From assembly GCF_947539375.1 (NCBI RefSeq), contig NZ_OX443569.1, forward strand, positions 620,001-684,000: a stretch of 64,000 nt of DNA, written 5' to 3'. Below are positions 1-64,000 of the stretch, in pieces. Source of the DNA: Lactobacillus isalae (GTDB lineage: Bacteria > Bacillota > Bacilli > Lactobacillales > Lactobacillaceae). A program made the translations under genes and the position numbers. Every line of letters starts with the position of its first letter. Positions within the stretch are counted from its first letter, which is position 1. The notes under the pieces are model-generated. The model was given only the letters and a program-made list of their open reading frames with translations. It did no database searches and was not told the origin of the DNA.

Positions 1-2
1 CT

Positions 3-122
3 TATCCAGTAAAAGAATCTTGGTTAATAAACGGACCAACAATGATAAAAAGCTTGAATATAAGGGAAAAATATAAAGATAAAATTTTAGAAGATAATGC
101 GATAAACGCTTATCAATTATAA
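3..122 (+). CDS. C-terminal end of an unidentified protein (partial)
   Basis: An open frame enters from the left edge and ends at the TAA at 120-122, giving the last 39 residues of a protein that starts outside the window. The tail (ending DKILEDNAINAYQL) slightly resembles the C-terminus of amidohydrolase-2 proteins, where a 'KILyeNAiklf' segment is common, but that is too little to assign a function. A hairpin terminator follows directly, which supports this being a real gene end. Confidence 0.5.
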   Translation, partial: YPVKESWLINGPTMIKSLNIREKYKDKILEDNAINAYQL

Positions 123-127
123 TTTTG

Positions 128-157
128 AAAGGTCAAAGCTATACTTTGATCTTTTTT
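128..157 (+). terminator. Rho-independent terminator of the left-edge gene
   Basis: GGTCAAAG (131-138) pairs with CTTTGATC (144-151, one G-T pair) across a 5-nt loop and is followed by six T. It lies 6 nt after the stop codon at 122. Confidence 0.8.
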
Positions 158-224
158 GTGATTTAAGAAAAAATTACGGAGCTTTTGCGTACTTGTAGAT
201 AGAGAACTAAATTGGAGGTTAGTT

Positions 225-705
225 ATGAAACTCTATCATGGAAGTAGTGTAAAAGTTAAATTACCGAGTTTACATTATAGTGAAAGAAAACACGATTTTG
301 GTAAAGCATTTTGTTTAACTTCAAGCTATAATCAAGCGATGAATTGGGCACAGTATAAAGTTAGAAAAAATAATTATATTGGCTATCCTATTGTCTCAAT
401 TTTTAATTTATCATTAAGTGATATTAATAGTTTGAAGATTATACGATTTGAAGAACCTAACAAAGAATGGCTGGAGGGTATAATAGTACAGTAAAAATAA
501 TGAGAAAAATAATTGTGACCTTATGATAGGACCTGTAGTAGACGGAAATTTTTCCTGGTACACGATTAAAAAATATAAAAATAAAGAATTGAGCTTAAAA
601 GAGGCAATTAAAAGATTATCGCCTAATAATCTAAAAGATCAATGGGCTTTTAAAAATAAACAAGCGATAGATTTATTAAAGTTTGAAGGTGTTAAATATA
701 GATAA
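225..705 (+). pseudogene. DUF3990 protein, split by a frameshift
   Basis: Two consecutive frames together make one DUF3990-like protein of about 160 residues. The first (225-494, 89 aa) carries the N-terminal LYHGS start and the DFGKAFCLT...QAMNWA segment. The second frame is open from 487 to 705 and carries CDLMIGPVVDG and QAIDLL, which are typical of the C-terminal half. A one-base indel near 478-494 separates them. The first half has a good RBS (TTGGAGG at 211-217). DUF3990 is considered related to the ADP-ribosyltransferase fold and often sits in small toxin-like operons. That is family knowledge; activity here is inference, and the frameshift predicts an inactive protein. It overlaps the next small gene. 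Confidence 0.65.
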
Positions 706-943
706 TGAAAGATCACTTTACATTGAGGCTATTACTCAAGAAGTCAGCAAGATTTTAGCAAAAGAAGAAAAAATTTCATTAGAAAATGCAGAACACAATT
801 TTATCCATTCAAGAACATACAATTATTTGGCATACTCCAATGATCCTTTTATTGAAGATGGACCAGAAGATTTTGTTGATTTATATCATAACGAACAAAA
901 ATATCATCGTTTAGTTTCTACTACTCAATTATTGATGGAATAA
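683..943 (+). CDS. Small acidic hypothetical protein, partner of the DUF3990 gene
   Basis: An 86-codon frame starting at TTG 683 (or GTG 689) overlaps the end of the DUF3990 frame by about 20 nt, which suggests translational coupling. The protein is acidic and probably helical at its N-terminus (ITQEVSKILAKEEKISLENAEHNF). It ends with a DLYHNEQKY-LVSTTQLLME tail. Small proteins of this kind (DUF3791-like and similar) often accompany DUF3990 genes and are suspected antitoxins or regulators. No catalytic motif is visible. The start codon is uncertain because no convincing Shine-Dalgarno is present. Function is not known; the partnership is inferred from overlap. Confidence 0.5.
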   Translation: MKVLNIDNERSLYIEAITQEVSKILAKEEKISLENAEHNFIHSRTYNYLAYSNDPFIEDGPEDFVDLYHNEQKYHRLVSTTQLLME

Positions 944-1015
944 GAAAATAAAAATTAGCTTAATTTCTTTAATAATGATATCATTTATCTAATTAAAGAA
1001 ATGGGGTAAATAATT

Positions 1016-2959
1016 ATGAGAAGATACTTCAGCGTTCGCGGAGGCGCAGGTGACTTAACTAAGCCTGATGTTAATACTAGACCGCAAGATAATTTATACT
1101 TAGCAGTTAACTCTGAATGGCTTTCAAAAGCAAAAATTCCAGCCGATAGAACTTCAAACGGAATTAATTTGATTTTAGACATGCGAATTGAAGACAAGCT
1201 TATGAAGGACTTTGAAGATTTTGTTAGTGGCAAAAAAACTCTTCCTGATGTAGCAAACTTCGATAAAGCAATCCATTACTACAAGTTGGCAGCTGATTTT
1301 GATAAGAGAAATAAGGATCAAGCAGAGCCAATTAAGAAAGACTTGAAAAAGCTAACTTCTTTAAATAGTTTTACAGATTTCAATAAAGAAGCCGCAAAAC
1401 TATTTTTAACCAGTTTTTCTTTTCCATTCAATATCTTTGTAATGGAAGATATGAAAGATACTGACCATAACGCTTTATATGCAGAAGGACCAGGAACATT
1501 CTTACCTGATACGACCGCCTATGAAAGTACAGATGCCCAAAAGCTACTTGCTGTATTAGAAAAGCAAACTATAAACTTGCTTATTATGGCTGGATTAAGT
1601 GAAGACGAAGCTAAAACTTGGGCTAAGAATGGTATTAAATTTGATAAAAAGCTGGCAAAAGTATTGAAGTCAACTGAAGAATGGGCTGATGAAGTGGCGA
1701 TTTATAATCCAGCTAGCATGCCTGACTTTGAAGCAAAATTTGATAAATTTGATATCAATTCATTCTTAAAGCAAATTTTGCCTGAAATGCCAGAAAAGGT
1801 AATTGTTGCTGAGCCACGCTATTTTGATCATATTAATGACTTCTTGAATGAGAGTGAATTTGAAAAAGTTAAGGGCTGGATGATTGTTAAGTTCATCAAT
1901 AGTGCAGCAACTTACTTGTCTCAAGCTTTTAGAGAAGCAGCTTTTCCATTTAGACAAGCTGTTTATGGAGTTCCTGAAATGCCAAATCAAACTAAACATG
2001 CATATCGTTTAGCTAATTCTGCCTTTGATGAAGTAGTCGGTATTTATTACGGTAAGACTTATTTTGGAGAAAAAGCTAAGGCTGACGTAATTAGTATGAT
2101 TAAAAATATGCTTAAGGTCTATGAGCAAAGAATTCAAGCAAATACTTGGCTTTCTGAATCTACCAAAAAAGGTGCACTTGTAAAGTTAAAGGCTTTGAAA
2201 CTTAAGGTTGGTTATCCTGAAAAAAATCAAGTTATTTTTGATCGTCTAGCAGTAGATTTAAATAAGAGCTTATATGAAAATCAAGCACATATTAACCAAG
2301 CGAGAACTAAGGATAATTTACAAAAATTAAATCAAGATCCTGATCTTAGTGTTTGGGCAATGCCAGGCAACTTAAACAACGCTTGCTATGACCCTTATAA
2401 GAATGACTTAACTTTCCCAGCTGGAATTTTACAGGCTCCATTTTATGATGCAAAACAGTCTCGTGCTGCTAACTATGGAGGAATTGGCGCAACGATTGGT
2501 CATGAAGTTTCTCACGCTTTTGATAATAACGGTGCTCAATTCGATGAAAAGGGCAATATGAAAAATTGGTGGACTAAGGAAGATTTTGCGGAATTTAACA
2601 AGCGGACCAAAGCAGTTGCAGATATCTTTGATGGCTTACAATATGGTCCAGCTAAGTTAAATGGTAAGCAAGTTGTTTCTGAAAATATTGCTGACTTGAG
2701 TGGCCTTTCTTGTGCAATTGCGGCTAACAAGGCCGAGGGTGGAGAAATGAAAGATCTTTTTGAGACGTATGCTAAAAGTTGGATGCAAAAACAGCGTCCT
2801 GAAGCAATTACTGCTGAAGTGCAATCTGATGTACATGCTCCGCAACCAACTAGAGTTAATATCCCAGCTCAAAATCAAGATGAATTTTACGAGGCCTATA
2901 ATGTCACTCCAGAAGATGGTATGTGGCTTGATCCAGAAGACAGAATTACTATTTGGTAA
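1016..2959 (+). CDS. pepO: M13-family neutral endopeptidase PepO
   Basis: A 647-aa zinc metallo-endopeptidase of the neprilysin/M13 family. The N-terminal M13_N region (about residues 15-400) starts with the usual 'RPQDNLYLAVNSEWL' segment. The catalytic domain follows, with NACYDPYKNDLTFPAGILQ, the zinc motif HEVSH at residues 496-500, and the third zinc ligand in ENIAD at E556. The C-terminal W ends the protein as in other M13 enzymes. No signal peptide is visible, so it should be cytoplasmic, consistent with lactic-acid-bacterial PepO, which degrades oligopeptides of roughly 5-35 residues after transport. Length (627-650 aa) is normal. The gene is monocistronic, with RBS GGGG at 1002-1005 and a strong terminator after the stop. 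Confidence 0.95.
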   Translation: MRRYFSVRGGAGDLTKPDVNTRPQDNLYLAVNSEWLSKAKIPADRTSNGINLILDMRIEDKLMKDFEDFVSGKKTLPDVANFDKAIHYYKLAADFDKRNKDQAEPIKKDLKKLTSLNSFTDFNKEAAKLFLTSFSFPFNIFVMEDMKDTDHNALYAEGPGTFLPDTTAYESTDAQKLLAVLEKQTINLLIMAGLSEDEAKTWAKNGIKFDKKLAKVLKSTEEWADEVAIYNPASMPDFEAKFDKFDINSFLKQILPEMPEKVIVAEPRYFDHINDFLNESEFEKVKGWMIVKFINSAATYLSQAFREAAFPFRQAVYGVPEMPNQTKHAYRLANSAFDEVVGIYYGKTYFGEKAKADVISMIKNMLKVYEQRIQANTWLSESTKKGALVKLKALKLKVGYPEKNQVIFDRLAVDLNKSLYENQAHINQARTKDNLQKLNQDPDLSVWAMPGNLNNACYDPYKNDLTFPAGILQAPFYDAKQSRAANYGGIGATIGHEVSHAFDNNGAQFDEKGNMKNWWTKEDFAEFNKRTKAVADIFDGLQYGPAKLNGKQVVSENIADLSGLSCAIAANKAEGGEMKDLFETYAKSWMQKQRPEAITAEVQSDVHAPQPTRVNIPAQNQDEFYEAYNVTPEDGMWLDPEDRITIW

Positions 2960-2965
2960 TTAAAT

Positions 2966-3012
2966 AAAACGTCTATAATTAGCACTATAAGTGAAAATTA
3001 TAGACGTTTTTT
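2966..3012. terminator. Bidirectional terminator between pepO and the kinase gene
   Basis: A 14-bp inverted repeat (arms around AAACGTCTATAATT) has T-rich tracts on both strands. It sits between convergent pepO and the minus-strand kinase gene and can serve both. Confidence 0.85.
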
Positions 3013-3020
3013 GTTTATTA

Positions 3021-4471
3021 TTAAGCTAATTTTTTAATCCAAGTACTCCATTCACTTGAATAATTTTTGGCTGTATTTTTGCTAATTCTAGGAGTATAAG
3101 TTTTTGAATATTGCATCCCATCGAAATGCTGCATAGCATTCATTGCACTTCCTAATGCACTAAGTTCAGAAACATTAGCAATTCTAACATTCTTTTGAGT
3201 GATGTTACTTAAATACTGCATTAAATACTTATTTTTAATCATTCCACCATCTGTGTGAATTTCGTTGTTAACTTTTGGAGAAAGCTGATGAAAAGCATGT
3301 AAAATATCATTAATTTGATAAACAAGAGAGTTTAATGTTGCTCGCACTAGTTCTTTTTTACCAGTAGTAGCTGTCATATTGACAAACGCAGCTTTCATAT
3401 CGGGAAGCCAGTAAGGAGCGCCGAGTCCAGCAAAAGCTGGAATTAAAAATGTATGATCATTTGGATTCGCAGTTAAAGCTAGATTAGCTGTTTCAGAGGG
3501 ATCTTGGATTAAATGGATCTTATCTTTTAGCCAGGTTACGCAAGCGCCAGCGTAATTGATATTACCTTCAAGAACATAGAATTTTTGCCCATTAATTGAC
3601 CAAGCAAGGGAAGTATTCAGCTGATTATTAAGATTATCAGGTAGTTGTTTACCAATATTTAGCATTACTGAAGAACCAGTTCCAAAGGTAACCTTAAAAT
3701 CACCAGTTTCAAAACAACCATGTGCAAATAAAGCAGCTTGAGAATCACCTAAAACACTAAGGATTGGGATCTTATGGGGAGTAGACCAAATAAGTCTGTC
3801 TCACCAAAGTTCGCATTTGAATCAACAATCTCTGGTAAATTTTTAGTATCAATTCCAAAGATTTCAGCTAGTTCTTGATCCCAATCACCAGTTTTAATAT
3901 TCATTAATTGAGTTCTGCAAGCGTTAGATGGTTCTGTTTTAAAAGAATGACCATTTGTTAGTTGATAAACCAGCCAAGTGTCCATTGTGCCAAGACAGAG
4001 ATCGTTATTTGCTTGTGCTTGAACTACTCTAGGTTCATTCAACAGCATCCAGCCCCATTTAGCTCCAGTAAAATAGGGAGAAAGAGCTAAACCAGTTGTG
4101 TTCTTAACCTTATCTGCTAATTCAGGATAAGAAATACGGCTAATCAATTTTTCTGCTCGATTATCTTGCCAAACAATAGTCTTGCACAATGGTTCACCGG
4201 TTTTACGAGACCAGGCAGCGGCAGATTCTCGTTGGTTGGTAATTGCCAAGGATTCTATTTGATCAGCGGTTACTTTTTTCAAAACTTGTTTAAATAAAGT
4301 AATTAGATTAGCTCGAATTTCATTTAAATCATGACTAACCCAGCCGTCCTCGTTAATGATCTGTTTGTGAGTTAGAGATGCTTTCCAGAATATTTGATTC
4401 TGATGGTCAACTAAGATGGCCTTAGTGCCTTGAGTGCTCTGGTCGATTGCTAAAACATATTTTTCAGTCAT
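3021..4471 (-). pseudogene. FGGY-family sugar kinase (apulose/xylulose-kinase-like), frameshifted
   Basis: Minus-strand frames 4471-3749 (240 aa) and about 3775-3021 join into one FGGY kinase of roughly 480 residues. The first part starts MTEKYVLAIDQSTQGTKAILVD, the FGGY N-terminal ATP/phosphate motif, and has TNQRESAAAW and TIVWQDNRA sugar-binding segments. The second resumes in another frame with VLGDSQAALFAHGCF and TFGTGSSVMLNIG, which are conserved in the second half of FGGY kinases. The shift lies in or near the CTCCCCAT run at about 3774-3780, consistent with loss of one C. It is the last gene of an operon with two transketolase subunits, 9 nt upstream. Context suggests a ketopentose substrate such as D-apulose; sequence alone does not fix the sugar. 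The frameshift could be true decay or a sequence error. Confidence 0.8.
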
Positions 4472-4480
4472 AATCAGACC

Positions 4481-5422
4481 TCATTTTTTGAGAACTTTTT
4501 TAACAGATTTTTCAATACCTTCACTATCTAAGCCGTAATAATGGAAGACTTCATCTTGTGTGCCTTGAATGGCAGGCTCATCAGGAAAGCCTAGGATCGT
4601 TAACTTAGCGTGACCAAACTTAGCAACTTCACTAGCAACAGCGCTACCGATACCGTTAATTACATCATGTTCTTCAACAGTAACAATTTGATCAAATTCT
4701 TGTGCTAATTGATCAAGCATTTCAGTATCTAGTGGTTTAATTGAAGATAAATCAACAACCTCAGCGTCAATACCGTCTTTAGCCAAGTTTTCAGCTGCTT
4801 GAAGAGTAAAGTAGAGCATTTCACCAACTGAAATTAAGCAGACGTCACGACTCTTTCGAATAACTTTAGCCTTACCGGGTGTAAAGGCAAAATCTTCATG
4901 ATAGACATTATCTAATTTGCGCTTGCCAACACGAACATAAGCTGGACGCGGCGATTTAAGTAGGTAGTTGAATAAGGCTCTAGTCTGATACTGGTCACAT
5001 GGTTGATAAACTTCAAGATTAGGAATTGCGCGAGTAATGGCAACATCATTTAAAGAATGATGGGTAGTACCAAGCCAAGTGTAGGAGTTACCACCAGAAA
5101 TACCGATTAACTTAACGTTAGTTTGATTAAATGCAACATCAACTTTGACTTGCTCGATTGAACGCATTGCTAAAAAGGCAGCAGGAGAGAAGACAAAGGG
5201 ATGCTTTCCTGCATGCGCCATTCCAGCAGCAACAGTTACAGCGTTTTGCTCGGCAATACCCATTTCTAAGGTACGGTCTGGATGGGCATTAGTGAAATTA
5301 ACTAAACCAGCAGATCCACGTGAGTCACAAGTTACAACTAAGAGATCTGGATCAGTTTTAGTTGCTTTATCTAAAGTGTTTGCAATTACGGCATTAGCAG
5401 TTAATTTTTCCTCATTAGTCAT
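4481..5422 (-). CDS. Transketolase, C-terminal subunit (AptB-like)
   Basis: A 313-aa protein with the pyrimidine-binding and C-terminal domains of a two-polypeptide transketolase. It has the catalytic glutamate motif MGIAEQNAV (E near residue 58), the ISGGNSYTWLGTTHHSLND loop, and a C-terminal transketolase domain (residues about 190-310). It overlaps the N-terminal subunit gene by 8 nt and precedes the FGGY kinase, so the three are one operon. Split transketolases are used in several side pathways. One is apulose-4-phosphate transketolase (AptA/AptB), which transfers a C2 unit to glyceraldehyde 3-phosphate, giving xylulose 5-phosphate and dihydroxyacetone phosphate. The apulose role is inferred from neighbouring GH140-like, isomerase and kinase genes. 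A general transketolase remains possible. Confidence 0.85.
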   Translation of the reverse strand: MTNEEKLTANAVIANTLDKATKTDPDLLVVTCDSRGSAGLVNFTNAHPDRTLEMGIAEQNAVTVAAGMAHAGKHPFVFSPAAFLAMRSIEQVKVDVAFNQTNVKLIGISGGNSYTWLGTTHHSLNDVAITRAIPNLEVYQPCDQYQTRALFNYLLKSPRPAYVRVGKRKLDNVYHEDFAFTPGKAKVIRKSRDVCLISVGEMLYFTLQAAENLAKDGIDAEVVDLSSIKPLDTEMLDQLAQEFDQIVTVEEHDVINGIGSAVASEVAKFGHAKLTILGFPDEPAIQGTQDEVFHYYGLDSEGIEKSVKKVLKK

Positions 5423-6248
5423 TGTTTAATCCCTCCAATTGTGCGTCTAATTCGCGTAGACCTTCTTGATATTCAGCTTCACTTGGAATTTTGTGGTGCC
5501 AATCAGCACGGTTTTCTGCAACCGTAATTCCTTTACCTTTAACAGTGTTTGCAATAATTACACGAGGTTTACCTGGATTGTTTGGTTTATTTAAAATATT
5601 TACTAAGGCATCGATATCATTGCCATTTACTTCAATTGTGTCCCAGCCGAAAGCTTGATACTTATTGCTAATTGGATTTGAACGCATGACTGAATCGGTC
5701 GTACCCGTAATTTGTAGATCATTGTGGTCAACAATCGCGGTTAAGTTATCTAAACTATAATTGCTTGCTGCCATTGCTGCTTCCCAAACAGATCCTTCTG
5801 CTTGCTCACCATCTCCCATTAGGACAAAAGTTCGCTTTTTTGAATGATCCATCTTAGTAGCTAAAGCAACGCCAACTCCTAATCCAAGACCGTGACCGAG
5901 TGAACCAGTGTGAAATTCCATTCCTCTAACGTCAGTTGTTGGGTGTCCAATATATGGACTGTTAAAAGTTGAGTAACGTTTATCTAGATCCTCTTGATCA
6001 ATGTATCCTTTATCAGCTAGAATTTCATACCAAATTTCGACTGCATGTCCTTTACTTTGAATGTAAGTATCGGCATTTTGATCCTCAAAAGTTTCTGGAG
6101 TTTGATTAAGTACATCGTAGTAAAGTGCAACTAAAATATCGGCACATGATAAGTCAGAGCCGGTGTGACCATTTTTATGATTATAAATTAATTGCCAGGT
6201 TCTTTTTCTTAATTGAACGGCTTTTTTCTTTAAATCTAAACTATTCAT
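5415..6248 (-). CDS. Transketolase, N-terminal (TPP-binding) subunit (AptA-like)
   Basis: A 277-aa thiamine-diphosphate-binding subunit. The motif LMGDGEQAEGSVWEAA followed by DHND is the GDG...N thiamine/Mg binding signature, and HTGSLGHGLGLGVG is the conserved transketolase loop. A start at ATG 6248 is preferred because GAGGTG lies 6 nt upstream; a GTG at 6257 is in frame but would lie within that RBS. It is the first gene of the minus-strand operon (N-subunit, C-subunit, kinase) and is divergent from a LacI regulator. The shared upstream region holds a cre-like site and the first of three 20-bp operator-like repeats. Likely works as a heteromer with the next gene in pentose or branched-pentose catabolism. 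Confidence 0.87.
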   Translation of the reverse strand: MNSLDLKKKAVQLRKRTWQLIYNHKNGHTGSDLSCADILVALYYDVLNQTPETFEDQNADTYIQSKGHAVEIWYEILADKGYIDQEDLDKRYSTFNSPYIGHPTTDVRGMEFHTGSLGHGLGLGVGVALATKMDHSKKRTFVLMGDGEQAEGSVWEAAMAASNYSLDNLTAIVDHNDLQITGTTDSVMRSNPISNKYQAFGWDTIEVNGNDIDALVNILNKPNNPGKPRVIIANTVKGKGITVAENRADWHHKIPSEAEYQEGLRELDAQLEGLNND

Positions 6249-6275
6249 CAAAAACACCTCAATATATTTTTATCT

Positions 6276-6289
6276 TGTAAATGCTTACA
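6276..6289. promoter_or_regulatory. cre-like site upstream of the transketolase operon
   Basis: TGTAAATGCTTACA matches the CcpA consensus TGWAANCGNTNWCA at all but one fixed position (T for C in the centre). It sits 28 nt before the transketolase start, where CcpA binding would repress. Confidence 0.6.
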
Positions 6290-6334
6290 AATTGAGAGTA
6301 TCATGTTTGTAGTTAACGTAGCTTATTAATTTAG

Positions 6335-6354
6335 TTAGTTTAGCTTAAATTAGT
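6335..6354 (+). promoter_or_regulatory. Operator-like repeat O1 (candidate site of the adjacent LacI regulator)
   Basis: TTAGTTTAGCTTAAATTAGT is found again with few changes at 7403-7422 (17 of 20 identical) and on the minus strand at 10381-10400 (18 of 20). The central AAGCTT/TAGCTTAA is imperfectly palindromic. The location between divergent lacI and transketolase genes fits an operator controlling both. Confidence 0.6.
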
Positions 6355-6381
6355 AAATTTGATTAAGAAAGAAAAATAAAT

Positions 6382-7401
6382 ATGAAACTAAAAATGAGTG
6401 ATATTGCAAAGGAAGCAGGTATTTCAAAAGCAGCTGTATCTTTTGCATTGAACGGAAAACCTGGTGTAAGTGAAGAAACACGGAAACATATTTTTAAGGT
6501 AATAGAAGAAATGGGGTATGAACCACTTAGAAAACATAAAAAGGGTGGCGTGAGAAAACTAACTAGTATTAGTTTAGTAATTATCAAAGATACGGCAGGG
6601 ATGATGAGCCGTAGTTATGCTAGCTTGCCATTTTTTGATTCGTTAGTATCGCATCTGTCTGATAATGTTGGTGGTTTTGGTGGTGAAGTTCAGATTATTA
6701 CTTTGAATATTCGTAATTTGAAAAATGATCTTGAAGAAAATGATGCACTCAAAAAGAGTAAAGCCGCAATAGTTCTTGCGACAGATTTAAATAAAAAACA
6801 GGTACTCTTTCTGAATTCAAAGATTAAAAATGCAATTTTTATTGATAATTATTTTGAGGATGTTGATGCGGATTTTGTTTCAATTGATAATTTTCAAGGT
6901 GGATATAATGCTGGTAAATTCATCGTTGATAGCGGTTATACCAAAATTGGCTATGTAGCTTCTAACCGGATAATTACTAATTTCTTAAAACGAAGAGAAG
7001 GATTTAGAGCTGCCTTAAAAGAAAACAATATTGAAGTTCCTAGCGAGTTTGTTTTTAGTTTGAACCCGATTGAGTTAAAAGGGACTCTGCCTGAGTTTTT
7101 CTATTCTGGTCACGAATATCCACATGCTATCTTTTGTGAAGATGATTATATGGCTTTGCGGTTAGTTAAGGAATTAACCAGAATCGGAATTAAAATTCCT
7201 GAAAAAGTAGCAATTATGGGATTTGACGATATTTTTGAAGACACGATGATTAATCCAGAACTAACAACAATTCATGTGCCAATTGAACAGATTGTAAGAC
7301 AGGCTATTAATCAATTGCAAGAAAAAGTCAGCAATTCAAATTGGCTTAGTCAGAAGAGTTTTGTATCGACTAAATTAATTGTTAGAGAATCTCTGAAATA
7401 G
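6382..7401 (+). CDS. LacI-family transcriptional regulator of the glycoside island
   Basis: A 339-aa LacI/GalR repressor. The N-terminal helix-turn-helix (residues 4-50) reads MSDIAKEAGISKAAVSFALN, then the hinge helix and a periplasmic-binding-protein-like sugar domain (about 62-335) ending in IMGFDD...TTIHVP. It is divergent from the transketolase-kinase operon and lies directly before the isomerase gene. The same 20-bp repeat occurs upstream of it, just after it, and before the PTS operon, so this protein is the obvious candidate to bind all three. Its effector is unknown; a pathway sugar such as apiose or apulose is an inference. RBS is weak (AAGAAAG). Confidence 0.9.
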   Translation: MKLKMSDIAKEAGISKAAVSFALNGKPGVSEETRKHIFKVIEEMGYEPLRKHKKGGVRKLTSISLVIIKDTAGMMSRSYASLPFFDSLVSHLSDNVGGFGGEVQIITLNIRNLKNDLEENDALKKSKAAIVLATDLNKKQVLFLNSKIKNAIFIDNYFEDVDADFVSIDNFQGGYNAGKFIVDSGYTKIGYVASNRIITNFLKRREGFRAALKENNIEVPSEFVFSLNPIELKGTLPEFFYSGHEYPHAIFCEDDYMALRLVKELTRIGIKIPEKVAIMGFDDIFEDTMINPELTTIHVPIEQIVRQAINQLQEKVSNSNWLSQKSFVSTKLIVRESLK

Positions 7402-7402
7402 T

Positions 7403-7422
7403 TTAGTTAAGCTTAATTAAGT
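7403..7422 (+). promoter_or_regulatory. Operator-like repeat O2, upstream of the isomerase gene
   Basis: TTAGTTAAGCTTAATTAAGT starts 2 nt after the regulator's stop codon. It has 17 of 20 bases in common with O1 and is nearly a perfect palindrome around AAGCTT. Confidence 0.6.
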
Positions 7423-7466
7423 AAAATAGCTATTGCCGAGTTGCTAAATTCTAGTTATCTTTTAGT

Positions 7467-7480
7467 TGTAAGCGAATACA
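7467..7480 (+). promoter_or_regulatory. cre-like site before the isomerase gene
   Basis: TGTAAGCGAATACA matches the cre consensus at all fixed positions but one (A for T after the central CG). It lies 23 nt upstream of the isomerase start. Confidence 0.6.
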
Positions 7481-7502
7481 AAAAGTCTAAGAGGTAATAA
7501 TT

Positions 7503-8957
7503 ATGACTGATAAAAATGTTTTAAAACAAATTAAACTTGGCTTTGCGCCAACTAGAAGAAATATCTTTTCAGCAACTGCCGCAATTGAGTTTGCTAATAA
7601 GACGCGTGAAAAGTTGGACGAATTAGGCGTCAATTACGTTGACATCAAAGATGTAAATGATGATGGACTTCTTTATGATGATGAAGGATTAGAAAAAATT
7701 ACTGAAAAGTTCAAAGAGGCAAAGATTGATGGTCTATTTATTGCTAATGAGAACTTCGGTACTGAATATGAAGTTGCCAGATTAGCAGCTAAACTAAACG
7801 TTCCAGTATTACTTTGGGGCCCAAGAGATGAAGCTCCAGCTCCTGATGGTTCGAGAAGACGTGATACACAATGCGGTTTGTTTGCAATTGGCAAAGTTTT
7901 GCTTCACTTCAATGTTCCATTTACTTATATTAGAAATAGCGATATTGATGATCCGTCATTTAGTCGTGGGGTAATCGATTTTATCAAGGTATGTAATGTA
8001 GTTAAGACCTTTAAACATACTAGGATTTTACAAATCGGAACTCGTCCATTTGACTTTTGGTCAGTAATTGTCAATGAAGGTGAATTGCTTGAAAAGTTTG
8101 GTATCCAACTTTCTCCAATTCCTCTGGGCGAATTAACTTCCTATATGTATAAGTTAATTGATGAAAAAGATCCACGAATTGAAGAAACAAAAGATGTTTA
8201 CCGTAAATGGGCCGATATTAAGATTAAGGATGAAGACTTCACCAAAGTGGCTGCTTTGAAGTTAGCAATGCAAGATAAAATGAATGAATATGGCTGCAAT
8301 GCTGGCACAATTCAATGCTGGACTGAATTACAGCGTGAAATTGGAATTTTGCCTTATGCGTCTGAAGCACTTCTTCAAACTGAGGGAATGCCAGTAACTT
8401 GTGAAACTGATATTAATGGTGCGATTTCAGAAATCTTAGCAGAAAGTGCAACTTTAGGCGATGAGAGAGCATTATTTGCGGATGTTAACTGTCGTCATCC
8501 TGAAAACGAAAATGGCGAATTGCTCCAGCACTTGGGTACTTTTGCTTTTCAAACTGCTAAGAATCGTCCCGTTTTACCGCCTTCACATTTTGTCTTTGAT
8601 TATCCTGGTTCAGCCGCTTTTGAAGTTAAAGATGGAACTTATACTTTAGTTAGATTTGATGGTGATCATGGTAAGTATTCAATGTTAATTGGGAATGCTA
8701 AAACTTGTGATGGTCCATATGAACAAGGGACCTATGCTTGGTTTGAGTTTAAAGACTTGAATAGATTTGAAGCTAAATATGTTTATGGTCCATATATTCA
8801 CCATATGGCAGGTGTCCGTGCAGACGTTGTACCAATTTTGGCTGAAGCATGTAAGTACATTAATGTAGATCCAGATTATTATGATCCAATTAAGAACAAG
8901 GTCGCAGCTTATTGGTATGGCGATTTAGATACTATTTTAGATGATAATCAAAAGTAG
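7503..8957 (+). CDS. L-fucose/L-arabinose isomerase-family protein (candidate apiose isomerase)
   Basis: A 484-aa protein of the fucose/arabinose isomerase superfamily. It has an N-terminal Rossmann-like part (about 10-170: VARLAAKLNVPVLLWGPRD), a middle domain with QIGTRPFDFW, and a C-terminal metal region with CWTELQRE, CETDINGAIS and YIHHMAG. These contain the acidic and histidine residues expected for a Mn-dependent aldose-ketose isomerase. It is shorter than FucI (about 590 aa) and close to AraA in length. It lies between a LacI regulator and a GH140-like hydrolase, with a kinase and transketolase on the other side. That context suggests conversion of a released aldopentose, possibly D-apiose, to its ketose. 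The known apiose isomerase of the transketolase pathway is, as I recall, from another fold, so this would be a non-orthologous replacement. Substrate unproven. Confidence 0.75.
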   Translation: MTDKNVLKQIKLGFAPTRRNIFSATAAIEFANKTREKLDELGVNYVDIKDVNDDGLLYDDEGLEKITEKFKEAKIDGLFIANENFGTEYEVARLAAKLNVPVLLWGPRDEAPAPDGSRRRDTQCGLFAIGKVLLHFNVPFTYIRNSDIDDPSFSRGVIDFIKVCNVVKTFKHTRILQIGTRPFDFWSVIVNEGELLEKFGIQLSPIPLGELTSYMYKLIDEKDPRIEETKDVYRKWADIKIKDEDFTKVAALKLAMQDKMNEYGCNAGTIQCWTELQREIGILPYASEALLQTEGMPVTCETDINGAISEILAESATLGDERALFADVNCRHPENENGELLQHLGTFAFQTAKNRPVLPPSHFVFDYPGSAAFEVKDGTYTLVRFDGDHGKYSMLIGNAKTCDGPYEQGTYAWFEFKDLNRFEAKYVYGPYIHHMAGVRADVVPILAEACKYINVDPDYYDPIKNKVAAYWYGDLDTILDDNQK

Positions 8958-8966
8958 TGATATCTC

Positions 8967-8980
8967 TGTTTGCGCTTACA
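8967..8980 (+). promoter_or_regulatory. cre-like site overlapping the hydrolase promoter
   Basis: TGTTTGCGCTTACA matches cre with two mismatches at the W/A positions. It lies just upstream of an extended -10 (TGATAAAAT, 8985-8993) that would start transcription near the RAT at 9000. Confidence 0.5.
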
Positions 8981-8999
8981 GAAATGATAAAATAAGTTA

Positions 9000-9074
9000 G
9001 GATTGTGACATTAAGTTGGCAAGACCGGATAAGCCTAAAGAATTCATTTGGTTTATTAGTGTCTTGCTTTTTTT
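9000..9074 (+). promoter_or_regulatory. RAT antiterminator overlapping a terminator, before the GH140-like gene
   Basis: The 27-nt segment 9000-9026 begins GGATTGTGAC and ends GGCAAGACC, the hallmark ends of a ribonucleic antiterminator for BglG/LicT proteins. Its 3' part (GGCAAGAC, 9018-9025) pairs with GTCTTGC at 9061-9067 followed by eight T, a terminator. The two structures are mutually exclusive. The near-identical element at 10461 lies before the licT gene, so one antiterminator probably controls both. Confidence 0.85.
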
Positions 9075-9089
9075 ATAGGAGAAAACAAT

Positions 9090-10385
9090 ATGCTGACAAC
9101 AAAAGGAAAATACTTATATAAAGATGGCAAAAAATTCTTTTATTTAGCAGATACTTGCTGGGGTGCATTTACAAGTATTGAAATGCCAGATTGGCGTTAC
9201 TATCTTGATACTAGAAAAGCAGAAGGATTTAACACAATTCAAATTAATATTTTAAGACAGTGGGATTCAAGCAAACCTTTAGCAGGAAGAGAACCATTTG
9301 CAATTAAAGAGCATGAAGATGGATCATATGAATATGACTTCACTAAAATAAATGAAAGTTATTTTGATAATGCTGTTAAGATGCTTGAAGAAATGAGAAA
9401 AAGAGACATGGTGCCGGCTTTAGTTTTACTTTGGAGTAACTTTATTCCAGATAATTGGATTGCAAGTTATCATGCCGCTAAAAATAATCTAATGTCCTTT
9501 GATCAAATCAGACCATATGTGACTTATGTAGTAAATAAGTTTAAAGAATTTCATCCTATTTGGTTTGTTAGTGGGGATGTTGGCTTTACCGATAATGAAA
9601 AACAAGACCGCGAAAAGGCAATTAAATATTATCGAGAAGTCTTAAATACAGCTAAAGAAATTGATCCAGAAGGTATCTACACTTTTCATATTAATGGTGA
9701 AAGTCACGACTTGCCAGAAGAGTTTGTTAAGCAAGTTAGCTTTTATAGTTACCAATCTGGTCATGGTTACGCTGGTCAAAATACTGCCTATACTATTCCT
9801 TTGGCTTTACGTAAAAAGCAAGATTACACTGGTCCAATTATTGACACTGAGCTATGTTATGAGGGCTTAACTCAAATGCATTCGCCTGAACCTAAAAGAT
9901 ACAGTGCTTTTGATGTGCGAAAAGCAGCTTGGCGAGCTGTTTTGTCCGGTGCTGATGCAGGGTTAGGTTATGGCAGTTTTGGAATTTGGCCATGGAAAGA
10001 TACTAGTCGTCCCGAACAAGAATTAGAACAGAACTTTAATGTTCAGCTTGTACCATATGACTGGCGTACTTGTTTAACATTTCGTGGCGCAAAAGATTTA
10101 GGATTTTTGAAGAGTATTTTAGATGAATATGCTCTAAATGGAGTGAATCCGTTAAATGAAGGTGAAGACGATGCTATTAGAGCAGCTGAAAGTGAGAATT
10201 ATGTACTAATTTATTTACCCACGGCTGGTACTTTAGACTTTAGTAAGTTTGGATTTAATATCAATGAGTGTAAAGTAATTGACTTACAGAAAAGAACTAT
10301 TTTAGAAGGAAAAGTTGAAAATAATACCTTTCAGATGCTGCCAATATTAGAAGATGAGGTAGTAATTATAAGTAAGAAGCACTAA
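9090..10385 (+). CDS. DUF4038 / GH140-like glycoside hydrolase (apiosidase-like), intracellular
   Basis: A 431-aa DUF4038-type (beta/alpha)8 hydrolase related to GH140. It starts with the usual 'DGKKFFYLADTCWGAF' strand. It carries candidate catalytic acids at D163 (WFVSGD) and E254 or E258 (DTELCYEG), the positions where the family has its nucleophile and acid/base. There is no signal peptide, so the substrate must be imported. GH140's characterised member releases D-apiose from rhamnogalacturonan II side chains; an intracellular enzyme would act on small apiosyl glycosides. It is behind its own RAT/terminator switch and cre-like site and 170 nt before a LicT-PTS-esterase operon. RBS TAGGAG is 7 nt from the ATG. 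Family placement is fairly sure; the apiosidase activity is inference. Confidence 0.75.
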   Translation: MLTTKGKYLYKDGKKFFYLADTCWGAFTSIEMPDWRYYLDTRKAEGFNTIQINILRQWDSSKPLAGREPFAIKEHEDGSYEYDFTKINESYFDNAVKMLEEMRKRDMVPALVLLWSNFIPDNWIASYHAAKNNLMSFDQIRPYVTYVVNKFKEFHPIWFVSGDVGFTDNEKQDREKAIKYYREVLNTAKEIDPEGIYTFHINGESHDLPEEFVKQVSFYSYQSGHGYAGQNTAYTIPLALRKKQDYTGPIIDTELCYEGLTQMHSPEPKRYSAFDVRKAAWRAVLSGADAGLGYGSFGIWPWKDTSRPEQELEQNFNVQLVPYDWRTCLTFRGAKDLGFLKSILDEYALNGVNPLNEGEDDAIRAAESENYVLIYLPTAGTLDFSKFGFNINECKVIDLQKRTILEGKVENNTFQMLPILEDEVVIISKKH

Positions 10386-10400
10386 ATTAAACTAAACTAA
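10381..10400 (-). promoter_or_regulatory. Operator-like repeat O3, upstream of the licT-PTS operon
   Basis: Read on the minus strand this is TTAGTTTAGTTTAATTTAGT, 18 of 20 identical to O1. It overlaps the stop codon of the hydrolase gene and ends 11 nt before the -35 box of the next promoter. Confidence 0.6.
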
Positions 10401-10411
10401 TTTGAATGCCA

Positions 10412-10440
10412 TTGCAATCGCTTACAACGAGTGCTATATT
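10412..10440 (+). promoter_or_regulatory. Promoter with overlapping cre site for the licT-PTS operon
   Basis: TTGCAA (10412-10417), a 17-bp spacer and TATATT (10435-10440) with an extended TG form a good sigma-A promoter. TGCAATCGCTTACA (10413-10426) matches cre except one position and covers the -35, so CcpA would block it. Transcription should begin shortly before the RAT at 10461. Confidence 0.65.
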
Positions 10441-10460
10441 TATAATTGAAATAAGAAATC

Positions 10461-10537
10461 GGATTGTTACATTGAGTTGGCAAGACCAAATAAATCTAAA
10501 TTGTTTTAATTAGGTTTATTGTGTCTTGCCATTTTTT
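10461..10537 (+). promoter_or_regulatory. RAT antiterminator/terminator switch before licT
   Basis: 10461-10487 begins GGATTGTTAC and ends GGCAAGACC, differing from the element at 9000 at only two of 27 bases. GGCAAGAC (10479-10486) pairs with GTCTTGCC (10523-10530), followed by ATTTTTT. This is the standard LicT/BglG arrangement, making the licT-PTS operon autoregulated. Confidence 0.9.
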
Positions 10538-10554
10538 ATTGAAAGGTAAATTTT

Positions 10555-11397
10555 ATGCTTCTAATTAAGAGAGTTCTTAACAATAACGCAGTTGTTGCGA
10601 CAGATAAACATAAGCAGACATTGGTCGCTTTAGGAAACGGGATTGCTTTTCATAAAAAGTCAGGAGAAATCATTTCTGAAGATAAAGTGGAAAAAATATT
10701 TTATCCTCAAAATGAAAAAGATACTAACTCAATGAGCGAAATGCTAGCAAGCATTGATCCAAAGTATATTGAACTATCCGATCAAATTATTTCGGAGACA
10801 ATTGCAAGCTCAGGCAAAAAGTTGAGTGATGATATTTATTTATCATTACCAGATCATTTGCAGTTTGCGGTTGAAAGATTAAAAAAGGGGATGCCGATTC
10901 AGAACCGTTTAACTATTGAAACGATGCAAACATATCCGGATGAATTTCAATTAGGAAAACGTGTCTTACGTTATTTAGAAAAAACAGAAAACCTTAAATT
11001 TCCAGAAGATGAAGCTACCAATATAGCAATGCACTTGATTACTGCTGAAGAAGGGAATTCGCTTGAACATACTGCAGGAACAATTGAACTAATTAATCGA
11101 TTTTTAGAAATCATTAGCGAAATGCTAAAGATGGAAATTAATTCGAAATCAGTTGCTTATTATCGTTTAGTAACGCATTTAAAGTTCTTTGCTCAGAGAA
11201 TTTCTAAAAAACAGACGCAAGAAGCTAATGTAGATCCAGAACTTTATAACATGGTTATTCATCGCTACCATAAAGAATATTTAATTTCTCAACGTATTGC
11301 GGGAATTGTAATGCGAAAATTCAATTACAAAGTATCGCAAGATGAAATTATGTATTTAACCATTCATATTCATCATATTGCAGTAGCAGATAGGTAG
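10555..11397 (+). CDS. licT: BglG/LicT-family transcriptional antiterminator
   Basis: A 280-aa antiterminator. The RNA-binding CAT domain (residues 1-56) begins LLIKRVLNNNAVVATDKHKQ and includes LGNGIAFHKKSGE. Two PTS regulation domains follow: PRD1 (about 70-170) with LPDHLQFAVERLKKG and NIAMHLITAEEG, and PRD2 (about 175-280) with HIHHIAV. The histidines of LPDH, MHL and HIHH are the usual phosphorylation sites. It lies behind a RAT/terminator and 5 nt before the PTS permease. Without substrate the permease phosphorylates PRD1 and keeps the protein off; HPr activates PRD2. It is the likely reader of the RATs at 9000 and 10461. Confidence 0.95.
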   Translation: MLLIKRVLNNNAVVATDKHKQTLVALGNGIAFHKKSGEIISEDKVEKIFYPQNEKDTNSMSEMLASIDPKYIELSDQIISETIASSGKKLSDDIYLSLPDHLQFAVERLKKGMPIQNRLTIETMQTYPDEFQLGKRVLRYLEKTENLKFPEDEATNIAMHLITAEEGNSLEHTAGTIELINRFLEIISEMLKMEINSKSVAYYRLVTHLKFFAQRISKKQTQEANVDPELYNMVIHRYHKEYLISQRIAGIVMRKFNYKVSQDEIMYLTIHIHHIAVADR

Positions 11398-11402
11398 TAA
11401 AA

Positions 11403-13595
11403 ATGAATAGCAATTATCAAAAGGTAGCAAAGAAAATCTTAGTAGCTGTTGGCGGAGCTGAAAACATTGACGAAGTTTTCAATTGTATTGCTCGATTAAG
11501 ATTTTATTTAAAAGATTCAAATAAAATAAATTATCAAGAATTAGAGTTAATTCCAGAGGTTTCAGAAAGCAAGTTTGAAGACGGACAACTACAAGTCCTT
11601 TTAGGACAAAATGTTGAAAAATATTACCAAGCATTAATTAACTTGATGAAACAAGCTAATGCAAGTAGAGGAGTAAAGAAAATGTCTAAGGCTGATGAAA
11701 AAAATAAAAAACTAGCTGAACAAATAGTAAAGCTAGTTGGTGGAAAGGATAACGTAATTAGTTTAGTTCACTGTGTAACTAGATTGCGTTTTAAGTTAAA
11801 GGATGAAAAGAAAGCTGATGATGACGCAATCAAACAATTAAAAGGCGTCATGGGAGTTGCACATGCAGGCGGTCAATATCAGGTTATTATTGGAAATAAT
11901 GTGGCTGATGTTTACGATCAAGTGATGCCACTTTTGGGCTTGAGTAGTGAAGAAGAGGTAACTACTGATGACGAAAAAGATGGAAATATTTTTAGTAGAC
12001 TAGTGGCTTTAATTTCTTCATTATTCATGCCATTGTTAGGTGTCATGACCGGTGCTGGTATGTTGAAAGGACTCTTGGTTTTACTTAATGTTTTAGGTTG
12101 GGTAAAGCAAGGTACTGGTACTTACATGATTTGGAATGCGGCAGCTGATTCCTTGTTTTACTTTTTACCAGTTTTATTAGGCTTTTCTGCTGCTAAAACA
12201 TTTCATGTTAATAAATATTTAGGTGCTGTTACTGGTGGAGCATTAGTCTATCCAACAATGGTTGCAGCAGCTACAGCTCACAAAGCAATTACTTTCTTTG
12301 GACTTCCAGTCAATTTGATGAATTATAGTCAAACCATGTTACCAATTGTATTTGCAATTTGGGGAATGTCATGGTTTGAAAAAGGTACTAAGAAAGTTGT
12401 ACCAAAGGTGGTACAAAACTTATTTGTTCCTCTTTTAGACTTAATGGTAATTGTTCCTTTAACTTACTTAATTGTTGGACCAGTTATGCAAACCCTTAGT
12501 CAATGGCTATCAAGTGCAAGTCTTTGGCTATATGGATTAGTTCCTGTAGTAGCAGGATTTGTAATCGGTGGCATTTGGCAAGCAGCCGTTATTGTAGGTT
12601 TGCACTGGGCATTTATTCCGGTATTAATGAATAATTTAATGACAAATCATTTTGACCCAATTAACGGTATTATGTACTGTACCTTGTTTGGACAAGTTGG
12701 AGCAGCTTTAGCAATGGGACTTAAAGCAAAAGATAAAAACTTTAAAGAAATTGCTATCCCTGCAGCTGTGTCTGGTTTCTTTGGTGTTACAGAACCAATT
12801 ATTTATGGTGTAACCTTACCACATAAAAAATCATTTGTATTTGCTTCAATTGGATCAGCCTTTGGCGGTGCAATCGCAGCCGCCTTTCATGCAGGTATGT
12901 ATACAATGCCTGGTGGTGGTATTTTCGGTATTCCAGCATTTATTAATCCAAAAGGAATTGATGCATCATTTATCGCATTTGTAATCTCATTAATTGTAGC
13001 TTTTGCATTAGCCTTTATTTTGACATTTATTTGGGGCGATAAAGTTGTACCAGCTACTCCAAAGAAAAAATTCGATGTTAAAAAAGTTGAATTTAAAGAT
13101 CAAGGAATTGCTTCTCCAATTCAAGGTACTGCTGTTGAATTAAAGAATGTAGATGATCCAGTATTTTCAGCTGGAACAATTGGTAAAGGATTGGCTGTAC
13201 AACCAAATAATAATGAAGTACGTGCTCCATTTGATGGAGAAGTAATTTCAGTATTTCCAACTAAGCATGCTATTGGTTTGAAGTCAGAAAATGGTGTTGA
13301 ATTACTGATTCATTTAGGTATTAATACTGTTAACTTAAAGGGTAAGTATTTTGACGCCAAAGTGGCTGCTGGTCAAAAAGTTAAACAAGGTGATTTACTT
13401 GAGACCTTTGACGTAGATCAAATTAAATCCGCTGGGTACGACACAGTTGTTCCAATTATCGTTACTAATACCAATAATTTTGATGATATTATTGTTGAAA
13501 AGAAAGATGGCGATTCAGTCAAATTTGGCGATCAAATATTGATGGCTACAGTTGACCAAGAAGTAGAAATTCCTGTTAATGCAACTCAAGCATAG
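11403..13595 (+). CDS. PTS beta-glucoside-type EII permease with an extra N-terminal IIB domain (IIB-IIB-IIC-IIA)
   Basis: A 730-aa membrane permease. Residues 1-85 form an extra IIB-like domain with C28 in FNCIARLRF. Residues 94-180 form the normal IIB domain with active C124 in VHCVTRLRF. The IIC membrane domain spans about 200-550 (FGVTEPIIYGVTLP is the conserved substrate loop). The IIA domain (about 565-725) has phospho-histidine H637 in LLIHLGINTV. Typical BglP/BglF proteins are 620-640 aa. An internal ATG at 11682 (residue 94) has a near-ideal GAGGAG 8 nt upstream and would give exactly that length. The permease should import and phosphorylate a glucoside. Neighbouring hydrolases suggest a plant disaccharide or aryl glycoside with apiose or rhamnose. 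It is followed by an esterase with 12 nt spacing. Confidence 0.92.
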   Translation: MNSNYQKVAKKILVAVGGAENIDEVFNCIARLRFYLKDSNKINYQELELIPEVSESKFEDGQLQVLLGQNVEKYYQALINLMKQANASRGVKKMSKADEKNKKLAEQIVKLVGGKDNVISLVHCVTRLRFKLKDEKKADDDAIKQLKGVMGVAHAGGQYQVIIGNNVADVYDQVMPLLGLSSEEEVTTDDEKDGNIFSRLVALISSLFMPLLGVMTGAGMLKGLLVLLNVLGWVKQGTGTYMIWNAAADSLFYFLPVLLGFSAAKTFHVNKYLGAVTGGALVYPTMVAAATAHKAITFFGLPVNLMNYSQTMLPIVFAIWGMSWFEKGTKKVVPKVVQNLFVPLLDLMVIVPLTYLIVGPVMQTLSQWLSSASLWLYGLVPVVAGFVIGGIWQAAVIVGLHWAFIPVLMNNLMTNHFDPINGIMYCTLFGQVGAALAMGLKAKDKNFKEIAIPAAVSGFFGVTEPIIYGVTLPHKKSFVFASIGSAFGGAIAAAFHAGMYTMPGGGIFGIPAFINPKGIDASFIAFVISLIVAFALAFILTFIWGDKVVPATPKKKFDVKKVEFKDQGIASPIQGTAVELKNVDDPVFSAGTIGKGLAVQPNNNEVRAPFDGEVISVFPTKHAIGLKSENGVELLIHLGINTVNLKGKYFDAKVAAGQKVKQGDLLETFDVDQIKSAGYDTVVPIIVTNTNNFDDIIVEKKDGDSVKFGDQILMATVDQEVEIPVNATQA
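11668..11684 (+). promoter_or_regulatory. Internal RBS and start codon inside the PTS gene
   Basis: GAGGAG (11668-11673) followed by 8 nt and ATG (11682), in frame with the permease. Initiation here would give a 637-aa IIB-IIC-IIA protein without the extra IIB domain. Confidence 0.5.
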
Positions 13596-13607
13596 GAGGG
13601 TAGATCT

Positions 13608-14516
13608 ATGAAATATTTTAAGAAAAATATTGGAGAAAATGGAGCAGAAGCGACTTTTTATTTGCAAGAGCCAAATAAAGAAATTGATATTAAGCGCAAA
13701 TCTCCAGTAATGATCGTTGTTCCGGGTGGAGCATATATGTGGACGTCCTGGCGCGAAGAAGAACCTATTGCTCTTGAATTTTTAGGAAAAGGATTTTCAT
13801 GTATTGTGGCCCAATATGCAACTGAAGGCTTAGGCTTTTATGATGGTAAACATGATTATAGTAAAGAACCTGTCTCTGCTTTCCCTAATCCTTTAGTAGA
13901 TCTGGCCAAGATTGTAGCGTATGTGAGAGAGAATGCAGAAGAGTGGAACTTAGACAGTAACAGTATAAATGTAATTGGATTTTCGGCTGGTGGTAATTTA
14001 ACTGCTCAATTAGGAGTTTACTGGAATACTGATTGGCTAGAAAAGTTAGTCGGAAAATCAAGAAAAGAATATCAACCAAATTCAATTTGTCTATCCTATG
14101 GTGCTCCACACATGGCACAATCGCCTGAAAAAGATCGCTACAAACAAACTAAGAAAATGGCTGGTCCTAGTATGATTGACTATGCAACTTTAGGAAATGA
14201 TCAATCAGAAGAGCGAGTACGATTAGTTAATATGATTGATACAGTATCTAAGGATGTACCACCAACTTTTATCTGGCACACCATGGAAGATCCTTATGTT
14301 CCAGTAGCAAGTGCTCTTAATTTTGCTAGCCAATTAGAAGAGAAGATGGTACCTTTTGAACTTCATATTTATCAAAAGGGAAAGCATGGCTTGGCTTTGG
14401 CAGATTTAAGAACTGATAGTAAAAAAGATCGAAGTCAAAGTAATGAACAAGCTGCAACTTGGAAGAGATTATACTTAGGCTGGTTAAAAGAAAATAAGCT
14501 GATTAATTTATTTTAG
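13608..14516 (+). CDS. Alpha/beta-hydrolase esterase (BD-FAE / acetyl-esterase type)
   Basis: A 302-aa intracellular alpha/beta hydrolase. It has an oxyanion-hole segment PGGAYMW (39-45) with the HGG-like PGG, nucleophile S126 in GFSAGG, acid D in HTMEDPYVP and base H in GKHGLAL. This order fits esterases of the Abhydrolase_3/BD-FAE group that remove acetyl or phenolic acyl groups from carbohydrates. It is the last gene of the licT-PTS operon (12 nt after the permease; RBS GGAGGG) and is followed by a terminator. In this context it could deacylate imported glycosides before hydrolysis; many flavonoid apiosyl-glucosides occur as malonyl or acetyl esters. The substrate is inference. Confidence 0.8.
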   Translation: MKYFKKNIGENGAEATFYLQEPNKEIDIKRKSPVMIVVPGGAYMWTSWREEEPIALEFLGKGFSCIVAQYATEGLGFYDGKHDYSKEPVSAFPNPLVDLAKIVAYVRENAEEWNLDSNSINVIGFSAGGNLTAQLGVYWNTDWLEKLVGKSRKEYQPNSICLSYGAPHMAQSPEKDRYKQTKKMAGPSMIDYATLGNDQSEERVRLVNMIDTVSKDVPPTFIWHTMEDPYVPVASALNFASQLEEKMVPFELHIYQKGKHGLALADLRTDSKKDRSQSNEQAATWKRLYLGWLKENKLINLF

Positions 14517-14550
14517 AAAAAGGTTTGGCAAGACGAGCCAAACCTTTTTT
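14517..14550 (+). terminator. Terminator of the licT-PTS-esterase operon
   Basis: GGTTTGGC (14522-14529) pairs with GCCAAACC (14537-14544), flanked by A5 and T6, a strong intrinsic terminator. The rhamnosidase gene starts 18 nt later, so part of its expression may depend on read-through or on an unseen promoter. Confidence 0.85.
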
Positions 14551-14567
14551 ATTAGGAGAAGATAAAA

Positions 14568-17354
14568 ATGAAGATTACTAATATTCTAATTAATCAAATG
14601 GTCGAGCCCTTAGGATTTAAGCTGGATAATTTTCAAGTAACTTTTGCAGTTGAAGATCTAAATATAAGTGATTTTTCAAAAGTATATAAAAAAATCAAAA
14701 TATTTGAGGCTGAAAGTAATAAAGTTATTTATTTAGTTGATTATGAACAGTATGAAAATAACCAATTTAATGTAAAAGTGAACTTGAAAGCTCGTACTAA
14801 GTATATTGTCGAAATTAGTATTAAAGCCCTGAATCAAGAAGTAAAAGCAAGTAGCTTCTTTGAAACAGGAAAGTTAGATGAGCCGTATCTAGGAAAGTGG
14901 ATAGCTAGTCCTGATAAAACCATCTCTAATACTCTGTTTTGTAAAAAGTTCCAAAGAAAAAATGTAGGAATAAAAAGAGCTAGATTGTATGCGAGTGGTT
15001 TAGGATTATATGAAGCATATTTAAATCATCAAAAGATTGGAAATGAGTATCTCTCCCCAGGTTTTACTAACTATCAGGATTGGATTCAAGTTCAAACTTA
15101 TGATGTAACTTCTTTAATGCAGGAAAATTTAAAATTTGAATTACTCTTTTCAGTAGGTGATGGATGGTATAAAGGACGATTAGGTTTTGATGGTGGAAAG
15201 ACTAACATATTTGGCGATCAACAAATGATTATTGCTGAATTACATCTTGACTATGAAGATGGGAGTAAAGAAGTAATTAAAACCGATTCTAGTTGGCGTA
15301 CAGCAGAAGGAAAAGTTACTAAAGCTGAGATTTATTATGGTGAAGATTTTGATGAAAATAAGAAAATAGATTCGTGGCAAGCAGCTATTGAATTAGAAAA
15401 AAGTACGGATCAATTAACAGATAGACTTAGTTTACCGATTATTATTCATGAAAAATTACCAGTTAAAAAGATAATTAAAACTCCCAAAAATGAAGCTGTT
15501 TTAGATTTTGGGCAAAATCATGCTGGCTGGCCTAGTTTCTTTAATACAGCTCCTAAAGGGAAAAAAGTTACACTAACTATGGGCGAAATTCTGCAAGATG
15601 GTAACTTCTATAAAGATAATTTGCGTAAAGCAAGAGCTTCGTTTACCTATATTTCAAACGGAGAGGAAAAATGGATTCGACCTCATTTTACTTATTTTGG
15701 CTTTAGATATGTAAAAGTGGAGGGTATAGATAATGTAAAGAAAGAAAACTTTGAGTCTTTAGTTCTTTATTCTAATTTATTGCAGACTGGCAAGATTGAG
15801 ACTAATAATGAACAAGTAAATAAACTATTTAATAATGTCTTATGGGGACAAAAGAGTAATTTCTTTGATATTCCAACAGATTGTCCTCAACGTGATGAAA
15901 GATTAGGTTGGACTGGAGATGCAGAGATTTTTGCAAAAACGGCATCTTTTAATATGAATTCGTATGAATTTTTTAAGAAATATGCTTATGATATGAAACT
16001 AGCGCAAGAAGAAAATAATGGCAAGCTTCCAATAGTTGTTCCAGATATTGGACTTAAATCATCTGGGATGGCTATTTGGAGTGATGCAGCGACTATCATT
16101 CCTTGGTTAATTTATAAGTTTTATGGCAATAAGGATATTCTTAAACAAAACTACTTTCAAATGAAGTCGTGGGTAAATTGGATAGGTGAAAATACTACTA
16201 CAAAAGACATGTGGACTGGAGGGATGCAATTAGGTGATTGGCTTGCACTGGATAATGGAGATAGGCCTAATGGGAGAACCGATTCGAGTTTTTTAGCTAC
16301 ACTCTATTATTTGATTTCAACGCAGATTTTAGCAAATAGCGCTCAAGTATTAGAACAGACACAAGATCATGATTATTATCAGGATTTGACAGAAAGAATT
16401 AAAAGCAAATTATGTAATAAATATGTGACCATGGATGGAAAAGTTGCAATTAATACTCAAACAGCTTTAGCGTTAGCATTAAAGTTTAATTTAGTTTTGG
16501 GCAATCAGAAAAAACAAGTTACTAATGATTTGGTTGAGTTAATTAAGCTAGATAATAACCATTTATCAACTGGATTTGTTGGGACACCATACTTATTATC
16601 TGCCTTATCTGATAATGGAAAACATGAAAAGGCTGTAGATTTGTTTTTAAATGATAATTTTCCTAGTTGGCTTTATGAAGTTAAAATGGGTGCAACTACG
16701 ATGTGGGAGAGATGGAACTCAGTTTTGCCAGATGGCAGGATGAATCCAAAAGGTATGAATTCTCTTAATCACTATAGCTTTGGTGCGGTTATGTCTTGGA
16801 TGTATGAATATGTAGTTGGATTTAGAAAATTTGATCCTGGTTTTAGAAATATTACTTTTGCTCCACTATTTGATTATCGGTTAAGAAGTGTAAAAGCATC
16901 GCTAAAAACTTCATATGGAAAAATTAGTGTGAATTATAAACTTGAAATAAATAAAGCACATAAAATTAATTTAGAAATAGATATTCCATTTGGAATGAAT
17001 GTAAAAATGATTTTACCTCGAAATAAGAACAGATTAATAAATGTAAATGGTCAAGAAATGAAGGAAAACATAATATTAAAAGGAGGAGAATATCATATTA
17101 GCTACATTCCAACCCAGTCTTATGTGAAAGGGTATGAATTATCTACTTCGGTTTCTATGATTCTAGAGAATCGAGGCTTAGTTCATCAAATAGATAGTAT
17201 TGATGGAAAAATTTTAGAGAAGGTAAAACATTCTGGAAATATAAGAGACATGTTTATTGATAAATCACTAATGGACTTGCTGGAATATGAACATGTATCA
17301 AAAGAAAGCACAGAAAAGATAGAAAAAATTTTAAAGCAAGAAACTTTATATTAA
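14568..17354 (+). CDS. GH78 alpha-L-rhamnosidase, intracellular
   Basis: A 928-aa bacterial alpha-L-rhamnosidase. N-terminal beta domains (about 1-400, including GDGWYKGRLGF and NHAGWP) precede the (alpha/alpha)6 catalytic domain. That domain carries DCPQRDERLGWTGDAE, containing the general-acid region, and GATTMWERWNS with the second catalytic glutamate. A C-terminal beta domain follows. There is no signal peptide, so it should act on imported rhamnosides such as rutinose-type disaccharides or their phosphates. The last about 100 residues beyond the usual end (from about 830) are charged and unassigned. RBS TAGGAGAAG is well placed. No rhamnose isomerase, kinase or aldolase is present in the window, so released rhamnose may not be used here. 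Confidence 0.9.
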   Translation: MKITNILINQMVEPLGFKLDNFQVTFAVEDLNISDFSKVYKKIKIFEAESNKVIYLVDYEQYENNQFNVKVNLKARTKYIVEISIKALNQEVKASSFFETGKLDEPYLGKWIASPDKTISNTLFCKKFQRKNVGIKRARLYASGLGLYEAYLNHQKIGNEYLSPGFTNYQDWIQVQTYDVTSLMQENLKFELLFSVGDGWYKGRLGFDGGKTNIFGDQQMIIAELHLDYEDGSKEVIKTDSSWRTAEGKVTKAEIYYGEDFDENKKIDSWQAAIELEKSTDQLTDRLSLPIIIHEKLPVKKIIKTPKNEAVLDFGQNHAGWPSFFNTAPKGKKVTLTMGEILQDGNFYKDNLRKARASFTYISNGEEKWIRPHFTYFGFRYVKVEGIDNVKKENFESLVLYSNLLQTGKIETNNEQVNKLFNNVLWGQKSNFFDIPTDCPQRDERLGWTGDAEIFAKTASFNMNSYEFFKKYAYDMKLAQEENNGKLPIVVPDIGLKSSGMAIWSDAATIIPWLIYKFYGNKDILKQNYFQMKSWVNWIGENTTTKDMWTGGMQLGDWLALDNGDRPNGRTDSSFLATLYYLISTQILANSAQVLEQTQDHDYYQDLTERIKSKLCNKYVTMDGKVAINTQTALALALKFNLVLGNQKKQVTNDLVELIKLDNNHLSTGFVGTPYLLSALSDNGKHEKAVDLFLNDNFPSWLYEVKMGATTMWERWNSVLPDGRMNPKGMNSLNHYSFGAVMSWMYEYVVGFRKFDPGFRNITFAPLFDYRLRSVKASLKTSYGKISVNYKLEINKAHKINLEIDIPFGMNVKMILPRNKNRLINVNGQEMKENIILKGGEYHISYIPTQSYVKGYELSTSVSMILENRGLVHQIDSIDGKILEKVKHSGNIRDMFIDKSLMDLLEYEHVSKESTEKIEKILKQETLY

Positions 17355-17357
17355 GAA

Positions 17358-17389
17358 ATAAGACCTGGCAAATTGCCAGGTCTTATTTT
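17358..17389. terminator. Bidirectional terminator between the rhamnosidase and the second LacI gene
   Basis: AAGACCTGGCA and TGCCAGGTCTT form an 11-bp stem with a short AAT loop between convergent genes, with T-rich flanks on both strands. The minus-strand gene's stop codon lies inside the right arm region. Confidence 0.85.
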
Positions 17390-18345
17390 GTTGATTCTCT
17401 TTTTACAACCTTAATGTCTATTAAGCTATTTTCTGTACTTTTTTCGCCACGGATCATCTCTAACAATCTCTCAGCAGCTGTTTTTCCGATTAATTCAGGT
17501 TGCTGATCGATAGTTGAGAGAGTAGGAGTAGTAAATTCAGATAGTTCATTATTGTCGTATCCAACTAACTGAAAATCTTCTGGAACGTTAAGCTTTTGCT
17601 TTTTAGCAAGTTTTAAGATGTGTGCAGCGTAAATGTCGTTAACAGTAATAATTGCGTCGTAGTTTTGAATGTTTTTAAGCGCTTTTTTAGCTCCGATATT
17701 GTATGTGTCCTTCTCGCTTATTTCTTGTAAAGTGTAATTTAGTTGTTTTTTATTTAATTCTTTAATAATACTGGCGACTCTTTCATTAACGGTAGGTAAT
17801 TTTAAAGGAAGATGCTGAATTAAAACTTTCTTGATTTGATTATTGCTAATCAAATCAACTATTTCGGTACCGCCTTTAATATTATTTGATACGATTCTAA
17901 CAATGTTATCGTTAATGTTTGCACTGTCATACATTACAAATGGAATATGATAATAATTTTCATGTAAATCAAAAGCTGAAGAAATAATGCCGTCAATATT
18001 ATTTTGTAAGAAACTATTAATTGCATTTTGATATTTTTTACTATCAGAACCTACACCAAAAGAAACTAAACATGTATATCCAGCAGGTTGCAATACAGAT
18101 TGAACGCCATTTATTATACGTGCATAAAAGACATTCTCGATAAAAGGAATAATAATTCCAATCATTTTTGAGCGTTTTTGATATAGAGTTCTAGCAACTT
18201 GATTAGGATGGTAATTAGTCTCATTGATTATTTGATTTACTTTTTCTCGAGTATCTTTGCTTACTTTTCCAGAATTATTGATAATTCTGGACACTGTGGC
18301 AACAGATACATTAGCCAATTTAGCAATATCTCTGATTGTGGTCAT
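17383..18345 (-). CDS. LacI-family repressor of the MFS-hydrolase operon
   Basis: A 320-aa LacI/GalR regulator. The helix-turn-helix begins TTIRDIAKLANVSVATVSRIIN, followed by the YHPNQVARTL hinge and a sugar-binding domain ending in LVGYDNNELSEFTTPTLSTIDQ. It is divergent from an MFS transporter and DUF4038 hydrolase. Two palindromes of the LacI type (TGTAACAGTTTACA at 18366 and TGTAACCGGTTACA at 18446) lie in the shared 154-bp gap and probably mediate control of both sides. Effector unknown; a product of the neighbouring hydrolase is likely. Confidence 0.92.
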   Translation of the reverse strand: MTTIRDIAKLANVSVATVSRIINNSGKVSKDTREKVNQIINETNYHPNQVARTLYQKRSKMIGIIIPFIENVFYARIINGVQSVLQPAGYTCLVSFGVGSDSKKYQNAINSFLQNNIDGIISSAFDLHENYYHIPFVMYDSANINDNIVRIVSNNIKGGTEIVDLISNNQIKKVLIQHLPLKLPTVNERVASIIKELNKKQLNYTLQEISEKDTYNIGAKKALKNIQNYDAIITVNDIYAAHILKLAKKQKLNVPEDFQLVGYDNNELSEFTTPTLSTIDQQPELIGKTAAERLLEMIRGEKSTENSLIDIKVVKRESTK

Positions 18346-18365
18346 TTAAAAATCCTTAATTTTAG

Positions 18366-18379
18366 TGTAACAGTTTACA
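18366..18379. promoter_or_regulatory. LacI-type operator near the regulator start
   Basis: TGTAACAGTTTACA, an imperfect palindrome 20 nt upstream of the minus-strand LacI gene. It is related to the perfect palindrome at 18446 and is a candidate for autorepression. Confidence 0.6.
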
Positions 18380-18445
18380 TGCTTATTATATCGCAAATAA
18401 AGATAAATATTAGTTTAGCAGAAGTTAAGCAATTCACCATTGCAA

Positions 18446-18459
18446 TGTAACCGGTTACA
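18446..18459. promoter_or_regulatory. Perfect LacI-type operator before the MFS gene
   Basis: TGTAACCGGTTACA is a perfect 14-bp palindrome with the central CCGG common in LacI-family operators. It is 40 nt upstream of the MFS start and overlaps the likely promoter region. CcpA could also bind it, since it resembles cre. Confidence 0.75.
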
Positions 18460-18499
18460 TAATAATATGATGATGTAAGGAAAACAAGGAGGAAAAATT

Positions 18500-19726
18500 A
18501 TGAATGTCGAGGAAATAAAGCGGTCAAATAAACATAACTGGAAATTAAAAATAGGTATTTTGGGAATTTCATTGTTTTTACAAGTGGCTGGATCCAATTT
18601 AGCAGCGATTCCTTTAATTGCAAAATCATTTCCTAATCAATCATTAACTTCAATTCAGGCATTATTTACTTTACCATCTTTTACTATCATGCTCTTTATT
18701 TTATTTAGCAATGCAGTGATTAAGTGGGTTGGAAAAAGAAATACTGTAATTATCGGAATGATCGCAACAATTATTGGTGGATTAATTCCTTTCTTTATCA
18801 ATAACTTTGCAATTATTGTAGCAAGTAGATTATTAGTTGGAGCAGGTATTGGACTATTTACTTCATTAGCGGTTTCTCTAATTGGTGACTGTTTTAGTGG
18901 AGAAGAACAAAAGACGTTGATTGGTATCCAAGGTGCTATGGGAACATTAGGTAACAGCTCAATGACATTTGTTGCTGGACTTTTACTGGGAATTAAATGG
19001 CAAGCAACATTCTTGTATTTTCTAGTTATTGTTCCATTTTTGATCCTATTTATGATGGGCTACACATCTAAGATGGAAAAAGAAACTACGGTCGAAAAAG
19101 TAGCTCAAAAGAAGAAAAATCAAACTAGCAAGCGTGCAAAAATTCCAGCAAGCATTTATGTTGCTTTTGTAATGTTGTTCTTATATTTCTCAGCATTTAT
19201 GGTCGAAGCAACAGCATCTGCATTAGTTATTCAACAAAATCATTTAGCAAATCAAGGAATGCTTTCTACTGAAATTGCTATTGCTGGATTAATTGGAGCA
19301 GTGATTTCAATGGCGTATGCTCGCATTTTTAAAGTTTTGAAGAATTTCACGCCAGTGGTTGCAGTAGCTTTAGGTTCAGTTGGTTTTATTGTATGTTCAC
19401 AGGCAAGTAATATGACAATTTTCTTTCTTGGGCTATTACTAATGATGGCTTCAAGTTTAATAATTCCTTATGTTTATGACACTATTTTGAGCGAAGTAGA
19501 TAGTTCAATTAGTAATTTGATCATTTCAATTGCACAAATTTGTAACAACTTAGGCGCATTTGCTTCTCCATATGTAATTGCACTTTTAAGTGGAATGACT
19601 GGTTTGTCTACTGCAGTTGATCAAATGAGAATTAGTGCAGGTATTTTAGGAGTAATCGTAATTGTGTTTGTAATAATTGCAGTTTCTAGGATTAGAAAGA
19701 AAGCATCAGCCAAAGTAGCTAAATAG
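18500..19726 (+). CDS. MFS transporter, probably for an oligosaccharide or glycoside
   Basis: A 408-aa major facilitator protein with about 12 hydrophobic segments in two halves. A charged central loop (around residues 190-215, KEKETT...KKKNQTSKRAK) separates them. The RLLVGAGIGLFTSLAVSLIGD segment matches the motif around TM4-5 in drug/sugar MFS proteins. The RBS (GGAGG) is 6 nt upstream. It is co-transcribed with the DUF5060-DUF4038 hydrolase (19 nt gap) and is under the divergent LacI repressor. Import of the hydrolase's substrate is the simplest reading. Substrate specificity cannot be read from sequence. Confidence 0.85.
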   Translation: MNVEEIKRSNKHNWKLKIGILGISLFLQVAGSNLAAIPLIAKSFPNQSLTSIQALFTLPSFTIMLFILFSNAVIKWVGKRNTVIIGMIATIIGGLIPFFINNFAIIVASRLLVGAGIGLFTSLAVSLIGDCFSGEEQKTLIGIQGAMGTLGNSSMTFVAGLLLGIKWQATFLYFLVIVPFLILFMMGYTSKMEKETTVEKVAQKKKNQTSKRAKIPASIYVAFVMLFLYFSAFMVEATASALVIQQNHLANQGMLSTEIAIAGLIGAVISMAYARIFKVLKNFTPVVAVALGSVGFIVCSQASNMTIFFLGLLLMMASSLIIPYVYDTILSEVDSSISNLIISIAQICNNLGAFASPYVIALLSGMTGLSTAVDQMRISAGILGVIVIVFVIIAVSRIRKKASAKVAK

Positions 19727-19745
19727 TATAGTGAGGAGAATAAAA

Positions 19746-21278
19746 ATGAAAACAGTAGAAAAATGGAAGAGATATGAACTAACATTAAATGGGCCAAGTG
19801 ACGGTAATCCCTTTAGAGATATTGAATTAACAGCAACTTTTGATAGAAATAACCATCCAATTACTGTTGATGGATTTTACGATGGAAATGGTGTCTACAA
19901 GGTGCGTTATATGCCAGAAGTAGAGGGAGAATATACTGTTACCACTCATTCAAATGTTTCTGAGTTAGATGGAAAAACTGATATGTTCACAGTAGTATCA
20001 GCAAGCCCAGATAATCATGGACCAGTTAGAGTTGCTGGTAAAACGCATTTTGCATATGCAGATGGGAGCAGTTACATTCCGTTCGGTACGACTGCATATG
20101 CTTGGACTGTGCAGCCTAAAGAAGTTCAAGAAGAAACTTTAGCAACTTTAAAAGAAAATAAGTTCAATAAAATTAGAATGCTAGTTTTCCCTAAGAGCTA
20201 TTCATACAATGAAGAAGAGCCTGCAATTTATCCATTTGAAGGATTTTTACGATATAAACGTGGAGCAAATGACTGGGTCTTTGATGCAAAAGAAACTGGA
20301 TTTGATTATACAAGACCTAATCCAAAATACTTTCAGAATTTAGAAGATAATATTGAAAAATTAGACCAACTTGGTGTTGAAGCAGATTTGATTTTATTTA
20401 GTCCATATGATCGATGGGGCTTTGCAAGAATGGGATTGGAAAACAATCTTTGGTATTTGAAATATGTCATTGCTCGTTTAGCTTCTTACAAGAATGTTTG
20501 GTGGGCTCTAGCAAATGAATATGATTTAATGGATTTAGTAGGACAGATTCCATTGAAGGATTGGGATAGAATTGGTCAATTTGTCCATGAAAAAGATCCG
20601 TCACAGCACCTTGAATCAATTCATAATTTTTATGATCCACCACAACACAAAGATACTATAAAGAACTGGTATGATCACACTAAGCCATGGATTACGCATT
20701 TAAGTGTTCAAAGTGATAATGTTTTCTTAATTCCTAAATGGATTGAAGAATATCAAAAACCTGTGGTTGATGACGAATGTCGCTATGAAGGCAATATTGA
20801 ATTTGGCTGGGGCGATAATACTGCAAAAGGTATGATGGACAACTTTTGGCGTGTGATCTTGCGCGGTGGAGGTTGTACACATGGAGAAACTTATATTGAT
20901 AAGCCACACACCAAGCGTCCAATTTGGTGGGCACATGGTGGCAAATTATATGGTGAGAGTCAGAAGAAGATTAATTTCTTATATGATTTGTTAAAAGATA
21001 ATGGCTTTTATTGGGTTAAGCCACAAGCTACCAGTGGTCCGACTTGGGAATTAGCAGCAGGTTCAACTCCTGATGAGAAAAAGTGGTTGATTTACTTTGG
21101 TGAAAATCAACCAGAATTTGAAGTTTTAAGTTTCTTACAGAAGGAAAAGAAATATCGCGCTAAGTTAATCAATGCTTGGGATGAAACGATTGAAGATTTT
21201 GATCAAGAAATACAAAATGATCAATATATTCATTTACCACGTAAGGATTATCAGGCACTCTTATTAACAGAAGAATAA
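19746..21278 (+). CDS. DUF5060-DUF4038 (DUF5605) glycoside hydrolase, intracellular
   Basis: A 510-aa GH140-like protein. An N-terminal DUF5060 beta-sandwich (about 1-75) ends YTVTTHS. The DUF4038 barrel (about 85-430) begins HFAYADGSSYIPFGTTAYAW. It carries candidate catalytic glutamates in WWALANEYD and VVDDECRYEG. A C-terminal DUF5605-type beta domain (about 435-510) follows. ATG 19746 is preferred over GTG 19731 because the RBS GTGAGGAG lies between them. It resembles the hydrolase at 9090 in the barrel motifs but has extra domains. It is paired with an MFS transporter and LacI regulator, so the substrate is small and imported. The exact sugar cleaved is unknown. Confidence 0.78.
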   Translation: MKTVEKWKRYELTLNGPSDGNPFRDIELTATFDRNNHPITVDGFYDGNGVYKVRYMPEVEGEYTVTTHSNVSELDGKTDMFTVVSASPDNHGPVRVAGKTHFAYADGSSYIPFGTTAYAWTVQPKEVQEETLATLKENKFNKIRMLVFPKSYSYNEEEPAIYPFEGFLRYKRGANDWVFDAKETGFDYTRPNPKYFQNLEDNIEKLDQLGVEADLILFSPYDRWGFARMGLENNLWYLKYVIARLASYKNVWWALANEYDLMDLVGQIPLKDWDRIGQFVHEKDPSQHLESIHNFYDPPQHKDTIKNWYDHTKPWITHLSVQSDNVFLIPKWIEEYQKPVVDDECRYEGNIEFGWGDNTAKGMMDNFWRVILRGGGCTHGETYIDKPHTKRPIWWAHGGKLYGESQKKINFLYDLLKDNGFYWVKPQATSGPTWELAAGSTPDEKKWLIYFGENQPEFEVLSFLQKEKKYRAKLINAWDETIEDFDQEIQNDQYIHLPRKDYQALLLTEE

Positions 21279-21281
21279 ACT

Positions 21282-21315
21282 AAAAGGATATAGTTTTAAA
21301 TTATATCCTTTTTTT
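21282..21315 (+). terminator. Terminator of the MFS-hydrolase operon
   Basis: AAAAGGATATA (21282-21292) pairs with TATATCCTTTT, followed by more T. Confidence 0.85.
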
Positions 21316-21379
21316 GTTAAGTAGGACAATTTAAGTTTATAATTATATACATAAGCGCTAACACAAGGAGGTAAATCTA

Positions 21380-22024
21380 ATGACAAAATTTGAAAATAAC
21401 AATTTTGGGGATGTACTACTTAACCGGCATTCAGTTCGTCACTTTGATAAGGATGTAAAAATTCCTCGTGAGGAATTAAGAGAAATGATTAAAGAAACAA
21501 TTACTGCACCATCTGCATGTAATTTGCAAGCTTGGCAGTTCATTGTAGTTGATACTGATGAGGGCAAGAAGAAATTGCATGAATTTTATATGCCATTTAA
21601 TAATCCGCAAATTGATACTTCAAGTGCAATTATTCAAATCGTTGGTAATACTTTAGCATTTAAGAAATACCGTGCTTTGTGGGATCATATGTATGAAGAA
21701 AAAAGAATTTCTAAGGAAGAATTGGATAAGGTTTACAATACTTTCTTACCATTGTATGAGCACGCAGATAAAACAATGCTTACAGCTGATGCAATGGTTG
21801 ATTCATCACTTGCTGCAATGCAATTAATGCTGATTGCACGAGCACATGGTTATGAAACTAATGCAATGGCAGGTTATGATGCTAAGAAAGCTGCCAGTGT
21901 AATGGGACTTGATCCAGAACAATATGTTCCAGTAATGGGAATTGCGATTGGTAAACCAGATACAAGCGTACAAGAATTGAAGTCGGTTAGATATCCTGTT
22001 GATGATGTTTTGAAATTTGAATAG
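21380..22024 (+). CDS. Nitroreductase-family NAD(P)H-FMN oxidoreductase
   Basis: A 214-aa nitroreductase-fold flavoprotein. The N-terminal FMN-binding segment RHSVRHFDKD is typical, then TAPSACNLQAWQF (residues about 37-50) and the C-terminal AMAGYDAKKAASVMG and PVMGIAIGKP. Proteins of this family reduce nitroaromatics, quinones or other electron acceptors using FMN. It has a very strong RBS (AAGGAGGT) and its own transcription unit, ending at a terminator shared with the convergent cdaR-like gene. The physiological substrate is unknown. Confidence 0.92.
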   Translation: MTKFENNNFGDVLLNRHSVRHFDKDVKIPREELREMIKETITAPSACNLQAWQFIVVDTDEGKKKLHEFYMPFNNPQIDTSSAIIQIVGNTLAFKKYRALWDHMYEEKRISKEELDKVYNTFLPLYEHADKTMLTADAMVDSSLAAMQLMLIARAHGYETNAMAGYDAKKAASVMGLDPEQYVPVMGIAIGKPDTSVQELKSVRYPVDDVLKFE

Positions 22025-22030
22025 ATGAGG

Positions 22031-22070
22031 AAGCATTCTGAAATTGTTAATTGAATTTTAGAATGCTTTT
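22031..22070. terminator. Bidirectional terminator after the nitroreductase
   Basis: AAGCATTCTGAAATT pairs with AATTTTAGAATGCTT across an 8-nt loop, with T-rich flanks on both strands, between convergent genes. Confidence 0.8.
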
Positions 22071-22080
22071 ATTATAATAC

Positions 22081-23142
22081 TTACTCTTTAATTTCTTCTT
22101 TGTGATTATCGATGAATTTTAGTACTTCAACGTAAAGCTGAAAAAGTTCCTCGGTATTCCATGGATTAAGACCAGTAATTGAGCGAACTTTTTCTAATCG
22201 ATAAGTTAAAGTATTGCGATGGATATGTAGATTTTTAGCAGTTTGAATAGCGATTTGGTTGCATTTTACATAATTAAATATAGTATTTAAATATTCGTTT
22301 CCCTGATCGAGTGCTATTAAACTCTGAATTTTTTGCTGAGTATTTTTAAAAGCTAGATTACTTGACAGTACTTTATCAATGAATAAAATATCAGAATAAT
22401 ATTGGGAAGATAGATGGAAAGTTTGTGCAAGATTGACGGCGATTTGTGCCTGATGGAAAGCTTTACTTATATCAATATTTTTGTTGCTGATTCCAATATA
22501 TAGGTTTAACTGCTTAGCTAAGTTTGCAAATTTTTTAACAATTTCTTCTTTATTGGTAATAATAACCTGTGTATCATCAGCTCGGCTTAAAAGAAAGTCA
22601 TCAAAACCTAATTTAATTTTCTTTGCTGTAGTAGTATCAGTTTTAAAGTCAAGTACATATCTTTCTAGACTTAAATTGATTTGAAGTTGTTCAGCTTCTA
22701 TCTTTAGGTTTTGTTTAGTAGCTAAGTCATTTGTAGTTTGAATCCATCTAAATAAAAAGCGATTTAATTTATCTCGTCTATCATCGATTTCCTCTTGTTT
22801 AGCTAATTGATTAACTAATAATTCAGTCGCTACTTTTAAAAGTGAAGCTAAGGGGACAACTTCTTTTGGTTTTCCCGTAATGCCAACTACACCAATAACT
22901 TGTCCTTGATATTTAATGGGCATATTAACTCCGGGTTGTCCATGCTCATTATGATGTTCATTCATTGGCAAAATTTTATCTGCTTCCATGGCTTGAATAG
23001 CGCCAATATGAATTTCGCCAATTCGTTGTGGATTACCACTGGCAATTATTTTTCCTTCGGCATTCATCATATTGATGTTGTAGGGGATCTTTTTCATCAT
23101 TTGCTTAACTATAGTGCGAGCTAAATTAGGATTTAGTTCCAT
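22081..23142 (-). CDS. CdaR/PucR-type regulator (sugar-diacid/glycerate responsive)
   Basis: A 353-aa regulator. The N-terminal sugar-diacid recognition domain (about 1-130) begins LNPNLARTIVKQMM and contains IKYQGQVIGVVGITGKP. The C-terminal PucR-type helix-turn-helix (about 295-350) reads IQTAKNLHIHRNTLTYRLEKV. This is the CdaR architecture, which in other bacteria responds to glycerate or glucarate. It is divergent from a GntP-family permease and glycerate kinase, exactly the genes such a regulator usually activates. A palindrome at 23178-23195 in the gap may be its site. Assignment to glycerate control is family knowledge plus context. Confidence 0.9.
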   Translation of the reverse strand: MELNPNLARTIVKQMMKKIPYNINMMNAEGKIIASGNPQRIGEIHIGAIQAMEADKILPMNEHHNEHGQPGVNMPIKYQGQVIGVVGITGKPKEVVPLASLLKVATELLVNQLAKQEEIDDRRDKLNRFLFRWIQTTNDLATKQNLKIEAEQLQINLSLERYVLDFKTDTTTAKKIKLGFDDFLLSRADDTQVIITNKEEIVKKFANLAKQLNLYIGISNKNIDISKAFHQAQIAVNLAQTFHLSSQYYSDILFIDKVLSSNLAFKNTQQKIQSLIALDQGNEYLNTIFNYVKCNQIAIQTAKNLHIHRNTLTYRLEKVRSITGLNPWNTEELFQLYVEVLKFIDNHKEEIKE

Positions 23143-23177
23143 TCTTTATTTACTTCTTCCTCTTCTGCCTAATTAAT

Positions 23178-23195
23178 ATTGTGCAACTGCATAAT
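23178..23195. promoter_or_regulatory. Palindrome in the cdaR-gntP intergenic region
   Basis: ATTGTGCAACTGCATAAT pairs 7 of 8 positions across a 2-nt centre. The location between divergent regulator and permease suggests a binding site for the CdaR-like protein. Confidence 0.4.
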
Positions 23196-23278
23196 GTATC
23201 GATATTTATCTAATATTAATATTATAAAGTGAAAATATTAACAAGAACAAGTTAATGAAGAATATTAGGAGAAAAAGT

Positions 23279-24574
23279 ATGGGAAGCATTACAATTTCAT
23301 GGCTTGCTGCCTTGTTTGGGCTAGCACTGGCAATTTTTTTGATCTTTAAACGAATTAATCCAGTTTACGCACTTTTTGCTGGTGCAATAATTGGATGCTT
23401 AATTGGAGGTGCGTCATTTGCACAAACCGTTTCAATTATTGAAAAAGGAACGCAAAGTGTAATGGGAACTGCTATTAGAGTTTTAGCAGCTGGTGTTTTA
23501 GCCGGTGTTATGATGGAATCGGGGGCAGCTGAAACAATTGCGCATGCCATTGTTAATAAAATGGGCGAAAAATTAGCATTAATGGCCTTGGCATTATCAA
23601 CAATGATTATTACTGCAGTTGGTGTTTTTATTCCAGTGGCTGTTTTAATAGTTGCTCCAATTGCCTTGACTGTTGGTAAGAAGTCGAATATTAGTAAATT
23701 AGCATTGTTAGTTGCTCTGTCTGGTGGAGGCAAAGCAGGAAACATTATTTCTCCCAATCCTAATACAATTGCTGCAGCTAATGGCTTCCATTTATCTTTA
23801 AGTCAAGTTATGATTGTCGGTTTTATACCAGCTATATTTGGTTTAATCGTAGCTACAATTTTAAGTGGTTTTTTAAGGAAAAAGGGACCAATTGTTGAAG
23901 ATGGCGATATAAAAGAAACAGAAGAATCGAAATCTCTTATTCCACTTTCTAAAGCACTGGTGGCACCAGTGTTAGCTATTGTGCTATTGATGATTGGGCC
24001 GATTGGAAAATTAGTTCATGTTAGCTGCTTAGAAACAATTAATATTGATGCGATGTATGTTTTGCCGTTTGCATCTCTAGTTGGTGCATTAATCATGGGG
24101 AAAGGAAGACAGATACCACATTTTGTATCCAATGGCTTAAATCGAGTAGCAGGAACAGTTTTGATTTTAATCGGGGCCGGTGCAATTGCGGGTTTAATCT
24201 CAACATCTGATTTATCGATTCAAATTGTTCATTTGTTGGCCAAAATTGGCTTACCAGGTGTATATTTAGCGCCAATTTCTGGTATTTTAATGGGTCTTGC
24301 TACTGGTTCAACAAGTACTGCAGTTATTTTAGCAACAGGTTCATTTGGAAAAGCAATTTTAGCAACTGGTACTGGAGCTTTAGCAGCTGCAGCCATGGTT
24401 CATGCAGGTGCAACTGTAATTGATGAGGTACCACAAGGTAACTATTTCCATATAACCGCTCAAAGCATGCATATGACAATTAAAGAAAGAATGACCGTAA
24501 TTCCCTATGAGTTCTGTGTGGGATTAACAATGACGGTCGTAGCAACTATCTTATATGGATTTATTTTAAAGTAG
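23279..24574 (+). CDS. GntP-family permease (probable glycerate transporter)
   Basis: A 431-aa very hydrophobic permease of the gluconate:H+ symporter family, about 12 membrane segments. GGGKAGNIISPNPNTIAAANGFH is the conserved central GntP motif, and TGSTSTAVILATGSFGKA lies in the C-terminal half. ATG 23279 is chosen because TAGGAG lies 8-9 nt upstream; an ATG at 23255 would include the RBS in the coding region. It is followed 13 nt later by a glycerate kinase and is divergent from a CdaR regulator, so D-glycerate (or a related aldonate) is the likely cargo. Confidence 0.88.
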   Translation: MGSITISWLAALFGLALAIFLIFKRINPVYALFAGAIIGCLIGGASFAQTVSIIEKGTQSVMGTAIRVLAAGVLAGVMMESGAAETIAHAIVNKMGEKLALMALALSTMIITAVGVFIPVAVLIVAPIALTVGKKSNISKLALLVALSGGGKAGNIISPNPNTIAAANGFHLSLSQVMIVGFIPAIFGLIVATILSGFLRKKGPIVEDGDIKETEESKSLIPLSKALVAPVLAIVLLMIGPIGKLVHVSCLETINIDAMYVLPFASLVGALIMGKGRQIPHFVSNGLNRVAGTVLILIGAGAIAGLISTSDLSIQIVHLLAKIGLPGVYLAPISGILMGLATGSTSTAVILATGSFGKAILATGTGALAAAAMVHAGATVIDEVPQGNYFHITAQSMHMTIKERMTVIPYEFCVGLTMTVVATILYGFILK

Positions 24575-24587
24575 GAAAGAAATAAAA

Positions 24588-25718
24588 ATGACTAAATATG
24601 TATTAGCTCCAGATTCTTTTAAAGAAAGTATGACTGCTAAAGAAGTATGTGATGCTATGGAAGTTGGAATTAGAAAAGTAGAAGAAGATGCAGAGATAAT
24701 CAAGGTACCGATGGCCGATGGTGGCGAAGGCACAGTCGATTCTTTAGTAGATGCAACTAATGGAAAAAAGATTACCTTAGAAGTTACTGGACCATTGGGA
24801 AATAAGGTAAAGGCTTACTATGGTTTATTAGGAGATGGAAAAAGTGCAGTTATTGAAATGGCCAAGGCTAGTGGATTAGAAATCGTGCCTAAAAACAGGC
24901 GTAATCCATTAATTACTACCACTTATGGAACTGGTGAATTAATTAAAGATGCTCTTGATCACAAAGTTAAAGAAATTATCATTGGTTTAGGTGGCAGTAG
25001 TACTAATGATGGTGGTAGTGGAATGGCACAAGCACTTGGTGCACATTTATTGGATAAAAACAATCAAGAAATTCCTTGGGGCGGAGGAAATTTAGATAAA
25101 TTAGCTAAAATTGACATCAATAATCTAGATCCGCGTTTGAAGAATGTAAAAATTATTCTAGCAAGTGATGTAACTAATCCGCTAATTGGTCCAGAAGGAG
25201 CTTCAAATATTTTTGGTCCGCAAAAAGGTGCAACTCCAGAAATGGTTGAACAACTTGAGAGCAATTTAAAGAAGTATGCACAAGTAATTAAAAAGTATTT
25301 ATGCAAGGATGTAGCGCAAAAAGCAGGAGCAGGAGCTGCTGGTGGTTTGGGTGCAGGATTAATGGCTTTTACAACTTGTGAAATGCATCAAGGTATTGAG
25401 ATTGCAATTCAAGTAACTCAATTAGAAAAGAAGGTCAAGAATGCAGATTATGTTTTTACCGGAGAAGGCGGAACGGATTTCCAAACAAAATTTGGAAAAA
25501 CCCCTTACGGTGTAGCAAAACTAGGCAAAAAATATCATAAACCAGTAATTTCGTTAGCCGGCTATCTTGGTAAAGGAATTAATAGTTTGTATGACGAAGG
25601 TTTTACTGCAATATTTGGTATTCTTCCTAGTGCTTGCAGTCTTGAAAAGGCTCTGAAAGATGGCCCTATTAATGTAAGCCGAACAACGGAAAATGTAGTT
25701 CGCTTACTTAAGTTTTAA
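24588..25718 (+). CDS. glxK: Glycerate kinase (GckA/GlxK family)
   Basis: A 376-aa type-I glycerate kinase. It begins YVLAPDSFKESMTAKEV and has PMADGGEGTVDSL, GLGGSSTNDGGSGMAQALG and FTGEGGTDFQTKFGKTP, all signatures of this family. It phosphorylates glycerate to 2- or 3-phosphoglycerate depending on subfamily, feeding glycolysis. The full length is normal. It lies 13 nt after the GntP permease in one operon under the CdaR-type regulator, giving an uptake-phosphorylation module for glycerate. Confidence 0.95.
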   Translation: MTKYVLAPDSFKESMTAKEVCDAMEVGIRKVEEDAEIIKVPMADGGEGTVDSLVDATNGKKITLEVTGPLGNKVKAYYGLLGDGKSAVIEMAKASGLEIVPKNRRNPLITTTYGTGELIKDALDHKVKEIIIGLGGSSTNDGGSGMAQALGAHLLDKNNQEIPWGGGNLDKLAKIDINNLDPRLKNVKIILASDVTNPLIGPEGASNIFGPQKGATPEMVEQLESNLKKYAQVIKKYLCKDVAQKAGAGAAGGLGAGLMAFTTCEMHQGIEIAIQVTQLEKKVKNADYVFTGEGGTDFQTKFGKTPYGVAKLGKKYHKPVISLAGYLGKGINSLYDEGFTAIFGILPSACSLEKALKDGPINVSRTTENVVRLLKF

Positions 25719-25723
25719 TTATT

Positions 25724-25792
25724 CTTTCTTACTTTACGTTAGTAATGCGATGGACTATAATCAGATTTGAAAACTAATAAAAAGTAAGAAAG
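25724..25792. repeat. Long-looped inverted repeat before the OYE gene
   Basis: CTTTCTTACTTT (25724-25735) and AAAGTAAGAAAG (25781-25792) are perfectly complementary. A second matching pair, TTAGT (25739-25743) and ACTAA (25773-25777), lies inside. No T-run follows, so it is not a normal terminator. It could be a structured 5' leader or a binding site. Confidence 0.5.
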
Positions 25793-25801
25793 AGTAAGAA
25801 A

Positions 25802-26953
25802 ATGAAGAAATTATCAGATAAAGTAACTTTTAAACATGGTGCAGTTATTAATAATCGTATGGTTCAACCACCAATGTTGACTAATAGTGGTTTGAACGGT
25901 GCAGTTACTGATGATACGCTTGCTTACTGGAAAGCACGTGCAAATTCAGCAGGTCTAGTAATCTCAGAATATAATTATGTTAGTCCAGCAGGCGGTCCAG
26001 CAATTACTTGGACAGATGATCGAACTCAATTAGCGGTTTATGATGATAAATTTTTACCTGGCTTGACCAAAATGGCAAAGACAATGAAGTCAGGCGGCAA
26101 TAAAGCACTTCTTCAAATTGTCCACACTGGACGAGAAGCAAATTATCGCGCTCACTTGGGCTTACCAGTATATGCTCCTGATACGGCAAACTATCCATTT
26201 TTGCCTTATGGAGTCCAAGCCTTCACGACTGAACAAGTCGATCAAGTGGTAAAAGATTTCGGAGCTGCAACTAAGCGAGCAATTGATGCTGGTTTTGATG
26301 GTGTTGAAATTCATGGAGCTAATCACTACTTAATTCAGCAATTCTTCTCCCGATTTTCTAATCACCGTGATGATAAGTGGGGAGATTATGAAGCATTTCC
26401 TCTAGCAGTTGCTAAAGAAGTATTTGAAGTAGTTAAAAAGTATGCACCTAAGAACTTTATTATTGGCTATCGTATTAGTCCTGAGGAGATTAATCCAGAT
26501 AATGTTGGTTACACTTGGCATGAGTCAACTGAATTGATTAATAAGTTAACTAATAAGTTTGACTTTGACTATATTCACTTATCACTCCCTGACTATAAGG
26601 CTAAGCCAAAAGATTCTGATAAGACTTTTGCGGGATTATTTAGACCAGTAATTGGTGATGATACGAAGTTAATTATTGTTGGGGATGTAATGAGCCAAGC
26701 AGCAGCGGAAGATGCATTAAACTATACTGACTTAGTAGCAGCTGGTCGTGCACAGTTAATTGATGCAAACTTTGCAGCTAAGGTAGTTGCTGGTAAAGGA
26801 AATGAAGTAATCACTGAAATGTCAGAAGCAGAAGAAAAGGAGCAAGCCTTAACACCTGGCTTACGTAAAGTGATGGATATGGAAACTAAGCGTCCTGATT
26901 TTGCTAAGGTTTTAAGAGAAGTTGACTATAGCAAGGCTCTTAAGGTTAAGTAA
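25802..26953 (+). CDS. Old Yellow Enzyme-family NADH:flavin oxidoreductase
   Basis: A 383-aa TIM-barrel flavoprotein. The order of motifs is family-typical: NRMVQPPMLTN near the start, IHTGRE-type segment LLQIVHTGREA, DGVEIHGANHYLIQQFFSRFSNHRDDKWG, and AAGRAQLIDANFAAKV near the C-terminus. Such enzymes reduce alpha,beta-unsaturated carbonyls or similar acceptors using FMN and NAD(P)H. In lactobacilli they are common and mostly unassigned. It appears to be a single-gene unit; the leader holds a long inverted repeat. Confidence 0.92.
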   Translation: MKKLSDKVTFKHGAVINNRMVQPPMLTNSGLNGAVTDDTLAYWKARANSAGLVISEYNYVSPAGGPAITWTDDRTQLAVYDDKFLPGLTKMAKTMKSGGNKALLQIVHTGREANYRAHLGLPVYAPDTANYPFLPYGVQAFTTEQVDQVVKDFGAATKRAIDAGFDGVEIHGANHYLIQQFFSRFSNHRDDKWGDYEAFPLAVAKEVFEVVKKYAPKNFIIGYRISPEEINPDNVGYTWHESTELINKLTNKFDFDYIHLSLPDYKAKPKDSDKTFAGLFRPVIGDDTKLIIVGDVMSQAAAEDALNYTDLVAAGRAQLIDANFAAKVVAGKGNEVITEMSEAEEKEQALTPGLRKVMDMETKRPDFAKVLREVDYSKALKVK

Positions 26954-26969
26954 ATTTATCTCTAAACAT

Positions 26970-26998
26970 TTGTCAGTTTGTTAATTCCGTTTTATAAT
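26970..26998 (+). promoter_or_regulatory. Sigma-A promoter for the small charged protein
   Basis: TTGTCA (26970-26975), 17-bp spacer, TATAAT (26993-26998). Transcription would start about 20 nt before the gene at 27025. Confidence 0.75.
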
Positions 26999-27024
26999 CA
27001 TAGAAAAAGAAAAGGATGATAACA

Positions 27025-27225
27025 ATGGGACTAACTTTTAACAATCCTAATAACTTACAACAAATGCTTGATAAATTTGCGACTGTTCCAGATCCCAAAA
27101 AGACGCCTAAAAGACCAGGCGAAGGGCTTGATAAGCCTAAAAAAGATGGTGGTCAAACTCCAAATGTCATTAATGAGGAGAAGGAACCTGAAATAAAGAG
27201 CAAAAAGAAGAAAGATAAGAAGTAG
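27025..27225 (+). CDS. Small highly charged hypothetical protein (SPJ-type disordered)
   Basis: A 66-aa protein from ATG 27025. The upstream ATG 27016 overlaps the RBS AAAGGA, so the later start is preferred. The N-terminus (GLTFNNPNNLQQMLDKFATVP) could form a short amphipathic helix. The rest is rich in K, P, E and D, ends in a lysine cluster (KSKKKKDKK) and is likely disordered. A consensus promoter and a clean terminator flank it, so it is a genuine single-gene unit. No family recognised; a nucleic-acid or ribosome-related role is possible but only a guess. Confidence 0.7.
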   Translation: MGLTFNNPNNLQQMLDKFATVPDPKKTPKRPGEGLDKPKKDGGQTPNVINEEKEPEIKSKKKKDKK

Positions 27226-27228
27226 TGT

Positions 27229-27267
27229 AAAATCCATTAAAGCAGGTCTGTTTTAGTGGATTTTTTT
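27229..27267 (+). terminator. Terminator after the small charged protein gene
   Basis: AAAATCCATTAAA pairs with TTTTAGTGGATTTT (one G-T pair), followed by T. Confidence 0.8.
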
Positions 27268-27278
27268 GATACCTTTTA

Positions 27279-27316
27279 TGTAACCGCTTTACAAAAAGCG
27301 ATAATTATTCTATTAT
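27279..27316 (+). promoter_or_regulatory. Promoter with cre-like palindrome for the second PTS operon
   Basis: TTTACA (27288-27293), 17-bp spacer, TATTAT (27311-27316). The -35 lies inside TGTAACCGCTTTACA, an inverted repeat resembling a loose cre site, suggesting catabolite control. Confidence 0.6.
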
Positions 27317-27348
27317 AGAAATGTAAATTATATATCAAATCGCAACGT

Positions 27349-27438
27349 GGATTGTAACTCTTTGAGGCATTACCACAAACGATTTATAGAAGTTAATATG
27401 CTTCTATTATTGTTTGTGATGCTTCAAGGAGTTTTTTT
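27349..27438 (+). promoter_or_regulatory. RAT antiterminator/terminator switch before the second PTS operon
   Basis: 27349-27374 begins GGATTGTAAC and ends GGCATTACC, the form of a BglG-family RAT. AACTCTTTGAGGCAT (27356-27370) pairs with ATGCTTCAAGGAGTT (27419-27433), followed by T7. The loop sequence differs from those at 9000 and 10461, so it probably answers to its own antiterminator at 27959. Confidence 0.85.
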
Positions 27439-27466
27439 GTGGCTGAGCAAACTAGAAAGGTTAAAA

Positions 27467-27946
27467 ATGTTTAGTTTGTTTAAGAAAAAGGAGAAGACAA
27501 ATATTGTTGCTCCGGTTTCTGGTAAGTTAATTGAATTGGAAAAGGTAAATGATCCTGTTTTTGCCAAGAAAATGATGGGGGACGGATTTGCGATTAAGCC
27601 AAATCTACAAGGTCAAACTTTTGATGTTTATGCACCAATTGATGCGGAAGTTGTGTCGCTTCCTTCTACAAAACATGCAGTTGGACTGAGAAATAGAGAA
27701 GGACAAGAAATTTTAATTCATATTGGAATTGATACTGTTGATTTAAAAGGCAACGGTTTTAGTTCATATATAAGTCAAGGTGATTATGTTCATCAAGGAG
27801 AAAAATTAATCTCAGTTGATGATAATGTGCTTAAGCATAATAACCTTGATGATACAGTAATGGTAATCTTGGTTAAAGGTTATGCAAATAACTTGCTTAT
27901 CAATTATGGTAACAAAGTAGATCAAGATACTAACCTAATAGAGTAG
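27467..27946 (+). CDS. PTS glucose/beta-glucoside-type EIIA protein
   Basis: A 159-aa free-standing EIIA of the glucose superfamily. It starts at ATG 27467 (RBS GAAAGG); a longer upstream frame would run through the RAT and terminator and is not real. NIVAPVSGKLIELEKVNDPVFA and the phospho-histidine H85 in ILIHIGIDTVDLKG are characteristic. It receives phosphate from HPr and passes it to the IIB domain of the IIBC permease encoded two genes later. First gene of an operon IIA - antiterminator - IIBC - Nif3-like - ChbG-like. Confidence 0.95.
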   Translation: MFSLFKKKEKTNIVAPVSGKLIELEKVNDPVFAKKMMGDGFAIKPNLQGQTFDVYAPIDAEVVSLPSTKHAVGLRNREGQEILIHIGIDTVDLKGNGFSSYISQGDYVHQGEKLISVDDNVLKHNNLDDTVMVILVKGYANNLLINYGNKVDQDTNLIE

Positions 27947-27958
27947 AGAGGGATAAAA

Positions 27959-28807
27959 ATGAGGGTTGAAAAGAAAATCAATAATAACGTGGCCGTTTGT
28001 ACAGATGGTAATGGTCAAGAATTGATTGCTTTAGGCAGAGGAATCGGTTTTCCGAAGACCCCATATGAGTTAGCTGATCTTTCTAAGATTGATATGACAT
28101 TTTATCGAGTAAATGACCAAACACTGGAATTATTGAAGACTATTCCTGGTGATGTTGTGATGGTTAGTTCACAAATTGTAAAGGAAGCACGATTAAAAAT
28201 AAAGAAAGAGTTCTCTCCAAATATTATTTTCAGCTTGGCAGATCATATTAGCTTTGCAATTGAAAGAACAAAAAGAAATGAAGTTTTTGATTTCTCGCTT
28301 TCCTATGATATTGAACATTTATACACACAAGAATATGAAATAGGTCAAGAAGCTTTAAAAATTGTGAAAGATCAACTAGGATTTGAACTTCCAAGAACTG
28401 AATCAATTGCTATCGCAATGCATTTTATTAATGCACAAGAAGGTTCAGTTAGTTTGAATCAAGTTGATGATCAAGAAATTATTGATCATATTTTAAATAT
28501 GATAATTTCTCAGTTCGAAATAGAAATTAATAAAAAAGATTTTTCTTATCATCGATTTATTCTTCATTTGCGATATATGTTAAAGCGAATTAAAGAAAAT
28601 AATCAAATTTCGGATAATTCAAGTGAAATAATGTTAAAGACGATGATTAAAGAAAATTACTCAATATATAAATGCAGTAAAAATATTGTTTCTTATATTG
28701 ATAATTCGTATAAAAGTCACACAACTGATGATGAAATGTTTTATTTAATGGTTTATATAAATCGAATTGTTTCTAAAAATATAAAAGAGGTAGAGAAAAA
28801 TGGCTAA
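27959..28807 (+). CDS. BglG/LicT-family antiterminator of the second PTS operon
   Basis: A 282-aa antiterminator with CAT RNA-binding domain (1-56: RVEKKINNNVAVCTDGNGQ...LGRGIGFPKTPYE). PRD1 (about 65-170) has LADHISFAIERTKRN and AIAMHFINAQEG. PRD2 (about 175-280) has HRFILHLRYMLKRI and a C-terminal LMVYINRIV, where the expected HI(H) is replaced by YIN. Loss of that PRD2 histidine could mean reduced HPr-dependent activation. It lies 12 nt after IIA and overlaps the permease start by 8 nt. It presumably reads the RAT at 27349. Confidence 0.92.
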   Translation: MRVEKKINNNVAVCTDGNGQELIALGRGIGFPKTPYELADLSKIDMTFYRVNDQTLELLKTIPGDVVMVSSQIVKEARLKIKKEFSPNIIFSLADHISFAIERTKRNEVFDFSLSYDIEHLYTQEYEIGQEALKIVKDQLGFELPRTESIAIAMHFINAQEGSVSLNQVDDQEIIDHILNMIISQFEIEINKKDFSYHRFILHLRYMLKRIKENNQISDNSSEIMLKTMIKENYSIYKCSKNIVSYIDNSYKSHTTDDEMFYLMVYINRIVSKNIKEVEKNG

Positions 28808-30224
28808 AAGAAATTATAGTCAGGTTGCTCAGCAAATTGTAGTTTTAGTTGGAGGGAAAGACAATATCAGTCAAGCCACGCATTGCATGACGCGATTGAG
28901 ATTAACTTTAAAAGATTCAAGTTTAGCAAAAGATGATGAGATAAAGAAATTAGATCCAGTTATTGGAATAAATAAAGTCGGTTCTCAATATCAAATTATT
29001 ATTGGCCCAGCAGTTTCGGATGTATATGATGCTGTATTACCTTATCTAAATAAGGGAGCAGCGTCAGGTGCAATAGATGATCCAGCAACTGCTGAAATTG
29101 ATAATAAAAAAGTAGATAAGAATTTCAAGTATTATGTTAATTTAGTATTTGATTATTTATCAGGCTCATTAGTACCTTTAATACCGATTTTACTAGCTGC
29201 TTCTATTTGTAAAACGATAGCAGTTGTTTCTGGACCTCAAATGTTCCATTGGGTTTCAAAATCTTCAGATTTCTTTACGTTATTTACGTTTGTAGGGGAT
29301 GCGGGATTTTACTTTTTCCCATTATTTATTGCTTGGTCAGCTGCTAAAAAGTTAAAGACAAGTATTCCAATTTCTCTCTTTTTAGGAGCAATTTTATTAC
29401 ATCCAACCTTAATGAAATTGGCTGCAAGCAAGAATCCTAACTTTTCAGTATATGGTATTCCTACAACAGCAATGAATTATTCTTCAACTGTTATTCCAAT
29501 GTTGTTAACTGTTTGGATTCTAAGCTATGTCTATAAATTAGTTAATAAGTATTGTCCAAATGTATTAAAAGTATTTCTTGTTCCAGTTGGTACATTATTA
29601 ATTATGCTTCCAATAATGTTATGTTTACTTGCCCCATTAGGTGGCTATTTAGGCAAATGGTTGGCAGAAGGAATTGTTTGGCTGGATAAAGTTGCAGGAC
29701 CATTAGCAGAAGCAATTTTAGCTGGTATTTTTGGATTACTGGTTTTGACTGGAATGCATGTTGCATTATTATCAATTGCTATCGCAAACTTTCCAATTCT
29801 TGGATACGATGCATTAGTAATGCCTGCAGGTATTTTAGGTGCATGGGCTTCATTTGGTGTAATGCTAGCATGTCTAGTTAAATTTAAGACTGCAAAGAAT
29901 AAAGAATTAACTGCTGGCTATGCAGTTACCTGGTTATTTGGTGGTGTTGGAGAACCGTTCCTTTATGGATTAGGTTTACCATATAAAACTCCACTGTTTG
30001 CATCAATTATTGGTGGTGCAATTGGAGGATTAGTTGCAGGCTTTATGAAATTAAAAATGTATGTACCAACATCTGCTAACGGAATTTACGGATTAGGAGG
30101 ATTTGTTGGTGGACCAAACAGCAATTATATTGCATTGGCTGTATCTATAGCTGTCTGTGTGATTGCTGGTTTTGTAACTATGATGTTTATGTCATTATCG
30201 GAGGAACCAGTTCATGAAAAATAG
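28800..30224 (+). CDS. PTS EIIBC permease (glucoside / amino-sugar type)
   Basis: A 474-aa membrane permease with N-terminal IIB (1-85; active C29 in HCMTRLRLTLKD) and IIC (about 105-465; FGGVGEPFLYGLGLPYKTP as the substrate loop). IIA is supplied by the separate protein at 27467. Sugar class cannot be read directly, but the downstream ChbG-like deacetylase points towards an N-acetylated or otherwise acylated disaccharide. It overlaps both neighbours (8 nt with the antiterminator, 11 nt with the Nif3-like gene), so the operon is translationally coupled. Confidence 0.92.
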   Translation: MAKRNYSQVAQQIVVLVGGKDNISQATHCMTRLRLTLKDSSLAKDDEIKKLDPVIGINKVGSQYQIIIGPAVSDVYDAVLPYLNKGAASGAIDDPATAEIDNKKVDKNFKYYVNLVFDYLSGSLVPLIPILLAASICKTIAVVSGPQMFHWVSKSSDFFTLFTFVGDAGFYFFPLFIAWSAAKKLKTSIPISLFLGAILLHPTLMKLAASKNPNFSVYGIPTTAMNYSSTVIPMLLTVWILSYVYKLVNKYCPNVLKVFLVPVGTLLIMLPIMLCLLAPLGGYLGKWLAEGIVWLDKVAGPLAEAILAGIFGLLVLTGMHVALLSIAIANFPILGYDALVMPAGILGAWASFGVMLACLVKFKTAKNKELTAGYAVTWLFGGVGEPFLYGLGLPYKTPLFASIIGGAIGGLVAGFMKLKMYVPTSANGIYGLGGFVGGPNSNYIALAVSIAVCVIAGFVTMMFMSLSEEPVHEK

Positions 30225-31080
30225 TGAAGTAATAAGTAAAGTTAAAAATTACGAACTTGGTATTGTAGATGGTAAGAAGATAGATGATACTACTACCCGT
30301 GATCAAATTGTTTATCAATATGGAGATGATCTTGAAAAAGAATGTCAAGGAATAATATTATGTGTTTATCCCAGCATAGATGTAATTAGAAAAGCAATTG
30401 ATTTAAAAGCAAACCTTATTATTACTCATGAGTCATTATTTTGGAACCATGGTGATAAAACCGATTGGTTAAAAGACAATAGAACTTTTCAACTAAAAGA
30501 AGAATTATTAAGAAAGCATCATATTGTTGTGTGGCGTAATCATGATTATTTGCATTCAGGAATTCCATTAGCTGAAGCGCCTGAGAGATATACTGATGGT
30601 ATTTTTTATGGATTTGCCAAGAATATGAATTGGACAAAGTATGTAGTAGGAGATAAGAAAAAGTACGACCATTTTCATATTCCTCAAACTACTGCAAAAA
30701 ACTTAGCTCAATATTTAATCAGAAAAATGAATTTAACTGGAACCAGAATTATTGGAAATCCAGATGCTCTAGTCTCAAAAGTTTGTATTCCATTCCACGT
30801 GTTTGGCAATGCTAATGAAGATATAAAAAATATGGATGATGATAATGTTGACTGCTATTTGACTATGGAATTGGTAGATTTTACTTTAACCGAATATGTT
30901 AAAGATTCTGCTCAACTAGGGAGAGATAAAGCAATTATCACATTAGGACATTTTAATTTTGAGGAACAGGGAATGAAATATATGGCGGAATGGTTACCTG
31001 ATGTAGTTGATCAACAAATTACAGTACGCTTTATTCAAGCAACAGATATGTATCATTTTGTAGAAAGAGAGTTGTTATGA
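30214..31080 (+). CDS. Nif3-like dinuclear-metal-centre protein
   Basis: A 288-aa Nif3/DUF34-family protein. The first half has KANLIITHESLFW, the metal-site region where most members have ITHHP. The second half has LGHFNFEEQGMKYMAEWL, matching the C-terminal GH...E metal ligands. The biochemical role of this family is unsettled, though hydrolase activity on nucleotides or metallo-chaperone roles have been proposed. Here it is embedded in a PTS operon, overlapping IIBC (11 nt) and the ChbG-like deacetylase (4 nt). That suggests a specialised sugar-related hydrolase rather than the housekeeping member. Function is inference. Confidence 0.75.
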   Translation: MKNSEVISKVKNYELGIVDGKKIDDTTTRDQIVYQYGDDLEKECQGIILCVYPSIDVIRKAIDLKANLIITHESLFWNHGDKTDWLKDNRTFQLKEELLRKHHIVVWRNHDYLHSGIPLAEAPERYTDGIFYGFAKNMNWTKYVVGDKKKYDHFHIPQTTAKNLAQYLIRKMNLTGTRIIGNPDALVSKVCIPFHVFGNANEDIKNMDDDNVDCYLTMELVDFTLTEYVKDSAQLGRDKAIITLGHFNFEEQGMKYMAEWLPDVVDQQITVRFIQATDMYHFVERELL

Positions 31081-31838
31081 AACAAATATTAATTCGTGCA
31101 GATGATCTTGGCTATTCAAGAGCCGTAAATTACGGCATCTATGATGCAATTCATAACGGAATAATTAATAATGTTGGTGTAATGGTAAATATGCCTGCAA
31201 CTGAACAGGGGTTAGATTTATTAAAGAATGAAGATATTGATTTCGGAATGCATACTGATATTACTAATGGCAAGCCGGTTCTTTCTTCAGCTCAGGTTCC
31301 GTCTTTAGTAGATAAACAGGGGAATTTTAAGCGCTCCAAAGTTTATCGAGATAATTATGGAAAGCCGGATTTTACTAATTTAGATGAAGTAGTTGCTGAA
31401 ATTGATGCTCAATATCAGCGTTTTTTAGAATTGGTTGGCAAGAAACCTGATTATTTTGAAGGCCATGCAGTTATGAGTGACAACTTTATTAAAGGATTGC
31501 ATATTGTTGCTGAAAAATATGATTTACCAATTTTAGATTTTGCTTTTGATAATAAGCCGGTTAGTTTTAAGAAAGAAACGCGTTTCAGTCCATATATGGA
31601 AAGTATGAAACCTAATTATGATCCTGAAAAGGCGTTCTTAACAATGCTTGAGCATGATGAAGAAGAAGTAATTCCAATGATGATTTGTCATCCTGGATAC
31701 CTAGATCAATATATTTTAAATACTTCTAGTTTAACTATTCCTAGAACTCAAGAAGTTGATTTTGCAATGAATCCGAAGATTAGAGAAATTATTGAAAAAG
31801 AACAGATTCACTTAGTTAGATATAGTGAATGCAAGTAA
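31077..31838 (+). CDS. ChbG/HpnK-family carbohydrate deacetylase
   Basis: A 253-aa YdjC/ChbG-family metal-dependent deacetylase. The N-terminal RADDLGYSRAVNYGI holds the metal aspartates. GMHTDIT and FEGHAVMSDN hold the histidines. ICHPGYLD near residue 200 completes the site. The family includes ChbG, which removes one acetyl group from diacetylchitobiose 6-phosphate or chitotriose so that a hydrolase can act. It is the last gene of the operon, overlapping the Nif3-like gene by 4 nt (ATGA). Together with the PTS it suggests uptake and deacetylation of an acetylated disaccharide phosphate. Confidence 0.88.
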   Translation: MKQILIRADDLGYSRAVNYGIYDAIHNGIINNVGVMVNMPATEQGLDLLKNEDIDFGMHTDITNGKPVLSSAQVPSLVDKQGNFKRSKVYRDNYGKPDFTNLDEVVAEIDAQYQRFLELVGKKPDYFEGHAVMSDNFIKGLHIVAEKYDLPILDFAFDNKPVSFKKETRFSPYMESMKPNYDPEKAFLTMLEHDEEEVIPMMICHPGYLDQYILNTSSLTIPRTQEVDFAMNPKIREIIEKEQIHLVRYSECK

Positions 31839-31842
31839 AAAT

Positions 31843-31872
31843 AAAGACCACGTCTAAAAAACGTGGTCTTTT
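31843..31872 (+). terminator. Terminator of the PTS-Nif3-ChbG operon
   Basis: AAAGACCACGT pairs with ACGTGGTCTTT, followed by T. Five nt after the stop. Confidence 0.9.
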
Positions 31873-31905
31873 GTTTAATTGAAATAGTCGAGTTTAATTA
31901 TAAGT

Positions 31906-32622
31906 CTAATAGTAAACGTAGGTATTAAAACTATTTTTTTTATCGACATTAAAGCAATCAAGTAGCTTAGTTGCAGCCCAATCTGTGTCGTCTGCTTCAA
32001 AGAAAATTGATGAATATTTATTAAACATTTTTCTTAAAACAGCTTGAATGAATGAAACAAGAGACTTTTCATTAAACGAACAGATATAAGCTATTTCATT
32101 TTTTTCAGTAAAAACGAAATTTTCAATTTTCCCATCTTTATTTGTACTGTAGTAGCCAGTTTTGGTTGGAACTTCTTGAGTAAAAGCATCCTCAGAAACA
32201 GTTAAAGGAGATACAGCTTGATGCACTTCTTGATAGTATTGATACAGCAAATGACATAGCGCAGAGTAATTTTTACTATTTGTATTGAAGGGATGGATAG
32301 AATGATTAGAATTAAGCTGTATTTTCAAATCTTTATTTATTACTTCTGGTGTATAGCAATGACGTTTACATTTAAATCCATTTTGAAGTAATAAATGAAT
32401 TAAATCGGTATTAGTTGAATCAGTCATTACTTGAAGTGATTGACCTTCGATTTGTTTGATTTCATTAAATGGAAAATAAGTAGGATATTTAGCTAGATTA
32501 AATTTCAGGTAAAGATATTTATTATGAAATTCGTTATGGTAAGTAGTAATAGTGCCTATGTCTTGCTCATCGCACCAAACACTATATTGATTATTTTTAA
32601 TCTTTTTAATTTCTACGGACAT
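31906..32622 (-). CDS. Hypothetical protein, possibly a degenerate acetyltransferase
   Basis: A 238-aa soluble protein without clear family motifs. The length and the repeated beta-alpha pattern (TNTDLIHLLLQNGFKCKRHCY near 80-100, and an analogous C-terminal SFIQAVLRKMFNKYSSIFFEADDTDWAATKLLDCFNV) resemble a two-domain GNAT fold in which cofactor motifs are not conserved. It precedes another unit on the same strand (a GNAT gene 58 nt upstream). No catalytic residue can be named. Weakly supported as GNAT-like. Confidence 0.6.
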   Translation of the reverse strand: MSVEIKKIKNNQYSVWCDEQDIGTITTYHNEFHNKYLYLKFNLAKYPTYFPFNEIKQIEGQSLQVMTDSTNTDLIHLLLQNGFKCKRHCYTPEVINKDLKIQLNSNHSIHPFNTNSKNYSALCHLLYQYYQEVHQAVSPLTVSEDAFTQEVPTKTGYYSTNKDGKIENFVFTEKNEIAYICSFNEKSLVSFIQAVLRKMFNKYSSIFFEADDTDWAATKLLDCFNVDKKNSFNTYVYY

Positions 32623-32680
32623 TTTCCCACTCCTCTCTTAAAATTCCATATTTCATAGAATCGTAATATTTATTATTGTA

Positions 32681-33151
32681 CTACCGTACCTTTCTGATTT
32701 GTGCTTCTTTTTGAAATCTGAGTTTTTCTGCAACACGCATCATTGAAAGATTACCAGACCAAGTTGTTAATCCAATGTGTTCCAACTTGTCAGTATTTTG
32801 AAAAATGTGATTAATCCAAATTCGGAGCGCAGTTGTGCCATAGCCACCACTCCATTTGCTTGAATCATAGATTACACTTCCGATTTCAATCCAGCGTGTT
32901 TGTTCATCAATCCAATCTTTTGAAACCATGCCGATTGGCTGCTTGTTAACTATAATGCAGCGACAATCTTCGCTTAATAAAAATTTAGCGATAGGACTTT
33001 CTTTGAATAATTTAAAATCTGTAAATTTTTGATAATCATTAAAGTACGGTGCATTAAATTTGGTCCATGCAGGTTGATTGACTGAAAAAACTTGTTGCCA
33101 AATTTCTTTTAACGAGTTTTCTGTAAATTGGGTTAAACTAACTTTTTCCAT
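32681..33151 (-). CDS. GNAT acetyltransferase (RimJ/RimL type)
   Basis: A 156-aa GNAT protein. WIEIGSVIYDSSKWSGGYGTTALRIWINHIF is a typical beta4-alpha3 acetyl-CoA segment with the (Q/R)xxGxG-like SGGYGT. LTTWSGNLSMMRVAEKLRFQKEA is the conserved C-terminal N-x-x-(S/M)-x-x-(V/A)-x-E-K-x-G/R-F motif. Related proteins acetylate ribosomal N-termini, amino acids or small molecules. RBS AAGGAG lies 7 nt upstream of the ATG. Substrate unknown. Confidence 0.88.
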   Translation of the reverse strand: MEKVSLTQFTENSLKEIWQQVFSVNQPAWTKFNAPYFNDYQKFTDFKLFKESPIAKFLLSEDCRCIIVNKQPIGMVSKDWIDEQTRWIEIGSVIYDSSKWSGGYGTTALRIWINHIFQNTDKLEHIGLTTWSGNLSMMRVAEKLRFQKEAQIRKVR

Positions 33152-33233
33152 AATGGACTCCTTGATTATTTGTTATAGTAGCATTTTTAAAAGCGATTTA
33201 TAATAGAGACGATAACAGAAGAAGGCGATTGAG

Positions 33234-33809
33234 ATGAAAAGTGCAAATGAAATAGTTATTGGTAAACCGGTAAAAATTAACCATGTTTTAATCGGAGCAG
33301 CTGCAATTGTTATACTTTCATTATTTGTTACTGGCTTTGGCTATTTGCCTTGGTGGGTATTTCTAATTGTTTTGATATTAGGAATTTTTATTACTTTGCC
33401 GACATGCTTCAATTCTTATTGGAGAATTAATGAGGAAGAAATAAAGATTACTTCTTATAGCAATAATGATGCAGTTAAGTTGATGCAGCTTTTAGGCTTA
33501 CATAAAAAAGATGAGCAAGTGATAAAACTAGCTAATATTGAAAATGCGGAAATTATCTATAAGAAAAATATCAGAATCAGTCCTGTTGATTTTAATCCAG
33601 ATTACCTTAACTTATATCTTGATACAAAAGATGGACAGAAATCCACATTGTCTTTAGGGAATATTGACTATCAAAAGTTTGCTACAATTATACAGTTTTT
33701 AAAGGATAGTCAAATAGAATTAATAGATAAGCAGGGGATTGTGCAACTTTTAAGAGAAAATAAGAATTTATTTACTCATTTTCACAATAAGAAATGGACG
33801 GCTGTTTAA
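33234..33809 (+). CDS. Membrane protein with two TM helices and a PH-like cytoplasmic domain
   Basis: A 191-aa protein with two adjacent membrane segments (about residues 18-38 and 42-60) and a soluble beta-rich C-terminal part (RINEEEIKITSY...IKLANIENAEIIY...LNLYLDTKDGQKSTLSL). The pattern resembles the EbsA-like/PH-domain membrane proteins of lactobacilli. Function is not known. It is coupled to the next gene through TAATG. Confidence 0.7.
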   Translation: MKSANEIVIGKPVKINHVLIGAAAIVILSLFVTGFGYLPWWVFLIVLILGIFITLPTCFNSYWRINEEEIKITSYSNNDAVKLMQLLGLHKKDEQVIKLANIENAEIIYKKNIRISPVDFNPDYLNLYLDTKDGQKSTLSLGNIDYQKFATIIQFLKDSQIELIDKQGIVQLLRENKNLFTHFHNKKWTAV

Positions 33810-34177
33810 TGACAAAAGAAGATGTAATTAGGCAATATTTCTGTAGTTGGCTTAAAAAAGATATAAATTTATGTAAAAACTTATTTGCTGAGACTGCAAC
33901 GTATAGTGAGTGCTATGGTCCAATTTATAGAAATAAAAGAGAAATTTTAGCTTGGTTTCGTGATTGGAATAAAGAAGGAAAAGTTCTTGAGTGGTCAATC
34001 AAAAAATTATTAATTATAAGAAATACAGCAATTGTAGAATGGTATTTTAAATGCAACTATCATGATAAAGTAAGTGAATTCGATGGAGTGTCACTTATTG
34101 AGTTTGATATTCAAAATAAAATTAAGAGTGTAAAAGAATTTCAATCAAAATCAAAGCATTATTATCCGTATTCCTAA
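33809..34177 (+). CDS. SnoaL / NTF2-like small protein
   Basis: A 122-aa protein from ATG 33809, which overlaps the previous stop (TAATG); an in-frame ATG at 33794 would add five residues. It shows the NTF2-like/SnoaL pattern: helix VIRQYFCSWLKKDINLCKNLFAETATYSECYGP, then YRNKREILAWFRDWNKEG and beta strands (TAIVEWYFKCNYHDKVSEFDGVSLIEFD). The family includes ketosteroid isomerase-like enzymes and unknown small-ligand binders. Role unknown. Confidence 0.75.
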   Translation: MTKEDVIRQYFCSWLKKDINLCKNLFAETATYSECYGPIYRNKREILAWFRDWNKEGKVLEWSIKKLLIIRNTAIVEWYFKCNYHDKVSEFDGVSLIEFDIQNKIKSVKEFQSKSKHYYPYS

Positions 34178-34216
34178 AAATACGATCTAGGGCATTGAGT
34201 CTTAGATCGTATTTTT
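34176..34216. terminator. Bidirectional terminator
   Basis: AAAAATACGATCTA pairs with TAGATCGTATTTTT, between the SnoaL-like gene and the convergent DUF975 remnant. Confidence 0.9.
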
Positions 34217-34228
34217 CTGATATCTTAT

Positions 34229-34723
34229 TTAGTTTTCCTCATTCTTTAGGTATTTATCGCCTACTAAGGTGCGATAAAAGTTGGCAACAGTTTGGCGATA
34301 ATACGGTTGGAGATAAAGATAGAGTAAAAAGTTGACAATAGCGATTAGAATAATTGCAATTAAAAATGCAAACAATGCTTGAAAAGCAATATCAGCTAAC
34401 ATAGGTTTACTAAATGGTTTTAGAGAAAGAAAAGCGATAATTATTCCCACTAAACCAATAATAAAATACCAAATATTGAAAGTTAACCAAATGATGAATA
34501 AGGTAGTTTTATTGCCTTTCATAACCTTGCGTGATTCACTTATCGCTTCTGTTGCAGTCATTTCGTATTTTGAATCAATCATATCCTTCATAATGTAAGG
34601 TGCCATTGCGTAAGAAAATCTTTTAATAATACCAGGAATAATTAATAATCCAATTACCCACAGTCAGTTGCCTTTTAGCTGTTTGCGAGCAGTTTTTCTT
34701 AATTCTTTGCGATTGATTTCCAT
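34229..34723 (-). pseudogene. DUF975 membrane protein remnant (internal deletion and nonsense codon)
   Basis: On the minus strand an RBS and ATG at 34723 start MEINRKELRKTARKQLKGN, the conserved beginning of DUF975 proteins. The next codon is TGA (34666-34664), where the family has W. Reading then continues LWVIGLLIIPGIIKRFSYAMAPYIM, which normally lies about 100 residues further on. Thus a large central part including the first membrane helices is missing, and a stop codon is present. The last 125 codons (34606-34229) remain open, with three hydrophobic segments and a DUF975 C-terminus. The gene is probably dead, though the 125-aa fragment could be translated from an internal ATG. Confidence 0.8.
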
Positions 34724-34787
34724 TAGTTGATCCTTTCTTAGAAAAGAAAAAGGCTCCTAGCTTAAAAAGTTAGAAGTCTTTAATTTT

Positions 34788-35663
34788 TCAATCTTCATTT
34801 TTGCTTTGATCCCAGATTTTTTTAGCAGCCGGAATTTTTCCTAGATCGCTAATTTCATCTTTATCAACAACAATCAAATTGTTGGGACCTTGAGCAAGTT
34901 GGTTGAAGCTATCAAGACTTTGATTTCTAAAGTAGCCTTCGCCAGCGTTATCAAGTGATTCTTGTAATTTCTTAATTCGGTAGGCATCCGCATCAGCTTG
35001 AGTTTTAATTGCTTCCGCATTTGCCTTGGCTGTAGCAACTAAGGCATCATTTTTTGCCTTAGTTGTTAATTCGATATTTCTAGCTTCACCTTCAGCACGT
35101 GCAATAGCAGCAGTCTTTTCACGGTCGGCAGTTAATTGCTTATCCATTGCCTTTTGAATTTCTGGACTAGGAAGCAATTCATCAACATTGACACGAACAA
35201 CGCGAATGCCGTAAATATCAGTCAAATCGCCAATTGCTTCCGCAAGTTGCGCGTTAATCTGACTAGTTGAGCCTAACGCTTCATTTAATTCCATTCGACC
35301 AATAATGTCACGAAGGTGACCGCGAATTAATTGCACCATTGATTCAACAGAATCAGTGTTGTTGTAGAAGTACTTGTAAGAATCAGTAACAAGATAGTTT
35401 AAAGTTAAGCTAGTAGTAATTTCTGCGTTATCTTTAGTAATAATTCGATATTTAGAAATTTCCAAAGGCTGCAGAGCTAGCGATACTTTTCTAATTCTTT
35501 GAACTCCAGGGAAAATCATCACAAAGCCTGCCTTTACAGTGCGTGAGTACTTACCTAGAGTTTCAACTAAGCCCTCGTAATTTTGCGGAACAATATGAAA
35601 ACTTAAAGCCAATAGAACAAAAAATAAAATCACTAAAACAATTAGTAAAATTCTCATTAACAT
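34788..35663 (-). CDS. SPFH/Band-7 (stomatin/prohibitin-like) membrane protein
   Basis: A 291-aa protein with one N-terminal membrane helix (about 3-22, ILLIVLVILFFVLLALSF). The SPFH domain (about 25-190) includes VPQNYEGLVETLGKY, a family hallmark, and VNVDELLPSPEIQKAMDKQ. A coiled-coil (about 185-240) is rich in A, E and K. Such proteins form oligomeric membrane microdomain scaffolds and may recruit proteases. The start at 35663 is supported by AGAGGT 6 nt upstream. Single-gene unit. Confidence 0.92.
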   Translation of the reverse strand: MLMRILLIVLVILFFVLLALSFHIVPQNYEGLVETLGKYSRTVKAGFVMIFPGVQRIRKVSLALQPLEISKYRIITKDNAEITTSLTLNYLVTDSYKYFYNNTDSVESMVQLIRGHLRDIIGRMELNEALGSTSQINAQLAEAIGDLTDIYGIRVVRVNVDELLPSPEIQKAMDKQLTADREKTAAIARAEGEARNIELTTKAKNDALVATAKANAEAIKTQADADAYRIKKLQESLDNAGEGYFRNQSLDSFNQLAQGPNNLIVVDKDEISDLGKIPAAKKIWDQSKNED

Positions 35664-35782
35664 AGGTAGACCTCTTTTCTTAATTTTAATTATTATTATG
35701 GCAGATTTTGTTGAAAATTAAAATAGTATTAGATATTATTAAGAATATGTAATTTATAATGAGAACTTGAAAGAGATTATTT

Positions 35783-36226
35783 ATGATTAGAAGGTATCAA
35801 AATTCAGATTTTAAGCAGTTATGCTATGTAATGGATCGAGCTCGAAAGCAAGAATTAAAGACGGCAAGCATGGAGCAAGTGTTTGTGCAATTGAGGGATG
35901 CGCCCTATTTAGGATATTTGTTAGAATGCGATATTTATGTTGCTATTAATAAAGATAATATTGTTGGGTTTATTGGGTTAAGACCACATGAATTATCATT
36001 TTTATATATAGATCCAACTTTTCAAAAATGTGGAATAGGAAAAAAATTATTGAAATTTGCTCTAGATCATCTAGAAAGGCCAATAAGATTAGATGTATTT
36101 ACAAATAATTTTGCTGCTAAGTGTTTGTATAAAGAGTATGGCTTTAAAGTAGTAAAAACGGTGATTGAAAAATGGTCTGATGAATATCCTGTAGAATTTT
36201 CTCAAGATACCATGGAGTTAAGGTGA
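35783..36226 (+). CDS. GNAT acetyltransferase
   Basis: A 147-aa GNAT-fold acetyltransferase. LSFLYIDPTFQKCGIGKKLLKFALDHL carries the acetyl-CoA motif (Q/R-x-x-G-x-G/A, here QKCGIGK). RLDVFTNNFAAKCLYKEYGFKVVK is the conserved C-terminal motif. It is first in a run of overlapping small genes (GNAT, HIT, MazG-like, DUF6176). Substrate unknown. Confidence 0.9.
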   Translation: MIRRYQNSDFKQLCYVMDRARKQELKTASMEQVFVQLRDAPYLGYLLECDIYVAINKDNIVGFIGLRPHELSFLYIDPTFQKCGIGKKLLKFALDHLERPIRLDVFTNNFAAKCLYKEYGFKVVKTVIEKWSDEYPVEFSQDTMELR

Positions 36227-36231
36227 AAATT

Positions 36232-36717
36232 ATGTGTCAGATTTGTAAACGAATCGAAATGATTAAAAGTTACCAAAATAAATATTTCGTAAAAAAACTT
36301 GAAACTGGATATGTGGTTTTAGGAGATAATCAACATTTTAAAGGCTATACTTTGTTTCTTTATAAAGATCATCAACATGAATTATATGAATTAGAATTTA
36401 AAGAGCAAATGAAATTTTTAGCAGAAATGTCGCTGGTGGGTGAAGCTGTTGCAAAAGCTTTTAAATGTGAAAAGATGAATTATGAATTATTGGGAAATGG
36501 AGATGCACATCTACACTGGCATTTATTTCCACGTGTATCTGGCGATTTAGAAAGTTATGGATACCATGGCAAAGGCCCAGTATGGTGGTATCCGCAAGAG
36601 AAGATGTACAGTGAAGAAAATAAAGTAGATGGTGACGAACTGGAGATAATGAAACAAAAATTAAAAGTTGAATTAGAAAAAATAATATTAAAGGTAGAGC
36701 ATAATTATGATTATTGA
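36232..36717 (+). CDS. HIT-family nucleotide hydrolase/transferase
   Basis: A 161-aa histidine-triad protein. The catalytic motif reads HLHWHLFPR (HxHxH), preceded by the conserved NYELLGNGDA. ATG 36232 is preferred because AAGGTG is 6 nt upstream; an in-frame GTG at 36223 belongs to that RBS. The family hydrolyses dinucleoside polyphosphates or nucleoside phosphoramidates. It overlaps the MazG-like gene by 11 nt. Confidence 0.9.
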   Translation: MCQICKRIEMIKSYQNKYFVKKLETGYVVLGDNQHFKGYTLFLYKDHQHELYELEFKEQMKFLAEMSLVGEAVAKAFKCEKMNYELLGNGDAHLHWHLFPRVSGDLESYGYHGKGPVWWYPQEKMYSEENKVDGDELEIMKQKLKVELEKIILKVEHNYDY

Positions 36718-37009
36718 TACTAAACAATTACAAAAAGCCGTTATTGAAAATAAGAAAAAACATAATTTTAATACGACTGATATTAAGTTTGAACTTCTTT
36801 TGTTGTACGGCGAAGTAAATGAACTGTTTCAAGCTTGGCTTAAAGAGGACCAAGAAAATATCAATGAAGAGCTTGCTGATGTAGCCATTTTTCTATTAGG
36901 AATTTCTGAAATGCTTGGGAGTGATCTTGGTGAAGACATTGTTAAGAAAATGGCGATTAATGCAAAACGAAAATATGTGCATGGAAAGAAGATAAGTACT
37001 GATGACTAA
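36707..37009 (+). CDS. MazG-like nucleotide pyrophosphohydrolase
   Basis: A 100-aa all-alpha protein. ELLLLYGEVNELFQAW and EELADVAIFLLGISEML give the EExxE...ExxD metal-binding helices of MazG/RS21-C6-type NTP pyrophosphatases, here GEVNE and EELAD. Such enzymes remove non-canonical or excess nucleotides. It overlaps HIT upstream by 11 nt and DUF6176 downstream by 8 nt. Confidence 0.85.
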   Translation: MIIDTKQLQKAVIENKKKHNFNTTDIKFELLLLYGEVNELFQAWLKEDQENINEELADVAIFLLGISEMLGSDLGEDIVKKMAINAKRKYVHGKKISTDD

Positions 37010-37361
37010 GATAGAACTTACTCGTTTTAGAATTAAAAAAGGGAAAGAAACTAAAGCGCAAGAATGGATGGATTTTCTAAATGAACATCATGCTGATACT
37101 GTAGCCACAATGGCTGGTGAAAAGATGTATATTGAGAGTGTGTTCAAAGAAAAAAATCCAGATGGATATACATATTTTTACTGGTATTCAGTTCAAGGCG
37201 AAGGCGGAAATGCTGTTGAAGAATCAGAAAGCTATATTGATAAGAAACATATTGAATATTGGGACGAATGTATTGATATGGAATATAAGCCAGTTGATAT
37301 GAAACTAGAAGAGAGTTTAATTGCACCAGATGTTGAGAAGGTAATTGAAAAGGATGAGTAA
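37002..37361 (+). CDS. DUF6176-family small protein
   Basis: A 119-aa protein of the DUF6176 type (ELTRFRIKKGKETKAQEWMDFLNEH, MYIESVFKE, FYWYSVQGEGG). The pattern is a ferredoxin-like alpha/beta fold. No enzymatic role is known. It overlaps the MazG-like gene by 8 nt and is the last intact member of this small operon. Confidence 0.75.
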   Translation: MTKIELTRFRIKKGKETKAQEWMDFLNEHHADTVATMAGEKMYIESVFKEKNPDGYTYFYWYSVQGEGGNAVEESESYIDKKHIEYWDECIDMEYKPVDMKLEESLIAPDVEKVIEKDE

Positions 37362-37367
37362 TGTTAA

Positions 37368-38066
37368 ATGAAAAAGATTTTATTATCAACAGTCCACCAT
37401 CCTGATGTGTCTTTAAAAAATTTAGAATATGTTTGTGAACAAGTGCAAACAATTTTTGATGAGGTTTACTTAACAATAAGTAATGTAACATCATCTAAAA
37501 TCCAAAGTAGCTTTAGTGAGAACTCTTTTCATTGTCTTACAATTTTCCCCAATGGAGCAGCGGATGCTAGAAGAAAAGTTTTGAAATTTGCATTAAAAAA
37601 TGTTAGTGAAAAAGTTAATTATTTTTATTGTGATTTTGATAAAGTAATTGTTGCACTATTAAATCGAAATTTTTAATTTAAAAATTTTATTTCAGCATTA
37701 AATTTAAAGAACGAATATCGAATTATAGGAAGAAATAGTCAAGATCTTGAATTATATCCTGATACTTGGATTGAAACAGAAAGAATTACTAATAAAGTTG
37801 CTGCAACAATTTTCAAAATTGATAATGTTGATTTATTGGCTGGTTGCTGCGCGTTTGATAGTAACGTTGGAAAAGTAATCGCTGAAAATTCTACGGAAAT
37901 ATTAACAGATACAGAATGGCCATTAATTTGTAAAGACAGCCAAATAATGATTAATTATGATGAAGTTTCATTTCTGCCATTTAATTTTCAATATAACAAG
38001 GGTAGAAATGATTATGAGTGGCTGGGGTATATTCCCACGATTGAAGTTAGCCTTGCAGGCTTTTGA
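37368..38066 (+). pseudogene. Probable nucleotide-sugar/glycosyltransferase-like protein interrupted by an in-frame TAA
   Basis: One 232-codon frame is broken only by TAA at 37674-37676. The N-terminal half starts KKILLSTVHHPDVSLKNLEYVCEQV and includes NYFYCDFDKVI, which looks like a GT-A-type DxD region. The second half, in the same frame, continues FKNFISALNLKNEYRIIGRN and WIETERITNKVAATIF. Because the frame is otherwise intact and both sides look coding, this is best read as a recent nonsense mutation. No family can be given with confidence. It follows DUF6176 by 6 nt, with AAGGATGAG as possible RBS. Confidence 0.7.
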
Positions 38067-38122
38067 TTCTTTTAAGAAACACATGTAGATTATATAAGTT
38101 TATTTTTAAGGAGAAGATTTTT

Positions 38123-38416
38123 ATGGAAATAGCTTTAAATGAGTTTTTCCCTTATTTAGCGGCTGTTGTATATTTTTTATTTCAAGATTGGTTTAAGAAA
38201 ATTCCAAAAGAATGGTATTTATCCGCAGCAATTATTATTCCAATTTTAGTTATATTTTTTCCTTTGAAAATACATGCTAATATAATTCGACTTATTTTAG
38301 AATCATTACTATTAATATTGGCTTATCATGCTTTTTCGAAGAAATTAAGTATGCCTGTTACTTTAGGTATATTTTTATTATCAGGATTATTAATGGCAAT
38401 TTTGATATTTTGTTAG
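38123..38416 (+). CDS. Small integral membrane protein of unknown function
   Basis: A 97-aa protein from ATG 38123, chosen because AAGGAG lies 7-8 nt upstream; the longer frame has no RBS. It is almost entirely hydrophobic with about three to four membrane segments (FFPYLAAVVYFLF, LSAAIIIPILVIFFP, IIRLILESLLLILAYHAF, LGIFLLSGLLMAILIFC). Size and topology resemble holin-like or phage-superinfection proteins, but no family motif is recognised. Confidence 0.7.
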   Translation: MEIALNEFFPYLAAVVYFLFQDWFKKIPKEWYLSAAIIIPILVIFFPLKIHANIIRLILESLLLILAYHAFSKKLSMPVTLGIFLLSGLLMAILIFC

Positions 38417-38462
38417 AATTTCTGAGAAAAATGAAAGCACAATAATATAGTAGAGGAACAAT

Positions 38463-39251
38463 ATGTACTCAAAACTATTACCAATCGCAACAGCCATTAA
38501 TCCGCGTGAACTAGGTGGATTAACAGGTTTTAATAATCGCAAAATAAAAATGCATCGGCTTCTTAGAACCGGTGATCTTAGTAAGATGTCGCAAGAAGAC
38601 AAGCAATTTCTAAAGAATTACGGCGTTGTTAAAATTATTGATCTGCGTTCAAAATCAGAAAGCGTTTCTCATCCTGATCCTCAAATTGATGGCGTTCAAA
38701 AAATTTCTATACCACTTTCCAGCGAAGAGGGAACATTAGGTGGGGAAAGTAATTTAACTCAAGAAGCAAAGTTATATAATGAGAATCCGCATGCTGCATT
38801 TAAAATGATGTGTGATCATTATAGAGATCATGTTGTTGCGGCACATGATCAAAAAACTGTTCGTCAGGTATTGAAAATATTGGCTGAAACTGAAGAAGGG
38901 GCGATTATTTTCCATTGTACTGAAGGAAAAGATCGCACAGGTTTTGTTGCTTTATTTGTTTTATATATTTTAGGCGTTGACTTAGAAGTAATACGACATG
39001 ATTATCTGGCATCAAATGAAATATTGGCTGAATATCGCGCAGCTCGAGATAAGAGATTTAAAGAAGTCGGTAAAAATTTAACTTTTAGAGCTAATATGCG
39101 GGTGTTGAGCTCAGCATCTGATTCACTTTTTGACACAATTCTTTTAACTATTGAAAAAGAATATGGAAATCTTGAGACGTATTTAAGGGACGTTTTAAAT
39201 GTGACTCCTGAATTAGAAACTAAATTACGCGAACTTTATTTGGAAAGATGA
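38463..39251 (+). CDS. Tyrosine-protein phosphatase (Y_phosphatase3 family)
   Basis: A 262-aa phosphatase. The P-loop HCTEGKDRTG (C152 as nucleophile, R158) fits the CX5R signature. INPRELGGL near residue 12 and RTGDLS are the usual N-terminal features of the PTP-like/LipA group in lactobacilli. It removes phosphate from tyrosine (and perhaps phosphoinositides). Single gene with RBS AGAGGA. Confidence 0.92.
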   Translation: MYSKLLPIATAINPRELGGLTGFNNRKIKMHRLLRTGDLSKMSQEDKQFLKNYGVVKIIDLRSKSESVSHPDPQIDGVQKISIPLSSEEGTLGGESNLTQEAKLYNENPHAAFKMMCDHYRDHVVAAHDQKTVRQVLKILAETEEGAIIFHCTEGKDRTGFVALFVLYILGVDLEVIRHDYLASNEILAEYRAARDKRFKEVGKNLTFRANMRVLSSASDSLFDTILLTIEKEYGNLETYLRDVLNVTPELETKLRELYLER

Positions 39252-39395
39252 TGTTATAGAAGCAAAAGTTTTAGGCAAGAATAATTGATGGTTTTATTTA
39301 CTGAAAAAAGATAATGTATCATTACTTTTTCTAAGCTTTATTTTATTATTAATTATGTTAGATATTATCAATTAATTTATAGTTAAGGTAATAAA

Positions 39396-39731
39396 ATACA
39401 AATTTATACTAAATTAACTGATCTTCGCGATAAAATGAATACCTTTTGTTCCTTATCCAAAGAAGAAGTAGAAAGTATTGAAAAAGATAAAAAATATGAT
39501 CATATTTGGTCATCAAATGCTATTGAAGGAAGTTCTTTATCCAAGTATGAAACCGCTGCTTTATTAGAAACTGGTTTAACAGTACATGGAAAACCGTTCG
39601 TAGATCATTTGGCAGCACTTGATTTGAGTAGAACTTACGATTATGTTCAAGAATTAGCGATTGGAAAATTGCCTCTTGATGAAATTGCTATTTGTGATAT
39701 TAATCGCCTTGTAACTTATATTGAAAAATAA
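39396..39731 (+). pseudogene. Truncated Fic-family protein (N-terminal part only)
   Basis: A frame beginning QIYTKLTDLRDKMN and containing HIWSSNAIEGSSLSKYET, the inhibitory-helix region of Fic AMP-transferases ((S/T)xxxE(G/N)), stops at 39731 after about 110 codons. The catalytic HPFxxGNGR region is absent. The expected start lies 7 nt after an AAGG at 39385-39388 but reads ATA instead of ATG; the first ATG is at 39435. Loss of both start codon and catalytic domain marks it as a relic. Confidence 0.75.
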
Positions 39732-39889
39732 AAAGTGAGTATGAATTCCTTAGTGTTCTATAAGAATAATCGTAGGAAATCATAGAAACCAAGTCAATCG
39801 TTAACAGTTTTAAATTGTCCACTGTATAGCTATGTAGTGAAATTGGTTAACTAAAAAAATAAGCGCATAATAATATTGAGGTGATTAAT

Positions 39890-40636
39890 ATGGAAATAAA
39901 TATTAAACGTGATGGGCTTAAACTTCACGGTCTACTCGAAGGTACAGACAAAATTGAAAATGATAAAATTGCAATTTTAATGCATGGCTTTAAGGGTGAT
40001 CTTGGTTATGATAATAGCAAAATTTTATATGCTTTATCTCATTATTTAAATGAACAAGGCCTATTTACAGTTCGTTTTGATTTTGATGGTTGTGGTAAGA
40101 GCGATGGCAAGTTTGAAGACATGACTGTTTACAGTGAAATCTTAGATGGAATTAAGATTTTAGATTATGTCAGAAATACTGTAAAAGCTAAACATATTTA
40201 TTTGATTGGCCATTCTCAAGGCGGAGTAGTTGCTTCAATGCTCGCTGGCTATTATCGTGATGTCATTGAAAAGTTAGTTTTGCTTGCTCCAGCAGCAACT
40301 TTAAAGACAGACGCACAAGATGGTGTATGCCAGGGAAGTACTTATGATCCAAATCATGTACCAGAAATAGTTGATGTTAGTGGATTTGATGTTGGTGGTG
40401 CATATTTTAGAACTGCACAGCTTTTGCCAATTTATCAAACTGCTGAACACTACAACAGAAAAGTTTTATTAATTCATGGTTTAGATGACAAAATAGTTTC
40501 ACCAAATGCTTCAAGAAAGTTTCATACCTTGCTTCCAGAGAGCGAATTACACTTGATTAAAGGTGAGGGACATATGTTTACGGGGAAAAATAGACCAGAA
40601 GTTTTGAAATTAGTTGGCGATTTTTTAGAAAAATAA
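39890..40636 (+). CDS. Cinnamoyl (feruloyl) esterase-like alpha/beta hydrolase
   Basis: A 248-aa alpha/beta hydrolase very similar in pattern to the characterised L. johnsonii cinnamoyl esterases. It has nucleophile S109 in GHSQGGVVASMLAG, LLAPAATLK with the lid insertion, acid D in LIHGLDDKIVSPNAS, and base H in GEGHMF. These enzymes release ferulic, caffeic or p-coumaric acid from plant esters such as chlorogenic acid. The start at ATG 39890 is supported by GAGGTG 7 nt upstream; the GTG at 39881 is part of the RBS. Ends at a hairpin terminator. Confidence 0.9.
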   Translation: MEINIKRDGLKLHGLLEGTDKIENDKIAILMHGFKGDLGYDNSKILYALSHYLNEQGLFTVRFDFDGCGKSDGKFEDMTVYSEILDGIKILDYVRNTVKAKHIYLIGHSQGGVVASMLAGYYRDVIEKLVLLAPAATLKTDAQDGVCQGSTYDPNHVPEIVDVSGFDVGGAYFRTAQLLPIYQTAEHYNRKVLLIHGLDDKIVSPNASRKFHTLLPESELHLIKGEGHMFTGKNRPEVLKLVGDFLEK

Positions 40637-40646
40637 TTGATGAATT

Positions 40647-40673
40647 AAGCGGTTAGATGTAACTGCTTTTTTT
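40647..40673 (+). terminator. Terminator after the cinnamoyl esterase
   Basis: AAGCGGTTA pairs with TAACTGCTT (one mismatch) followed by T. Confidence 0.75.
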
Positions 40674-40711
40674 ATTTATCTGTATATCGAGCACGCTTAT
40701 TAGATGATTAA

Positions 40712-40803
40712 TTAATCTATGCTCCCGAACGTGGAAACGTAAGTTTTACATTGCCTTTCTTTGCAAAATTTATTCAATGGTATAAGGAGAATTATTTAAT
40801 TTA
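40712..40803 (+). pseudogene. C-terminal remnant of an unidentified gene
   Basis: A frame of 30 codons (YAPERGNVSFTLPFFAKF...WYKENYLI) ends in TAA just before a terminator hairpin and has no start codon or upstream partner. It looks like the end of a deleted gene. Upstream, 40681-40711 has only stops. Confidence 0.4.
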
Positions 40804-40812
40804 AATAGCATT

Positions 40813-40851
40813 AAGTAAGCTAAAGAAATTTTTCTTGTAGCTTATTTTTTA
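40813..40851 (+). terminator. Terminator following the gene remnant
   Basis: TAAGCTA-AAGAAA pairs with TTTCTT-GTAGCTTA, followed by T. Its survival supports a former gene upstream. Confidence 0.7.
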
Positions 40852-40879
40852 TTTATGATGTAGTTTTATCGAGTTAAAA

Positions 40880-40893
40880 CGAACATATGTACG
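40880..40893. promoter_or_regulatory. LexA (SOS) box-like site
   Basis: CGAACATATGTACG matches the Gram-positive DinR/LexA box CGAACNNNNGTTCG except one base. It lies 22 nt upstream of a 41-aa ORF and next to a -10-like GATAAT. Confidence 0.5.
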
Positions 40894-40915
40894 ATAATGC
40901 GAACAAAAAGATGAT

Positions 40916-41041
40916 ATGAAAGAATTTATTAAAATGCAGGTTAAGCAAAACCAGATGATGCAAGAAACCATGGCGACGTTGACTGAACAAAGAGAAGATA
41001 AGAATAAAAAAAGAATTTTTTCACGTTGGTTTAAGCACTAA
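40916..41041 (+). CDS. 41-aa small protein behind an SOS-like box
   Basis: ATG 40916 to TAA 41041 encodes a strongly hydrophilic helix-forming peptide beginning MKEFIKMQVKQNQMMQETM and ending basic (KRIFSRWFKH). No strong Shine-Dalgarno is present. A LexA-box-like promoter and a perfect terminator surround it, which supports a real unit. Small genes of this type accompany Y-family polymerase genes in SOS operons, but none is present here. Function unknown. Confidence 0.5.
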   Translation: MKEFIKMQVKQNQMMQETMATLTEQREDKNKKRIFSRWFKH

Positions 41042-41047
41042 TGTAGT

Positions 41048-41082
41048 AAGCAGAGATTGAAAATGATCTCTGCTTATTTTTA
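41048..41082 (+). terminator. Terminator after the 41-aa ORF
   Basis: AAGCAGAGAT pairs perfectly with ATCTCTGCTT, followed by ATTTTTAT. Confidence 0.85.
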
Positions 41083-41171
41083 TAGTTAAAAATTTTATAA
41101 ATAATCTATTGAAATATTAATTAAGTTTAAGTAATATTTAATTTAAATAAAAAGTAAGATATGAAAATGGG

Positions 41172-41699
41172 GTGGAACAATTGCATAATTATCCGTTTGT
41201 TTTACATAATTTTGTAACTGGTAAACATAGTGTTAAGTTAGTTTTACCTGAAACTTGGCAGGCAAAAGATTTATTTGATCAACTTCAGAAAAATTTAGTT
41301 GAATTCTCTAAATGGCTTGTTTGGGCTGACAAAATTGATTCTGTTCAAAAAGAAGTAGATTCAATCAAGCAATTTCAACAGAAAATGGTCGATGGTACAG
41401 CATTTAATTTGGTGATTTTGGTTGATGAAACACCCGCTGGGATGATCGATTTACACGACTTAAATTTAGAATCAGGAGAAGTTGGATATTGGCTGTCGAA
41501 TGATTTTCAGCATTTAGGAATTATGACCGAATCCGTCGAATTTCTTAAAAAGTATGCATTTGAGCAGTTGAAGCTTAATTATTTAGTTTTAAGAACTCAT
41601 CCTAAGAATTTTGCTAGTCAGAATGTGGCTAAGCGAAGTGGATTTAAGTATCAGAAAATTGATGATAATGGTCATAAAAAATTTATCTTAAAAAAATAA
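41172..41699 (+). CDS. GNAT acetyltransferase (RimL/ribosomal-protein type)
   Basis: A 175-aa GNAT protein. VGYWLSNDFQHLGIMTESVEFLKKYAFEQL is the acetyl-CoA region, and RTHPKNFASQNVAKRSGFKYQ the conserved C-terminal N-x-x-S-x-x-V-x-x-R-x-G-F motif. The start is either GTG 41172 or TTG 41181 (GGGGTGG upstream favours the latter). Similar proteins acetylate the N-terminus of ribosomal protein L7/L12 or act on small molecules. Intact, but followed by two broken genes. Confidence 0.85.
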   Translation: MEQLHNYPFVLHNFVTGKHSVKLVLPETWQAKDLFDQLQKNLVEFSKWLVWADKIDSVQKEVDSIKQFQQKMVDGTAFNLVILVDETPAGMIDLHDLNLESGEVGYWLSNDFQHLGIMTESVEFLKKYAFEQLKLNYLVLRTHPKNFASQNVAKRSGFKYQKIDDNGHKKFILKK

Positions 41700-41717
41700 T
41701 GTTAGGATAACAGAAAC

Positions 41718-41897
41718 ATGGAACTAAAAAAAGTAACTAATCAAAATCTTTGGGATGTTGTAAATCTTAAAGTTAAGTCAGATCAAAAAGAATATGTTGC
41801 AGATAATGCGACTAGTTTGTTAGAAGCATACGCAACTCAAAATGAAGGTGAAAAAGTTGAAACCTTTGCTGTTTATGAAAAAGATAATTTGCGCTGA
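41718..41897 (+). pseudogene. N-terminal fragment of an acetyltransferase
   Basis: A 59-codon frame (MELKKVTNQNLWDVVNLKVKS...EKVETFAVYEKDNLR) looks like the first third of a spermidine/GNAT-type acetyltransferase, with the typical 'nlwdvv.Lkv...Q..yVa.N..Sl.eAy' pattern. It stops abruptly at TGA 41895, and the rest of the domain, including the CoA motif, is missing. The following sequence belongs to a transporter in another frame, so this is one side of a deletion. Confidence 0.7.
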
Positions 41898-42361
41898 TTG
41901 TAAAATTAGGTTTTAATCTTTCACTGGTTTATACGTTATTTATATGTGCACTAATTCTAGGTTCGGTTTTATTTAGTAGAATTTCTACTTTCGTTAATTC
42001 AAAAGGGATTACTTTGTTAAATACTGGAAGTATGATAGGTGCATTTGTATTAAGCGGGACTATAGGAAATAAATATTTACTACTCTTTCTTTTTCTATTA
42101 ATTGAATTATTTATGGGAATGATGTCAGGACAAATTTCAGCTACTAGTAATGAAGCTATTTATGGAGAAAGCAATAAGTCGACTATGCTTTCAACTGTTT
42201 CATTTATTGCAGAGATCTTGGTTAGTGCTTCATTATTCGTAAGTAATAGTATTATGAAAGTTTTTGGAGATTTAAAAGTAATGTTTTTTGTTTCCGCAGT
42301 GTATTTTGGTGTTGTTTTGCTAACAATACCATTAATAAAGGAGAAACAAAATGTTAGATAA
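41888..42361 (+). pseudogene. C-terminal half of an MFS transporter (5' end deleted)
   Basis: An open frame without a proper start (FALIVKLGFNLSLVYTLF..., 157 codons) encodes about five hydrophobic segments and ends in IPLIKEKQNVR, typical of the last half of an MFS efflux protein. The first half is absent and the frame abuts an acetyltransferase fragment. An internal TTG at 42014 could start 115 aa, but a half-transporter is unlikely to work. It overlaps the cytidine-deaminase-like start by 11 nt, so it was the upstream gene of that operon. Confidence 0.75.
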
Positions 42362-42746
42362 AACTTGGCAAAAGATGTATGAAGAAGCTAAAAGTGTACA
42401 GGGATTTAGACAAATATCTGATCATCTAGAAGCAGGCGGAGTAGCAGCTGCTGTTTTGAGTAATACAGGAAGAATTTATACAGGAGTTTGTATTGATACC
42501 GCCTGTACTTTAGGAGTGTGTGCAGAACGCAATGCTTTATTCAGCATGATCACTTGTGGTGAAAATCATTTCAAGAGAGTGTTAGCCATCATGTATAATG
42601 GAAAGAATGGCGCACCGTGTGGAGCTTGTCGTGAATTTATGGTGCAGCTTATGGAAAAAGACTATAAAAATATTGAAGTATTGATGGATTACGACAGGGA
42701 AGAAATTACTACTCTGGGGAAGTTAACACCTGATTGGTGGTTATAG
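42351..42746 (+). CDS. Cytidine deaminase-like zinc enzyme
   Basis: A 131-aa CDA-fold protein. CAERNALFSMI gives the first zinc ligand and catalytic glutamate (C-A-E), and GAPCGACREFM the PCxxC zinc pair. Similar proteins are classical cytidine deaminase (Cdd) and blasticidin-S-deaminase-like enzymes. The length and QISDHLEAGGVAAAVLSNTGRIYTGVCIDTA pattern lean towards the latter group. Forms a pair with the CofE-like gene (2 nt gap). Confidence 0.88.
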   Translation: MLDKTWQKMYEEAKSVQGFRQISDHLEAGGVAAAVLSNTGRIYTGVCIDTACTLGVCAERNALFSMITCGENHFKRVLAIMYNGKNGAPCGACREFMVQLMEKDYKNIEVLMDYDREEITTLGKLTPDWWL

Positions 42747-42748
42747 TC

Positions 42749-43462
42749 ATGATTACAATTGAAGCATTGCATAATTTCCCTAAGATAGAGAAAAATTGCA
42801 ATTTAGGTACAGAAATAATTAAAACAATCAAAAATGAAAATTTTATTCTTCATAATAATGATGTTTTATGTATTGCTTCTAAGTTGATTTCTAAATCTGC
42901 AGGTCTGTTTGTTGATTTAAAATCTATTAATCCAAGTCAATTAGCCTTACGTTTGCATCAGCAAATACCCAGAAAAGATCCAAGACTAATTCAAATTATA
43001 ATTGATCAAACCGAAGATAAGAGTGGTAAGAAGCTACAGATATCTAAGAACTTTATTGGTGGGTGGCTGCCGAATGGGTTGTTTTTAACCAGTGCAGGAG
43101 TAGATAAGATAGATGCTGATACTGCGATAATTTTGCCTAAAAATTGTGATGAAATTGCAAAGAAAATTAGTGATGATATTTTCGATCAATTAAAAGTTAG
43201 AGTAGCTATTATAATTACCGATAGTGATGGGAGAATTGATAAAAAAGGTGCTACTCAAATAGCAGTTGGACTGTATGGTATTTCTGGCTTAAGAAAAGGT
43301 CGGTATGAAGATAAAACTAATGTTGAAACTATCTGTGATATGTTAGCCGCCTCTGCAGGATTATTGATGGGGCAAAGAGGAAAAAGGCTGCCTATTGTTA
43401 AAATTCACGGTATGGATTATGTGTTTGACAAGACTGCAACAATTAAAGATGCAGTGAACTAA
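42749..43462 (+). CDS. CofE-like (F420-0:gamma-glutamyl ligase family) protein
   Basis: A 237-aa protein from ATG 42749, 2 nt after the deaminase stop (the longer frame from 42734 has no better RBS). LTSAGVDKIDADTAIILPKNCDEIAKKI and IIITDSDGR...QIAVGLYGISGLRKGRYEDKT match the conserved FbiB/CofE ligase segments. These add glutamate to coenzyme F420. Lactobacilli are not known to make F420, so the substrate here must differ or the cofactor is scavenged. The family assignment is firm by motif; role unknown. Confidence 0.8.
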   Translation: MITIEALHNFPKIEKNCNLGTEIIKTIKNENFILHNNDVLCIASKLISKSAGLFVDLKSINPSQLALRLHQQIPRKDPRLIQIIIDQTEDKSGKKLQISKNFIGGWLPNGLFLTSAGVDKIDADTAIILPKNCDEIAKKISDDIFDQLKVRVAIIITDSDGRIDKKGATQIAVGLYGISGLRKGRYEDKTNVETICDMLAASAGLLMGQRGKRLPIVKIHGMDYVFDKTATIKDAVN

Positions 43463-43477
43463 TTTTTTATCATATAT

Positions 43478-43514
43478 AAAAAGATCAACTTCTAATTGAA
43501 ATTGATCTTTAAAG
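43478..43514. terminator. Terminator between the CofE-like gene and the yafQ gene
   Basis: AAAGATCAAc-TT pairs with AA-TTGATCTTT around a short loop, with T-rich flanks; convergent genes end on both sides. Confidence 0.7.
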
Positions 43515-43847
43515 TTTATTATTTAATAGTGTCTTTGGCTTATGTTTAGTAAGAATCTCATGATTGCCTGTACAAACTAAGGTAAGTATTAATTTGTTTT
43601 TTGAAAAAGTATAAATTACAATCCATTGATCATAATTCAGATTACTATTAGAACTTAAACATCCAGGATGAAATTCGTTAAATCCCTTCCAATTTCCTTG
43701 CAGAGAATGGTGCTTAATTTTCTTTAGAATTTTATTATCTTGAGCAATTATTGCTTTTAAACACTGGGTAATTAATTTAATTGGATGGTTTTTCTTTTTT
43801 AATTCTTTTTTATAAGTTGGAGAAAAATAGACTTCTACTTGTTTCAT
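43509..43847 (-). CDS. yafQ: YafQ/RelE-type mRNA interferase toxin
   Basis: A 112-aa RelE-superfamily toxin. VEVYFSPTYKKELKKKNHPIKLI is the N-terminal YafQ pattern, and the C-terminal VCTGNHEIL holds the conserved T-G-x-H catalytic region (usually TGSHSELF). H and a following acidic residue are kept. It would cleave mRNA on the ribosome. It overlaps its antitoxin gene by 4 nt. The length (about 20 aa over E. coli YafQ) comes from the middle loop and a basic tail. Confidence 0.85.
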   Translation of the reverse strand: MKQVEVYFSPTYKKELKKKNHPIKLITQCLKAIIAQDNKILKKIKHHSLQGNWKGFNEFHPGCLSSNSNLNYDQWIVIYTFSKNKLILTLVCTGNHEILTKHKPKTLLNNKL

Positions 43848-44107
43848 AAGTTATCCATCCATTTATCTAGATCGTCTAAAGAACCTATTTTTTCAACATT
43901 GCCATTTTCTACTTCAGATTTTCCTTGTAAAGCTTCTGGTGTATCGAGAAAATTAAGTAACTCAATATCATCATCAGCTTTTCCAACTGCGAATCTTAGA
44001 AATTCTGAAAGTGTTATTCCTCGTTTATCTAAATTCTTTATGGCCTTATCTTTAACAGATTTTGATACACGAGTAGATGCACTACTGTTTCTTACCATAT
44101 TATCCAT
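43844..44107 (-). CDS. dinJ: RelB/DinJ-family antitoxin
   Basis: An 87-aa antitoxin. The N-terminal ribbon-helix-helix (NSSASTRVSKSVKDKAIKNLDKRGITLSEFLRF) binds DNA and the C-terminal acidic tail (EKIGSLDDLDKWMDNL) should wrap the toxin. First gene of the TA pair on the minus strand; a perfect palindrome at 44126-44145 overlaps its likely promoter and is the probable autoregulatory operator. Confidence 0.9.
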   Translation of the reverse strand: MDNMVRNSSASTRVSKSVKDKAIKNLDKRGITLSEFLRFAVGKADDDIELLNFLDTPEALQGKSEVENGNVEKIGSLDDLDKWMDNL

Positions 44108-44125
44108 AAAATCATCTCTTTATTT

Positions 44126-44145
44126 GTAATACCACTGTATTACAT
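44126..44145. promoter_or_regulatory. Operator of the DinJ-YafQ toxin-antitoxin pair
   Basis: TGTAATACCACTGTATTACA is a perfect 8-bp inverted repeat with a 4-nt centre, 19 nt upstream of the antitoxin start. Confidence 0.75.
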
Positions 44146-44191
44146 TTATTAAATATATCAAAATTATTTAATTATTGTGGAGGGAATTCTA

Positions 44192-44692
44192 ATGATATCA
44201 AAACTAATTATAATTCGTGGAAACTCTGGCAGTGGCAAAACTACATTGTCTAAAGAAATTCACCATCGATTGCCACGCAATACACTATTGATTCCGCAAG
44301 ATACAGTTAGAAGAGAAATGCTGAATGTTAAAGACGGAGAAAAGACATTTGCTTTGCCATTATTAGAAAATTTGCTTGAATATGGTTATCATCACTGCTC
44401 TTACACTATCTTAGAAGGAATCCTAAATGCAAAATGGTATGCTGATTTATTCAAAAAAGCCCAACAACTTTTTGGCGATCAAATCTATGCTTATTATTTC
44501 GATATTCCATTTGAAGAAACAATAAAACGCCATAAAACACGGCATGAATATTCTTTTAGTGAAGAAAAAATGCGTTCATGGTGGAATGAAAAAGATTATA
44601 TTGGCTTTATTCCAGAGTATGCTTTTACCAGTCAAATGAATTTAGCTGACGAAATTTCAATTGTGATGAATGATATTCAAGCAGAGGACTAG
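44192..44692 (+). CDS. P-loop kinase (zeta-toxin/uridine-kinase-like)
   Basis: A 166-aa P-loop protein from ATG 44192 (RBS GGAGGG; the GTG at 44177 precedes it). RGNSGSGKTTLSKEI is the Walker A motif, and LEGILNAKWYADLFKK the Walker-B-like region. DIPFEETIKRHKTRHEYSF matches small-molecule kinases annotated as 'kinase' or zeta-like in lactobacilli. It precedes a Nudix gene by 2 nt. The substrate is unknown; proximity to Nudix and nucleoside phosphorylase genes suggests a nucleoside or sugar. Confidence 0.8.
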   Translation: MISKLIIIRGNSGSGKTTLSKEIHHRLPRNTLLIPQDTVRREMLNVKDGEKTFALPLLENLLEYGYHHCSYTILEGILNAKWYADLFKKAQQLFGDQIYAYYFDIPFEETIKRHKTRHEYSFSEEKMRSWWNEKDYIGFIPEYAFTSQMNLADEISIVMNDIQAED

Positions 44693-44694
44693 CA

Positions 44695-45159
44695 ATGACT
44701 CAAGACTACATTAAAACTTTACGCAAAAAAGTTGGTCATGAACCAATTATTCTAAATTTTGCTGGCGGAATTTTAGTTAATGATCAGAATGAAATCTTAC
44801 TTCAAAAAAGATCTGATTTTGATGCCTGGGGGTTACCTGGTGGTGCTTTAGAATTTGGAGAATCAGCCCAAGAAGCATGCGTTCGAGAATTTTTAGAAGA
44901 AACTGGCTTAAAAGTAAGAACTAAATTACTATTAGGCGTTTCAACTAATTTTATTCAGCATTATCCAAATCAAGATGTGGCACAGGCAGTGACTATTGAA
45001 TTTGTTGTTGAATTAGTAGAAAAAACGTCAAAAGAGGTCAGCTCTGAGACTCTTGACCTGAAGTATTTTTCTAAAGACAAATTACCAAAGATTTTTAACA
45101 AGCAACATCAACTTTTTATTGATCATTACTTTAATGAAGACTATCCATTTATTGATTAA
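44695..45159 (+). CDS. Nudix hydrolase
   Basis: A 154-aa Nudix protein. The Nudix box reads GGALEFGESAQEACVREFLEETGLKV (GX5EX7REUXEEXGU pattern; E residues present). It should hydrolyse a nucleoside diphosphate linked to another moiety. It lies between the P-loop kinase (2 nt) and the first nucleoside phosphorylase (14 nt), probably in one operon. Confidence 0.92.
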   Translation: MTQDYIKTLRKKVGHEPIILNFAGGILVNDQNEILLQKRSDFDAWGLPGGALEFGESAQEACVREFLEETGLKVRTKLLLGVSTNFIQHYPNQDVAQAVTIEFVVELVEKTSKEVSSETLDLKYFSKDKLPKIFNKQHQLFIDHYFNEDYPFID

Positions 45160-45173
45160 GGGAGAGAGTATAT

Positions 45174-45935
45174 ATGAATGAAGAACCATTTATTTTAGGT
45201 ATTGATTTAAGTAAACAAGCTGTAATAGAACCTGGTGTCGAAAATTTACAGTATAAGTTTCATGAAAAATTGCTTTTTGCGTTTGTCCCAGATGATGAAA
45301 TTAACTCTTTTTTAGATAAACGCTCTCATAAGACTTTAGGCAAATTTAAAACTGTTTCGTTTAGGCCTAAGGTATATGAAGTGGAAGTCAATAATCAACT
45401 AATTACGTTATGTCAGGCTCCAGTGGGAGCATCAGCTTCAACTAAATTTTTGGATTGGTTGATCAATTATGGAGTTAAACAAGTTTTAGCTGTTGGAAAT
45501 GCAGGAACACTGGCTGATCTGCCTGAAAACACGATATTTGTTCCACAAAGAGCAATTCGAGGAGAGGGTACATCCCTTTATTACAAAGAACCAGGTAATA
45601 TTATTACATTAAATAAAAAGTTTGTAAGAAAAGTTGAGAATGAAATAAAAAAATTAGGTCTTCAATATGAAGAAGGATCAACTTGGACGACCGACGGCTT
45701 TTTCAGAGAAACATCCAAGCAAGTTTTACAAGCTAAAGAATTAGGTGCAAAAACTGTCGAAATGGAGTGCTCAGCTTTAGCTGCTTGTGCAGAATTTAGA
45801 AACATAAATTTTGCGCAAATTTTGTTTACTGCCGATAGTTTGGCTGATATGGATAACTATGATAAACGTAACTGGGGTCATGATTCATATAGCGCTGGCT
45901 TGAATATTGGATCTCAGGTATTAGTGAATTTATAA
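45174..45935 (+). CDS. Nucleoside phosphorylase family protein (first copy)
   Basis: A 253-aa PNP/UDP-family protein. VLAVGNAGTLADLPENTIFVPQRAIRGEGTS holds the phosphate/ribose region, and TTDGFFRETSKQV and TVEMECSALAACAEFRNI hold the base and ribose contacts (E of MECSA). The enzyme would split nucleosides into base and ribose 1-phosphate. It is followed 29 nt later by a closely related copy, so a tandem duplication. The N-terminal extension (about 35 residues before FAFVPDDEI) is shared by both. Confidence 0.85.
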   Translation: MNEEPFILGIDLSKQAVIEPGVENLQYKFHEKLLFAFVPDDEINSFLDKRSHKTLGKFKTVSFRPKVYEVEVNNQLITLCQAPVGASASTKFLDWLINYGVKQVLAVGNAGTLADLPENTIFVPQRAIRGEGTSLYYKEPGNIITLNKKFVRKVENEIKKLGLQYEEGSTWTTDGFFRETSKQVLQAKELGAKTVEMECSALAACAEFRNINFAQILFTADSLADMDNYDKRNWGHDSYSAGLNIGSQVLVNL

Positions 45936-45964
45936 TATTTCAACTAAAGATGGAGTAGGAAACC

Positions 45965-46729
45965 ATGAACGAACAACCATTTATTTTAGACTTTGACAAA
46001 AATCCGCATGCTGTTCTTGAACCAAATCACGATCAAGAACCGTTTCATTTTCATCCAAGATTGCTTTACGCGTTTGTGCCAGGAAAAGAAATTACCGCAT
46101 TTTTGGATCAGCATCTTCATCGCACTTTAGGCGAATTTGAATCATGCTCTTTTAATCCAAAAATCTATGAAGTTCAAATTGATAATGAATTGTTTACTTT
46201 GTGTCAAGCACCCTTGGGAGCACCAGCTGCTACTCAATTACTTGAATGGTTAATTGCTTATGGCGTAAAAAAGGTAGTAACTATTGGAACCGCGGGAGCT
46301 TTAGTAGATTTACCTGAAAATGCAATGCTTATTCCGACACGTGCTATACGTGATGAAGGAACCTCCTTTCATTACATGGAGTCTGGACAATATGTTAATT
46401 TAGATTCTCAATTTCTAAAAGAAGTAGAAAAAACTTTAGCTGAACTAAATATAGACTATGACGAGATAACAACTTGGACAACAGATGGTTTCTTTAGAGA
46501 AACGCCGAAAAAGGTTGCGCAGTTTCGTCAACTAGGTGCATCAACTGTAGAAATGGAATGCTCAGCTTTAGCTGCTTGTGCTCAGTTTAGAAAAATTGAT
46601 TTTGCTCAGCTTTTGTTTACGGCAGATACATTAGCTGATATGGATAACTATGATGAGCGTGATTGGGGCGGTGAATCGCACAGAACTGGCTTAAGTATTG
46701 GAGCAAAAATTTTAACAAGGATTAAATAG
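45965..46729 (+). CDS. Nucleoside phosphorylase family protein (second copy)
   Basis: A 254-aa paralogue of the preceding protein with the same blocks: KKVVTIGTAGALVDLPENAMLIPTRAIRDEGTS, TTDGFFRETPKKV and TVEMECSALAACAQFRKI. Roughly half or more of the residues are shared by eye. Substitutions at GNAGTLADLP / GTAGALVDLP and the RGEGTS / RDEGTS loop may reflect different base or sugar preference. It overlaps closely with the ASCH gene (2 nt). Confidence 0.85.
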   Translation: MNEQPFILDFDKNPHAVLEPNHDQEPFHFHPRLLYAFVPGKEITAFLDQHLHRTLGEFESCSFNPKIYEVQIDNELFTLCQAPLGAPAATQLLEWLIAYGVKKVVTIGTAGALVDLPENAMLIPTRAIRDEGTSFHYMESGQYVNLDSQFLKEVEKTLAELNIDYDEITTWTTDGFFRETPKKVAQFRQLGASTVEMECSALAACAQFRKIDFAQLLFTADTLADMDNYDERDWGGESHRTGLSIGAKILTRIK

Positions 46730-46731
46730 AT

Positions 46732-47181
46732 ATGGATGAGAATATACAAATATTTTGGCATCAATTTTGTAAAAAGCATAACTTGAGTAAAAATACTCCT
46801 GTTGAAGCCTGGGCTTTTGGAGCTACAAGGGAAGATGCGAATGAATTGGCTTCTTTAGTAGGTAAAAGAATCAAAACTGCAACTACTTCGGCTTATGAAT
46901 TATACAGCAAAGATGAAAAATTACCTGAAGTAGGCGATTGGAGCATTATTTTAGATGGTAATGGTAAACCAGTGTGCGTAATAAAAGATGTATGCGTTGA
47001 AATTATTCCGTATAATTTAATTTCTCAAGAACATGCGTATCATGAAGGAGAAGGCGATCGCACTTATAGTTATTGGCGAAAAGTTCATGATGAATTTTTT
47101 ACACGAGAGTATAAAGAACGCGGAAAAGCTTTTTATCCTCAGGCACCAATGGTCTGTGAAGTTTTTGAAAAGGTAGAATAA
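46732..47181 (+). CDS. ASCH-domain protein
   Basis: A 149-aa ASCH-domain protein. EAWAFGATREDANELASLVGKRIKTATTSAYELY holds the conserved GxxxxA...K pattern, and EGEGDRTYSYWRKVHDEFF the C-terminal E-G-(D/E)..W region. ASCH proteins bind RNA or act as amidohydrolases on N4-acylcytidine. Placement after nucleoside phosphorylases suggests nucleoside work, a mixed inference. Confidence 0.88.
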   Translation: MDENIQIFWHQFCKKHNLSKNTPVEAWAFGATREDANELASLVGKRIKTATTSAYELYSKDEKLPEVGDWSIILDGNGKPVCVIKDVCVEIIPYNLISQEHAYHEGEGDRTYSYWRKVHDEFFTREYKERGKAFYPQAPMVCEVFEKVE

Positions 47182-47292
47182 AGCAACAAAAATTATCGTC
47201 TGTATAAAAATAGCTAGAAATAGTAGATACATGGTAAAATTAAGTCTATATGCTAAATTAAGAACGTATTTTAGTAAGGAGTTAACTTAAAT

Positions 47293-47688
47293 ATGAAAAA
47301 GACAGGCGTAATGAACTCAAATATTTCTCGAGTAATTGCTGACATGGGCCACATGGACTGGTTAGGTGTTGGGGATGCAGGAACTCCTGTCCCAGCTGAA
47401 ACTGAAAAGATTGATTTATCAGTTAGACCAGGTTTGCCATCATTTATTGATGTCTTAGAAGAAGTTCTAAAAGAATTAGAAGTTCAAAAAATGTATATTG
47501 CTGAAGAAATTAAAACTGAAAATCCTAAGCAATTAGAGGCAATTAAAAAGACTCTTCCTAATGTCGAAATTGAATTTATTCCTCATTCAGAATTAAAGAA
47601 AGACTTAAAGTCCTCAAAGGCATTTATTAGAACTGGAGAAGAAACTCCATATTCTAATGTAATTTTAGAAAGTGGCGTAACTTTTTAA
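47293..47688 (+). CDS. rbsD: D-ribose pyranase RbsD
   Basis: A 131-aa RbsD/FucU-family mutarotase. [34 protein letters not shown] contains the catalytic histidine (GH) and D...D pattern. The C-terminal [19 protein letters not shown] is the family end. It interconverts ribopyranose and ribofuranose, the form used by ribokinase. Upstream is a promoter region of 110 bp; downstream by 23 nt is the transporter gene rbsU. No ribokinase gene is present here. Confidence 0.95.
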
Positions 47689-47711
47689 TTAATTAGAAAT
47701 GGAGGAATTAT

Positions 47712-48602
47712 ATGAAAGGAATTGCACTTTTAGTTGGATTGGGACCGCTTATAGGATGGGGTCTGTTTCCAACAATAGCTTCAAAGATTGGCGGTAAACC
47801 AGTAAATCAAATTATTGGAGCAACTTTTGGAACATTCATTTTTGCAGTGGTTTACAATTTGATGCAAGGAATTGCTCTTCCTACAGGGGCAGCTCTAATT
47901 TGGTCAATTATTTCAGGAATTGGTTGGGCTAGTGCGCAAATACTTACTTTCCATTCCTTTACTTTGGTTGGTTCATCACGTGCGATGCCGGTCACAACTG
48001 CTTTTCAGTTACTCGGGACTTCTCTGTGGGGTGTATTTGCACTAGGAGATTGGCCAAGTACAAATGACAAGTTAGTTGGTTTCCTTGCCTTAGCATTGAT
48101 TGTTTTAGGAGCTTGGATGACCACTTGGAGTGAAAAGAAGACTGATGAAAACAGCGCCAAGTTAAGAAAAGCAGTTATTGTCTTATTAATTGGTGAAATT
48201 GGTTATTGGGCTTATTCAGCTGCTCCTCAAGCTGCAAAGATTGACGGTTCAAAAGCATTCTTACCACAAGCTATTGGAATGTGCTTAGTTGCAATTTTCT
48301 ATGCAATTTATTTGAAAGTTAAGAATCCAAGTCAGGCAATTGCTCTAGCTCAGGGAATCTCTTATAAGCAAATTATTTCTGGTTTCTTCTTTGCCTTTGC
48401 GGCATTGACATACTTGATTTCAGCACAGCCAGATATGAACGGTTTGGCAACAGGATTTATTTTGTCACAAACTTCAGTAGTTTTGGCAACATTAACTGGT
48501 ATTTGGTTCTTACATGAAAGTAAGACGAAGAAAGAAATGGTAGTTACTTTGCTTGGATTAGCTATTATTATTGGCGCCGCAACAATGACAGTGATTGTTT
48601 AA
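47712..48602 (+). CDS. rbsU: GRP-family sugar uptake protein RbsU (ribose)
   Basis: A 296-aa integral membrane protein with about 10 segments, of the glucose/ribose porter family (GRP). LVGLGPLIGWGLFPTIASKIGGKPVNQIIGATFG at the start and SRAMPVTTAFQLLGTSLWGVF are typical. The two halves are related, as in DMT transporters. Pairing with rbsD supports ribose uptake. RBS GGAGG. Strong terminator follows. Confidence 0.93.
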   Translation: MKGIALLVGLGPLIGWGLFPTIASKIGGKPVNQIIGATFGTFIFAVVYNLMQGIALPTGAALIWSIISGIGWASAQILTFHSFTLVGSSRAMPVTTAFQLLGTSLWGVFALGDWPSTNDKLVGFLALALIVLGAWMTTWSEKKTDENSAKLRKAVIVLLIGEIGYWAYSAAPQAAKIDGSKAFLPQAIGMCLVAIFYAIYLKVKNPSQAIALAQGISYKQIISGFFFAFAALTYLISAQPDMNGLATGFILSQTSVVLATLTGIWFLHESKTKKEMVVTLLGLAIIIGAATMTVIV

Positions 48603-48611
48603 TTTAATATG

Positions 48612-48652
48612 AAAAAACTACAGCTCTTTATATGATGAGCTGTAGTTTTTTT
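48612..48652. terminator. Bidirectional terminator after rbsU
   Basis: AAAAAACTACAGCTC pairs with GAGCTGTAGTTTTTT across a 10-nt loop, with A/T runs on both sides. Convergent genes on both sides. Confidence 0.92.
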
Positions 48653-48673
48653 GTGGAGTTAAAGTTCTAGTGA

Positions 48674-49483
48674 TTACAAATTATTATCTTTTTTCTTAAA
48701 CCACATTCTAGCAAAATCGATTAATGGCTTTGCTTTAATAACCTTAATAAAGCTATTGTTTAATTTAACTTGATTAAATTCTTTAGGATAGTTTTTTTCA
48801 AAAGCTAGTCCTAAATCATTAAAATCATCATAAGAATCCATATCTATATTTTGGTAATCAGTCCAGATAGTCTTTCCATTTTTATCTATTCCGGTTGCTG
48901 CTGAACAGGTTTCCGTTTTTCTACCAATTGTTGATTCAGCGTAATGTAGCATTGTGCAAGTTTCATAATCAGTTCCTAGAAAAATGATTTTACCATCATT
49001 TTGATATAAATAATCTAAAGGACTATTCAAGCCATATGGCATATCAAGTGGCTGTTTGTTAGCGATTTGAACTTTATCTTTGCCCCAAATGGCAATGGGT
49101 AGATAGGGATGGCAACTACGTACTACATCAGGCAAATTTCTGAAGTATTCAGGTGTAGTGCCTACACCCTCACTAGGAGAGGTATCAGGATTATATGGTG
49201 GCATATTGTCACGAACTGCTTGAATTAGGTCATTTCTAACAGGAGGATACTCCCAGCTTGCTGGGTCACAATTAGTAGTGACTTCCGTCGGCATCATGAT
49301 CGTGCCTTGACTTATTATTTCTTCTAAAGCGTGAACTAAGCTTTCCGGTCCACCGGGCACATAATAAAACTTACTTAAAGCAGTATGAACCATTACCTTG
49401 TCAGTAGCTTTTATCTGAGCAGTAATGAAGGTGCTTTTAAAGTCATCTTTTGTGGTGATTGTAGTAATTATATCTTGAGTCAT
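48674..49483 (-). CDS. Aminoglycoside 3-N-acetyltransferase family protein (AAC(3)/YokD-like)
   Basis: A 269-aa Antibiotic_NAT protein. MVHTALSKFYYVPGGPESLVHAL, MMPTEVTTNCDP, and PSEGVGTTPEYFRNLPDVVRSCHPYLPIAIWG (with the HP pair) are hallmark blocks, with FLGTDYETCTMLHYAE later. Chromosomal members often do not give aminoglycoside resistance. It is the third gene of a unit with an MFS transporter and a 24-aa micro-ORF upstream on the same strand. Confidence 0.9.
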   Translation of the reverse strand: MTQDIITTITTKDDFKSTFITAQIKATDKVMVHTALSKFYYVPGGPESLVHALEEIISQGTIMMPTEVTTNCDPASWEYPPVRNDLIQAVRDNMPPYNPDTSPSEGVGTTPEYFRNLPDVVRSCHPYLPIAIWGKDKVQIANKQPLDMPYGLNSPLDYLYQNDGKIIFLGTDYETCTMLHYAESTIGRKTETCSAATGIDKNGKTIWTDYQNIDMDSYDDFNDLGLAFEKNYPKEFNQVKLNNSFIKVIKAKPLIDFARMWFKKKDNNL

Positions 49484-49511
49484 AAGTTTCTCTTTTCTTG
49501 AATTCTAATCA

Positions 49512-49586
49512 TTATTGACTGGGGCGATAGAATACTACTCTTGTTTTGATTTCTGCATTGTTGCTTTTATTTTTCTTGTTACTCAT
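49512..49586 (-). CDS. 24-aa micro-ORF between MFS and AAC(3)-like genes
   Basis: On the minus strand ATG (49586) follows CAAGGAG by 6-7 nt, a much stronger RBS than most genes here. The peptide MSNKKNKSNNAEIKTRVVFY-RPSQ is basic at its N-terminus with a beta-like middle. It starts 17 nt after the MFS stop and ends 28 nt before the AAC(3)-like gene. It could be a leader peptide, a real small protein, or a relic. No family recognised. Confidence 0.5.
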   Translation of the reverse strand: MSNKKNKSNNAEIKTRVVFYRPSQ

Positions 49587-49603
49587 TTATAACTCCTTGT
49601 TTT

Positions 49604-50827
49604 TTAGTTTTTAGCTTTTATAAAGATAATTAAATAAAAGAATGCTGTTATTACTTGGGCTATACCTTCAAGAATGATTGCAGGACTAGCGCCAAAATTT
49701 TTAACAATGATTCCGCCTAAAAATGATCCAATTGGAATCATACAGTTAACGATACTGCTATTAATTGTGTTAATTCGCCCAAGCAGATTAGGGTGAAAAC
49801 TTTCCTGGACTAGTACGCGAAAGTTAATATTCATCATACTGATCCAAAAGGTACTAAATAGAGCGAATAATAAAATTAAGATAGGAAAAATTGAGGCAAT
49901 AATTGTCTCTAAAATAATAGAAACACCTGAAAGCATTAAGCAAATAACAATTAATAATCTTAACTTATTATCTTTAACATAGAAATGTTGCACTATGATA
50001 CTGCCAAGTAGTCCACCAATTGAAGAAGCAAGCTCCAAACCACCATAACTTATAGCACTATTATTTAAATATTGTGTAGCAAAATAAGGTAGCCCTATTG
50101 AGGCAATTCCATAGAACAAGTTGGTTAGAGCAAATGGAAGTATTAAAATTAGAATCTTCTTTTCATTATGTAGAGCTTGCCATCCGATAATTAGATCTCT
50201 TAAGTAAGTATTATCTTCTTTAATCGAAGAAAATGATTGAATATTAAAATTAAGTCCAGTGTAGAATAATAACGCAAAAGCAAAAATTAATCCTGAAATT
50301 ATAGTCGTATTTTTGATGGACAAATAAGTAATTAAAATCGTTGCGCCAGCATCTAAGAATAAATCCAAAGTCTGATATGACATTTGGAAGATGCCATTTA
50401 CCTTAGTTAGATTTTTCTTTTTTACAATGATTGGCAATATTTTATCTTCGGCTGGATAGATTAAAGTTGAACCAATTGTAGATAAAATATAAGCGATAAT
50501 CAGAAAAGTAATTGCTAAAGGATGTAAAGTTCGATCATTAAATAATGGAACAATTAGTAGGCTAAGAATAGTTTGAATAGTAGTTACTACCCGAAGTAGC
50601 TTTTTTAGATTTGACCTATCAATTATTGGTCCTAAAGTAAATGCAAGCATATCAATTGTCGAGTCTGCTATAAAAATTAGCGATAGTAATATTGACGAAT
50701 GAAAATGGCTTTTAAAGTACCAAAGTATTGCCATATAAAATAGTGAATCGGCGATATTTGTTCCGATTCGTCCAATTAATAAGTTAACAACATTAGAATT
50801 ATCTTTATTAGTTAAGTTTTTAAGCAT
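49604..50827 (-). CDS. MFS efflux transporter (macrolide-efflux type)
   Basis: A 407-aa MFS protein with about 12 membrane segments. LLIGRIGTNIADSLFYMAILWYF, LAFTLGPIIDRSNLKK and IPIGSFLGGIIVKNFG are typical of the MefA/YfiS-like group. ATG 50827 is preferred since GAGGAAC lies 8-9 nt upstream; ATG 50842 would overlap that. Probably drug or metabolite efflux, co-transcribed with the micro-ORF and AAC(3)-like gene. Confidence 0.88.
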   Translation of the reverse strand: MLKNLTNKDNSNVVNLLIGRIGTNIADSLFYMAILWYFKSHFHSSILLSLIFIADSTIDMLAFTLGPIIDRSNLKKLLRVVTTIQTILSLLIVPLFNDRTLHPLAITFLIIAYILSTIGSTLIYPAEDKILPIIVKKKNLTKVNGIFQMSYQTLDLFLDAGATILITYLSIKNTTIISGLIFAFALLFYTGLNFNIQSFSSIKEDNTYLRDLIIGWQALHNEKKILILILPFALTNLFYGIASIGLPYFATQYLNNSAISYGGLELASSIGGLLGSIIVQHFYVKDNKLRLLIVICLMLSGVSIILETIIASIFPILILLFALFSTFWISMMNINFRVLVQESFHPNLLGRINTINSSIVNCMIPIGSFLGGIIVKNFGASPAIILEGIAQVITAFFYLIIFIKAKN

Positions 50828-51172
50828 TTTCCCGTTCCTCATTAATACGTATTTTTACGATATTTTGAAAGTTCAGGGAAAAGTTATCTATTTTAGTTAA
50901 CAAACCCCAAACTTTCATCAAATTTGGAGATATTTATTAAATATAGCTTAATAACTGAAATAAAATAATTCAGTTTTAAGCTTAATCCTAAGTTATTTAG
51001 AATAAACACCTAGTTTTCACCTCGATCTAACAAGATAAAATTAGTATAGCATAGCAGAAAGTATTGAATAAATACCGCTTAGTATGAAAATAGTGCTACT
51101 TATAAAAAGATGATTGAAAATTAAAAAAATATTAGTAAAATTAATGATAAATAAAGTGGAGGAGGGAAAATA
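50828..51172. other. 345-bp divergent intergenic region with a long inverted repeat
   Basis: No convincing gene. AGCTTAATAACTGAA (50945-50959) pairs with TTCAGTTTTAAGCT (50969-50982), 14 pairs with a one-base bulge around a 9-nt loop; no T-run follows on the plus strand. It may be a structured leader or a regulator site for either unit. A very strong RBS (GGAGGAGG) precedes the ABC exporter at 51173. Confidence 0.55.
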
Positions 51173-52756
51173 ATGACATTTAAAGAATTAATTAAAAGTA
51201 ATATTCCACGTTCAATCTTAATCATTGCTTTATATATTCTTTATGCCATTGCAGGTGCATTAGGAGAATATCTATTTAAAAATTCATTGAATAATATACT
51301 TAAGGGAAATTTGAATGGGTATATTTATTGGACTTTTATTCAAGCAGGGATGGAAATAGGAGCAGCAATTTTACTACCAATTGCAACAATTGCCTTTACT
51401 AAACAAACACAGAGCTATTTACATCATATTAGAGAAGATATTATGCAACATTACTATAATTCTGGTAATGATGAAAAGGTTTCTGAAATGCAGAATCAAT
51501 TAACAGGAAACTTAAAAATGTTGACGACTGATTTTGCTACTCCTTGGGTGTCTATTTTAAGTGGAGTTCTTGAAATGTTTATTTCTATAGGAATTTTACT
51601 TAAGATGAATTGGAGTTTGGTGTTAGTTAGTGCAATATTGTTAGGGATTAATTTTTTAATTCCTAAGATTATGGAAAAGAAAACTGCACAGGCTGCTAAG
51701 AAAGTTAACGTTAAAAATGAGAAATTACTCAATGCGATCAAGCATTGGCTTGGCGGTTTACAAGAATTAAGACGCTTTAGTGCTTATGGTCGATTAAGAA
51801 AGCAACTTCATCAAGCAAGTGATGATTATACGAAGGCAAGTAAGGAAAGCTGTAAGTATAATACGATTTCGTATCTTTTGAATGGCTGGGCAAATGCCCT
51901 AGCACAAGTTGGTTTGGTTTTCTTTGCTGGAATTTTGTTTATAAATCGTACACTTTCTTTCGGTGAATTTGCGGTTGGAGGATCATTTGGATTTACAGTG
52001 TTTTCAGCTATTTGGGAAATTACTAGTGCAATCACACAAATTAAGTCAACAAAAGAATTACGTCAAGAAATTTCTGAATTACGTCACAACGAAAAGCGGC
52101 CAGTTAAAGCAAGCGCATATGGTATTTCAGTAAAAGATCTGAAGACTTCATATGACCAAGGTGAAACCATTTCTTATCCTGACTTTACAATTAAAGCTGG
52201 AGAAAAAGTGTTACTGACTGGTGATTCAGGAACGGGTAAATCTACATTATTTAAAGTTTTGCTTGGAAAGTTGAAGGCACAAAGCGGAACTGTTACTTAC
52301 TTAGGCAAAAATAATCAGCCACTTGAAAATGCTACAGTAGGTTATCTGCCACAAGATCCAATAGTTTTTCCAGTTTCAATTAAGGAAAATATTACGATGT
52401 TTGCTAAGAAGTTTGAACAACAAGTACTTAATGTAGTTAATAAAGTTCAACTAAGTACTGATTTAGCTAAAATGCCAGCTGGAGTTGACACAATTGTTGA
52501 TTTGAAAAATGAAAATTTATCAGGTGGACAAAGACAAAAAGTAGTTTTAGCAAGAAGCGAAATACATCGTCAGCCATTTGTTCTGATGGATGAGGTAACG
52601 AGTGCGATCGATCAAAAGGCTACTGAAAAAATTATTGATGAGTTGCTAAATACTGATCAAACAATTTTAATGATTGCACATAATTTCACGCCAGAATTAA
52701 AGGCTAAATTTGATCATGAAATAAAACTAGAAAAGAAAGGAGTGCCAAGAAAATGA
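51173..52756 (+). CDS. ABC exporter half-transporter (subunit A of a heterodimer)
   Basis: A 527-aa ABC-B-type exporter. Six membrane segments lie in residues about 12-285. The nucleotide-binding domain (about 320-527) has Walker A GDSGTGKST, signature LSGGQRQK, Walker B VLMDEVTSAID and switch H in IAHNF. The catalytic glutamate is present. The length is shorter than usual (570-600) at the TMD. It overlaps the next gene by 4 nt (ATGA). Likely exports a peptide, lipid or drug; no substrate gene is adjacent. Confidence 0.92.
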   Translation: MTFKELIKSNIPRSILIIALYILYAIAGALGEYLFKNSLNNILKGNLNGYIYWTFIQAGMEIGAAILLPIATIAFTKQTQSYLHHIREDIMQHYYNSGNDEKVSEMQNQLTGNLKMLTTDFATPWVSILSGVLEMFISIGILLKMNWSLVLVSAILLGINFLIPKIMEKKTAQAAKKVNVKNEKLLNAIKHWLGGLQELRRFSAYGRLRKQLHQASDDYTKASKESCKYNTISYLLNGWANALAQVGLVFFAGILFINRTLSFGEFAVGGSFGFTVFSAIWEITSAITQIKSTKELRQEISELRHNEKRPVKASAYGISVKDLKTSYDQGETISYPDFTIKAGEKVLLTGDSGTGKSTLFKVLLGKLKAQSGTVTYLGKNNQPLENATVGYLPQDPIVFPVSIKENITMFAKKFEQQVLNVVNKVQLSTDLAKMPAGVDTIVDLKNENLSGGQRQKVVLARSEIHRQPFVLMDEVTSAIDQKATEKIIDELLNTDQTILMIAHNFTPELKAKFDHEIKLEKKGVPRK

Positions 52757-54336
52757 GTTTAAAGGAACTTATAAAAACTAATCCAGTTAGGTTTTGGCTT
52801 TTTATAATTATTACTATCTTAACTCCTATTACAATAATTAGTAGTACGGCTCTACTTCAGCTTGAAACAACAATTCTTCTTTCACGTAATTTACGTAATT
52901 TTTTGATTATCTCAGCAGTAAGCTTAGTAGTTTTTGCTTTAGGCTATGTATTTATAAATATCAGTCAATATTTGATTACTTATCAAGCACAAGACTTAAA
53001 TAATTTAGTTAGAGATAAGATTGTTAAGCACTACTTTTACGATGGCAAAAAACATCAAGTTCCTGAAATGCAAAATAGACTAACTAATGATTTACAAATG
53101 GTTAATGAAAACTATGTTGGTGCCATTTTTAATTTACTATATGGTAGTGTCATGATCATTTCGATTATCATATATTTAATTATGTTAAATTGGATCTTGC
53201 TACTTACGATTTGTTTAATTGTAGCAATTACTTTAATTCTTCCAAAACTAATTGAGAAACCACTACAAAAAGCAAATCAACTTATTTCTGATAGCAACCA
53301 AGTTTATCTAGATACTTTGAATGATTGGCTTCAGGGATTAGAACAACTAAGACAATTTGCTGCTGGAGCAAAGTTATTTTCAGTTTCTCAGTTAGCAAGT
53401 AAAAAGCTTGAAGATGCAAATGTTAAACAGACTACTTATACTAAATTACTTAATGCCATTACTGGGATTGCCTCCGCAATTTTTGGTTTAATTATCTTTT
53501 TATTGTCGGGTCTTTTAGTTAAAAATGGGTTATTAGAGATCAGTGCACTTATGGTTGTGGGTAATTTTAGATTTTATCTAAATCAAGCTATTAATCAGAT
53601 TTCTAATGCTCGAGGTCAGATGAAAGGAGTTAAAAAGTTAATTACAGAAATAGATGAATCTACAAAGCCAGTACAAAATTTGCGTAAAAGTGGTTTTGCT
53701 ACTCCTGCAACAATAAAGACAAAAGGTTTAGGTCTGCAGTTTTCAAATGGAGAGAGTCTATCTTATCCTGATCTACAAATTAATCAAGGTGAAAAAATAC
53801 TATTAACTGGTGATTCGGGTGCTGGAAAATCAACATTGTTTAAGTTAATTCTTGGAGACATAAAACCAAGCAGAGGGGAAATAATATTTGAAGATGAAGA
53901 TGGAAATAAAATTGTTCCTGATTTAAGGAAGATAGGATATCTCCCTCAAGATCCGGTAGTTTTCCCAGCTTCAATTTTAGATAATGTCACAATGTTTAAT
54001 GAAAAAATAGATAGTAGAGTAGGTAAGGCAGTTGAAGAAGTGAATTTAGCTTCGGATCTTGAAAAGTTTGATGAAGGTCTAAAGAAGAAAATTGATTTGG
54101 ATAAGTTAAATATTTCAGGAGGTCAAAGACAGAAGATTGTTTTAGCTCGTGCTAAAGTTCATGATAGCGACATTATTTTGATTGACGAAGGAACCAGTGC
54201 AATTGATCAAAAGGCAACAATGGATATTTTACATAATGTACTGAAGAGTAGAGCAACAATTGTCTTTATCGCTCACAACTTTAATGAGAAAATAAGAGAC
54301 TTATTCGATCGAGAAATCCATTTAGTAAAAGAATAG
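52753..54336 (+). CDS. ABC exporter half-transporter (subunit B of a heterodimer)
   Basis: A 527-aa ABC exporter paralogous to the preceding one and of equal length. The TMD (about 10-290) is followed by the NBD with Walker A GDSGAGKST, signature ISGGQRQK (L to I), Walker B IILIDEGTSAID and H-loop IAHNF. Both ATP sites look intact. The overlap and similarity show a duplicated pair forming a heterodimer. Terminator follows. Confidence 0.92.
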   Translation: MSLKELIKTNPVRFWLFIIITILTPITIISSTALLQLETTILLSRNLRNFLIISAVSLVVFALGYVFINISQYLITYQAQDLNNLVRDKIVKHYFYDGKKHQVPEMQNRLTNDLQMVNENYVGAIFNLLYGSVMIISIIIYLIMLNWILLLTICLIVAITLILPKLIEKPLQKANQLISDSNQVYLDTLNDWLQGLEQLRQFAAGAKLFSVSQLASKKLEDANVKQTTYTKLLNAITGIASAIFGLIIFLLSGLLVKNGLLEISALMVVGNFRFYLNQAINQISNARGQMKGVKKLITEIDESTKPVQNLRKSGFATPATIKTKGLGLQFSNGESLSYPDLQINQGEKILLTGDSGAGKSTLFKLILGDIKPSRGEIIFEDEDGNKIVPDLRKIGYLPQDPVVFPASILDNVTMFNEKIDSRVGKAVEEVNLASDLEKFDEGLKKKIDLDKLNISGGQRQKIVLARAKVHDSDIILIDEGTSAIDQKATMDILHNVLKSRATIVFIAHNFNEKIRDLFDREIHLVKE

Positions 54337-54338
54337 AT

Positions 54339-54376
54339 TAAAAAGGCTTTTGCTTATTTTAGCGAGAGTCTTTTTT
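54339..54376 (+). terminator. Terminator of the ABC exporter operon
   Basis: AAAAGGCTTTTGCT pairs with AGCGAGAGTCTTTT using three G-T pairs, followed by T. Confidence 0.75.
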
Positions 54377-54424
54377 GAGTATTAATCAAAATAATATAAT
54401 TGTTACTTTAACACATATACAATA

Positions 54425-54461
54425 AAAAAGAAAAAAGTCTGGCTGCATTACGCAGCCAGAC
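54425..54461 (-). terminator. Terminator of the mevalonate operon
   Basis: GTCTGGCTGC pairs with GCAGCCAGAC around a 5-nt loop. On the minus strand it is followed by a long T run (A-run 54425-54436 on the plus strand), 12 nt after the fni stop. Confidence 0.92.
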
Positions 54462-54472
54462 AAGAAATAGCG

Positions 54473-55498
54473 CTAATTATAAATCTGTTTAGTAAAATTG
54501 TATAGATCTGTATCAAGATAATATTTAATTTCGTCTGCTTCAGCAATATTGTTTAAGCCAAATAAAGCAGTAAGTAGACTTAATTCATATTTTAGATTCT
54601 GAATAGCAACGATTAAAGCTTCAGTATCTTGACTTGCAAATTGCAAGAAATAGTTTGCAATACCAACGTATTGTGCTCCTAAGACTAATGATTTGAAGAT
54701 ATCTAAAGCATTAGTAATGCCACCAGCTGCAATAATCGTCTTATTAACTGGAATCGTTCTTGCGGCAAGCAAAGTTTTAACAGTAGAAAGTCCAATATCT
54801 TCTAAAAACATTAATTTTTGACTTTTCCGTCTTTCATTTTCAATTTGGGCAAAATTGGTTCCACCGCTTCCGCCTAAGTCAATAATTGAAAAGTCATTGA
54901 TTAAAAGCGTGCGTAATGATTCTGGATCAATTCCCATTCCAACTTCTTTGATAATAATCGGAACATCAACTGCTTCGCGGATTGCCTTAAGATTATCAAG
55001 CCAATGAAAATCTCTATCACCTTCAGGCATCACTGCTTCTTGAACGCTGTTAAGGTGAATTTGAAGGGCATTGGCATCTAGAGCATTAACAATTTTTTGA
55101 GCTACTTTAGGATCTGTAGTTGGATTGACATTAGCAAAAAGTAAACCATCAGGGTTTTCTTGTCTGGCAATGTCAAAGCTCTTTATTTGATCGATTTCTT
55201 TTTCAAGGATACTAGCTGATCCTAATGCCATGGGAATATTCTCCCGAGCTGCTGCTTTTGCAAGACGTTGATTGACAGTATATGAAGAATCAGAACCACC
55301 TGTCATGGCATTAATAAAGAAGGGGGCATTGATCTTTTGACCAAACATTTCAGTGGTGATGCTTTTCTCGCTAACTGAGCTTTCAGGAAGAGCTGGTCGA
55401 ATTAAATGAATATGATTAAAGTCGTTATCTTTTTTATTATTAAAAAACATCTTAGCCAATGCTAGATGTTCTTCTTTTCTTTGGGATCTTTGTGACAT
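54473..55498 (-). CDS. fni: Type-2 isopentenyl-diphosphate delta-isomerase
   Basis: A 341-aa FMN-dependent isomerase converting IPP to DMAPP. NAMTGGSDSSYTVNQRLAKAA, VPIIIKEVGMGIDPESL, IDLGGSGGTNFAQIE and AAGGITNALDIFKSLVLGA are family blocks. Last gene of the mevalonate cluster, 22 nt after phosphomevalonate kinase; essential for isoprenoids. Complete. Confidence 0.96.
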   Translation of the reverse strand: MSQRSQRKEEHLALAKMFFNNKKDNDFNHIHLIRPALPESSVSEKSITTEMFGQKINAPFFINAMTGGSDSSYTVNQRLAKAAARENIPMALGSASILEKEIDQIKSFDIARQENPDGLLFANVNPTTDPKVAQKIVNALDANALQIHLNSVQEAVMPEGDRDFHWLDNLKAIREAVDVPIIIKEVGMGIDPESLRTLLINDFSIIDLGGSGGTNFAQIENERRKSQKLMFLEDIGLSTVKTLLAARTIPVNKTIIAAGGITNALDIFKSLVLGAQYVGIANYFLQFASQDTEALIVAIQNLKYELSLLTALFGLNNIAEADEIKYYLDTDLYNFTKQIYN

Positions 55499-55520
55499 AG
55501 TCGTTTCCTATGAGTAAAAA

Positions 55521-56594
55521 TTAAGCGATTGAGTGAACTAAAAAGTTCAGCGGCATAATTCCGTTTTTACGCCAATTATTTTTCATTTCTTCAATATCAG
55601 TTTGTTCATCAGCAATAACAATACCGCAATCACCATTACCTGCACCAGAAGTCTTGGCAGCACCGTTGAATTGTTCTGCGATGTTGATTAACTTAGTTAG
55701 ACGTGGAATTTCAATCGCAATATGGTTAAGAGTAGCAAAATCCTTTAATAATTGACGATTTAAACGAATTTGCTTTTGAATTAGGGGAATATTTTTTTCA
55801 TTAAATCCCTTAATCATGCTAAGTACACATTTGCGTGATTCGTCTAAGAAAGTATCATATTGAGCCTTGATGAACTTCTTCTTAGCATTAGTTTTATCAA
55901 CTAATTGAGAAGTAGAAGCAGGTTTTTGACTCCAGCCAATTACTAAGTTTAGTCCTTCAGGAGGAGTTAATAATTGAATCTTAAGACCAGGCCATGCTTC
56001 ATTCAAAACTTCACTAAGAGACTTAGTGGCTAATTCTTTCTTAAGCCATGCCTTGTCAAATGTTTGATAAGCAAGCCATCCACCGTAAACACTAGCGGCA
56101 ATATCACCAGCTGATCCATTTCCTTGAACACTATAGTGAGAAATTGCAGAAAGCTTAAAGATTAAATCTTTTGTGCAATGCAAACCATAAAAATTAAGAA
56201 TAGCCTTAACAGTAGCAACAGTTACGGCTGCCGATGAGCCAAGACCATACTTTTTGCCGTCTGCTGAATCAAGATCTGAATTAACATGTAAGTCGTATAA
56301 GGACATAGGAACTTTTTGTTCTAGGCAAAAACGTTCTGTAAATTTAATAGCAGATAAAATATATTCAAATGGATTATCACGATTGTCAATAACCATTTGA
56401 TTACCTTTACGAATCCAATGAATAGAATCTTGAGAATACTGTTTAGAGTGAATTAATCCACTTGACCCTGTACTTTTTGCGATTGAAACGCGTACGAATT
56501 CATTTACTGCAACTAAAATAGCAGGGCAGTTTTGCTCAAGAACTGCATACTCTCCCGCAATATACAATTTTCCTGGTGCTTGTTCTGTAATCAA
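55521..56594 (-). CDS. mvaK2: Phosphomevalonate kinase
   Basis: A 357-aa GHMP kinase (starting at TTG 56594, MITEQAPGKLYIAGEYAVLEQNCPA) with GLGSSAAVTVATVKAIL (ATP loop) and KTSGAGNGDCGIVI near the C-terminus. TTG 56594 is preferred because GAGGA is 7 nt upstream; a longer frame from 56663 overlaps mvaD in another frame. It phosphorylates mevalonate 5-phosphate. Part of a four-gene operon. Confidence 0.93.
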   Translation of the reverse strand: MITEQAPGKLYIAGEYAVLEQNCPAILVAVNEFVRVSIAKSTGSSGLIHSKQYSQDSIHWIRKGNQMVIDNRDNPFEYILSAIKFTERFCLEQKVPMSLYDLHVNSDLDSADGKKYGLGSSAAVTVATVKAILNFYGLHCTKDLIFKLSAISHYSVQGNGSAGDIAASVYGGWLAYQTFDKAWLKKELATKSLSEVLNEAWPGLKIQLLTPPEGLNLVIGWSQKPASTSQLVDKTNAKKKFIKAQYDTFLDESRKCVLSMIKGFNEKNIPLIQKQIRLNRQLLKDFATLNHIAIEIPRLTKLINIAEQFNGAAKTSGAGNGDCGIVIADEQTDIEEMKNNWRKNGIMPLNFLVHSIA

Positions 56595-56628
56595 CGAATA
56601 TTCCTCTAATCTTTTTATTTTCAAATTA

Positions 56629-57594
56629 CTAAAGCAGAGTAACGCCTGGGCCGAAACTCGCAACGACTATTTTAACATTAGACAATGTTTTCTGAACAGC
56701 TGAAATAATTTCTTTTCTATTTCTTAAGGTACAGAGAATTTTTACATTCGGACCAGCATCAATTGTGTAGTAGCATTCAATTCCATTTTTTCTTAATTCT
56801 TCAACTAACTTGATAGCTTTAATTGTCTCAGGTTCAAAATATGTAAAGGGCTCTTTCGCTGTTAGATTGCAGGCGTGCATTTCATTAGCACTTAATTCAC
56901 TTAGTTCACCAATTTTAGTGAAATCTTGTTCTTTAATGGCTTGCTTAAGTTCAGAGATTTCTTGCATATTTCGATCTAACCAAGGCTGGTAGAAAGGAGA
57001 AGTTTTCGCTAATTTCATCCCTTGCGTTGAAGAAATCTTTTTCTGCTTAGTATCAACTTCAAGTGCAAGCAGTGAAAGATCTAGATCAGGATTTTCATCA
57101 ATAGGAATAGCATATGAGCTTTTATCGTCAAATCCTTTTTGCCATTCAACAAAACCACCATAAATTGATCTAGTGGCAGATCCAGAACCAAGACGCGCTA
57201 ATCTTGAAAGTTCTTTTTTTGAAAGATCTAAATCATAACTTGCAGCAAAACTTGTTGCCAAAGCAGCAAACGCTGATGCTGATGAAGCAAGTCCAGCAGA
57301 AGTTGGAACATGGTTAGTAGAGCTAATCGTAAAATGATCACTAAAGCCAAATTTTTCTTGCAATAGGTGAATGTAGTTAAAAACTCGTTTGCTACTTTCA
57401 GGTGTTTGCTTTTGATCGTTTAAGATAAACGTGTCCTCAGCTAACGAAGCATCGTGTTCAAAAGTAGTATCAGTATAAAACGCGTCTAGTGTCATTGATA
57501 GACTAGACATGAGAGGAGTCTTTAAAGCTTGATTAGCTTTGCCCCAATATTTAATTAGGGCAATGTTAGTATGTGCACGTGCAGTTTTTTTCAT
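56629..57594 (-). CDS. mvaD: Diphosphomevalonate decarboxylase
   Basis: A 321-aa GHMP-superfamily decarboxylase giving IPP. TARAHTNIALIKYWGKAN at the start (K/W of the family), PTSAGLASSASAFAALA as the ATP loop, GSGSATRSIYGGFVEW and YYTIDAGPNVKIL as family marks. It overlaps mevalonate kinase by 1 nt (stop TAA sharing with ATG) and precedes phosphomevalonate kinase. Confidence 0.96.
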   Translation of the reverse strand: MKKTARAHTNIALIKYWGKANQALKTPLMSSLSMTLDAFYTDTTFEHDASLAEDTFILNDQKQTPESSKRVFNYIHLLQEKFGFSDHFTISSTNHVPTSAGLASSASAFAALATSFAASYDLDLSKKELSRLARLGSGSATRSIYGGFVEWQKGFDDKSSYAIPIDENPDLDLSLLALEVDTKQKKISSTQGMKLAKTSPFYQPWLDRNMQEISELKQAIKEQDFTKIGELSELSANEMHACNLTAKEPFTYFEPETIKAIKLVEELRKNGIECYYTIDAGPNVKILCTLRNRKEIISAVQKTLSNVKIVVASFGPGVTLL

Positions 57595-58511
57595 TAGATT
57601 TCCTCAATCCAGTAATTATCAAAGTTTGCTTGGGCCTTTTGAGCAATTTTCTGTGCCGTTGCTTGGTCAGGACATAGGGCAATCACAATTCCGCCAAGAC
57701 CACCACCGGATAATTTGGTTCCTAAAGCGCCATTTTGATTAGCAATTTTGCAGATATTGTCAATTCTTTCTGTGGAAAGGTCAAATGAGGCTAAAATGTT
57801 TTGAGCTTCATTGAAAATCTTTCCGATCTCTTCTGCGTTTTGCTTAAGCCAATTTTCTTGAGTTGCAGTGGCTAATTCGCCAAGACGTGAAATTTGTTTC
57901 TTTTTTAAATCACTCTCATCCATTTGCTTTTTAACTGCTTGAACTGCAACCTTAGTATTTCCAAGTTCACCAGTATCCATAATTAATAGGGTGGCACCTA
58001 ATTTTTGAGAAAGTTGTTGTGGTCCATCTTGCTTATTAAAGAAAACTAGATAATCTGAACTAACTGTCGCTGCATCAAGTCCAGACGCTTTGCCGTGATT
58101 GATCATTTCAGCATGGTTAGTAATTTCCATGATTTCATCGTGACTTAAATTTAAGCCTAAGAATTGTGATAAAGCTTTGGTGGTACCAAGAGCTACAACA
58201 GCACTTGATCCTAAGCCACGTTCGATTGGAATTTCGCCGCTATAAGTAATTTTGACATTAGGAGCATCGGGTACTTTGGTTAATAAAGTTTTTACAATGT
58301 ACTTAATTCCATCATATTCATCTGGTGCATCAAAAAAAGCACCTTGATAATGATTAGTATCCATCCAAGTTGAACCAGCAGTTTCTTCCACAGTTGTGCT
58401 AATATTTAAGGCTTGAATGGGGAGAGCGAAGGCATTGTAGCCATAAACTACGGAATGCTCGCCAATAAGAATCACTTTTCCATGTGCTTTAACTTCTATT
58501 TTTTTATTCAC
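57594..58511 (-). CDS. mvk: Mevalonate kinase
   Basis: A 305-aa GHMP kinase. HGKVILIGEHSVVYGY near the N-terminus, IERGLGSSAVVALG as the ATP loop, and KLSGGGLGGIVIALC at the C-terminus are signatures. It phosphorylates mevalonate. First gene of the operon mvk-mvaD-mvaK2-fni, divergent from rexB with an 86-bp gap. Confidence 0.96.
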   Translation of the reverse strand: MNKKIEVKAHGKVILIGEHSVVYGYNAFALPIQALNISTTVEETAGSTWMDTNHYQGAFFDAPDEYDGIKYIVKTLLTKVPDAPNVKITYSGEIPIERGLGSSAVVALGTTKALSQFLGLNLSHDEIMEITNHAEMINHGKASGLDAATVSSDYLVFFNKQDGPQQLSQKLGATLLIMDTGELGNTKVAVQAVKKQMDESDLKKKQISRLGELATATQENWLKQNAEEIGKIFNEAQNILASFDLSTERIDNICKIANQNGALGTKLSGGGLGGIVIALCPDQATAQKIAQKAQANFDNYWIEEI

Positions 58512-58597
58512 AATTATCTTTCCTATATTATAAATTTCATTCAGTCTTTTTCGCTTGTTCCATATGCTAAAATATTTGCTAAGGAGACAAGAGACTT

Positions 58598-61500
58598 ATG
58601 ATTAATGTAATTACTGGTAGACAAGTAGACAACTTGCAAAATGAAATAATTGATCAAGCTGTTAAGTCATATTACCAAGATAAAATGCACGATGTTTTTA
58701 TTATCGTGCCAAACCATATTAAGTTTACCACAGAAGTACGCGCACTTAGCAAGCTCTCTGTTTTAGCAAATAAAAAACAGGTTGCAGTCAATAAGCTGCA
58801 TATTCTTTCTTTTTCACGCCTGGCCTGGTATTTTTTGAAGGATGAAGCAATTAGATTACCGCAAATTCTAGACGATGCTGCTAGCGTGATGTTACTAGAG
58901 CAAATTGTTAAAGATCATCAAGACGAGTTAAAATTATTTCAAAACAAGAATCAAATTACATCTGGTGCCTTAAAACAAATGTATGAGGCCATCTTGTCAG
59001 TTCGGGCTGGAAATATTGAATTAGAAAATATAGACGATGAAAAATTAAACGAAGAAACTAGCTATAAAGTTCATGACTTGCGAATTATCTATGATGACTT
59101 TATAGAACGTCTATCTGAAAAGTTTGCAACTAAAGATGAGATGCAACTCTTGCTTAATGAGTTTTTAGCTAAAAGCAATAATTTGAGCAACATGGAATTC
59201 TATTTTTCTGATTTTTCGCATTTTTCACTGCAAGAGTTAACTTCTGTACGTTTAATCTCAAAAAAAGCAAAAAATACCACTTTAGCTTTTAAGACAAAGA
59301 TTGGAAAAATAGATAATAATGCCGAACCTGGAGATTATGACTATGTAGTGCAGCGAACAATTGGACAATTAGAGCATTTTTGGCAAAACCAGCAGTTAGA
59401 CTATCAAACTACTGAATTTCCACTTAGTCAGACTAATCCTAGCTCCCTGTTAAATGGAGTCTGGACTAAGACTAGTGGCTTTGATGAAAGCTTGAGTAAA
59501 TTCTTGCAACCAGTTAAAGCAGATTCGAGATATGCGGAAGCTTATTTTGTTGCAAGAACTATTTACCAACAGGTTGCTTTAAATAAATATCGCTATCAGG
59601 ACTTTTTAGTTTTAGCACCTAATTTAAGCGAATACGAAACTTACCTAACTCCGATTTTGCGTCAAAATCACATTCCTTTCTTTAATGACTTACAAAAAGA
59701 GATGAAGTATCATCCCTTAGTTGTTGTAGTTGAAAATCTTCAGCAAATTTTTAAGCGTGGTTTTCAAACTGATAATGTAATTGCGTTAATGAAAACACAG
59801 CTTTTTATTCCCGAATGGTATAAGAGAGTAGCACGTTACCAAAATGATGTAGATTTGCTAGAAAACTTTGTGTTAGCACATGGTATTAAGGGAAATCTGT
59901 GGACTAAGCCATTGAAAAACTTTGTGGACGCAGAAGTAATTGCACTTGATAAGTCAGAGCATGAAGTAGAAGAGCTTGATCGGTTACGTGAGTACTTCAT
60001 CAATATTCTGAGCAAGTTTTTTGAAAAAGTGGAAGAAGAAAAAGATCCGCAAGCCGGAGTTACTATCTTTTGGAACTTTTTAATTAAAAATAGAGTTGCA
60101 AAAAGATTGGAGGCCTGGCGAAAAGAAGCTAATGATGCAGGTGATCTGCAATTAGCGCAGCAACCAGAACAGGTTTGGTCAACTTTAAACGATTTGTTAA
60201 AGGACTACTTATTAGTAGCTAAGGAGTTTTCTTTAGAACAATTTCTGGATCTTTTAATTAGTGGCTTTAGTGAAGCTAATTTCTCGCAAATTCCGTCTAC
60301 CCTTGATGCAGTTAATATTTCTGAAATGGGAATGGTTCAAGGACAAGGCTATAAGCAAGTTTTTATTATCGGAGCAACTAGTAGCAACTTACCGCAAATT
60401 GAAAAAATTCCAGGATTTTTTAGTTCAGAAAATTTGGAGCAACTAAATGATGGCAATGATTCTAGTGGCTATCTAGAAGACCAGCAAAAAATTAATAATT
60501 TAGATCAGAATTATCAGTTTGGCAATGCTTTGAGTTTGGCAAGTGATAAGATTTATATTTCTTATCCAGTAATCAACACGGCAAATGAACAATTAGAGCC
60601 GTCTATTTTTTATAAACAGCTTCTCAGGTTAACTCAAGCAGAAGAATTTGCACAGCATGATTTGCCAAATACTAGTGGCGATGTTTTGACTTTTATGACT
60701 AATCCAGAAGCTAGTTTGGGGTACTTAACTTACTTAAAGAGCAAACAAGAAGTTAATGTAGATTCTATCTTGAAGCTGACTGAGCAAGAAATAGGCGAAG
60801 TAGCTCAAAATGTGCTTGAAGGAAGTAATTTTAAGAATGTTCCTCAAGATTTATCGCCTCAGTTAGCGCAAGAACTCTATGGAGACCGAATTGAGACTTC
60901 AGTTTCTCAACTTGAGACTTATTATCAAAATTCTTTTGAATATTTCTTAAATTACGGCTTGCATTTAAAGAAGAGATTTGAAAATGAGCTAGACGTAATT
61001 CAAGCAGGTAATTATTACCACGAAACATTTGATTATTTAGTTAAGAGAATTAAGGAAAAGAATCTAAATTTTGCTGATTTAACTGAAGAGAAGTTGACCG
61101 AGCTTCTAATTGAAGTACGTGAAGAATTAAAAGAAAAAGGCAGGTATCGTCAGCTTTTAAATGACCCGTTTAATAAATATCTATTCCATAAATTAGATCA
61201 AACAACATCTAACGTTGCTCATTATTGGCACAGCAATGTAAATAAGACTACTTTTAGACCACAATATTCAGAATTAAGTTTTGGTAAAAATCAAAAGGTA
61301 ACTGGTCTATCTTATAGCTGGAAAGATGATAATAATGAGAAGAAGATTGTCGATTTGCGAGGAAAAATGGATCGTGTTGATCTAGCTAAAGTAAATGATC
61401 GAGTTTTGGGAGAAGTAATTGATTATAAGTCTTCTGCTAAAAAGTTTGATCTAGGGCTCTTTGCTAACGGCATTTCGATGCAGATGATTTCCTATTTGGA

Positions 61501-62074
61501 AGTCTTAAAAAAGAATAACCAGTTCTTTGCACAAGATAAAAATTTAGATGTTTTAGGTGCTTTTTACCAGAATATAACAAGTAGTTTAGAGCGTTTGAGC
61601 AGTGACAAGATGATTTTGAGCAATTATCAGATTAAGGATTTAATTAAGGAAAGCACTAAGAAGCTAATGTATAACGGAATTTTAATTGCCGATGAAGAGA
61701 TGTTTGACTTAATTGAACCAGGGATGGAAAAAGATCGGGCAACTTCTGAATTATATAGTAGTGTTAAAAGAAAGGTAAATGGCGACATTAGTTGGCCACG
61801 AAATCAAAGCTTTACCCCCGATCAACTGGAACTTCTTTTAGCATATAATTCTTACTTAATTAAAAATGCGGGAAGCGAGATCTTGTCAGGAAAGATTAAA
61901 CTTGATCCTTACGTTTATGGTCAGCAAACATCCCTGACTTATTCTGATTTTAAAGATATTTTCTTCTTTGATGCCATGTTAAAAGAAAATAACTACCACA
62001 AGATTAAGGCAATTGACAAAAAGGCGCTTTTAAACCTAATCAAGGAAAAATTAAATTTGGATGGTGATGAATAG
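58598..62074 (+). CDS. rexB: ATP-dependent exonuclease subunit B (RexB/AddB)
   Basis: A 1158-aa RexB/AddB protein. The N-terminal region (NVITGRQVDNLQNEII...HDVFIIVPNHIKFTTE) replaces the usual Walker A, as is typical for RexB. The middle part has inactive-helicase features, and the C-terminal nuclease region (about 780-1050) has LGEVIDYKSSAKKFDLGLFANGISMQMISYL with the DYK motif. With RexA it makes the RecBCD-like end-processing enzyme for recombinational repair and Chi recognition. It ends immediately before the rexA GTG. Confidence 0.95.
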   Translation: MINVITGRQVDNLQNEIIDQAVKSYYQDKMHDVFIIVPNHIKFTTEVRALSKLSVLANKKQVAVNKLHILSFSRLAWYFLKDEAIRLPQILDDAASVMLLEQIVKDHQDELKLFQNKNQITSGALKQMYEAILSVRAGNIELENIDDEKLNEETSYKVHDLRIIYDDFIERLSEKFATKDEMQLLLNEFLAKSNNLSNMEFYFSDFSHFSLQELTSVRLISKKAKNTTLAFKTKIGKIDNNAEPGDYDYVVQRTIGQLEHFWQNQQLDYQTTEFPLSQTNPSSLLNGVWTKTSGFDESLSKFLQPVKADSRYAEAYFVARTIYQQVALNKYRYQDFLVLAPNLSEYETYLTPILRQNHIPFFNDLQKEMKYHPLVVVVENLQQIFKRGFQTDNVIALMKTQLFIPEWYKRVARYQNDVDLLENFVLAHGIKGNLWTKPLKNFVDAEVIALDKSEHEVEELDRLREYFINILSKFFEKVEEEKDPQAGVTIFWNFLIKNRVAKRLEAWRKEANDAGDLQLAQQPEQVWSTLNDLLKDYLLVAKEFSLEQFLDLLISGFSEANFSQIPSTLDAVNISEMGMVQGQGYKQVFIIGATSSNLPQIEKIPGFFSSENLEQLNDGNDSSGYLEDQQKINNLDQNYQFGNALSLASDKIYISYPVINTANEQLEPSIFYKQLLRLTQAEEFAQHDLPNTSGDVLTFMTNPEASLGYLTYLKSKQEVNVDSILKLTEQEIGEVAQNVLEGSNFKNVPQDLSPQLAQELYGDRIETSVSQLETYYQNSFEYFLNYGLHLKKRFENELDVIQAGNYYHETFDYLVKRIKEKNLNFADLTEEKLTELLIEVREELKEKGRYRQLLNDPFNKYLFHKLDQTTSNVAHYWHSNVNKTTFRPQYSELSFGKNQKVTGLSYSWKDDNNEKKIVDLRGKMDRVDLAKVNDRVLGEVIDYKSSAKKFDLGLFANGISMQMISYLEVLKKNNQFFAQDKNLDVLGAFYQNITSSLERLSSDKMILSNYQIKDLIKESTKKLMYNGILIADEEMFDLIEPGMEKDRATSELYSSVKRKVNGDISWPRNQSFTPDQLELLLAYNSYLIKNAGSEILSGKIKLDPYVYGQQTSLTYSDFKDIFFFDAMLKENNYHKIKAIDKKALLNLIKEKLNLDGDE

Positions 62075-64000
62075 GTGACAAATTTTACTAAAGAACAAGA
62101 TCAAGCCATTAATGATCATGGAAAAGATATTTTAGTTTCTGCATCTGCTGGATCTGGTAAGACTACAGTTTTGGTTGAACGTGTTTTAAGACGTATTCTT
62201 TCAGGCACGCCAGTATCGTCTCTCTTAATCATTACTTTTACTAAGGCTGCTGCACGTGAAATGAAAGAACGAATCAAGCAAAAGATAAGTGATCAGCTTG
62301 AAGTTGAACCAGATAACCAATTTCTGCGCAGTCAATTATTAGACATTGATACGGCTAACATTTCAACAATTGACTCTTTTTGTTTGGATGTAATAAGACG
62401 CTTTTACTATGTAATTGATCTTGATCCACAATTTAGTGTTTTAACTGATGAAACTCAGGCAGAACTTCTAAAAGAACGCGCCTTGCGTGAGATAGAAGCA
62501 GATTATTTAGAAGAAGATAATCTGGATTTTCAAGCTTTTTATGATAATTTTTCAGGAGATCGGGACGCAGACGGAGCACGCAATTTACTGCTGCAGCTGT
62601 ATAATACAGCAACAAGTGAACCTGATTATGAAAAGTTTCTCAATAATTTACCAAGCTACTATGAAGTTGGTGACAATTTAGTTGACTCTAATTTGTGGCA
62701 GCAGCAAATAAAACCTCTTCTAATTAAAGAAGTATCTGATTTAAAGGCAGAAGTAGAGAATCTACTTGCAGAGCCAGAATTTGATGGTCCTGACTTGGTT
62801 AAAGTTAAAGAAAATTATGATATTTTTTCTAATCGTTTAGATTACTTTTTAGAGTCTTTAGATAGCGATCGTCCTTATAATGAGATTCGAGCTAATTTAA
62901 TGAATTGCAAATTTGAAAAATCAGTCCGAAAATCTAAGAAATGGTCAGATGAAAGTGTAGAAGTATATCGAGAGAGTCAAGATTTAAAATCAGACTTGAA
63001 CGATCAACTTAAGAAGATCTTTGCTAGCTTTTTTGTGGTTGAAGAAAAAGAGCAAGTGGCAGTCCTTCAAAAAGCAGAAAAATTAGTTAAAAAGATTGTT
63101 GAAGCTGAAAAGAAATTGATTCAAAAATTCGGTCAATTGAAACGTGAGCAAAATTTAATTGACTACAGCGATATGGAGCAATTTGCCTTTAGTATTTTGA
63201 CGACAGATACTTCAAATGCACATATTGCTCAAGAATATTATCAGGAAAAATTTAATGAAATTCTGATTGATGAATATCAAGACGTGAATGCATTGCAGGA
63301 AAATATCATTAGGGCTATCAAAAAGAAGGGACAGAATACGCTTTTTATGGTTGGGGATGTCAAACAGTCAATTTATGGCTTTAGACAAGCTCGACCAGAT
63401 CTCTTTTTGAGTAAGTATCACACTTACGGCAAAGACAATGATAGTGAAAAAATTATTCTGGCTGATAATTTTAGATCAACCAAAAGGGTTACTAAAACAG
63501 TTAATGACCTATTTAATCCGATTTTAACAACTAATTTTGGTGGAATTGATTATAAAAAAGAAGGTCAATTACAATTTGGCGCCAGCTATTATCCGGCAGA
63601 TTTGCCAACAGCCAGCGAATATATTTTTACTGATAAAAAGCAAACCCAATCGGCTTACGAAGAACACTATGGCGATGAAATGGATTTTAGTGAAATTCAG
63701 ATGGTAATTGCCAGAATTAAACAACTAAAAGAAGAGAATTTTCAGGTTTGGGATCGAAGAACGCAACTCAAAAGACCACTTGAGTATTCTGATATTGCAA
63801 TTATTACGAGAACTAGAAGTGATAATTTACAAGTAATGCAGGAGTTCGCAAGGGCTGATTTGCCTTTATTTGTTACTGATGCTCAAAATTATTTTCAAAC
63901 TTTTGAGTTAATTATGATTATGAATTACTTAAGGCTGATTGATAATCCTCAGCAAGATATTCCTTTAGTAGCTGTGATGAGGTCGCCGCTATTTAATTTC
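62075..64000 (+). CDS. rexA: ATP-dependent helicase/nuclease subunit A (RexA/AddA), 5' part
   Basis: A frame from GTG 62075, directly after the rexB TAG, stays open to the window edge (642 codons of about 1200). It begins MTNFTKEQDQAINDHGKDIL and has Walker A SASAGSGKT (22-30, GSGKT 26-30). Then TFTKAAAREMKERI, LIDEYQDVNALQE (Walker B) and GDVKQSIYGFRQA follow, all UvrD/AddA helicase motifs. The C-terminal nuclease domain lies beyond the window. Subunit of the RexAB exonuclease. Confidence 0.96.
   Translation, partial: MTNFTKEQDQAINDHGKDILVSASAGSGKTTVLVERVLRRILSGTPVSSLLIITFTKAAAREMKERIKQKISDQLEVEPDNQFLRSQLLDIDTANISTIDSFCLDVIRRFYYVIDLDPQFSVLTDETQAELLKERALREIEADYLEEDNLDFQAFYDNFSGDRDADGARNLLLQLYNTATSEPDYEKFLNNLPSYYEVGDNLVDSNLWQQQIKPLLIKEVSDLKAEVENLLAEPEFDGPDLVKVKENYDIFSNRLDYFLESLDSDRPYNEIRANLMNCKFEKSVRKSKKWSDESVEVYRESQDLKSDLNDQLKKIFASFFVVEEKEQVAVLQKAEKLVKKIVEAEKKLIQKFGQLKREQNLIDYSDMEQFAFSILTTDTSNAHIAQEYYQEKFNEILIDEYQDVNALQENIIRAIKKKGQNTLFMVGDVKQSIYGFRQARPDLFLSKYHTYGKDNDSEKIILADNFRSTKRVTKTVNDLFNPILTTNFGGIDYKKEGQLQFGASYYPADLPTASEYIFTDKKQTQSAYEEHYGDEMDFSEIQMVIARIKQLKEENFQVWDRRTQLKRPLEYSDIAIITRTRSDNLQVMQEFARADLPLFVTDAQNYFQTFELIMIMNYLRLIDNPQQDIPLVAVMRSPLFNF

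Follow-up and report, generated by a model that had tools for sequence, protein, structure and literature searches.

A gene island of Lactobacillus isalae is described here that probably encodes a transketolase-type pathway of D-apiose catabolism served by two uptake modules. It lies in the window, a stretch of 64,000 nucleotides (assembly GCF_947539375.1, contig NZ_OX443569.1, positions 620,001-684,000 of the forward strand), and its features are listed in Table 1. Profile scans of the open reading frames (ORFs) located the isomerase, split transketolase, GH140-like, PTS, esterase and GH78 genes close to where the first-pass annotation had placed them; the FGGY kinase gene is likewise present but is not intact, being split into two ORFs by a frameshift. 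The limits proposed there (3021-17354) proved too narrow, as a module composed of a second LacI-family regulator, an MFS transporter and a DUF5060/PF13204 protein carries the locus to 21278. The genes named are best read as a transketolase-type D-apiose locus, the conserved core of which consists of the isomerase, the split transketolase and the GlpK-type FGGY kinase. This reading is based on gene content, conserved linkage, homology to AptA, AptB, AplK and the isomerase of apt clusters, retention of presumed catalytic residues, and a genome with one phosphoketolase and no other strong transketolase match; from these we infer all substrates, the PTS cargo, the order of the steps and the regulation.

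Table 1. Features of the proposed apiose locus (positions in the window).
Feature	Position	Strand	Evidence or remark
Apulose kinase-like FGGY kinase, frameshifted gene: C-terminal part	3021..3665	-	FGGY_C 104.6 bits; 33% identity to E. coli AplK
Apulose kinase-like FGGY kinase, frameshifted gene: N-terminal part	3749..4471	-	FGGY_N 180.2 bits; 36% identity to E. coli AplK; GlpK-type subfamily
Transketolase C-half, AptB-like	4481..5422	-	36% identical to AptB of E. coli (2.7e-66)
Transketolase N-half, AptA-like	5415..6257	-	45% identical to AptA of E. coli (3.7e-81)
LacI/cre-type palindrome, divergent promoter region	6276..6289	.	
LacI-family regulator 1	6382..7401	+	Pfam LacI, Peripla_BP_3
LacI/cre-type palindrome before isomerase	7467..7480	.	
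Fucose-isomerase-family enzyme, proposed D-apiose isomerase	7503..8957	+	Conserved neighbourhood; homology to apt-cluster isomerase
Weaker LacI/cre-type site before apiosidase gene	8967..8980	.	10/12 positions; counterpart not found in L042
GH140-like apiosidase (PF13204)	9090..10385	+	274.6 bits (cut-off 26.5); no signal peptide seen
LacI/cre-type palindrome before licT-PTS	10413..10426	.	
LicT-type RAT-like sequence overlapping intrinsic terminator	10461..10537	+	Arms 10478-10499 and 10510-10531, plus T run
LicT/BglG antiterminator	10555..11397	+	CAT_RBD, PRD; two PRD stretches
Beta-glucoside PTS EIIB-EIIB-EIIC-EIIA (IIABC)	11403..13595	+	TIGR01995 819.9 bits (cut-off 614.7); two EIIB stretches
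Alpha/beta hydrolase esterase	13608..14516	+	BD-FAE 91 bits; lp_1002 arylesterase model 184 bits, below cut-off 300; present at 9 of 80 related loci
GH78 alpha-L-rhamnosidase	14568..17354	+	Bac_rhamnosid6H 400 bits; no signal peptide seen in N-terminus; present at 6 of 80 related loci
LacI-family regulator 2	17383..18345	-	Profile match
Perfect palindrome before MFS-DUF5060 operon	18446..18459	.	Second site 18366-18379
MFS transporter	18500..19726	+	MFS_1 97.4 bits
DUF5060-Apiosidase-like-DUF5605 protein, candidate second apiosidase	19731..21278	+	PF13204 55.4 bits

The known transketolase-type D-apiose pathway (PWY-8089), reportedly the work of Carter and co-workers in 2018, consists of ApsI, AplK and AptA/AptB. 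AptA, AptB and AplK of E. coli SE15 are homologous to island proteins (33-45% identity). The apt clusters of Klebsiella, Rahnella and Sodalis combine an FGGY kinase and a split transketolase with an enzyme of the fucose isomerase family, as the island does. The island differs from the reference apt clusters examined, which rely on ABC import, in having a beta-glucoside (bgl) PTS and an MFS transporter together with apparently intracellular apiosidase-like hydrolases, and in the distance between the proteins (25-45% identity). E. coli strains carrying an apt-type cluster grow on D-apiose (PMC13001218).

The N-half of the transketolase is the sole strong Transketolase_N match in the genome, and the enzyme is nearer to AptA and other split transketolases than to the fused TktA. 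Its tree position and the lack of a second strong Transketolase_N match in the genome led us to reject a fused housekeeping transketolase. An exclusive clade with AptA is neither shown nor rejected (AU p 0.20), and two split transketolases from outside such clusters fall beside AptA-type proteins.

The isomerase is a full-length, distant homologue of the enterobacterial apt-cluster isomerase (hhalign E 1e-35; about 26% identity), whose gene, judged from its place in the cluster, would be that of ApsI. A fucose-isomerase-type enzyme is not special to lactobacilli, as Klebsiella, Rahnella and Sodalis apt clusters contain a homologue; the branch to which the L. isalae enzyme belongs covers at least 586 loci. 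Residues E301, D327, H433 and H434 are invariant in two sets of 15 and 8 sequences (A1 and A5). The Pfam Fucose_iso_C score is 24.8 bits, below the 29.3 cut-off, and hhalign against E. coli FucI gives a probability of 0.2. A PDB search with the isomerase profile, and likewise one with the Klebsiella isomerase, returned no match, and the literature found describes no assay of an enzyme from this branch.

Comparison with two relatives traces the split of the kinase gene to a one-base gap, and the pathway may therefore be blocked in this L. isalae strain, unless the base call is wrong. A full-length kinase lies near the isomerase at 87 of 98 related loci (two sets that share at least six records, hence not all different), and at 3 more the gene is cut by a contig end; of the 8 loci with none, 7 stop no more than 2.3 kb from the isomerase and one, L082, has its full flank. 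Subfamily models and BLAST both argue against an ordinary xylulokinase, which was rejected, and place the enzyme in the GlpK/AplK type, although in BLAST it resembles GlpK more than AplK. Of the 97 FGGY ORFs in the loci, a set that includes a few housekeeping GlpK or unrelated kinases, 94 have GlpK rather than AplK of E. coli as their best match; E. coli AplK is itself GlpK-like and belongs to the same GlpK-type subfamily as the island kinases. A clade of these kinases with AplK is neither shown to be exclusive nor rejected (AU p 0.22), and the cluster kinases themselves do not form one clade in the kinase tree (12% of bootstrap trees).

Apiosidase-like relatives of the GH140-like hydrolase were found among solved structures, 8t9w (Apiosidase) and 5msy/3kzs. 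The similarity is low (E 2e-12 to 7e-10), and the island protein differs from these GH140 apiosidases by its linkage to a PTS and by the lack of a recognizable signal peptide, but both presumed catalytic acids are kept: D163 and E254, invariant in 17 sequences, align with D187 and E284 of BT1012, which we take to be the catalytic pair of the reference apiosidase. The DUF5060 protein is encoded in 13 of 80 related loci and adjoins the core in Monoglobus. Nucleoside-hydrolase-like proteins (PF07632) were considered as a substitute apiosidase, since set aside as only a lead owing to poor co-occurrence with the isomerase: a PF07632 gene directly follows the kinase in L062 and L065, yet only 3 of the 10 sampled Lactobacillales genomes over the PF07632 cut-off carry the isomerase (2 of 7 above 200 bits), in each of these 3 on a separate contig.

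Upstream of the PTS gene, LicT and a RAT-like sequence overlapping a terminator, called from what we take to be the RAT consensus, give the operon the appearance of LicT/BglG-controlled bgl operons with their IIABC permease. It departs from these in lacking a 6-phospho-beta-glucosidase, none of which was seen within the island (GH1 genes lie elsewhere in the genome), and in carrying apiosidase, esterase and GH78 genes instead. Each of the four transcription units is preceded by a palindrome, and for three of these palindromes L042 and L046 have one at a similar position; as the palindromes also fit the cre consensus, LacI1 need not be the protein that binds them. The first-pass annotation had also envisaged rhamnose as a carbon source. 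This is unsupported because the genome has no RhaA match, and rhamnose catabolism was rejected.

That the core handles another sugar, a branched or four- to five-carbon aldose, with apiosidase-like hydrolases that have drifted in specificity and a merely general likeness to apt clusters, is in our opinion unlikely. It would fit the low identity of the isomerase to its apt-cluster counterpart and two findings that also weigh against the D-apiose reading itself, namely trees in which neither AptA nor AplK forms a clade of its own with the island-type proteins, and the many core loci outside Lactobacillales with no PF13204 gene nearby: within the flanks fetched outside our Lactobacillales set, a tblastn search with L. 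isalae proteins, which can miss distant homologues, found a GH140-like gene at 1 of 51 loci and DUF5060 at 6 of 51, and PF13204 is absent from 6 of 17 isomerase-positive genomes chosen from the 80 named loci. Against it, PF13204 exceeds the cut-off in 15 of 295 Lactobacillales genomes, and every one of these has the core isomerase (15 of 18 isomerase-positive genomes versus 0 of 277 negative ones; Fisher p about 1e-22, kinship ignored); these 15 genomes span 7 genera, and the grouping is far from chance. Apiose-type ABC transporter genes argue in the same direction: at 14 core loci outside the Lactobacillales set the substrate-binding protein scores 192-258 bits against that of the E. coli apiose cluster versus 97-122 against RbsB, and at 13 of them the permease is 48-56% identical to the apiose-cluster one versus 36-39% to RbsC. 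Five Lactobacillales clusters have Rbs-type ABC genes next to them that resemble ribose systems more closely; in L045 and L047, the two loci tested, a PfkB kinase accompanies these genes. We rejected them as apiose transporters, as they probably serve ribose, at least where PfkB is present.

A split transketolase is also part of sulfoquinovose (sulfo-TK) pathways; on this reading it would act on the 6-deoxy-6-sulfofructose that the isomerase would yield. Sulfoquinovose isomerase SftI is the best NCBIfam match of the isomerase. The score (96.6 bits) is nevertheless far under the cut-off of 700, sulfo-TK is not known to need a kinase while the kinase is conserved in 73 of the 80 named loci that the isomerase search retrieved, and apart from the SftI score the scanned island proteins include no sulfoquinovosidase or sulfo-sugar family; we rejected this reading, which is scarcely credible. 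The transketolase N-half and C-half are found at 79 and 77 of these 80 loci, and the missing N-half, the missing C-halves and 6 of the 7 missing kinases fall at contig ends. A further alternative is an ordinary beta-glucoside/rhamnoside PTS operon that adjoins an unrelated pentose cluster by chance. LicT, the RAT and the bgl PTS do form a classic beta-glucoside set, the PTS occurs in just 13 of the 80 loci, and the congener G009 lacks both GH78 and esterase. This is quite improbable, however, given the similar palindromes before the units, the recurrence in other families of PTS and GH140-like genes next to the core, though differently arranged, and the situation in Listeria, where isomerase, both transketolase parts, the glycerol-kinase-like kinase, bgl PTS and DUF4038 genes form one tight run with a divergent LacI. 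The Listeria operon, which has no adjoining LicT, esterase or GH78, is probably lmo1031-lmo1036, the tags being matched by gene order (PMC2996996, PMC8079631). In parts of the same two papers, such genes are labelled hypothetical proteins, transketolase, PTS or beta-glucosidase and are given no apiose function. In the titles and abstract openings of the open-licence papers searched, apiose catabolism was described for neither Listeria nor Lactobacillus.

Under the D-apiose reading, the first module (LicT-controlled bgl PTS, intracellular GH140 apiosidase, esterase and GH78) would import glucose-core glycosides, apiosyl-glucosides among them, and phosphorylate their glucose on entry; enzymes of the cytosol would then remove the rhamnosyl, acyl and apiosyl groups. 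The second module, MFS transporter and DUF5060/PF13204 hydrolase, would import and cleave other apiosides. The fucose-isomerase-family enzyme would convert D-apiose to D-apulose, from which the GlpK-type FGGY kinase would make apulose 4-phosphate; with glyceraldehyde 3-phosphate, the two-subunit transketolase would give xylulose 5-phosphate and dihydroxyacetone phosphate, the apulose reactions being those of the known apiose pathway. Phosphoketolase, of which the genome carries one, would split xylulose 5-phosphate, yielding acetyl phosphate and regaining the co-substrate glyceraldehyde 3-phosphate. The first-pass proposal of apiose release by a GH140-like enzyme followed by isomerase, FGGY kinase and split transketolase, with PTS uptake, is well supported by conserved neighbourhoods and apt-cluster homology, while its acylated substrates, the uptake of apiosyl-glucosides and the isomerase substrate are what we infer. 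A wider proposal, to which we give somewhat less than even weight, is that in lactobacilli, Listeria and other Lactobacillales apiosyl-glucosides enter as 6-phospho-glucosides and are processed by an intracellular GH140 phospho-apiosidase able to accept the phosphorylated glycoside and by an apiose isomerase from a branch of the fucose/arabinose isomerase superfamily. Should the PTS place its phosphate on O6 of glucose, cargo of the apiin type, with apiose at O2, would be favoured and 1,6-linked acuminosides less so.

These observations offer a testable function for a widely conserved gene set that includes the Listeria operon and whose members carry the annotations isomerase family, transketolase, glycerol kinase and DUF4038. 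If the D-apiose reading is correct, PTS and MFS uptake would be added to an apiose pathway that has an ABC transporter in the reference clusters examined, and lactobacilli, among which we found several bee symbionts such as L. helsingborgensis and L. melliventris, would be linked to apiin and other apiosylated plant compounds.

The fucose-isomerase-family gene that we propose to encode a D-apiose isomerase was found in only 18 of 295 sampled Lactobacillales genomes, and in 2 of the 13 that share the window's genus, which makes for a patchy distribution of the locus. In the 18 loci fetched from the 17 other isomerase-positive Lactobacillales genomes, it is accompanied by the transketolase N-half in all 18 (one cut), and by the C-half and the kinase in 17 each (one kinase cut), the missing C-half and kinase both falling at the contig end of a single locus, L026. 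Scanning named genomes with an isomerase profile of 15 sequences (A1) gave at least 586 relatives, and the best 80 of these were kept as a second locus set and searched by tblastn with score thresholds and flanks of up to 10 kb. Of these best 80 of at least 586, 79 carry the N-half, and the C-half and the kinase were found in 77 and 73, respectively; every absent transketolase half sits at a contig end, as do all absent kinases except that of locus L082. As for the other island genes, the GH140-like gene lies inside the fetched stretch in 13/18 loci of the first set and a PTS match of more than 300 bits was found in 11/18 (weaker in loci L028 and L030), while tblastn on the best 80 of at least 586 found 20 loci with the GH140-like gene, 13 each with DUF5060 and with the PTS, 9 with the esterase and 6 with GH78. 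PF13204 exceeded the cut-off in 15 of the 295 Lactobacillales genomes, all 15 isomerase-positive; the match in G123, an isomerase-negative genome, stays under the cut-off. The hydrolase is not universal, since PF13204 was present in 11 and absent from 6 of 17 isomerase-positive genomes that we picked from the best 80 of at least 586.

The window covers bases 620001–684000 of one 2.12-Mb contig, whose closest named relatives suggest a Lactobacillus, and gene calls and family searches bore out the presence of the island genes listed in the first-pass annotation. The features of the island and of variant loci are collected in the table. The kinase gene of the window is in two parts, with a one-base gap against two relatives that may be a true frameshift or a base-call error. 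Judged by eye, the N-termini of the island's four hydrolases, the GH140, GH78, esterase and DUF5060 proteins, all lack a signal-peptide-like start. The PTS protein carries an extra EIIB-like domain at its N-terminus, so that two Cys motifs are present (NCIARLRF, residue 27, in the extra domain, and HCVTRLRF, residue 123), and many relatives can be aligned only from residue ~85–103 onward. In the DUF5060 protein, the motifs ANE (residue 261) and DDECRYE (347) are the counterparts of SGD and DTELCYE in GH140.

Features of the island and of related loci
Feature	Coordinates	Strand	Remark
Transketolase N-half, transketolase C-half, FGGY kinase		minus	divergent from LacI1–isomerase side
LacI1, isomerase			facing the three minus-strand core genes
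PF13204 apiosidase-like hydrolase (GH140-like)	9090–10385	plus	facing as LacI1
LicT			facing as LacI1
Beta-glucoside PTS	11403–13595		facing as LacI1
Esterase, GH78			facing as LacI1
Perfect 16-nt inverted repeat	17356–17388		between convergent GH78 and LacI2 genes; likely two-way terminator
LacI2, MFS transporter			downstream of GH78
DUF5060-Apiosidase-DUF5605 protein (second with PF13204)	19731–21278	plus	downstream of GH78; ATG at 19746 more likely start than GTG
Lactobacillus jensenii ORF	L054:11461–12807		GH140 residues 1–304, then short PTS match
Enterococcus PF07632 genes	L062:14647–16125; L065:14645–16111		nucleoside-hydrolase-like; directly behind kinase
Listeria monocytogenes operon	L168:4004–13086		isomerase, two transketolase genes, glycerol-kinase-like, PTS, DUF4038; LacI divergent

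In the L. jensenii locus the esterase follows the GH140/PTS remnant ORF, an arrangement that looks as after a deletion, in a decayed form of the island. In the two Enterococcus loci neither a GH140-like nor a DUF5060 match was found within the stretch in view, and the PF07632 protein is possibly another furanosidase for apiosides. In Monoglobus pectinilyticus the DUF5060 gene directly continues the core. The Listeria operon is, by gene order, probably lmo1031–1036. PMC2996996 assigns lmo1031, 1032, 1033, 1035 and 1036 to operon number 166, with lmo1032 and lmo1033 as transketolase, lmo1035 as PTS, and lmo1031 and lmo1036 as hypothetical; PMC8079631 names lmo1036 a beta-glucosidase and describes reduced lmo1035–1036 mRNA upon RliI overexpression, which probably concerns the PTS–DUF4038 part of this operon. 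Neither of the cited passages gives the operon an apiose function.

Locus tags of aplK, aptA and aptB in the E. coli SE15 apt cluster, and growth on D-apiose of E. coli strains carrying this cluster, are given in PMC13001218. The window proteins are 45% (AptA), 36% (AptB) and 33–36% (AplK) identical to those of SE15. The Klebsiella, Rahnella and Sodalis apt clusters (plasmid collection) have a gene of the L-fucose/L-arabinose isomerase family, with the transketolase C-half on one side of it and the kinase on the other, whereas in E. coli this gene is absent and two SDR genes are present. The apt-cluster isomerase is 25–26% identical to that of the window and matches it along its length in a profile comparison (E 1e-35), the corresponding probabilities being 35 for AraA and 0.2 for FucI. 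Outside the Lactobacillales set, 14 of 51 loci encode an SBP of the E. coli apiose-cluster type, scoring about twice as high against that SBP as against RbsB. A Rhizobium plasmid locus (L170) has an AptAB-like pair and a kinase without isomerase, together with SDR genes and tpiA; it resembles the E. coli cluster with its two SDRs, and an oxidation–reduction route possibly replaces the isomerase there.

In the transketolase tree the cluster is represented by 21 rows (Listeria, Monoglobus, the window and 18 of the 80 loci); 6 further rows are AptA-like and 11 are split transketolases from outside the clusters, E. coli TktA of an earlier tree being left out. The 21 cluster sequences group in a single clade (99/92) close to AptA, the non-cluster sequences L155 and L156 lying among or beside them, and a single clade of cluster and AptA sequences is not rejected (AU p 0.20). 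From the final kinase tree six earlier rows were dropped (four distant FGGY kinases, the Rhizobium kinase and the genome's own L001); cluster kinases do not form one clade, and joining them with AplK is not rejected (p 0.22), with poor resolution and long branches. By BLAST, the best match of the FGGY ORFs in the 98 loci is E. coli GlpK for 94/97 and AplK for 1/97, at least four of these 97 being housekeeping GlpK and some others unrelated kinases. The phylogeny is consistent with the apiose reading but not decisive.

Upstream of licT, a RAT-like sequence overlaps a terminator hairpin (fold z −1.9; 8 of 200 shuffles equally stable). Palindromes resembling TGTAANCGNTTACA occur in the aptAB/lacI1 gap and before the isomerase, hydrolase (weaker) and licT genes. 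One scan gave 14 matches, counted strand by strand, at 9 places, where 4.8 were expected (as many in 0/100 shuffles); another gave 7 in the first 24 kb, compared with a rate of about 1 in 21 kb for random sequence. In the 12 relatives scanned, three sites recur at similar positions in loci L042 and L046; L049 and L051 have no match, and the remaining loci have one, two or none so placed. Either reading, LacI operator or cre site, fits the palindromes.

The alignment of the apiosidase-like protein retains the presumably catalytic acids, which we refer to BT1012 residue numbers, and E301, D327 and a His pair, kept in all sequences of both isomerase alignments (A1 and the eight-sequence A5), fit a putative metal site. 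The genome has one phosphoketolase match, ten GH1 loci outside the island, and one strong Transketolase_N match, that of the island. The other Transketolase_N match (27 bits) falls in an open frame of 597 aa that seems DXS-like. No RhaA match was found in the genome, which leaves no RhaA route for released rhamnose. In the proposed route, the PTS would import and phosphorylate the glycoside, apiose would be set free inside the cell, isomerised, phosphorylated and then cleaved by the transketolase, phosphoketolase would close the glyceraldehyde 3-phosphate loop, and GH1 would liberate the glucose 6-phosphate part. The predicted pathway is of a known kind, its uptake and its isomerase branch being new variants.
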